Positions 1-25,768 of a stretch of DNA of 25,768 bases are shown here, piece by piece. Below the pieces are notes generated by a model. It had not been told where the DNA came from and did not search any database. It worked only from the letters and a program-made list of their open reading frames with translations. This DNA comes from a virus. Position 1 is the first letter of the stretch; each line of letters starts with the position of its first letter. The stretch is from the IMG/VR virus record IMGVR_UViG_3300042890_001614, positions 1 to 25,768 of that record; one strand, given 5' to 3'. A program made the translations under genes and the position numbers.

Positions 1-246
1 CCTTTTCATCCAGAAATCGGATCTACTATTGGTGGTTTGTTATTTGAGCCGGTGAATCTTTTTACTGGACTTGCAATTAAAAATGAAATTGAAAGAGTCA
101 TTCAGAAGTTTGAGCCTAGAGTAAATGATGTGACAGTTCAGGTCATCGATGAAAGTGATAACAACGCATATCTGATTACAGTCGGCTTTAATGTATTATA
201 TGATACCAAGTCAGAAATTCAATTTTATTTAAACCGTTTAAGATAA
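1..246 (+). CDS. 25: gp25-like baseplate wedge protein (3' part only)
   Basis: This is the C-terminal 81 codons of a gene that starts upstream of the window. The reading frame is open from base 1 (PFHPEIGSTIGGLLFEPVN), so the internal TTG at 37 is not the real start. The fragment matches the T4 gp25 / GPW_gp25 lysozyme-like family: T4 gp25 has a comparable FDPEFGCDLSDQLFE stretch, then a helix, then an acidic EPR motif and a beta-hairpin. Here the matching parts are FHPEIG (residues 2-7 of the fragment), KFEPRV, and the closing strand ITVGFNVLY. In T4, gp25 joins gp6, gp7 and gp53 in the baseplate wedge and helps trigger sheath assembly. The stop is TAA, 6 bases before gene 6, as expected for a co-transcribed wedge operon. 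Identification rests on motif and synteny. Confidence 0.85.
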   Translation, partial: PFHPEIGSTIGGLLFEPVNLFTGLAIKNEIERVIQKFEPRVNDVTVQVIDESDNNAYLITVGFNVLYDTKSEIQFYLNRLR

Positions 247-252
247 TAATAT

Positions 253-2115
253 ATGGCAACTAGCAGGCAGAGCGTTAATGTAACAGAACTTGACTTTGAT
301 CAGATTAAAAAGAATCTGATTACATATTTCTCTGATGTCGATTCACCATTTAAAGATTGGAATTATTCTGGTTCTGGTCTGAATGTGCTATTAGATATGC
401 TGGCTTATAATACTCATTATAATGCTGTTCTGGCTCATATGTCTATTAATGAATCTTTTATCGATTCAGCTCAACTTAGATCCTCCGTTGTGTCCAATGC
501 CAAACTTCTTGGTTATATTCCAAGCAGTAATTCAGCTCCATTAGTAACCGCAACGGTATCTTTTATTCGTTCAGCTGAGGGTGAAGCAGGTTCAATCACA
601 TCGATTGCTTTACCTAAAGGATCATCGTTCATTACGAAATTGAATGATAATTCGTACACATATGTAACTTTAGATGAAGAAATTCTACCTTACGATTCTG
701 GAACTGGTAAATTCACTAAGCTGATTTCTCTATATCAAGGATCACTTGAAAAGAAAACATTTCAGGTTAATAATGTCAATGCGAATAATGCTTATCAATT
801 AGATGATACAAACATCGATTTGAATACAATGATTGTAAAAGTATATGGAACTGGTAATACATCAGAGGCCGAAGTCTTTACAAAATTCACGGATATTTCT
901 GCTGTGGATGGTGACTCTGCGATATATTCGATTGCAGAAAATTCTCTGGGTCTGTATGAGATCAAGTTTGGTAACGGCATCTTTGGTAAGAAGCTGAACA
1001 ACCTGAGTCGAATCGAAGTTGAATATTTAAGCACTGCTGGTTCTGCTTCTAATGGAGCAACTACTTTTGGATTCATGGATGCGATTCCAACTTATGTTAC
1101 TTCAAATCCATCCATCGTTCCTACCGCTTCCTCGTCTGGTGGTAACATGAGAGAGTCTATTGATTCGATTCGTAACAACGCTCCTCTTTCATTCATTACT
1201 CAGAATCGTGCTGTCACTGCCGATGATTACAAGACTCTGATCTATAAGAACTATGCTTATGCTCAATCGATTTCGGTCTGGGGTGGTGAAGATAATGATC
1301 CTCCACAATATGGCAAGGCATTCATTTCGATTAAGCCATATGACCCTCAGTTGTTCTTGACTGCTTCTCAGAAAGTTGAGATTAAGGAGATGTTAAAATA
1401 CAAAAAGGTTCTTTCTATTATTCCAGAATTAGTTGATCCAGAGTATATCTACATCACTTTAGATGTTCTCTTTAAGTACAATAAAAATGCCGTGAATGTT
1501 TCTAAGGGAGAACTTGAAGCTGGTGTCCGATCAGTTATTTCACAATACAATGTGGCTAACCTTGAATCATTTAATGGCGTATTCCGCCAGTCTGCTTTGT
1601 CAAGACAAATTGATACATATTCTCCAGCTATTCTGAACTCATTAATCCGAGTGTTTGTCTCAAACACGTTCACTATTGATCCAGAGAATCCACTCAAGAC
1701 TACAATTAAATTTGGAACCTCTCTAATTGCAGATCAAGGTCACGTAATTGTCGGAGCAACACCATGGGTTTCAAAGGGAGTCAATATCTATCTTGGTGAT
1801 GAAGAAGGCCCAACTACTTCGACTAGAAATATCTACACATATTATATCCAAGATTCCGAAAGAAAAAAGCTTGCTTATTCTGTTGGTTCACTTGATATGA
1901 AGACTGGAGTTATGGTATTGGAAGCATTTTATGCTGACTATCTTGTCAATGTAACTCTTGATTTAATTCCAGATTCTAATGATATTGCTCCTAATAAGAA
2001 CCAGCTTCTGATTATTAAAGATAATAATGTCAATGTGTCTGGCGAGGTTGATGCCATCGCGGTTGGTGGTTCAAGTCGTTCAGTTGAGTATGTAACATTC
2101 AAAAGAGATAGGTAA
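253..2115 (+). CDS. 6: gp6-like baseplate wedge protein (Baseplate J family)
   Basis: This 620-residue protein is close in length to T4 gp6 (660). The N-terminal region LDFDQIKKNLITYF followed by GSGLNVLLDMLAYNTHYNAV (residues 14-59) is the signature of T4-like gp6, as is the following helix with RSSVVSNAKLLGYIP. Around residues 235-270 the segment NGIFGKKL...VEYLSTAG looks like the baseplate J core. NAPLSFITQNRAVTADDYK (about 309-327) is the conserved segment that follows it. In T4 the gp6 dimer forms the inner ring that holds the wedges together around the hub. The ATG at 253 follows the gene 25 stop by 6 bases. No Shine-Dalgarno motif is visible upstream, only an A/T-rich run. The stop TAA is 2 bases before the next ATG. 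Confidence 0.92.
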   Translation: MATSRQSVNVTELDFDQIKKNLITYFSDVDSPFKDWNYSGSGLNVLLDMLAYNTHYNAVLAHMSINESFIDSAQLRSSVVSNAKLLGYIPSSNSAPLVTATVSFIRSAEGEAGSITSIALPKGSSFITKLNDNSYTYVTLDEEILPYDSGTGKFTKLISLYQGSLEKKTFQVNNVNANNAYQLDDTNIDLNTMIVKVYGTGNTSEAEVFTKFTDISAVDGDSAIYSIAENSLGLYEIKFGNGIFGKKLNNLSRIEVEYLSTAGSASNGATTFGFMDAIPTYVTSNPSIVPTASSSGGNMRESIDSIRNNAPLSFITQNRAVTADDYKTLIYKNYAYAQSISVWGGEDNDPPQYGKAFISIKPYDPQLFLTASQKVEIKEMLKYKKVLSIIPELVDPEYIYITLDVLFKYNKNAVNVSKGELEAGVRSVISQYNVANLESFNGVFRQSALSRQIDTYSPAILNSLIRVFVSNTFTIDPENPLKTTIKFGTSLIADQGHVIVGATPWVSKGVNIYLGDEEGPTTSTRNIYTYYIQDSERKKLAYSVGSLDMKTGVMVLEAFYADYLVNVTLDLIPDSNDIAPNKNQLLIIKDNNVNVSGEVDAIAVGGSSRSVEYVTFKRDR

Positions 2116-2117
2116 TA

Positions 2118-4247
2118 ATGCTATTAAGTGTCGCCAATGCAAGCTCTCCTCGTAATGTTGAGAGTGCAAAATTAACTCAGTTGTTACCAGAGAATATTCA
2201 AAGGAATGCTGGTAATCTAATTGAATTCATTCAGTATTATTATGATTATCTGAATACTGTTGGACTTCCTTCGTATGAGATTGCCAGCATTACATCCGAT
2301 AAAGATATTGATAATGAATCTAATCGGTATCTAAGTTCAATTAAGAATTTAATTGCAAGGAGTGTTCCTAATTCTCCAGTATTAGATACCGTTGATCTAT
2401 TCAAGACGATTGTTAAATATTATAATACTCGCGGTTCTGAAGATTCTATTATTACATTCTTCAAGCTGTTCTTGAATGAGATTGTCACCGTTTCTTACCC
2501 TAAAGATAAATTGTTTGATCTATCTTCTGGCGATGGTGCTTGGTTAAAACCGATGCCCGTTGACGGTGTTCCTATTAGCACAACTGGTCCATATATTTTA
2601 GTTGGTAATCTAACTACCGGTTGGTTTAGCGCGAATCCCACAACAAAAATATATCAGGTTGGCACTGTTTATGGAAGACCATCATATCAAGGTCTAACAT
2701 CAGGGTCAGTGGTTCAGCAAGCGGTGTCTTGCTATTTTGATACTTTTTTTAATTGTTGGGTTATTCGTGATGTAATTGCCGGATCTCTTTGGAAATCAGA
2801 TGTGGACGTTGCTGGTTTATTTTCGACACCAGATCTAGCGACTGGGTGGTATCCAGCAGTTGGTTCGACTGGAATACCATATATTACATTATATTCTGGT
2901 TTAGAATTTGCAACATTTCCAGCACCACTAGGAAATGAAAATAATTGGTCTTCTGATTTAGTTATTGATACCAATACCAATACAGTATATAAAGTAAAAG
3001 ATTTAACATTAACAACTGCTAAATGGCAGAAAGCTAAATCTATTGTTGGCCCACCAATAGACAGTATCGTTCATTATTATGATGTAACTGCATATAATTC
3101 AACGCCTCTTGGACATGGAACATCACCATCTACTTATAGAAGTATTTATATTCCACGATTATTTTCAGTTTCATTTACCGATTATTCTAATTATACAGAT
3201 ACTGGTAACCTTTCGAATTATAATGTTATCTTGACGAGAAACAGCATTACTAATACAGTGGTATTATTAGATAATAGGTATGGTGCCAAATGGACTGCTT
3301 CGTTAGGTTTTAACCAATTACAACCTGACCCAGGAACTTTTGGTATTGCTAATATCAGTTTTGTGTTTCCAACTGGCACACGATTACCCAGAGAATCAAC
3401 ATCATATACTACAGATTATCTTCCTGATATTGTAATCGATTCAAATACTGGAATATATTATAAGGGTGTTATTTTAAATAATATTCCAATGACTCCTTAT
3501 TATAATTGGGTTAAATGGACTGTGACTAATGAACTATCAACACAATGGTCATACTTCGACAGTCACGGTTTTGTCTCCGATGAAAATAAGATTCAAGACA
3601 GTTATTATTGGCAGAACTTCTCTTATGTGATTCAGACTGAAAATGATTCATCCAAGTGGAGACAAGATTTCTTGAAGTTTGTTCACCCTGCTGGACTTCA
3701 ACTCTTCACATCATTGCTTCTTCAACTTTCAGAGTCTAATATCTGGACCAATGAATTGATCTATAATGAAGAAACTATTAGTAATGGCACATGGTTAAAA
3801 AATCTTACAACGCCATTTGCTCTATCTGGTGGAACGAATCTTACTTCACTTCATACTCCAAAATTCCAACCAGGTTGGTTCAGAGATTCGGCATTATATA
3901 TCCTTGCACAATATCTTCGTGGTAATGATAATCTTTATAATGCATTTTTTGAATGTGCGCTTCATTTACTTTCTACCAATGAACAGGCTATCTCAAGTAG
4001 GAATTCATATGTAAGAAGTGCATTTAATTCGTGGTTGAAGTTCACTGATGAATCTGAGATTGGTGCTGGATTCTTAGATTTTACCACGAATGATTTCTTG
4101 AATGATTCTTCAGACATTCTAAGATCATATAATATATCATCATTTGTATCAATCGGTAATACATCAATTGGTGCATTCGGGTTAATACTTGAAGATGAAA
4201 GCGGTTTGATAACTGGAGAGAATTCAGGAACTATATTAAACGAATAA
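2118..4247 (+). CDS. tail/baseplate structural protein in the gene 7 position
   Basis: This 709-residue protein has two blocks that I recognise from structural proteins of T4-like marine phages. The N-terminal block (about residues 25-140) contains LIEFIQYYYDYLNTVGLP, a DID pair, KTIVKYYNTRGSEDSIITFF and ends in VSYPKDKLF. The second block (about 490-545) contains IQDSYYWQNFSYVIQ and KFVHPAGLQLF. Between them lie about 340 residues of aromatic, Thr/Gly-rich sequence. That stretch includes two related segments (VIDTNTNTVYKV near 277 and VIDSNTGIYYKG near 442) and two TGW motifs. The position right after gene 6 is that of T4 gene 7, the wedge organiser, but gp7 is about 1030 residues and I see no direct sequence match, so no symbol is given. 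An AGG lies 5 bases before the ATG at 2118 and may be a weak ribosome site. The 17-base gap to the next gene holds a possible late promoter. Confidence 0.7.
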   Translation: MLLSVANASSPRNVESAKLTQLLPENIQRNAGNLIEFIQYYYDYLNTVGLPSYEIASITSDKDIDNESNRYLSSIKNLIARSVPNSPVLDTVDLFKTIVKYYNTRGSEDSIITFFKLFLNEIVTVSYPKDKLFDLSSGDGAWLKPMPVDGVPISTTGPYILVGNLTTGWFSANPTTKIYQVGTVYGRPSYQGLTSGSVVQQAVSCYFDTFFNCWVIRDVIAGSLWKSDVDVAGLFSTPDLATGWYPAVGSTGIPYITLYSGLEFATFPAPLGNENNWSSDLVIDTNTNTVYKVKDLTLTTAKWQKAKSIVGPPIDSIVHYYDVTAYNSTPLGHGTSPSTYRSIYIPRLFSVSFTDYSNYTDTGNLSNYNVILTRNSITNTVVLLDNRYGAKWTASLGFNQLQPDPGTFGIANISFVFPTGTRLPRESTSYTTDYLPDIVIDSNTGIYYKGVILNNIPMTPYYNWVKWTVTNELSTQWSYFDSHGFVSDENKIQDSYYWQNFSYVIQTENDSSKWRQDFLKFVHPAGLQLFTSLLLQLSESNIWTNELIYNEETISNGTWLKNLTTPFALSGGTNLTSLHTPKFQPGWFRDSALYILAQYLRGNDNLYNAFFECALHLLSTNEQAISSRNSYVRSAFNSWLKFTDESEIGAGFLDFTTNDFLNDSSDILRSYNISSFVSIGNTSIGAFGLILEDESGLITGENSGTILNE

Positions 4248-4250
4248 ATA
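4243..4250 (+). promoter_or_regulatory. possible T4-type late promoter (one mismatch)
   Basis: AATAAATA differs from the T4 late promoter box TATAAATA by one base. It overlaps the end of the 709-residue gene and sits 14 bases before the fibre ATG at 4265. With T4 geometry (box at -13 to -6) transcription would start near 4256, giving a 9-base leader. This is weak on its own; its position matches the exact boxes elsewhere in the window. Confidence 0.35.
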
Positions 4251-4264
4251 GTGTATACTAACAT

Positions 4265-7200
4265 ATGAATTTAAAAATATCCCAACTGACCCAGACTAAT
4301 GCGATTATAAGTACCGACTTGGTCACGGTAGTTGATGTCAATGATAAGTCGATGGCTTCATCTGGCACAAACAAAAAGATGACGCTGAAGCAGTTCGCTG
4401 AGTCAGCTATTCCTAGTGTGAGTAATGAAACCATTAATGGTAGTAAGATAATCAGGGGAACAATTACTGCTGATAGATTAGCACCTGGTGTGATTCCTAC
4501 GATCACAAATCAACCGGGCCAAATCGTTGATACCACCAAAATCGACACCGCTCTTGCTGATCTTAATGCACGATTATCCCAATTAAAAAATAAAATTACA
4601 CCTGGAACCCAGTTATACGCTGATGAAATTGGAGCAAATATAATTACAACATTTAATTTATATGCTGATAAAGTAACTGCAAATACTGTGCTCGTAGGCG
4701 ATTTAAGTGCTAGAGTTGGTGAGATTGGCACTCTATATACAAATTTACTTGAGACTGTTAATCTAAAAGCTAGTACTGCCGCAGTTGGTAATTTGTATGC
4801 AACAACAGCTAATGTTGTTTCACTCCTTGCTGATTATGTAAAGACAGATAAGCTTGTTACAGAAATTGCAACTATTAATACTGCTATTATTAAAAAAGCT
4901 ACTATTACTGATCTTGATAGTGCAATCGCAAATATTAATGATTTGAGAGCTGACGTTGCCTCTGTTAACAGTCTAGTTGCTCAAAAAGCTACTTTTACTG
5001 ATCTTGTCACTGAAAGAGGTAGAATCACTACTTTAAATTCTAACTATGTTACTGTAGATGGCAAGTTAACTGCTTCGAATGCTAAAATCGCTAATCTTGA
5101 AACTGACTATGTTACTGTATCTAGTAAGTTAACTGCTGCCGAGGGTGAAATTACAACTCTTAAAACTAAAAGAGTTACTACAGATGATCTTCAGGCTGCT
5201 ACAGGTAGGATCTTAAAACTTGAAAGTAGTAGCATTTCGACTGGTAATTTTGAAGCATATTCTGCTACAATTACTAGACTTGAAGCTGATGTTGCTAAAA
5301 TCGCTAATCTTGAAACTGACTATGTTACTGTATCTGGTAAGTTAACTGCTGCCGAGGGTGAAATTACAACTCTTAAAGTGGAGAAAGCTACTTTAGCTGA
5401 TCTTGTCACTGAAAGAGGTAGAATCACTACTTTAAATTCTAACTATGTTACTGTAGATGGCAAGTTAACTGCTTCGAATGCTAAAATCGCTAATCTTGAA
5501 ACTGGCGTTGCCTCTATTAACACTCTAGTTGCTCAAAAAGCTACTTTTACTGATCTTGTCACTGAAAGAGGTAGAATCACTACTTTAAATTCTAACTATG
5601 TTACTGTAGATGGCAAGTTAACTGCTTCGAATGCTAAAATCGCTAATCTTGAAACTGACTATGTTACTGTATCTAGTAAGTTAACTGCTGCCGAGGGTGA
5701 AATTACAACTCTTAAAACTAAAAGAGTTACTACAGATGATCTTCAGGCTGCTACAGGTAGGATCTTAAAACTTGAAAGTAGTAGCATTTCGACTGGTAAT
5801 TTTGAAGCATATTCTGCTACAATTACTAGACTTGAAGCTGATGTTGCTAAAATCGCTAATCTTGAAACTGACTATGTTACTGTATCTGGTAAGTTAACTG
5901 CTGCCGAGGGTGAAATTACAACTCTTAAAGTGGAGAAAGCTACTTTAGCTGATCTTGTCACTGAAAGAGGTAGAATCACTACTTTAAATTCTAACTATGT
6001 TACTGTAGATGGCAAGTTAACTGCTTCGAATGCTAAAATCGCTAATCTTGAAACTGGCGTTGCCTCTATTAACACTCTAGTTGCTCAAAAAGCTACTTTT
6101 ACTGATCTTGTCACTGAAAGAGGTAGAATCACTACTTTAAATTCTAACTATGTTACTGTAGATGACAAGTTAACTGCTTCGAATGCTAAAATCGCTAAAC
6201 TTGAAACTGACGTTGCCTCTATTAACAATCTATATGTTAAGACAGCAAATATTGACACTTTAATAGCTAATAATGCAGATTTTAAAGGTAAGGTGACAGC
6301 GACTGAGGTTGCTGCTCAAATTATTTCGGCGAAGGAAGCAACATTCGATATTTTATATGCTAAACAATCTGTTGTTGATGAATTGGTAGTTAACAAGACA
6401 ACAGTTAACGATTTAATTGCTAAAAAGGTAACGGCTGATCAAGTTGATACTATCATTCTTAATGCAAATTTAGTTAAGACTGATACATTAATTGCCAAAG
6501 TTATAGAATCAGATATAATTAATAGTAGATATGCTACTATTAATGCTATTCAAGCTGGTGGTATAACAGCTGGTAAAATTGCTGCTGGTAGTGTCGGTAT
6601 TGATCAATTAAACAATACCATTGGTCGCATTGATACTCTTTCTTCAAAATTCATAATGGCTACTAATATTGCAAGTAGCAATTTTAATGGACAAGTCATT
6701 ACAGATGAACTTGGTAATGTTACGAGTATTAATGTTGGTGATAAAGGTTATTATATGGATGCCGCAAGTGGCACGATGATTGTGAATAAACTCGTTGCAC
6801 GCGAAGGTGTTATATCTGGAAAATATATTCAGTTTAATAAGGAGGGTGCATTTACGGTTGACAGTGCTGGTAATCTTGATGTTCAGGTTGACACAAGTAC
6901 AATTGGTATAACTGCTGGTAAAATTTCTATTTTAAAAGTTCCGTCTACATCTATTGTTACTGTAACACAGGATATTAATTATATTGGTGGTTGTAATAAC
7001 ACAATATTCACACCAATAACAACGACGAATGGTCGTTTTCATTACGGCCAAGAAGATTTGCCTGGATTGGCGGGCCCGGCATCACCTGGACCAACCAAAA
7101 GTGATATTATAATGCGTTGGGATATTCTTGCAAATCCAGGTGGTATTGATGGCCCTACATATTTTTCTGGTGGTAAATTGCATAACTTCTCAATGATACT

Positions 7201-8167
7201 TAATTATGCTAATATTAAGAATGCAACCAATGCAACTGGTTTGGAAATAGCTTTATATGTATATTGGTCTGACAATCCAGACACTCTGACTAATAGTCCA
7301 AATCCGACGAAAACATCACTTGGTGTTGTTACTGCACCAGTATTAAAGCTTGGTGATAATACATATACTTTCCCTCCAATTGATCTTCCAATGCCAGAAC
7401 CAACTAATCGCTACTTGCTGTTTGTTCCATCAGTGGTAATTAAAGCAAATAATAACACTTCCAGCTCTTATACTACGTCAGACCCAGGTGTTACTGCGAC
7501 GGCAACTGTTGCTGGCACAGCAACAGCTTGGACAATTACAAAAGCATTATCAGGTAGTGGTTATTCTAATGCCCCCATAGTTACTATTACAGGAGGTACC
7601 AAGACAGTAGTGGGAACTGCCAGTGCTAAATTAGGGCTAACGAATAAAAGTTTCACTATTAGTAATCCTGGTAATAAGGTTTACTCCGTTGCTCCAACAG
7701 TTACAATTACTGGTGGTTCACCAAGTGTAGCAGCAACTGCAACTGCAATCTTAACTTCAGGAGTAGTTACTGGAATCAATATTACTAATATGGGTGATGG
7801 ATACGGTGGTAATGGTGTAGTAGCTACTTTTTCTGGTGGCACCTCTGCTTCTGGAACTGTATCACCTACTGCTGTTTTCAATTCAGATGAATATGCTGTG
7901 AGTACAATTACAAAGCTCGATAATGGTACCTATACAGTGAAACCCACTGCTGCGACACTTAGCGCACCTCCACCAAGAAATGTGTATTCAACAAGTGGTT
8001 TCGATTATGTTGTTAATGGAGTGGTGACCAAGAGCACTATTGGAATTAGAATACCTGCTAATATAACAATGGCATTAACTGTAAGCGCAACAGGCACGAT
8101 TACTTCATTTAGTAATCAATTTTCAAAGTTGCTAATCGCATCAGGAACAAAATTATCAATACCATAA
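4265..8167 (+). CDS. long coiled-coil tail fibre protein with tandem repeats
   Basis: This 1300-residue protein begins with a short adaptor-like segment (residues 1-46, KISQLTQTNAIISTDLVTVV and KKMTLKQFAES) of a type common at fibre N-termini. From about 75 to 760 it is dominated by repeated hydrophobic heptad-like stretches such as ITTLNSNYVTVDGKLT and AKIANLETDYVTVSSKL, which suggests a trimeric coiled-coil shaft. A 184-residue block is present twice with no amino-acid change, followed by a partial third copy. Residues 765-870 (GGITAGKIAAGSVG, YYMDAASGTMIVNKLVAREG) resemble shaft ends of phage tail-tip fibres. The C-terminal 430 residues are beta-rich with GSGYSNAPIVTITGG-type motifs (near 1096-1200), a likely distal binding region. 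The gene lies between the gene 7 position and gene 8, where T4 has no fibre gene. Function as a host-contact fibre is inferred. Confidence 0.8.
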   Translation: MNLKISQLTQTNAIISTDLVTVVDVNDKSMASSGTNKKMTLKQFAESAIPSVSNETINGSKIIRGTITADRLAPGVIPTITNQPGQIVDTTKIDTALADLNARLSQLKNKITPGTQLYADEIGANIITTFNLYADKVTANTVLVGDLSARVGEIGTLYTNLLETVNLKASTAAVGNLYATTANVVSLLADYVKTDKLVTEIATINTAIIKKATITDLDSAIANINDLRADVASVNSLVAQKATFTDLVTERGRITTLNSNYVTVDGKLTASNAKIANLETDYVTVSSKLTAAEGEITTLKTKRVTTDDLQAATGRILKLESSSISTGNFEAYSATITRLEADVAKIANLETDYVTVSGKLTAAEGEITTLKVEKATLADLVTERGRITTLNSNYVTVDGKLTASNAKIANLETGVASINTLVAQKATFTDLVTERGRITTLNSNYVTVDGKLTASNAKIANLETDYVTVSSKLTAAEGEITTLKTKRVTTDDLQAATGRILKLESSSISTGNFEAYSATITRLEADVAKIANLETDYVTVSGKLTAAEGEITTLKVEKATLADLVTERGRITTLNSNYVTVDGKLTASNAKIANLETGVASINTLVAQKATFTDLVTERGRITTLNSNYVTVDDKLTASNAKIAKLETDVASINNLYVKTANIDTLIANNADFKGKVTATEVAAQIISAKEATFDILYAKQSVVDELVVNKTTVNDLIAKKVTADQVDTIILNANLVKTDTLIAKVIESDIINSRYATINAIQAGGITAGKIAAGSVGIDQLNNTIGRIDTLSSKFIMATNIASSNFNGQVITDELGNVTSINVGDKGYYMDAASGTMIVNKLVAREGVISGKYIQFNKEGAFTVDSAGNLDVQVDTSTIGITAGKISILKVPSTSIVTVTQDINYIGGCNNTIFTPITTTNGRFHYGQEDLPGLAGPASPGPTKSDIIMRWDILANPGGIDGPTYFSGGKLHNFSMILNYANIKNATNATGLEIALYVYWSDNPDTLTNSPNPTKTSLGVVTAPVLKLGDNTYTFPPIDLPMPEPTNRYLLFVPSVVIKANNNTSSSYTTSDPGVTATATVAGTATAWTITKALSGSGYSNAPIVTITGGTKTVVGTASAKLGLTNKSFTISNPGNKVYSVAPTVTITGGSPSVAATATAILTSGVVTGINITNMGDGYGGNGVVATFSGGTSASGTVSPTAVFNSDEYAVSTITKLDNGTYTVKPTAATLSAPPPRNVYSTSGFDYVVNGVVTKSTIGIRIPANITMALTVSATGTITSFSNQFSKLLIASGTKLSIP
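4972..6164 (+). repeat. perfect 552-bp tandem duplication plus partial third copy
   Basis: Reading the sequence against itself at an offset of 552 bases, bases 4972-5523 equal 5524-6075 with no mismatch. The match continues from the second copy into a third up to base 6164. At 6165 the third copy has A where the others have G (DGK becomes DDK), and it then decays over about 60 bases. The unit encodes 184 residues. It contains smaller repeats at offsets of 213 bases (AKIANLETDYVTV) and 399 bases (DLVTERGRITTLN). Identity at synonymous sites means the duplication is recent or is being homogenised. Confidence 0.95.
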
Positions 8168-8171
8168 ATTA

Positions 8172-8408
8172 ATGGAAACTAACAAAGTTATGCAAGAAGA
8201 GAATGATTGGATGAGAAATCGTATTCAAAACTATCAGCAATTTAGTGATCGTGATATTGGACATATCTATGATATGATTCAAAGTATATTGGATGCATAT
8301 CCGGTAACACTTAAACCAGATGATCAATTAATTTTAGACCATCGCAAAGCTATTAAAGCTGCGTACCCAAAAGATCAATTCGTTGTTATAAATAATATCA
8401 ATAATTAA
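8172..8408 (+). CDS. small alpha-helical protein next to the fibre gene, unknown function
   Basis: This 78-residue product is not one I recognise. It is charged and probably mostly helical (EENDWMRNRIQNYQQF, RDIGHIYDMIQSILDAY), has a short DDQLILDHRKAIKAAY helix and ends in an Asn-rich tail. There is no signal peptide or membrane segment. The ATG follows the fibre stop by 4 bases and the gene ends 5 bases before gene 8, so it is probably made together with both. Small genes directly after a fibre gene often encode fibre assembly chaperones or adaptors; that role is a guess from position only. The last codons contain an exact late promoter box for the following gene, which constrains the C-terminal Val-Ile-Asn-Asn-Ile-Asn-Asn sequence. 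Confidence 0.7.
   Translation: METNKVMQEENDWMRNRIQNYQQFSDRDIGHIYDMIQSILDAYPVTLKPDDQLILDHRKAIKAAYPKDQFVVINNINN
8387..8394 (+). promoter_or_regulatory. T4-type late promoter box upstream of gene 8
   Basis: An exact TATAAATA lies within the last codons of the 78-residue gene, 19 bases before the gene 8 ATG. With T4 geometry transcription would start at about 8400, an A, leaving a 14-base A-rich leader without a Shine-Dalgarno motif. Confidence 0.6.
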
Positions 8409-8413
8409 AAACA

Positions 8414-10069
8414 ATGTCAGCAATTATCACAGAAACTTTTAGACGGAATAATGCGAAATTATTCTTGGGCGACATCACTACTGGTACAAATAAATATTAC
8501 GTCGGTCTTGGTAAATCAGAAGCATGGCCAACTATTGGTGGTGTTGCTGAAACTTCATCAAACTATAATGTCCCATTACCAACGGGGACAGCTGCTGATA
8601 GAATCCAGACTCTGAACAATCTCACTTCGTTGTTGCGTGTTGAGACTACACGTTCTGGATTGGTTATTCCTAATAACTTGCTGAAGACTGGTAGATCATT
8701 TAAGGCATATTCGCCTTATGATATTAACTCATTTTATCCTACTGGAACTGGCACAATTACATATCCATGTTATTTAAATAATGGTTCTCATATTTACATC
8801 TGTCTTCGTGCTGGTGCCTCTTATGCTACTACATTGCCTGCGAATACAACTTATGGAATCGAAACCACCGCTGATGGATATACTTGGGCTTATGTTGCTC
8901 CTCTAATTGCTGGTGCAAATGCATTCAATACAGAACAGTTTATTCAGATTTCTAGTGATAAATTAACTGGAACACCTAAGACAAATGCTCTTAATGCAAC
9001 TGGTGGTCGACTATTTGGTTACACAGTGGTTAACGGTGGAACTGGTTATGTAAAAGCAAATACACGAATTTATCTTCGTGGAACAACCTCCGCTGGAGTT
9101 GATGTCAACTTGAACTTGAATCCATCAACTCCTGGTGTTGCAGATTCATATACTACATTTAATACTGGAACTGGTACAATCACCTCGATCAATCTTCCAG
9201 CATCGATTGCTAACTGGCCAACGCAAAATCTTAAAAATGCATCTATTGAAATCACTAATTTAAGTGGTGGAGTTGGTACTGGCGCGGTTGCATTACCTAA
9301 TATTGCTCCACCAGATGGCTTCGGATATTCACCATCAGAAGATCTTCCTACTTGGTATGTTGGTCTTGGTGTATCAGCTTCTGGTGACATCTCTGGTGAT
9401 GGTTTTTATATTCCTTATCGTCAAATTACTGTTCTAAAGAATCCAACGATTGTTGGTAATGTCACATTTGCCGATGCTGGCGACAGTGTTACACTACTAA
9501 GTCATGGATTTACAGCTGGTGAACAGATTGAGTTTTCAACGATTGTTAATACAACTGGTATTTCAACCAATACTACATATTATGTTGTAAATACATCTGC
9601 TGATACATTCCAGGTTGCAACATCACCTAGTGGTTCAGCTTTAACGCTAACAAATAATGGTTATGGCACACTTAAATATATCACATCTCTTCCAGCAAAT
9701 GCAAGAGCACTTCAATATTTCCAGTTGACTAGCGCATTGACAGGTGTTACTGATGTCACTGGTCTTAAAATTACAGATGCATCTACAACTCCAGCAATCC
9801 CTTATGGATTCGCTGACTATTACGATTCTACAACACGGAGATTGTATTTCCATCAGAACTTTGAGTCAAGTTTTTCATTGATAAATGCATCAGGACAATT
9901 TAAAATTGTTTCTTCTGGGGGCACACCATCTTCTGCTATAAATTATTCTGGTATCTCTTCAGGTGAGTATGTCACTAACACTGGAGAACTTATCTTTACT
10001 GAAAATCGTAAGTCTATTGCCAGAGCTTCTGCTCAAACTGAAGAAATCAAAATCGTTATCCAATTCTAA
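8414..10069 (+). CDS. 8: gp8-like baseplate wedge protein, enlarged
   Basis: Both ends match T4 gp8 (334 residues). The start ITETFRRNNAKLF...YYVGLGKSEAWP (residues 5-38) parallels the T4 segment with FRTEKMLNFY and FGRSEPW. The end ASAQTEEIKIVIQF parallels T4 MDQTEEINILFTF. Here the protein is 551 residues, so about 215 residues are added internally. One recognisable addition is a beta domain near residues 350-420 (LLSHGFTAGEQIEF, TTYYVVNTSADTFQVA). Another is a GYTVVNGGTGYVKANTRIYL strand motif near 200. In T4, gp8 is a dimeric wedge protein bound to gp7 and gp10; the extra domains probably decorate the baseplate surface. The TAA stop overlaps the next ATG (TAATG), so translation is probably coupled. 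Confidence 0.88.
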   Translation: MSAIITETFRRNNAKLFLGDITTGTNKYYVGLGKSEAWPTIGGVAETSSNYNVPLPTGTAADRIQTLNNLTSLLRVETTRSGLVIPNNLLKTGRSFKAYSPYDINSFYPTGTGTITYPCYLNNGSHIYICLRAGASYATTLPANTTYGIETTADGYTWAYVAPLIAGANAFNTEQFIQISSDKLTGTPKTNALNATGGRLFGYTVVNGGTGYVKANTRIYLRGTTSAGVDVNLNLNPSTPGVADSYTTFNTGTGTITSINLPASIANWPTQNLKNASIEITNLSGGVGTGAVALPNIAPPDGFGYSPSEDLPTWYVGLGVSASGDISGDGFYIPYRQITVLKNPTIVGNVTFADAGDSVTLLSHGFTAGEQIEFSTIVNTTGISTNTTYYVVNTSADTFQVATSPSGSALTLTNNGYGTLKYITSLPANARALQYFQLTSALTGVTDVTGLKITDASTTPAIPYGFADYYDSTTRRLYFHQNFESSFSLINASGQFKIVSSGGTPSSAINYSGISSGEYVTNTGELIFTENRKSIARASAQTEEIKIVIQF

Positions 10070-13000
10070 TGTCGATTACCACTAATAACACAACGTATCA
10101 CGACGATTTTAATATCGCGGATCCAAATTCTGGAAATAATTTTGGCAAGACTGTAGATGATAAGAACTATCTTCGCATTCTATTCAAGCCTGGATATTCG
10201 GTTCAGGTTCGTGAATTAAATCAGATTCAGTCAATTCTTCAGTCACAGATCGATAAATTCGGTTCTTCTGTATGGAAAGATGGTGCTGCTGCTATCGGTG
10301 GTAATGTCTCTTTCGATAAAGACATTCTAAGTGTCGATGTCACATTTGGAGGAGTTGGTTCTACCCCAGTTGATCCTAGTGGTGTCACAAAGATTAGTTA
10401 CGTTGCTACGGTTGGCGGTCTTGCAAAGGTTCTTTACGCAGACGTGATGGGATACAGTGTTCTGAATTCCTCGCTGAAACAATATAGACTTTATGTTCGA
10501 TATTCATCGACCATTATTGATGGTGCGAATGTTATTTCGGTATTCCCGATTGGTGCGACAATTCAAAGTGGTGATACTTCAGAAATCTATGGAACTGCGA
10601 CTGCCGATGGATATGCAGTAGGACTGTTCTTATCTAAGGGAGTGTTCTTCACTAAGGGTTCTTTCGTAGCAACTCCAGATCAAAGAGCATTCTATGATAT
10701 TGCCACGCCAAATACTAATGTTAATGCTTTAGGTGTTCTGAATATCAATGAATCTTATATCACTTATAATAGCGATATTACTCTGGTTGATAATGCGAAT
10801 GGAACACTCAACTATTCAGCTCCTGGTGCTGATCGATATGCAATCAATCTCACTCTAGGATTCCTCGATGCTGGTACAGTTGTTAATGCTGATAATACGA
10901 TTAACCTTGTTACGATCAAAAACTCAGAGGTTGTTCTTGAAGCTAAGATTAGATATACGGATATTGATCGTCAGCTTGCTCAGAGAACATATGAAGAGTC
11001 TGGCAATTATACAGTTGATCCATTTAAGATCGATGTTCGTGAACTTTATAATGACGGAACTAATAACGGTAGATACCTAGGTGCCGAATTAGATAAAGCT
11101 GGATATGAAGTTCCAATCTCTGTTCCAGACCTTGCTGATGCAAAAACAAAATTCTTCACTGGTATCGAACCTTCGACTGCTTATGTAAATGGTTATCGAA
11201 TTCAATCGCTTGAAAAGATCGGTATCATCGGCGATAAGGCTAGAGATATTTCGGATATTACGCCAGCAGCAACAAGTTCGACTATCGGTAACTATCTGAC
11301 TGGTGTGTTTACTGGATCGGTTCCGTTTCCTGTTGCAACCTCTGTCTCTAATGTTTATAGCCTAAAAGATTCTGGTTCTACTACTATTGGAACTTGCCGT
11401 GTTCGTGCAGTTGAACAATTTGGTTCTTTATATCGTCTTTATATTTACGATATTAAAATTTCAAGTTTAACTAAGGGAATTTTCGATATTGCAAGTGTTA
11501 CTGGTTTTAGCGTTGTATTCACCGTTGATGCTGCTGGAGCATTGCAACTGTCCTCGAATGATACTTCAATCTTTAAGCTTCCTTATGATACAGTTTCGAA
11601 TGTAACTGATATTTCATACTATATCAAGAGAGACTTGAGTGCAACACTTTCTGGTGTTTCATCTTATACATGGACATTGACCGATACAAATGAAACCTTT
11701 GCTGATATTTCAACAGTATTAGTTAAGATTGCAAATGTTACTGTCACACCGACTATTGCTTATGGTTCTGGTGGAACTGATACTAAATCAATTGTTCTCA
11801 CATTTGGATCATCGCAAACTGGTGCTCTTCAGGTTATTGCATCAGTTCGTGTTAAGGCGACTCTTGGTTCTTCAATCAGTGGTAAATCCAAAACTAAGAC
11901 CACTGTCACTAACGAATCTTATACTCCTACGGCAGCGCAAACAGTATTTACTCTGAATCAAGGTGATCTATTCTCACTTGATTCGGTTAAGTTTGGTGTA
12001 ACTTCTGGAACTGCTTTAATCGACTGCGTTGATATTACGAAAGACTTTGTTCTTTCCGATAATGGACAGCGTGATACTTATTACACTAATGGTGCTATTA
12101 CATATAAAGGTTCGTCATCATTTACTACAGCAAATAGAATCTATGTAACTTATAAGTATAATGCTCATGGATCATCTGCTTATCAATTCTTTACGGCTGG
12201 TTCATATCAAGTAGCCGGTGGTTATTCTTATAGTGATATTCCATCATATAAGGGAACTCGTCTCTCTGATGTAATTGACTTCAGGCCATTGATTCTAGCT
12301 GGTTCTTCTGGAATTTCGATTCCTCAGGTTGATCCATTTAGTCCAATCGAATGCAATATACAGTGTTACTTATCTCGTATTGATAAAGTTATTCTGAATT
12401 CAAATTCAGAATTCTTGATCGTTCGTGGAACACCAGCTGTTTCTCCAGTTGAACCTGATATTGGTGCGAGTGCAATGAATCTTTACACTCTGAATGTTCC
12501 TGCATACACATTCAAGACTTCAGATATTAAGATCAACTATATCGATAACAAACGATATACAATGCGCGATATTGGTTCGATTGATAAACGTATTCAGAAT
12601 CTGGAATATTATACTTCTCTGTCGTTATTAGAGAAGTCAGCAACTGATAAACCTATCTTTGATACTGGTGGTGCAAGATATAAAAATGGCATTCTAGTTG
12701 ATAACTTTGTTGGTCATTCAATTGGCGATGTTTTCAACTCTGCATATAATTGCTCTATCGATAGTGCTAGCCAAGTTCTTCGTCCACACTTTAAGACACA
12801 GAATATCGATCTTGTTAAATCAACAGTATTGGAAGATTATTCTAATGTTTCGATCAATGAGAACACGATTACACTTGCATTTACTGAAGCAGAGTTGATT
12901 TCTCAACAACTCGCTTCTGAGACTGAATCTGTTAACCCATATGAAGTTGCAGCATTCATCGGTGATGTTAAATTAACACCTGCTACCGACGAATGGATTG

Positions 13001-15183
13001 AGGTAACAACTCGTCCAGATGTTATTATCAATGAAACTGGTGCTTATGATGCTTTTGTTCATCTCGCTGAAAGCACAAATGTTCTAGGGACTCAATGGAA
13101 TAACTGGCAGACTTCATGGACTGGTGTGAATACATGGGATGTTAAACGAAAGAAGAAACGCAGTTGGTGGCGAGGTGGTTCATTCATGCAACCTGGTCAT
13201 GCTTCTCAGACGCTCACTCAACAAGTTCGCACTGGAACAACTACTACTCTTGGTTTCACGGATGTTCAAGAAAATACTGGAGAAAGGATCATTGATATTT
13301 CCTTTATTCCGTTCATTCGATCACGTAAGGTTTATTTCAATGCTCGTGGATTAAAACCAAACACTCAAGTGTTCCCGTTCTTCGATGATATTGATATTTC
13401 TCTATATTCGATGCCGGTCTTAGATGCTGACTATATTCAGTTTGCAGACCGTACTGATACTAGAATATATACTGGATTGTTACCTGGAACTGCTGGTAGT
13501 CTTTCAGCTGTTGGTATTACTTCAGCACCGATTATTACTGATTCCAATGGATCAGTTAAGGGTGTGTTTACAGTTCCGAATAATAGTGCGCTGAAATTCA
13601 GAACTGGAACACGTAAGTTCAGATTGACTGATTCCGTTCGTAACATTCCGACTGAAGCCACAACATTTGCTGACTCCAATTATATTGCTTCTGGTTCGGC
13701 TGAGACTAGGGAAAGCACGATCATCTCTACTCGTACACCAGAATTCAGATATAATGCAGTAACTGATAGCAGAACTTTGCTTTCGCCTGTTACTACAGCA
13801 TGGTATGATCCATTGGCTCAATCGTTCATTATCGGCAATATTCCTTCTGGAATCTTTGCTTCTTCGATTGATCTGTATTTCAGCTCTAAGTCTTCGTCAA
13901 GTATTCCAGTCTCAGCCCACCTAGTGATTGTTGAGAATGGTATTCCAACTCAAAGAATCGTCCCGTTCTCTAAAGTCATGCTGAATGCTTCTGAAGTTTC
14001 AACTTCAGAAAATGGTTCTGTAGCGACTAACTTTGCATTCTCTGATCCAGTTTATCTGGTAGCCGGTGCTGAATATGCGATTGTCGTAATCTCTAATGAT
14101 CCAAACTATCGTCTCTGGGTTGCAAAACTTGGTGGAACCGATGTTATTACGAACAAGAAGATTGATAAGAATGTTTATGCTGGCGTGATGTTTATGTCAC
14201 AGAATGCTTCTACATGGACACCGGATCAAAATCGTGACCTTAAATTTAAGATTAACAGAGCAGTGTTCACGACTGGTTCTGGTTCTGCTAAGTTTAATTC
14301 TCTGTTATCCACTGGAGTTGAGAGTGTAACTGTCACAGTTCCTGGTTCATACTCATCTACTCCTATAGTGCTCTTTGATATGCCTAGTGAATCATGGGGT
14401 GTTCGAGCAGAAGGGACGGCCACGATTAATCCGATTAACGGAGCAATCACATCGATCACCGTGACCAATAAGGGATCTGGTTATACAACCGCGCCTAATG
14501 TTAAGGTTTCAACAGTAACTGTTGGAACTGGCAATCTACTGACTGTTCCTATCTCAACATTCAATCTGACTCAACGATCAACTGAAGTTTCAGATACCTT
14601 TATCTCAAACTCTCTGTTGATGTATAGTAATTCATATGCTGTTGATAATAACGAGAACTATGATATGGATATGGTTTATACTGCTTCGGCAGCTGGAAAT
14701 TCGCCTATCTTAACATCGACATTATTTTCTTCTAATGACTATGTTTCGCCAGTGATCGATCTTGATAACATCTCTTTACTTACTATTGAGAATGAAGTCA
14801 ATAATGATATTACGAATGAGACAACATTAGATGCTGGTAATGCAAAGGCTAGATATATTACACGACTTGTTGAATTGAATAATCCAGCAGATTGGTTGAA
14901 TATTTACGTTAATGTTAATCTTCCTACATCAACTACGAATATCAAAGTTTATGCCAAGTTCAAGTATTCGCCAACAGATTCATCTGGATGGAATTTAATT
15001 GAACCAACATTCCCTATCGCGCTATCATCTAATGATGAAGATTATAATGAAGTTCAGTATGCTTGGACACCAACGACATCTGCAAAAGCATTCGTTGGCT
15101 TCTCTGTCAAGATCGTTATGACTTCCGATTCAAATATTAACATCCCAACGATTAGAGATTTCCGAGCAATCGCAACTACTTAA
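10069..15183 (+). CDS. giant DUF4815-like baseplate/tail structural protein
   Basis: This 1704-residue protein starts with the pattern YHDDFNIADP...NYLRILFKPGYSVQVRELNQIQSILQSQIDKFGSSVWKDG (residues 10-72, given here in broken form), typical of DUF4815 proteins of T4-like marine phages. Further blocks seen in this group are YTMRDIGSIDKRIQNLEYY near 830, ESVNPYEVAAFIGDVKL near 950, WNNWQTSWTG near 1010, KVYFNARGLKPNTQVFPFFD near 1087 and WYDPLAQSFIIGNIPSGIF near 1245. A short basic stretch, KRKKKRSWWRGG, lies near 1025. A GSGYTTAPNV motif near 1470 is related to motifs in the fibre. The place after gene 8 is that of T4 genes 9-10, so a role at the baseplate rim or in fibre attachment is likely, but direct homology to gp9 or gp10 is not visible. 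Translation is coupled to gene 8 by the TAATG overlap. Confidence 0.82.
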   Translation: MSITTNNTTYHDDFNIADPNSGNNFGKTVDDKNYLRILFKPGYSVQVRELNQIQSILQSQIDKFGSSVWKDGAAAIGGNVSFDKDILSVDVTFGGVGSTPVDPSGVTKISYVATVGGLAKVLYADVMGYSVLNSSLKQYRLYVRYSSTIIDGANVISVFPIGATIQSGDTSEIYGTATADGYAVGLFLSKGVFFTKGSFVATPDQRAFYDIATPNTNVNALGVLNINESYITYNSDITLVDNANGTLNYSAPGADRYAINLTLGFLDAGTVVNADNTINLVTIKNSEVVLEAKIRYTDIDRQLAQRTYEESGNYTVDPFKIDVRELYNDGTNNGRYLGAELDKAGYEVPISVPDLADAKTKFFTGIEPSTAYVNGYRIQSLEKIGIIGDKARDISDITPAATSSTIGNYLTGVFTGSVPFPVATSVSNVYSLKDSGSTTIGTCRVRAVEQFGSLYRLYIYDIKISSLTKGIFDIASVTGFSVVFTVDAAGALQLSSNDTSIFKLPYDTVSNVTDISYYIKRDLSATLSGVSSYTWTLTDTNETFADISTVLVKIANVTVTPTIAYGSGGTDTKSIVLTFGSSQTGALQVIASVRVKATLGSSISGKSKTKTTVTNESYTPTAAQTVFTLNQGDLFSLDSVKFGVTSGTALIDCVDITKDFVLSDNGQRDTYYTNGAITYKGSSSFTTANRIYVTYKYNAHGSSAYQFFTAGSYQVAGGYSYSDIPSYKGTRLSDVIDFRPLILAGSSGISIPQVDPFSPIECNIQCYLSRIDKVILNSNSEFLIVRGTPAVSPVEPDIGASAMNLYTLNVPAYTFKTSDIKINYIDNKRYTMRDIGSIDKRIQNLEYYTSLSLLEKSATDKPIFDTGGARYKNGILVDNFVGHSIGDVFNSAYNCSIDSASQVLRPHFKTQNIDLVKSTVLEDYSNVSINENTITLAFTEAELISQQLASETESVNPYEVAAFIGDVKLTPATDEWIEVTTRPDVIINETGAYDAFVHLAESTNVLGTQWNNWQTSWTGVNTWDVKRKKKRSWWRGGSFMQPGHASQTLTQQVRTGTTTTLGFTDVQENTGERIIDISFIPFIRSRKVYFNARGLKPNTQVFPFFDDIDISLYSMPVLDADYIQFADRTDTRIYTGLLPGTAGSLSAVGITSAPIITDSNGSVKGVFTVPNNSALKFRTGTRKFRLTDSVRNIPTEATTFADSNYIASGSAETRESTIISTRTPEFRYNAVTDSRTLLSPVTTAWYDPLAQSFIIGNIPSGIFASSIDLYFSSKSSSSIPVSAHLVIVENGIPTQRIVPFSKVMLNASEVSTSENGSVATNFAFSDPVYLVAGAEYAIVVISNDPNYRLWVAKLGGTDVITNKKIDKNVYAGVMFMSQNASTWTPDQNRDLKFKINRAVFTTGSGSAKFNSLLSTGVESVTVTVPGSYSSTPIVLFDMPSESWGVRAEGTATINPINGAITSITVTNKGSGYTTAPNVKVSTVTVGTGNLLTVPISTFNLTQRSTEVSDTFISNSLLMYSNSYAVDNNENYDMDMVYTASAAGNSPILTSTLFSSNDYVSPVIDLDNISLLTIENEVNNDITNETTLDAGNAKARYITRLVELNNPADWLNIYVNVNLPTSTTNIKVYAKFKYSPTDSSGWNLIEPTFPIALSSNDEDYNEVQYAWTPTTSAKAFVGFSVKIVMTSDSNINIPTIRDFRAIATT

Positions 15184-15188
15184 TAGAA

Positions 15189-15410
15189 ATGGCTACTAAC
15201 AAAAAGAGGCTCATTGTCGAAGAGAATCCTGTTCTTGAGCGGGATTCTCATTCGAAGGCAATTCTGAATACAGATTCATCAGCATACAATTATGCAATTC
15301 GTAAGAAGGCTATGCATCTTCAGGTTGAATCTAGGATTGAATCTATGGAATCCAGTATTGATTCTATTAAAGAACAGCTGGATTTAATTTTAAAAGCATT
15401 GAATAAATAA
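15189..15410 (+). CDS. small conserved-looking coiled-coil protein
   Basis: This 73-residue protein has a basic, extended N-terminus (KKRLIVEENPVLERDSHSKA, then ILNTDSSAYNYAIRKK) and a C-terminal coiled coil (VESRIESMESSIDSIKEQLD, then LILKALNK) with hydrophobic residues at heptad spacing. Small proteins of this build are often found beside large tail proteins in T4-like marine phages, but I cannot name a function. The ATG follows the giant gene stop by 5 bases, and the upstream sequence (aatagaaATG) has no convincing ribosome site. A structural or scaffold role such as oligomerising a fibre base is possible. The last codons include a near-match late promoter box for the next gene. Confidence 0.72.
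   Translation: MATNKKRLIVEENPVLERDSHSKAILNTDSSAYNYAIRKKAMHLQVESRIESMESSIDSIKEQLDLILKALNK
15402..15409 (+). promoter_or_regulatory. possible T4-type late promoter (one mismatch)
   Basis: AATAAATA overlaps the end of the 73-residue gene, 9 bases before the ATG at 15419. T4 geometry predicts a start near 15415 and a leader of about 4 bases. The arrangement is the same as at 4243-4250. Confidence 0.35.
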
Positions 15411-15418
15411 CATCAATA

Positions 15419-16732
15419 ATGGATACTTCAGAATTTACAGATTTTTCTACATTTACCACTGATGGCGTAGTTGTTTCGGACACGTTTAATGCTTGGCGTA
15501 AAAAAACTAACGGCATTATTAATGCTGTTAATACAAATACGTTATTGCCTAATGGTAGTATTACTCCGGCAAAGTTAAGCACTGGTGGGCCAAGTTGGAA
15601 TTCTTCTGGAGCTATTACTGGTGGAGCTATTACTGCAACTTCATTGAATACTGGCTCTGGAACTATTACTGGTGGAGCTATTACTGCAACTTCATTGAAT
15701 ACTGGCTCTGGAACTATTACCACAACTAACACGGTTAATGCAAATGCACTAGCTATCGGCACAGCCAATAATAAATTTGTGGTATCATCTTCTGGTTCAT
15801 TAATTACTGCTAATTCGATTACTGCAACTTCATTGAATACTGGCTCTGGAGCTATTACTGGTGGAGCTATTACTGCAACTTCATTGAATACTGGCTCTGG
15901 AGCTATTACTGGTGGAACCTTAACTTTGAGTGGTGGCACAGGTGAAATTTTAACAAACGGTGCAGTTAAATCAAATACTCTTGCTATCGGTACAAGCAAC
16001 GATAAATTTACTGTTTCCAACGCTGGCATTGTTACAGCAACTGGAAATATAACTGCTCCTACATTTATTGGAAATTTAACTGGCACTGCATCAGCAGTAG
16101 GAACAAGTGGGGTATCTCCAGCGAGTTTAACATCGGGAGGTCCAGGTTGGAACTCTACTAGCACAACTCTTGGTCCACCAGTAGTGAGTGGAGATTATAC
16201 ATTAAATATTGGCAATTTAGCCAGAAGTAGTGATGGTCGATGCTCGATATTTATGGGTGCAATGAGCGGAGGTGGTAGCGGTACCTCGCTGATAAGAGAA
16301 TCTGGATTAAATTCAGATTTCAGACTTATACAAAATGGTTCAGGTGTAATTAAGTTTGAGACAAATGGTGGCTTAAAGATTAATGCTGCTCCAATTCCAA
16401 ATCCATCAGGAGACGCTCCAATTTATGGAGCAAGAGCGTGGGTTACGTTTTCCGCAAATGGATCATTCATTACAGGAAATAATATAGCAAGTGTTGCTAG
16501 AGCTGCTGGTGTTCCTACTGGGGCATATATTATAACATTTACTACAGCTATGCCAACAACCGCCTTTGCTGCTATTGTAACATCAAATCAGGCAGCACTG
16601 GCAGTTCCTAGTGAAGATGCATTTGGCACAATAGTAAGTCGATCTGTAAATAGTGTTACTGTTAAGTTTTCACGAACAAACACATCTGGGTCTTTCGTTG
16701 ATATGGCTGGAAGTGTAGTTATCTTTTGCTAA
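15419..16732 (+). CDS. short tail fibre protein with 17-residue repeats
   Basis: This 437-residue protein has a fibre-type N-terminus: VSDTFNAWRKKTNGIINAV (residues 20-38) is the TFxxWRxxTNxxI pattern seen in many T4-like phage fibres. Two related segments, TPAKLSTGGPSWNSSG (near 48) and SPASLTSGGPGWNSTS (near 230), bracket a repetitive shaft built of TGGAITATSLNTGSGTI units and two AIGTxNxKFxVSxxG segments. The last 120 residues (ARAWVTFSANGSF, ASVARAAGVPTGAYIITFTT, AMPTTAFAAIVTS) form a small beta domain found at the ends of many phage fibres. The protein is probably trimeric and on the particle. The stop codon is immediately followed by the late promoter box of the next gene. Confidence 0.8.
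   Translation: MDTSEFTDFSTFTTDGVVVSDTFNAWRKKTNGIINAVNTNTLLPNGSITPAKLSTGGPSWNSSGAITGGAITATSLNTGSGTITGGAITATSLNTGSGTITTTNTVNANALAIGTANNKFVVSSSGSLITANSITATSLNTGSGAITGGAITATSLNTGSGAITGGTLTLSGGTGEILTNGAVKSNTLAIGTSNDKFTVSNAGIVTATGNITAPTFIGNLTGTASAVGTSGVSPASLTSGGPGWNSTSTTLGPPVVSGDYTLNIGNLARSSDGRCSIFMGAMSGGGSGTSLIRESGLNSDFRLIQNGSGVIKFETNGGLKINAAPIPNPSGDAPIYGARAWVTFSANGSFITGNNIASVARAAGVPTGAYIITFTTAMPTTAFAAIVTSNQAALAVPSEDAFGTIVSRSVNSVTVKFSRTNTSGSFVDMAGSVVIFC
15611..15917 (+). repeat. 51-nt repeats in the short fibre gene
   Basis: A 51-base unit encoding 17 residues (TGGAITATSLNTGSGTI type) occurs in two clusters: 15611-15718 and about 15818-15917. They are separated by a non-repeat segment of about 100 bases that encodes the first AIGTANNKFVVSSSG block. 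Within each cluster copies differ by only one or two bases (for example GGAACT against GGAGCT), so copy number could change by slippage or recombination without breaking the frame. Confidence 0.9.
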
Positions 16733-16740
16733 TATAAATA
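16733..16740 (+). promoter_or_regulatory. T4-type late promoter box, 5 bases from ATG
   Basis: An exact TATAAATA directly follows the TAA stop of the short fibre gene and lies only 5 bases before the ATG at 16746. T4 geometry would put the transcription start on the A of that ATG, giving a leaderless mRNA. Confidence 0.6.
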
Positions 16741-16745
16741 CCAAT

Positions 16746-17129
16746 ATGGCAATCTATGCAGATCTATTCATTGACCAAGGGTCATACTTTTCGACCGTTA
16801 TAAGCGTCGGGACTCTCGGGGCTTTTAATGTAGATCTTACTGATTATACCGCCAGAGGCAAGATCAAGAAATCATATTCTTCTAGTTCAGAAATATTATT
16901 CGATGTATCGATTCCTGATCCTGAGAATGGACAGATTATCATATCATTAGACTCTGATGCTACTGGTGCTATGAAACCAGGTCGTTATGTATATGATGTT
17001 GAAATCGTTGAAACTTCTACTGGTAAAGTTACCAGAGTTGTTGAAGGTCAGGTTGAAATTATGCCTGGAGTCACTAGCAATGCATACGTTGTCCCTCTTG
17101 ATACCGTTTTAGATGGTGGATTTTATTAA
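16746..17129 (+). CDS. small beta-sandwich structural protein (baseplate-upper-protein-like)
   Basis: This 127-residue protein begins AIYADLFIDQGSYFSTVISV and continues with DYTARGKIKKSYSSSSEILF, ISLDSDATGAMKPGRYVYDV and a final VVEGQVEIMPGVT strand. This alternation of strands with a PGRYVYDVE turn is typical of the N-terminal, BppU-like immunoglobulin-type domain used by phage baseplate and fibre-attachment proteins. Similar small proteins occur near fibre genes in T4-like aquatic phages. It stands between two fibre genes, so an adaptor role linking a fibre to the baseplate is plausible but inferred. A late promoter box lies 5 bases upstream. The next gene starts 11 bases after the stop. 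Confidence 0.7.
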   Translation: MAIYADLFIDQGSYFSTVISVGTLGAFNVDLTDYTARGKIKKSYSSSSEILFDVSIPDPENGQIIISLDSDATGAMKPGRYVYDVEIVETSTGKVTRVVEGQVEIMPGVTSNAYVVPLDTVLDGGFY

Positions 17130-17140
17130 AATTTAAACAT

Positions 17141-20100
17141 ATGATAGATACAATTATTCTTAAAAGATCTTCCACACCGAATAAAGTTCCTTTAATCTCG
17201 GATTTAGTATTTGGAGAAGTCGCGTTAAATTATGCCGACGGTAGATTATACTATAAAAATGCTAATAATAATATTAGTCAATTAAATCCAATACTCACTG
17301 GAGCGGCGTCATCTATTTCTACTGAAAACTTGACGTCATCAAGAGCATTGGTGTCAAATGCGTCCGGTAAAGTTGCAATATCAAATGTAACTTCTGATGA
17401 ATTGGGGTATTTATCTAGTGCCACTTCGAATATACAAAATCAACTGAATAACAAAGCAAACCTTGCAAACCCAACATTCTCTGGAACAGTAGGTGGTATC
17501 ACAAAGTCAATGGTTGGCCTGAGCAATGTAGACAATACGAGTGACCTCAATAAACCAATATCTACTGCAACTGCGACTGCATTAAACCTTAAAGCAAACC
17601 TTGCAAACCCAACATTCTCTGGAACAGTTAGTGGTATCACAAAGTCAATGGTTGGACTGGGCAATGTAGACAATACAAGTGACCTCAATAAACCAGTGAG
17701 TTTACTGCAGCAACAAGCATTGGACCAAAAGTCCAATAACGTTATTACAACTTTTACTCCAGTTACAACAGGTTGGTATAGAATTATTCAACACACGTCG
17801 GTTATTGGGTGTGTGTTAAGAATAACATCAAACAACGAGACTGAGGAGCGCACAACCGATGCGGAAGTAAGCATACATGTTGACAAAGATACGCGGGGCG
17901 TCATGAATCAGACACGACACAGCGCAAGAAAGGGCGGTCATGTTAGTATGCTTAGAGTTGCGCGAAATCAAAATGGTTTTGTTGTAGTCGATATTAATGT
18001 ATCAACTGGAGGAACTCAAATTACCCTTGAGGCAGAAGGACTATTGTTTCCAGGATTTGTGCCAACAATTTCTCGGTTAGTTGATCAAAACATAACCGAC
18101 AATGAAACAAATTTGGTTGATGACCTACCTCTTGCCAATGGTTTGCGATCAACTGGACAAATAGCATCGCACCTTGGATCATCCCGCGATCCTGGCACAT
18201 CCCTTTCTATTGCAGGACGTGCTGGATATTTGCATGGGTTGAATTTAACAGCAGGTAGTCCTCGATTTACTGGTGCATCTGATCACTTTCATTTGTTTTT
18301 TAACGGAGCCTCTGGTGCAGGCTCTGGTCAGAGAACTGCACAAGGTGGTAGTTCATGGAATAGTTTTCAAATGCAAAACTCAAATTCCACGCTGACCAAT
18401 GAAATTTTCCTTGGTGGTGTCAATTCATTCTTTTATGGCGAAAACGAGTTTGCACCTGAAGTTAATGGTGTAAGTATCAAATATGGCATTTCGACCGACC
18501 GAGTTGAAACAACTGGGAGTGGAGATGGGTCTGGATATCTTGGTCCAGTTGCTCCAGATTTCACAGCAGAAGTTGATTTTTGGTTTACATCTGATACTGG
18601 ATTGCCAGAAGCAAATGTAACAATTATGGCAAACTTTCCGACTGGAGTTGCCGGAATTTCAGCTGCAATTTTACCTGGAATAGTTTTGAGTAAAACTTTA
18701 ATTGCAACAGTTCCTGATGGAACTACAAACAAATGGAGACTGCGTGTAAAACTTTATGGCCTAAACGCAATTGAATGGAACAAAAGCCAGGCCACGGCAT
18801 TTTCTCCAAGTGTAGTTTGGCGTCTATCAACTACGCCAAATGCGGTGGCAGGAAACCAAAGTTTGGCGGTGCATCCTACACGAAGAGATAAAGTCATTGC
18901 TACATTTAACTCCCCTCACGGTTTATTTGTAGGACAGGTGATGGTATTGCGGCTTGCAACACAAACATGGGGCATATCAGCTGGAAGTTATTCTGGTTGT
19001 ATAACAAAAATTATATCAGCGAATTCATTTGAAATGAAGGTTGGTATTGTTAGACAAGAAAATCCGTTTGAAGCCAGTGCACGAGAGTACCTGTCAACAT
19101 ACAGTGGTCTACCATCAAACACATTGCGAGTTCCTTCGCATAACTTTAGCGATGGAGAAGCTGTTCGAGTGCGGGCAATTGGTCAACTTCAAACTGGGTT
19201 ATCTGAAAATACAACCTATTACGTGAAGAGACACTCCAGCCAGCCGGCACATTGGATTCAGCTATTTAATAATCAAGCACTAACAAACCTGGTCACCTTT
19301 ACAAGCACAAACAAATTTGGTATATATACCATTTATACTGAGGCCTACCCGGCTCCCTTAGCAGCTGACAACTGGTCAATTCATCGCGGCAATCGAGATC
19401 CTGTTCACCAGCAGACCATTTCCGATGTCGGCTGGAGAATGAACCGCAATGTATTTGGTGATCGGCGTGGACTTGCAGCCGGAACAATTGCGCAAGTCAC
19501 ACTTGGTGGGCTGTGTGATATTCCTTATTGGATAACTGGCTCATTGGCAGCTGGATTTAATTCTTCGGCTGAAGCTGACTTTTCATATTCGCTTGGAAAA
19601 GACTTGCGCAATGTAACACCAGAATCAGTTGAAATTGGCGTAGATAACTCCTTTAAATTAAGAGTAACAACAAATAAAGCATCACTAATAACAAGTGGTG
19701 TTGAGTCGCAATTAATAACATCTTTACCTACTGGAGCAACAATTTATGTTGATTCTGGTGCGGGTGTTGGTACAGATACTAGAACCTCACTTAGTAAGTA
19801 TGATTTATTCAAACCATTCGCCACTATTGGCGAAGCAATGGCTGCATCTGCTACTGGAGACACAGTCCGTGTTCGTGCTGGAACCTACTCGATCACAAGC
19901 ACGATCAATCTTAATGACGAAGGAAACCTGCATCTTGAAGAGGGCGTGGTTGTAAACTGTAATGTTGCTAACGCACCCGTTTTCACTCTATCGGTTGGTC
20001 AATCCAAAGTAATCAGTGGAGGTGGTCAGTTCAATATTTTAGGATCAACAACCAAATTCTGGCAGCAGTCTGGTGGCACAACTTCCAATCAACTGTGTTC

Positions 20101-20719
20101 GATTGAATGCTATTCAATTCTGACAATCTCCAACAGCGCAAGAATCTTTGACGTTTCAACTGGTGTGCTTGTTGTTGAAGCGGGAACTGTTTATGCTATG
20201 ACTTCAACAATCGCGTATTGTGCTGGAACCAGCAGCAATGTAAATTACAGAGTTCCTTTTACTTATTGCGCTAGAATGGTTGACATGCCAACAAACAATT
20301 CCTACGCACAGTTCAGTTGCGTTTGTCAGACGATCCAATGCTTTGGAACAATATGCTTTCGAGTTGTTGGTGGGACTTTAGGAATTGACTACGAAACCCT
20401 TGGTGATCCAGCTAATAATTGCACATTCTTTTCATTTGAATATGGGGATAGTATTGTAACTAACATAACAACTATTAGGGGTGGGCGTGCAATCACTTAT
20501 TCAAGTAATCCGTGCATAAGTTTCACAACAACAACTGGAACCAACAAGCTTTTGCGACTTTACGGCGATCCGTTTTTCTATACTGGTAGTGGAACAAATT
20601 CAATTACTGCCACTAGCGCAAGAACTGTTCTGTCGTCATCTGCAAGCTCGAATAAAACATTTAATTCGAATGTTACTATCGTAGGAAATTATCTCGTAAA
20701 TGCTGAGCTTGTTTACTAG
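17141..20719 (+). CDS. large tail fibre/spike with Mtd-like N-terminus and beta-helix-like C-terminus
   Basis: This 1192-residue mosaic protein starts with LKRSSTPNKVPLISDLVFGE and VALNYADGRLYYKNANN (residues 7-43), a pattern shared with the N-terminus of the major tropism determinant and many fibres. Two 46-residue fibre repeats follow (ANLANPTFSGTV, KSMVGLGNVDNTSDLNKPV; about 105-196). The middle (about 205-860) contains a beta domain (WYRIIQHTSVIGCVLRITSN), several unknown stretches, and a domain near 665-720 (HNFSDGEAVRV, GLSENTTYYV) related to one inside the gp8 homologue. From about 867 on, IYVDSGAGVGTDTR and PFATIGEAMAASATGDTVRV are typical of right-handed beta-helix, pectate-lyase-like folds used in receptor-binding or polysaccharide-degrading spikes. 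No catalytic residues can be assigned. It is the only gene here ending in TAG, and its middle is much GC-richer than its ends, suggesting acquired segments. Confidence 0.82.
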   Translation: MIDTIILKRSSTPNKVPLISDLVFGEVALNYADGRLYYKNANNNISQLNPILTGAASSISTENLTSSRALVSNASGKVAISNVTSDELGYLSSATSNIQNQLNNKANLANPTFSGTVGGITKSMVGLSNVDNTSDLNKPISTATATALNLKANLANPTFSGTVSGITKSMVGLGNVDNTSDLNKPVSLLQQQALDQKSNNVITTFTPVTTGWYRIIQHTSVIGCVLRITSNNETEERTTDAEVSIHVDKDTRGVMNQTRHSARKGGHVSMLRVARNQNGFVVVDINVSTGGTQITLEAEGLLFPGFVPTISRLVDQNITDNETNLVDDLPLANGLRSTGQIASHLGSSRDPGTSLSIAGRAGYLHGLNLTAGSPRFTGASDHFHLFFNGASGAGSGQRTAQGGSSWNSFQMQNSNSTLTNEIFLGGVNSFFYGENEFAPEVNGVSIKYGISTDRVETTGSGDGSGYLGPVAPDFTAEVDFWFTSDTGLPEANVTIMANFPTGVAGISAAILPGIVLSKTLIATVPDGTTNKWRLRVKLYGLNAIEWNKSQATAFSPSVVWRLSTTPNAVAGNQSLAVHPTRRDKVIATFNSPHGLFVGQVMVLRLATQTWGISAGSYSGCITKIISANSFEMKVGIVRQENPFEASAREYLSTYSGLPSNTLRVPSHNFSDGEAVRVRAIGQLQTGLSENTTYYVKRHSSQPAHWIQLFNNQALTNLVTFTSTNKFGIYTIYTEAYPAPLAADNWSIHRGNRDPVHQQTISDVGWRMNRNVFGDRRGLAAGTIAQVTLGGLCDIPYWITGSLAAGFNSSAEADFSYSLGKDLRNVTPESVEIGVDNSFKLRVTTNKASLITSGVESQLITSLPTGATIYVDSGAGVGTDTRTSLSKYDLFKPFATIGEAMAASATGDTVRVRAGTYSITSTINLNDEGNLHLEEGVVVNCNVANAPVFTLSVGQSKVISGGGQFNILGSTTKFWQQSGGTTSNQLCSIECYSILTISNSARIFDVSTGVLVVEAGTVYAMTSTIAYCAGTSSNVNYRVPFTYCARMVDMPTNNSYAQFSCVCQTIQCFGTICFRVVGGTLGIDYETLGDPANNCTFFSFEYGDSIVTNITTIRGGRAITYSSNPCISFTTTTGTNKLLRLYGDPFFYTGSGTNSITATSARTVLSSSASSNKTFNSNVTIVGNYLVNAELVY
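17456..17698 (+). repeat. two 138-bp fibre repeats
   Basis: Two copies at an offset of 138 bases encode 46-residue units starting ANLANPTFSGTV and ending near NVDNTSDLNKP. The copies differ at only a few bases (for example GGCCTGAGC against GGACTGGGC). This is the common VGLGNVDNTSD-type phage fibre repeat. Confidence 0.88.
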
Positions 20720-20807
20720 CATAAGATCAACTGCTGCGATAACAGGAAAATTGATAGTTACTGGATTTTTGCACTAATATAATGTGACGTATATTGTGTA
20801 TAATTGA

Positions 20808-20815
20808 TATAAATA
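20808..20815 (+). promoter_or_regulatory. T4-type late promoter box, 6 bases from ATG
   Basis: An exact TATAAATA lies in the 102-base gap between the large fibre and the 153-residue gene, 6 bases before the ATG at 20822. The predicted T4-style start is at about 20821, giving a leader of one base or none. The same gap holds two TATAAT sequences (20778-20783 and 20799-20804), which could be host-type -10 boxes but have no clear -35 partner. Confidence 0.6.
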
Positions 20816-20821
20816 GCACTA

Positions 20822-21283
20822 ATGGATAATATCTCCGTCAAACTTGCACCACAGAATCCTTTACGGGTCAATGTTTCTCAAAATCAAACAGGGCAAGTGA
20901 ATACTAATACTCGGCATACAGTATCATTGACAACTGATACTCTCGTATATGAAGAGTATGAATTGTCCAATATCACTGCAGCCAAAACTTATTCATTATT
21001 GAAGGTTTATACTTCGGCTCCGTGCTGGATAACTTTATACAATACCGATGCTGCTAGAACTGCTGACCTTACTCGTACAATTAACGATGATCCATTAGTA
21101 GGAAGCGGGGTGATTGCTGAGTTTATCACCACTGATGCTCAGACACAATACTTAACACCAGCCGTCATCGGATTCAATGATGAAAACCCAGTTACAAATG
21201 TTATCTTTGTAAAAGTAGTTAATACTGACAATACCGCTCGTAGTATCAATTTTAGTTTAACTTACTTAACCTTAGAAGTATAA
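20822..21283 (+). CDS. small structural protein upstream of the protease, unknown function
   Basis: This 153-residue protein is not one I can name. It begins with a polar, extended segment (VKLAPQNPLRVNVSQNQTGQ) and continues as a likely beta-sandwich (YEEYELSNITAAKTYSLLKV, APCWITLYNTDAARTADLTR, then VTNVIFVKVVNTD and INFSLTYLTLEV). There is no signal peptide or membrane segment. Proteins of this type occur among particle proteins of T4-like aquatic phages. Its stop is 1 base before the protease ATG, so the two are almost certainly translated together. It might anchor or regulate the protease on the particle; that is inference from position. Confidence 0.7.
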   Translation: MDNISVKLAPQNPLRVNVSQNQTGQVNTNTRHTVSLTTDTLVYEEYELSNITAAKTYSLLKVYTSAPCWITLYNTDAARTADLTRTINDDPLVGSGVIAEFITTDAQTQYLTPAVIGFNDENPVTNVIFVKVVNTDNTARSINFSLTYLTLEV

Positions 21284-21284
21284 C

Positions 21285-23573
21285 ATGAGTAATTTTTTTG
21301 GTATTCCTGGCCCTGATCAAAGAGAGTATATCGTGACCCTTCATTTTATGAAGGATTCCGATTCTTTCTATGAAGACATGGAAACTCCTGGAGGTAACTT
21401 ATACATACCAGATCGCGTAGTAGAATGCACGAATCGTAGAACGATTAGCCGCAACACTCATTACATGTTGACGTATGACGAGGCCAAAACGATATCACAT
21501 GATCTTCGTGTTCTAGCAGTAGCAATTGGCAAAGAAGGACTTAAAGAATTAGGTGTAAAGACTATAACGAATGGGTATAGTCAACAATCTGAGTATTTTA
21601 GTAAAGAGAACATCAATGATGCAAATAATATAAATTGGGGCTTCATTCGATCTTCATCTAAAACACCAATTCAAAATTGGGGTAGTGAAGGAATTCCTGT
21701 TTTATCTTCTGAATTTAAAGTTGATTCTTCTGGTAAGAACGTAGATGTATTCATTGCCGACGATGGAATGCCATTTCCGCATACTAAAGAATATATGCAG
21801 AATGCCGATGGCTCAGGTTTTACTCGTATGGTTCAGCGTAATTGGGCAACGCATCAGCATGAGAGTAATCCAACATATAATGGAAGTTACTTTGATACAA
21901 TTATAAGTGAAGACATCAATAATGTAACGCAATTTCCTTCATTTCAGGATCATGCTGCACACGTTATGGGTACTGCTGCCGGCAATACTCAAGGATGGGC
22001 GAAAGATGCAAATATATATAATCTGTTTGTGTTAGAACTAAATGAATACGTAGATTTAGTTCGGCTATTTCATAGAGATAAACCAATAAATCCCAAAACA
22101 GGATTTAAAAATCCAACTATCATGAATAATAGTTGGAGCGATGTTTTATATGCGAATTCTAAACAAATATCTAAAGTTCATTTTAGAGGTACTGATTACT
22201 TTCCATCCGGTGGTTCTGGCCCATATAATTGGATTTGGGATGATGCGGTGCTTGCATCGTTTTTGATAAATCCATATTTTGTAAATGGTAATCCTGAAAA
22301 ATATTTCGATGTACCTTGGGTTGAGGGCAAAGAATGGTTAGCTGCAGATTTCATTGATATGATGAATGAAGGGGTTGTAGTATGCGCATCAGCAGGAAAC
22401 ACAAGTTGGTACATAGATAAAATTGGTGGTCCAGATTATGATAATTATTTTACAACTCCTCAATCCGTAAGTAATGTATATTATAATAGAGGAGCTGTTC
22501 CGCATGGAGTAGATGGTGGTAGTGAAGATAACCGAGTCATATGTGTAGGTTCATTAGGAAATCATGCCGGTGCAAGTGATTATTATAATCACGGATCTTT
22601 AGGGGCCACGGCAATATCGGAGATTGATTATAAGGCAGAATATACTAATTTTGGCCCTCGTATTGACGTATATGCTCCGGGTTCATCTATTATGAGTATT
22701 CATAAAGTCTATCCTGATCAGACATGGGGATATGGATTAGTTGGTGTATATGACAATCGTTCACCATTTAATGATCATATAAACGGGGTGTGTATAGCCA
22801 GAGGTACAAGTATGGCTACGCCGCAAGTAACGGGAATGCTGGCCTGTCTTGCCGAAAAATACCCACGAATGAATCAGAGAATTGCCAGAGAATGGATTAA
22901 AAACATTTCGTTGCCTACTCTTGCAAGTACAAGTGGTGGTGCAGGAACTGATCCGACTGATGCAGGATTTGGAGTGAGTGCGGAAAGCGCAAACAATATA
23001 ATGTTCAATAAATCAGAAAGAAATACTTCTTATGACGAAGGTAGTCAATTTCTTTCAGTTACTTATCCAAAGACATCTAAATGGATTCGGCCAAGTTCAG
23101 GAGTAGCATATCCAAGAGTCCAAAGATTACATAATCGTAATCATACAACTGAAATATCATTATCTTGTTCGCATACTGTAGTAAGTAGAGGAGAAACTTT
23201 TTACGTAACGCTTAGCAGTAATACCAATTTAAGTGAATTAAAAGTTCCATATATCATTACTGCGATTCCGGTTGAAGTTGAAGGCAACCTATACAACTTC
23301 AATTTTGATATGCAATCTGATTTTTTTACTCCTGATGACTATGCATTTTATTCTGCTAGTGTTGTTCCGACACTCAAAAATAATCAGGCAGACATTAGCA
23401 TTGATCCGACCGGTGTCATTACTTTAGAAAATGGAGAATATGTTCTTCCAATAACCGTAACTAATAATAGTATCAGCGCGGCAAGTAATAAGCATCTTAA
23501 TTTTCGATTAGATTATTTTGGAACTCCATCGATTACGGTTCTTCTAAAATATGATGATAGTATATTTACCTAA
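21285..23573 (+). CDS. subtilisin-like serine protease (S8 family) with inhibitory-type prodomain
   Basis: This 762-residue protein carries the complete subtilase catalytic set. Asp159 lies in VFIADDG, His223 in DHAAHVMGTAAG, the oxyanion Asn372 in CASAGN, and Ser509 in the diagnostic GTSMATPQVTG. Residues 15-85 (YIVTLHF, then HYMLTYDEAKTISHDLRVLA at 59-78) resemble the I9 prodomain that keeps subtilases inactive until cleaved. Residues from about 615 are beta-rich, Ig-like, and could attach it to the particle. There is no signal peptide, so delivery with the virion or by lysis is more likely than secretion by the host. The usual HGTH around the catalytic histidine is HAAH here. It is joined to the 153-residue gene and likely expressed from the late box at 20808. 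Possible roles are maturation of fibres or cleavage of host surface proteins. Family assignment is firm; the role is inferred. Confidence 0.92.
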   Translation: MSNFFGIPGPDQREYIVTLHFMKDSDSFYEDMETPGGNLYIPDRVVECTNRRTISRNTHYMLTYDEAKTISHDLRVLAVAIGKEGLKELGVKTITNGYSQQSEYFSKENINDANNINWGFIRSSSKTPIQNWGSEGIPVLSSEFKVDSSGKNVDVFIADDGMPFPHTKEYMQNADGSGFTRMVQRNWATHQHESNPTYNGSYFDTIISEDINNVTQFPSFQDHAAHVMGTAAGNTQGWAKDANIYNLFVLELNEYVDLVRLFHRDKPINPKTGFKNPTIMNNSWSDVLYANSKQISKVHFRGTDYFPSGGSGPYNWIWDDAVLASFLINPYFVNGNPEKYFDVPWVEGKEWLAADFIDMMNEGVVVCASAGNTSWYIDKIGGPDYDNYFTTPQSVSNVYYNRGAVPHGVDGGSEDNRVICVGSLGNHAGASDYYNHGSLGATAISEIDYKAEYTNFGPRIDVYAPGSSIMSIHKVYPDQTWGYGLVGVYDNRSPFNDHINGVCIARGTSMATPQVTGMLACLAEKYPRMNQRIAREWIKNISLPTLASTSGGAGTDPTDAGFGVSAESANNIMFNKSERNTSYDEGSQFLSVTYPKTSKWIRPSSGVAYPRVQRLHNRNHTTEISLSCSHTVVSRGETFYVTLSSNTNLSELKVPYIITAIPVEVEGNLYNFNFDMQSDFFTPDDYAFYSASVVPTLKNNQADISIDPTGVITLENGEYVLPITVTNNSISAASNKHLNFRLDYFGTPSITVLLKYDDSIFT

Positions 23574-23668
23574 CAGCAGATCAGCATCATATCTATGGTC
23601 TTCCATTAAGAGGATGGTATTGGTTTGATTCAGAAGAAGAGGCAAAGTCTTTTTTTAATATTAATTAA
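23561..23668 (+). pseudogene. out-of-frame C-terminal coding remnant after the protease
   Basis: After the protease stop the -1 frame stays open from 23561 to a TAA at 23666-23668. It reads TADQHHIYGLPLRGWYWF and then DSEEEAKSFFNIN, a protein-like, aromatic and acidic sequence. It has no ATG, GTG or TTG start in frame. Adding one T to the TTT run at 23565-23567 would join it to the protease and lengthen the product by about 33 residues. It may be a recent frameshift, a sequencing error in a short homopolymer, or the remnant of another gene. Confidence 0.4.
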
Positions 23669-23694
23669 GCTAGTGTTTATCAGACAATAAATAT

Positions 23695-23702
23695 TATAAA
23701 TA
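23695..23702 (+). promoter_or_regulatory. T4-type late promoter box upstream of the spike-base-like gene
   Basis: An exact TATAAATA lies 9 bases before the ATG at 23712, immediately after an overlapping AATAAATA (23686-23693). T4 geometry predicts a start near 23708 and a 4-base leader. Confidence 0.6.
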
Positions 23703-23711
23703 CAAACATAT

Positions 23712-23966
23712 ATGAGTGTTAATGCATCAAGAGTTTACGATTCCGCCACAAGATATGAATCAGTCGTTTATACATCAGGCGTTTATAGAAATGCTGCCGA
23801 TAAAAGTTTTAAGGGTATTCTTATTTCTTCAGATGGTAATTTGACTATTACTGGTTGTGATAATGTGCAAATTACATTTCCAGTGACTGCTGGTTTATAC
23901 CCATTTGCTGGTAATAGCATTATTCAGTCTGGAACTACTGCTGGTATTGCAGTCGTATTATATTAA
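23712..23966 (+). CDS. small spike-base-like structural protein
   Basis: This 84-residue protein contains FKGILISSDGNLTITGCDNV, a PVTAGLYPFAGNSIIQSG segment and the end GTTAGIAVVLY. The order (strand, short internal loop, YPFAGN-type turn, then a GTTAxxxVxLY end) resembles the small spike-base proteins of gene transfer agents and related phages, which anchor capsid or tail spikes. The match is by eye and weak, but the next gene encodes a spike-like, sugar-binding protein, which supports it. The gene is preceded by a late promoter box and followed after 3 bases by the spike gene, so the two form a small expression unit. Confidence 0.6.
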   Translation: MSVNASRVYDSATRYESVVYTSGVYRNAADKSFKGILISSDGNLTITGCDNVQITFPVTAGLYPFAGNSIIQSGTTAGIAVVLY

Positions 23967-23969
23967 ATT

Positions 23970-25526
23970 ATGATTAAACTAGGAATTAACCTTTGGGGTA
24001 AAGCGAAAGAACCAGATGGTCTCTCGCTTGACCTCCAATTTGCAGCCGACAAGACGCTCACAGCGCGCAAAGGTCCGACACCTGTTTTCTCAAGAGGAAG
24101 TTCAGGTACGTTTGTTAATGCTAACGGATTGATTGTTGGGAAAACAACTGTCTTGACTTTATCAAACCTCACGCCGAGTAGTCAAGCCATTGGTAGTCAA
24201 GTCAGCGTAATTGTCTTTTCTGGGTATGTTGCTGGGTGGGTAGTTGGTCAACCTATCTCTTTAATTGTGGACACTGATGGGCAGGATGATCCAGATGCTA
24301 CCGAATTGTGGTTACTTGGAAACATTGTTAGTATCGTGGCGGGTATCTTGACTTTTGAGGTCACATCAAGAACGGCTCAGGCAGGAAGCGCATTAAGCTG
24401 GACTCTAGGCTATCGCGGCCCACGCTTCGACCACGATCCAGTTACGCTTGCTTGCAAAGGATTGCTGATTGAAGAGTCAAGGACGAATTTTGTCCTTAAC
24501 TCTGATTTATATTCCAGTGCCACCCCTACAAATATCACCGCAACAACAATTACTGGAACTTCGGTGACTGGTTTAAGCCAGATTAGGGAGTTGTCACTTA
24601 CTTCGTCTGGTCTTTTTACTGGTGTTCAAGCTAATCTCACAGGGACAGGAACAGGAATCAAGACGCTATCTGTTTTTATAAAAAAACCACCAGCTAACGC
24701 CGCGCCATATTTTACTATCGGCTTTGCTTCATCTGCGGTTCAGTATGCTGGAATACAGGTTACAATGACTGGATCAACTCCTGTTGTCAGCGTTACCAGC
24801 ACGGCAATTGGCGGGTTTTCTGTTGTTTCCAGTTCAATTGAAACTTTTCCGAATGGCTGGTATCGTATTTCAGTTGTTGTCAATGGAGTTCCAGCTAGTT
24901 GCTTCGCCACGTTGTATCCATCAAATGCCGCTTGGGATGGAATTAGCGATATTAGGCAAACACTTGTAGCATCTGGCACGAATTTGATTTATATCTGTGG
25001 AGCACAAGTAGAATCTGGAGCCTTCCCCACCTCCTACATCCCGACGACTACAGCTTCCGCTGCGCGTTCCGCGGATCTCTGCACGATTACCAGCAGTGCG
25101 TTTAACAGTTTTTACAATCAGAGTGAGGGTACGTTTTTATCAAAAACTCAATTATTCTCGATTGGTAATGATTACAACGCTAGCTACTGGAATGTATTTA
25201 ACGGGGCAATTTCAATTTATATGCGTATAAGCGTGTTTGGTCAGACACCTACAGTTGAAAATAGCTTTTTACAAAACGATGCTTCTACTCTAAATTCAAC
25301 TGTTTCTTCACAATCATCGCGAATATCGAGAGCTGCTGGGGCGTACCAACTGAATAACGCAAGATTAGTGAAAAATGGAACGCTTGGAATTCTGGATAAT
25401 GCATTTACTCCGTATTCTAATCTTATTTCGCTCACTATCATGTCACAGGCATCAGGCACGATGGAATCATTGCGCTACTACCGCAAACGCCTTCCAGACG
25501 CCAAACTCCAAACCCTCACCGTATGA
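23970..25526 (+). CDS. spike/fibre protein with carbohydrate-binding-like domain
   Basis: This 518-residue protein has features of phage head-spike or tail-spike proteins. The N-terminal part has LDLQFAADKTLTARKGPTPV and FSRGSSGTFVNANGLI (residues 20-55), and RFDHDPVTLACKGLLIEES near 152-170. A sugar-binding, jelly-roll-type domain then follows (TNFVLNSD, ETFPNGWYRISVVVNG near 290) and ends in ICGAQVESGAFPTSYIPTTT near 343-362. The last part ends with LRYYRKRLPDAKLQTLT, a closing motif common in LamG-like phage domains. Base composition swings sharply: 38 of 60 bases are G or C at 25021-25080, while flanking parts are AT-rich. The gene uses TGA, unlike its neighbours, and overlaps the next ATG (ATGA). 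Transfer from an unrelated phage is likely. Confidence 0.75.
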   Translation: MIKLGINLWGKAKEPDGLSLDLQFAADKTLTARKGPTPVFSRGSSGTFVNANGLIVGKTTVLTLSNLTPSSQAIGSQVSVIVFSGYVAGWVVGQPISLIVDTDGQDDPDATELWLLGNIVSIVAGILTFEVTSRTAQAGSALSWTLGYRGPRFDHDPVTLACKGLLIEESRTNFVLNSDLYSSATPTNITATTITGTSVTGLSQIRELSLTSSGLFTGVQANLTGTGTGIKTLSVFIKKPPANAAPYFTIGFASSAVQYAGIQVTMTGSTPVVSVTSTAIGGFSVVSSSIETFPNGWYRISVVVNGVPASCFATLYPSNAAWDGISDIRQTLVASGTNLIYICGAQVESGAFPTSYIPTTTASAARSADLCTITSSAFNSFYNQSEGTFLSKTQLFSIGNDYNASYWNVFNGAISIYMRISVFGQTPTVENSFLQNDASTLNSTVSSQSSRISRAAGAYQLNNARLVKNGTLGILDNAFTPYSNLISLTIMSQASGTMESLRYYRKRLPDAKLQTLTV

Positions 25527-25768
25527 TCGATTACCTCCTAAAATTCCCATCAAAAGACGTAGCGATCCAATTCGGAGCGTCCACTGGTCTGGCATCTCAA
25601 GATGAGAATGGTGAATGGCAAGACTCAACGGCAACCCACAACCACTGCCTGCTTGAGATCGGAGAATACAACGGATCGGATTACTGGATCCTGTATCGTG
25701 ATTACTCCAACATTGACGTTCCAGCCGGAGCGGATCAATTTATTTACTGGTGTTCTAACTCTGGTCAA
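25523..25768 (+). CDS. hypothetical phage tail-type protein (5' part only)
   Basis: An open frame starts with the ATG that overlaps the spike gene stop (ATGA) and runs 82 codons to the window end without a stop. The product begins MIDYLLKFPSKDVAIQFGAS and continues through a HNHCLLEIGEYNGSDYWILY stretch to DQFIYWCSNSGQ. The MIDYxLxFPS start resembles small hypothetical proteins next to tail genes in proteobacterial prophages, but no function is known. Its GC-rich codons match the end of the spike gene rather than the rest of the window, so the two were probably acquired together. The 3' end is not in the window. Confidence 0.65.
   Translation, partial: MIDYLLKFPSKDVAIQFGASTGLASQDENGEWQDSTATHNHCLLEIGEYNGSDYWILYRDYSNIDVPAGADQFIYWCSNSGQ

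Follow-up and report, generated by a model that had tools for sequence, protein, structure and literature searches.

The question raised by this locus is how a probable tail-fibre gene came to hold two identical copies of a 552-nt segment, and whether this repeat serves as a length switch for the fibre, as the initial annotation had suggested, or entered the sequence during assembly. The window (the whole stretch of DNA analysed, 25,768 bases) is one complete IMG/VR virus record, which we take as a metagenome assembly, and its source is a virus of bacteria with a T4-type baseplate operon. According to the ORF list and Pfam/PHROG matches, the end of a gp25-like gene is followed by gp6-like and gp7-like genes, the fibre ORF, a 78-aa ORF, a gp8-like gene, a gene for a 1704-aa DUF4815 protein, and fibre-like ORFs (Table 1). 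The names gp25 and gp7 follow from gene position and from the annotation of neighbouring genes in other phages. By gp6, the nearest isolate is Methylophilales phage Melnitz (35%). The nearest record, L002, reaches 94% for the gp6 protein and 88.8-89.4% for the DNA across two aligned stretches; it stops within gp7 and thus gives no information on the fibre. The 78-aa ORF could encode a fibre accessory protein. A scan of positions 4000-8600 for promoters and terminators returned nothing usable.

Table 1. Positions of the features discussed (window coordinates, except for the last row).
Feature	Coordinates	Strand	Basis
gp6-like gene	253-2115		
gp7-like baseplate wedge gene	2118-4247	+	Pfam Baseplate_wedge 6.6e-10; PHROG baseplate wedge subunit; name gp7 presumed from position
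Probable tail-fibre (adhesin) gene, 1300 aa	4265-8167	+	ORF list; PHROG/Pfam neighbours; L098 slot and N-terminal domain
Proposed baseplate anchor (N-terminal domain, residues 1-50)	4265-4414	+	Similarity to L098 and L082 proteins
Predicted alpha-helical coiled-coil shaft, ~residues 90-660	4532-6244	+	Hydrophobic period; AlphaFold2 model
Copy 1 of the 552-nt unit	4972-5523	+	Exact-repeat comparison
Copy 2 of the 552-nt unit, same sequence as copy 1	5524-6075	+	Exact-repeat comparison
89-nt partial third copy, putatively the in-frame sub-repeat of earlier origin from which the duplication started	6076-6164	+	Exact 89-nt run at lag 1104
91-nt junction, C5523 to G5613, separating at least two copies from one	5523-5613	+	Arithmetic from mismatch positions
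Block A, 108 nt, five copies	4998-5105; exact at 5397, 5550, 5949; 106/108 at 6102	+	Repeat comparison
Block B, 61 nt, four copies, one nucleotide varies	5104-5164; also 5317, 5656, 5869	+	Repeat comparison
C-terminal part, ~residues 790-1300, proposed tip	6632-8164	+	Coiled-coil period lacking; higher Gly/Pro content
78-aa ORF separating the fibre and gp8-like genes	8172-8408	+	Weak family matches only
gp8-like baseplate wedge gene	8414-10069	+	Pfam Phage-Gp8 4.8e-6; phrog_438 1.2e-33
L098 slot protein, 802 aa	L098:1893-4301		N-terminal domain as in the window; collagen-like stretch; RCC1 repeats

At a lag of 552 nt, an exact run of 641 nt (4972-5612) defines an array at 4972-6164 that consists of two units of 552 nt and a further 89 nt. 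Past this run, a single mismatch (G at 5613, A at 6165) is followed by another 33 identical nucleotides up to 6198, and no repeated 642-mer was found anywhere in the fibre gene. The two copies match at 552 of 552 positions, with neither synonymous nor nonsynonymous differences across 183 whole codons, and the exact run continues to 6164; the initial annotation, which had described copies identical at every base including synonymous sites and a partial third copy identical for 89 bases, is therefore borne out. The same applies to its statement that gain or loss of one copy changes the shaft by exactly 184 residues and keeps the frame, since 552 equals 3 x 184 and the ORF at 4265-8167 remains open through the duplication. 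An exact repeat of 641 nt is far beyond chance. For the 81 related loci (L002-L082), the longest exact direct repeat has a median of 14 and a maximum of 30 nt, a weak yardstick given that these loci mostly comprise baseplate genes without a comparable fibre. Due to the zero differences in 552 nt, as compared to approximately 11% DNA divergence from L002 in the adjoining genes, the duplication is considered young, in agreement with the recent event proposed before. By the rule of three, the upper 95% bound on the divergence of the copies is near 0.5%.

The 552-nt unit is built up from smaller in-frame blocks as a mosaic, in the order E-A-B-C-B-D-A. Older blocks within the unit are represented by an exact 108-nt match at each of the lags 399 and 153 and, at lag 213, by 84 matching positions out of 85. 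In these blocks the same amino acid is encoded by the same codon, each pair compared showing at most one synonymous difference, and due to this near absence of synonymous differences the array appears to have been turned over recently, and more than once. The lags of 153, 213, 399, and 552 nt are multiples of three, so that recombination events between the blocks preserve the frame. An exact 89-nt direct repeat is formed by positions 4972-5060 and the remnant at the end of the array, at a lag of 1104 nt in its present state. A gene with one unit would still hold this direct repeat, and unequal recombination would convert it into two units plus 89 nt, hence the partial third copy.

The best explanation, to which we assign a probability of about 0.6, is a recent duplication via recombination of in-frame sub-repeats in the coiled-coil shaft of a presumed adhesin of tail-fibre type. 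The recombining partners would have been two in-frame sub-repeats, one on each side of a unit and identical over 89 nt; homologous recombination between them would have left two perfect copies together with the 89-nt remnant. Each copy would add approximately 27 nm to the fibre if the rod is a continuous alpha-helix, with frame and core phase unchanged. The same repeats would allow loss, further gain, or smaller steps at the lags of the older blocks. Fibre length would then be expected to differ among particles, and selection rather than a dedicated switch would decide which length prevails. In kind, the duplication is ordinary.

Among the other explanations, an assembly artefact or miscount deserves most attention, although we regard it as unlikely. 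In this case the true genome would carry one unit, three or more units, or a mix of these, and the assembler wrote two. Short-read assemblers cannot bridge exact repeats of this size, and the copy count is then the assembler's guess. Repeated k-mers fill positions 4972-6164 still at k = 127, 151, 251, and 300, which is longer than short reads; the exact repeat of 641 nt probably exceeds short-read resolution, and thus the copy number of two rests on the assembly. Two copies presumably correspond to the shortest path through such a graph loop in which no edge is left out, and an artefact would show the same frame and the same 89-nt overhang. Furthermore, at small k, strain variants could mimic the C5523-G5613 junction, because block A can be entered from either side. 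The older, non-identical sub-repeats, however, exist whatever the copy count is, and the reading frame is uninterrupted. Had the assembler used a largest k above 108, the length of the longest exact block inside the unit, no loop would have arisen from a genome with one copy, and the loop would argue for two or more copies in at least a fraction of the population.

A dedicated and regulated length switch, i.e., a contingency locus kept by selection for switching, is improbable. The repeats are in frame at all four lags and highly homogeneous, as in a hypervariable locus. With respect to the features of hypervariable (VNTR) loci, tandem in-frame repeats are present, and exposure of the protein is presumed. 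However, only one length is in evidence and ordinary homologous recombination is enough to account for it; a search for inverted repeats of at least 24 nt was negative, and the family matches of the ORFs scanned include neither a recombinase nor a reverse transcriptase. Lacking these elements of a dedicated device, the array does not sustain the length switch considered in the initial annotation; the term is too strong, and a recombination-prone, length-variable shaft fits. That an old duplication was held identical by gene conversion is very improbable, because conversion, despite older blocks A and B being almost free of synonymous differences as well, would have had to be perfect over all 552 nt though the flanking first E and last A kept differences, and a recent duplication is the simpler explanation.

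The recent duplication probably affects the shaft of a fibre, which agrees with the earlier designation of the repeated region. This identity is considered likely on account of a predicted helical coiled coil and of the slot and N-terminal domain common to L098. In residues 90-660, a hydrophobic period of 3.34-3.42 stands out above shuffled sequences, whereas the parts after residue 660 are devoid of it. In a single-sequence AlphaFold2 model, residues 226-662 are predicted to be helical almost throughout, at moderate confidence (mean pLDDT 63); for residues 846-1300, the model could not be used (mean pLDDT 36). A sequence search of solved structures with the fibre protein gave 0 matches at E <= 0.01, and the Pfam and PHROG profiles of T4-type long tail fibres (gp34/gp37) were not matched. 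A match of the shaft to phrog_16267 was rejected as a generic coiled-coil match, with the family search also matching a Bacteroides control genome, and the eukaryotic coiled-coil Pfam matches of the shaft were treated in the same way.

In a tblastn search, fibritin (Wac, neck whiskers) of Dhakavirus-type phages showed a coiled-coil resemblance of 27-32% within residues 223-681, which may be just compositional. Both proteins share a segmented coiled coil, which is predicted in case of the window and accompanied by weak sequence resemblance. Unlike fibritin, the window protein is encoded in a baseplate operon, and outside the coiled coil it has no match, as the tblastn alignment ends by residue 681. 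The fibritin family is not among the Pfam matches of the fibre ORF at E <= 0.1, and no C-terminal foldon domain, which we take to be the defining feature of that family, was found.

In viral_contigs, no relative was detected either with the whole fibre protein or with its residues 821-1060, and an exact 24-nt pattern from the 552-nt unit gave 0 matches. A megablast search of phages returned no close relative of the fibre. The N-terminal 235 aa of the fibre gave one weak match in viral_contigs, to shaft residues, in L096. The corresponding protein of 1500 aa is of another type and a distant coiled-coil relative, with similar motif and period. The searches yielded no relative that carries this shaft in the slot between gp7 and gp8. 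The gp8 query had no match in viral_contigs, nor had the gp6 query in genome_contigs, and the large gene at 10069-15183 led to one distant locus, L082. In a comparison of the fibre with related records, for which 35 of the 80 gp6 loci were taken and the other 45 left aside, matches occurred in 4 of the 35 and were confined to the C-terminal residues 1055-1197. As evidence of kinship these matches were dropped, since the Gly-rich repeat situated there also matches baseplate proteins of other loci.

This Gly-rich repeat (7427-7855) is an observation in its own right. Since other loci carry it in their gp7- and gp8-like proteins, it is regarded as a small domain scattered among baseplate proteins.

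Of the 81 related loci, 55 had a recognisable gp7 as well as a recognisable gp8, and in all 55 the two genes are adjacent, 10-32 nt apart, with no fibre between them. The fibre therefore appears to be lineage-specific, and attachment to the baseplate is presumed. A fibre gene in this place was at first considered unique to the window, which was dropped because three genes separate the gp7-like from the gp8-like gene in Melnitz (L090:16589-19314), one of them encoding a Gly-rich protein of 489 aa, and L098 has one. These cases indicate that the slot is open to insertion. L098 is an IMG/VR record found with the gp7 query, and its genes for gp6, gp7, an 802-aa protein, and gp8 occur in the same order as in the window. 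The fibre shares its N-terminal domain with the L098 slot protein, at 47% over 32 aa (single comparison, E 2e-7), and a 160-aa protein of L082 encoded between gp6 and gp7 has a similar N-terminus (37% over 51 aa, E 2e-4); no match to this domain was found in the three genes of Melnitz.

The L098 slot protein thus resembles the window fibre in its position between gp7 and gp8 and in its N-terminal domain. It differs in length and in having a collagen-like stalk and RCC1-type repeats in place of the coiled coil, with the collagen-like stretch (E 3.1e-5) being below and the RCC1 repeats above the Pfam cut-off. The RCC1-type repeats may form a beta-propeller tip of this putative phage fibre. In the simplest reading, the slot appears to hold interchangeable adhesins in which one N-terminal anchor, presumably bound to the baseplate, is combined with exchangeable stalks and tips. 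T4-type baseplate operons would accordingly contain a modular adhesin slot, where the same N-terminal domain is joined either to a coiled-coil rod or to a collagen-like stalk with an RCC1-type tip. A more far-reaching version, which we put forward as a doubtful speculation, combines exchangeable adhesins on one N-terminal anchor with a coiled-coil stalk that in this lineage acts as a recombination-driven ruler, where nested repeats kept in frame would go on generating fibres at steps of approximately 51, 71, 133, and 184 residues, so that one natural population would carry a spread of reach lengths selected by host surface layers.

For phage T4, Tetart et al. in 1996 reportedly found, going by the title, that duplications of tail-fibre adhesin domains expand the host range. 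These are located in a tail fibre as well, but by the title concern a small adhesin domain, whereas the window duplication lies in the shaft and not in the C-terminal part. The closest precedent is given by Enterococcus phage EfV12-phi1, for which Wandro et al. 2019 (PMC6365445) describe in-frame 1.8-kb tail-fibre duplications, varying in number and gained during coevolution. Among 1,021 gene-spanning long reads of an isolate, 134 showed the original gene, 852 two copies, 32 three, two four, and one five, and the authors state that the mechanism of the duplication's benefit is not known (PMC6365445). The likeness consists in an in-frame tandem duplication within a tail-fibre gene, on the premise that the window gene encodes a fibre. 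The read counts illustrate that a two-copy form can dominate (852 of 1,021), whereas the window is known from one assembled sequence. EfV12-phi1 differs from the window in being an unrelated phage of a Gram-positive host, in its 1.8-kb unit, and in the observed coevolution, as opposed to a unit of 552 nt with an exact seed of 89 nt.

The deposited EfV12-phi1 gene contains no exact repeat of at least 14 nt near the 1.8-kb lag, and the best match at lags 1600-1999 comprises 42 of 60 nt (lag 1866). This weak repeat would fit recombination between domain repeats that have diverged, without demonstrating it. In the literature search, EfV12-phi1 (PMC6365445) was the one clear case among the papers listed, and further cases in print may exist; the passages checked in PMC11210271 and PMC12846349 contain no such fibre duplication. 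If real in single genomes, the window duplication would represent a natural counterpart of one laboratory coevolution experiment, with phages altering a fibre via duplication of internal segments and not by mutation of the receptor-binding tip.

Outside the fibre gene, a 762-aa ORF (21285-23573) situated amid the tail genes contains a subtilase (Peptidase_S8) domain (Pfam E 1.3e-18). It also matches phrog_9158 (4.8e-82), a family of unknown function.

Repeats were also observed in two other ORFs. The fibre-like ORF at 15419-16732 carries in-frame repeats of 51 nt (17 aa) at 15605-15916, with exact runs of up to 58 nt. In a tail-fibre-like ORF of 1192 aa, a 105-nt segment is repeated at a lag of 138 nt with 95% identity (17453-17695). 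Given near-exact in-frame repeats in two further fibre-like ORFs, this virus seems to tend to build its fibres by repeats.

Follow-up and report, generated by a model that had tools for sequence, protein, structure and literature searches.

Genomic setting of the two genes

The window, by which we mean the whole 25,768 nt stretch of IMG/VR virus record IMGVR_UViG_3300042890_001614 that was analysed, runs through T4-like baseplate wedge genes at 253-2115 and 8414-10069 and, between these and the downstream tail genes, through large structural and fibre genes, a gene for a 153-residue protein and a gene for a subtilase (Table 1), whose ATG sits one nucleotide past the preceding stop codon. A second contig (L002) derives from the same virus, being 100% identical over the overlap, and from its ORFs is read to continue into neck, terminase and sheath genes. 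An earlier note on this DNA had placed the protease among fibre genes, and the PHROG matches, the neighbourhood and this continuation all agree. The nearest named terminase, at 61%, belongs to Phage C48C1, filed under Kyanoviridae, which has fibre genes at the corresponding place and gave no match in the subtilase search. The virus is a T4-like virus of aquatic bacteria.

Table 1. Features of the adaptor-subtilase locus (window coordinates)
Feature	Position	Strand	Basis
T4-type late-promoter-like box TATAAATA before adaptor gene	20808..20815	+	Sequence match
153-aa adaptor ('tip' domain) gene	20822..21283	+	phrog_15343 / C-terminus of phrog_9627; homology to relatives' upstream gene
Predicted jelly-roll tip domain, residues 31-152	20912..21277	+	AF2 mean pLDDT 85.9, eight strands
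Subtilase gene, 762 aa	21285..23573	+	PF00082 E 1.3e-18; phrog_9158 E 4.8e-82
Putative I9-like prodomain, residues 13-82	21321..21530	+	Model topology; weak Pfam I9 in 7/22 relatives; hhalign
S8 catalytic domain, about residues 116-545	21630..22919	+	Pfam 151-542; PDB fold match E 5e-14
Catalytic Asp159	21759..21761	+	40/40 aligned sequences
Catalytic His223	21951..21953	+	40/40 aligned sequences
Oxyanion-hole Asn372	22398..22400	+	40/40 aligned sequences
Nucleophile Ser509	22809..22811	+	40/40 aligned sequences
RPSSGVAYPR tail motif, residues 602-611, proposed docking tag	23088..23117	+	Conservation; motif-tip co-occurrence
Beta-rich C-terminal extension, residues 622-762	23148..23570	+	AF2 model
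Box TATAAATA before following tail gene (23712); likely end of two-gene unit	23695..23702	+	Sequence match

The late-promoter-like sequence TATAAATA occurs four times on the plus strand of the window (8387, 16733, 20808 and 23695), each copy no more than about 20 nt before a gene start; its overall count is not above chance (five on both strands versus 2.8), but where the copies stand is informative. Since two of these boxes bracket the adaptor and subtilase genes, the pair looks like a single late unit of two genes. Several of the spacings to the gene starts are short enough that the transcripts would have almost no leader.

The adaptor is a separate 153-residue protein, and the preceding fibre gene (17141-20719) ends 102 nt upstream of it. 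That gene encodes a 1192-residue fibre with KSMVGLxNVDNTSD repeats which, towards its C-terminal end, reads like a beta-helix (tailspike-like) region.

The subtilase

The 762-residue protein is a complete member of peptidase family S8, as the earlier note had recognized. Pfam PF00082 (Peptidase_S8) scores 67.7 bits, three times the curated cut-off of 21.8, and phrog_9158 matches residues 12-620, covering both the prodomain and the catalytic domain. The Asp-His-Ser triad keeps the S8 order with each residue in its proper S8 context (VFIADDG at Asp159, DHAAHVMGT at His223, RGTSMATP at Ser509), and Asn372 lies within CASAGN. These four residues, all located where the note had put them, are invariant in an alignment of the window subtilase with 39 relatives at 32-44% identity, and dN/dS values of 0.05-0.42 between related subtilase gene pairs show purifying selection. 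The AF2 model of the whole protein (mean pLDDT 73.8) matches proteinase-K-type structures in the PDB with a TMt of about 0.78-0.79, so that a subtilisin fold is predicted. Triad order, motifs, fold and prodomain topology are thus like those of the subtilisin/proteinase K family (MEROPS S8A), whereas the phage catalytic domain is enlarged by insertions, no signal peptide is visible (judged from the N-terminal sequence only), as the earlier note had said, and within the sequences compared here the tail motif and the beta domain near the C-terminus are peculiar to the phage proteins. In one set of relatives (L031-L035, e.g. L035:3940-6525, and L144:5995-8562) an in-frame insert of ~300 residues lies just past the catalytic Asp; it matches no Rfam, Pfam or PHROG family, so that neither an intein nor an intron is supported.

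The proposal of an I9 inhibitor prodomain held for the topology but found no Pfam I9 match in the window protein itself. In the model, residues 13-81 take up the beta-alpha-beta-beta-alpha-beta order of I9 (strands 13-19, 48-51, 57-62 and 76-81; helices 22-33 and 64-71). Among relatives, I9 is the most frequent Pfam match (7 of 22, best E 0.0096). An hhalign alignment of the C-terminal I9 motif scores 20.4, versus at most 12.1 in 30 column-shuffled controls, at a probability of only 7%; there is thus some support for I9 from sequence, but it is weak. A search of the PDB with the prodomain profile gave chance-level matches only. Mean pairwise identity across the 40 sequences is 0.54 in the prodomain and 0.43 in the catalytic domain, the linker between them (residues 84-115) being poorly conserved at 0.28. 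When cellular genomes were searched for prodomain relatives, only seven metagenome-bin contigs were recovered, and since all seven carry a tip gene directly upstream they are probably phage DNA; these cassettes (L142-L148) had been binned as Bacteroidetes, Rhodobacteraceae, Euryarchaeota, Gammaproteobacteria and Planctomycetota.

Beyond the catalytic domain, residues 580-620 are predicted to be disordered and contain the tail motif, in which R602, P610 and R611 are invariant in the alignment with relatives. The tails of tip-adjacent proteases are variants of R-P-[TS]-[ST]-G-x-x-[YFW]-P-R-x-[RK]-I-x-R, mostly 6-9 residues before the end of the protein; in the window the motif is followed by a beta domain. 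The model bears out the note's description of this C-terminal extension as beta-rich, and a piece of it is common to four relatives (L116, L100, L137 and L084).

The 153-residue protein

No Pfam family matched the 153-residue protein. Its affinities emerged from comparison with the C-termini of the upstream genes in relatives with a stand-alone subtilase, to which it is related with HMM E-values of 1e-38 to 1e-69. A domain of ~120 residues that is free-standing in the window lies, in relatives, at the C-terminus of a longer protein that is fibre-like (collagen-like or of another type). Annotations of that protein include 'tail fiber' and 'baseplate wedge subunit and tail pin', and the gene that ends in this domain sits directly before the stand-alone subtilase gene, usually 1 nt away. 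In structure comparisons the closest viral models are the C-termini of cyanophage tail-fibre proteins; the best matches include tail-fibre and neighbouring uncharacterized proteins of S-CAM1, S-RSM4, S-SCSM1 and S-H9-1, the same proteins as were found in the sequence search. The PDB returned generic jelly rolls (a Haloferax virus turret at 2e-4, plant virus coats, Tk-SP and Kex2), matches too weak to name an ancestor. The 153-residue protein probably seats the subtilase on the tip of a tail fibre, although its separateness from any fibre in the window counts against such a position.

Partners of the tip domain

The pairing was also approached from the side of the tip, by searching IMG/VR with the tip domain alone, with no adjacency rule built in, and assigning the gene that follows the tip to a class at every locus collected. 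The profile was built without tip-less upstream proteins, since these gave spurious matches. In nearly all of the first 80 tip-only loci a subtilase came next. The 219 non-redundant downstream partners comprise 162 S8 proteins (152 of the phrog_9158 type and 10 divergent ones as in S-CAM1), 47 members of a family that we label NT from its NTGW motif, seven S53 proteins, one alpha/beta-hydrolase and two others; these proportions are biased, because the tip seeds came from tips beside such partners and loci first fetched via the subtilase are included. The gap between tip gene and partner is exactly 1 nt in 146 of 225 cases. NT proteins are ~600-775 residues long and form an unrelated family. 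The alpha/beta-hydrolase matches Pfam BD-FAE at 5.7e-12 and the S53 partner L109 matches kumamolisin at 8.8e-31; enzymes of the kumamolisin/sedolisin type (MEROPS S53) pair with this tip domain in other phages and are not what the window encodes. Among the S53 partners (L109:6377-7651, L127:6413-7669, L207:4187-5458 and L150:3340-4584), the phage protein starts about 30 residues before the mature-enzyme match and so appears to be without the long S53 prodomain. Eighteen loci contain two adaptor genes, each before another partner class; S-H9-1 and ACG-2014i have two partner types and two adaptor genes, one ahead of each partner.

The tail motif follows the tip domain closely. Counted with a relaxed pattern (R, up to 25 residues, [YWF]PR), as a stricter one misses degenerate tails, it is present in 141 of 141 tip-adjacent proteases and in none of seven tip-less ones (complete, non-redundant sequences; Fisher 4e-12, a value that overstates independence as the sequences are related). 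The tip-less group is clustered on a quick tree, with four label changes of which at least two are forced. The motif is found as well in the S53 and alpha/beta-hydrolase partners, and near the C-terminus of eight of 395 other long ORFs, seven of which turned out to be further tip partners. It occurs in only one of 42 NT partners, which the adaptor must therefore hold differently. The simplest reading of these patterns is that motif and tip domain are two halves of an attachment that may be dispensed with once the enzyme is fused to a structural part.

Relatives in cyanophages

Proteins annotated in cyanophages as 'subtilisin-like serine protease' (phrog_9158; S-H38, S-WAM2, Sf-FR1 and S-RSM4) belong to the same family as the window subtilase, with 24-36% identity, shared catalytic positions and adjoining tail-fibre genes, as does PSSM2_297 of P-SSM2, noted as 'contains PF00082 domain'. 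The claim that T4 has nothing like this enzyme stands within our search, but T4-like cyanophages do have it and it is already annotated there; in the literature searched, a function is described for none of these cyanophage proteins. The window version differs in its stand-alone 153-residue tip protein and its longer C-terminal extension, and the P-SSM2, Sf-CH8 and S-T4 types, unlike that of the window, have neither tip gene nor tail motif. Such tip-less subtilases are often the N-terminal part of proteins of 1054-2493 residues that carry Calx-beta-like, LamG, LCCL-like, SGNH-like or other regions, and on the quick tree one fused lineage (L019, L021 and L027) branches inside a larger group that holds tip-associated sequences. 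In S-TIM54 an S8 domain lies inside a 2140-residue protein annotated as virion structural. That gene (L056:6039-12458; 6423 nt) and SBM3_00202 of S-BM3 (L051:1-2349; 7947 nt) are giant genes outside the tip cassette, their S8 domains being called by annotation or profile match.

Indirect support for the note's suggestion of a protease on the particle comes from S-SCSM1, for which 45 virion proteins were identified by mass spectrometry (PMC9602691). The fused protein SSCSM1_228, 1411 residues long with the homologue as its N-terminal part, is flagged 'virion protein' in the record, as are SSCSM1_231, which has a tip domain, and the NT partner of the latter, SSCSM1_232. The record flags 48 proteins versus the 45 reported and is not exactly the mass-spectrometry list; since it includes non-structural proteins that the paper names and omits several predicted structural ones, the flag very probably reflects that experiment, which is not proof gene by gene. 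The authors of that study caution that some cyanophage enzymes may be mere carry-over in virion preparations (PMC9602691). Neither the S-CREM1 paper, with its 14 virion proteins, nor that on S-CREM2 mentions the protease.

Discussion

We consider it rather probable that the two-gene late unit makes a virion-borne, exchangeable protease which is docked on a fibre-tip adaptor and cuts protein on the host surface. The 153-residue protein would be the jelly-roll adaptor. The subtilase would fold as a zymogen with its I9-like prodomain, which would keep the enzyme quiet until folded, and would probably process itself. Attachment to the adaptor through the flexible RPxSGxxYPR tail would then place the catalytic domain at the tip of a short tail fibre, where it could cut an outer-membrane, S-layer or pilus-like protein, either opening the way to the envelope or freeing the phage after a failed contact. 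That more than 150 distinct relatives of the gene pair were found, always side by side, suggests that these phages probably use the protease on the host surface, and host-surface digestion is the most likely use of the enzyme.

The main rival, which we regard as fairly unlikely, is a fibre-maturation protease that cuts the tip domain off its fibre or trims other fibres during assembly, after the model of the C-terminal chaperone domain that is removed in some phage fibres. Head assembly in T4-like phages already involves a protease, and this precedent, the strict adjacency of tip domain and protease and the late two-gene unit all fit such a role. The rival is weakened, however, because the same tip also precedes partners that are not proteases (47 NT and one alpha/beta-hydrolase); moreover, the tip of the window is already a separate protein, and those subtilases that are fused to large repeat regions resemble components of a finished particle. 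The earlier note's idea that the 153-residue protein is itself a substrate is not supported for a like reason, as this protein is the fibre-tip domain found beside such enzymes whether or not they are proteases.

A structural role, with the S8 fold serving mainly as a binding module (an adhesin) and catalysis of little weight, seems to us unlikely. Non-proteolytic use of S8 exists, as in PCSK9; the prodomain is better conserved than the catalytic domain, and the S-CAM1-type partner seems by eye to have Glu at the expected catalytic Asp. Against this, the four catalytic positions do not vary among 40 divergent sequences, and the other partners include further hydrolase folds, S53 and alpha/beta-hydrolase among them. 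It is very unlikely that the enzyme acts off the particle, on debris after lysis or on host proteins inside the cell: the lack of a secretion signal would suit that role, as would carry-over of enzymes into virion preparations (PMC9602691), but the subtilase pairs with a fibre-tip domain, its relatives are fused to large structural regions, and the gene lies among fibre genes after a late-promoter-like box.

By arrangement, the closest known parallel to the adaptor and subtilase appears to be the gp37-gp38 fibre tip of T-even phages, in which the tip adhesin is encoded just after the distal fibre gene and can be exchanged from one phage to another. In both cases the partner gene immediately follows a gene whose product ends with a fibre-tip domain. 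The differences are that the tip domain of the window is a 153-residue gene of its own, that a protease or other hydrolase replaces the adhesin, and that attachment seems to be via a C-terminal peptide motif; the likeness is one of gene arrangement and mode of working, and no sequence kinship to gp38 is claimed. A broader scheme, which we put forward tentatively as possible and close to an even call, is that T4-like phages own a fibre-tip cartridge system, in which a jelly-roll adaptor receives exchangeable hydrolases with RPxSGxxYPR tails (S8, S53 and alpha/beta-hydrolase), a tail-less partner family uses a second copy of the adaptor, and enzymes are swapped or stacked to breach host surface layers.

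The subtilase gene family is already known and annotated in cyanophages, yet unexplained, and no paper on this family or on the tip domain was found in the literature searched; within the reach of that search, there is no description of the pairing of adaptor and enzyme, of the tail motif or of the exchange between catalytic folds. Among the enzymes that virions carry to gain access to the cell, the best known are polysaccharide depolymerases and peptidoglycan hydrolases. If fibre-tip proteases are indeed widespread, surface protein would be a target of many marine and freshwater T4-like phages, and a gene that is annotated but unexplained in cyanophages such as P-SSM2 would acquire a function, while adaptor and tail motif would provide a simple docking rule for recognizing further tip enzymes.

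Two further variations were seen among the tip partners. In seven loci (L091, L111, L118, L122, L129, L161 and L198) tandem subtilase genes lie behind one tip gene; the second also has the tail motif in six of the seven, and in L129 it belongs to the tip-less, repeat-bearing type. Cupredoxin-like domains with CxxHxxM are present at the C-termini of six subtilases (L057, L059, L085, L139, L132 and L053; Pfam Copper-bind up to 8.8e-8), with a weaker cupredoxin-like match in an NT-type partner (L050:5917-6276).
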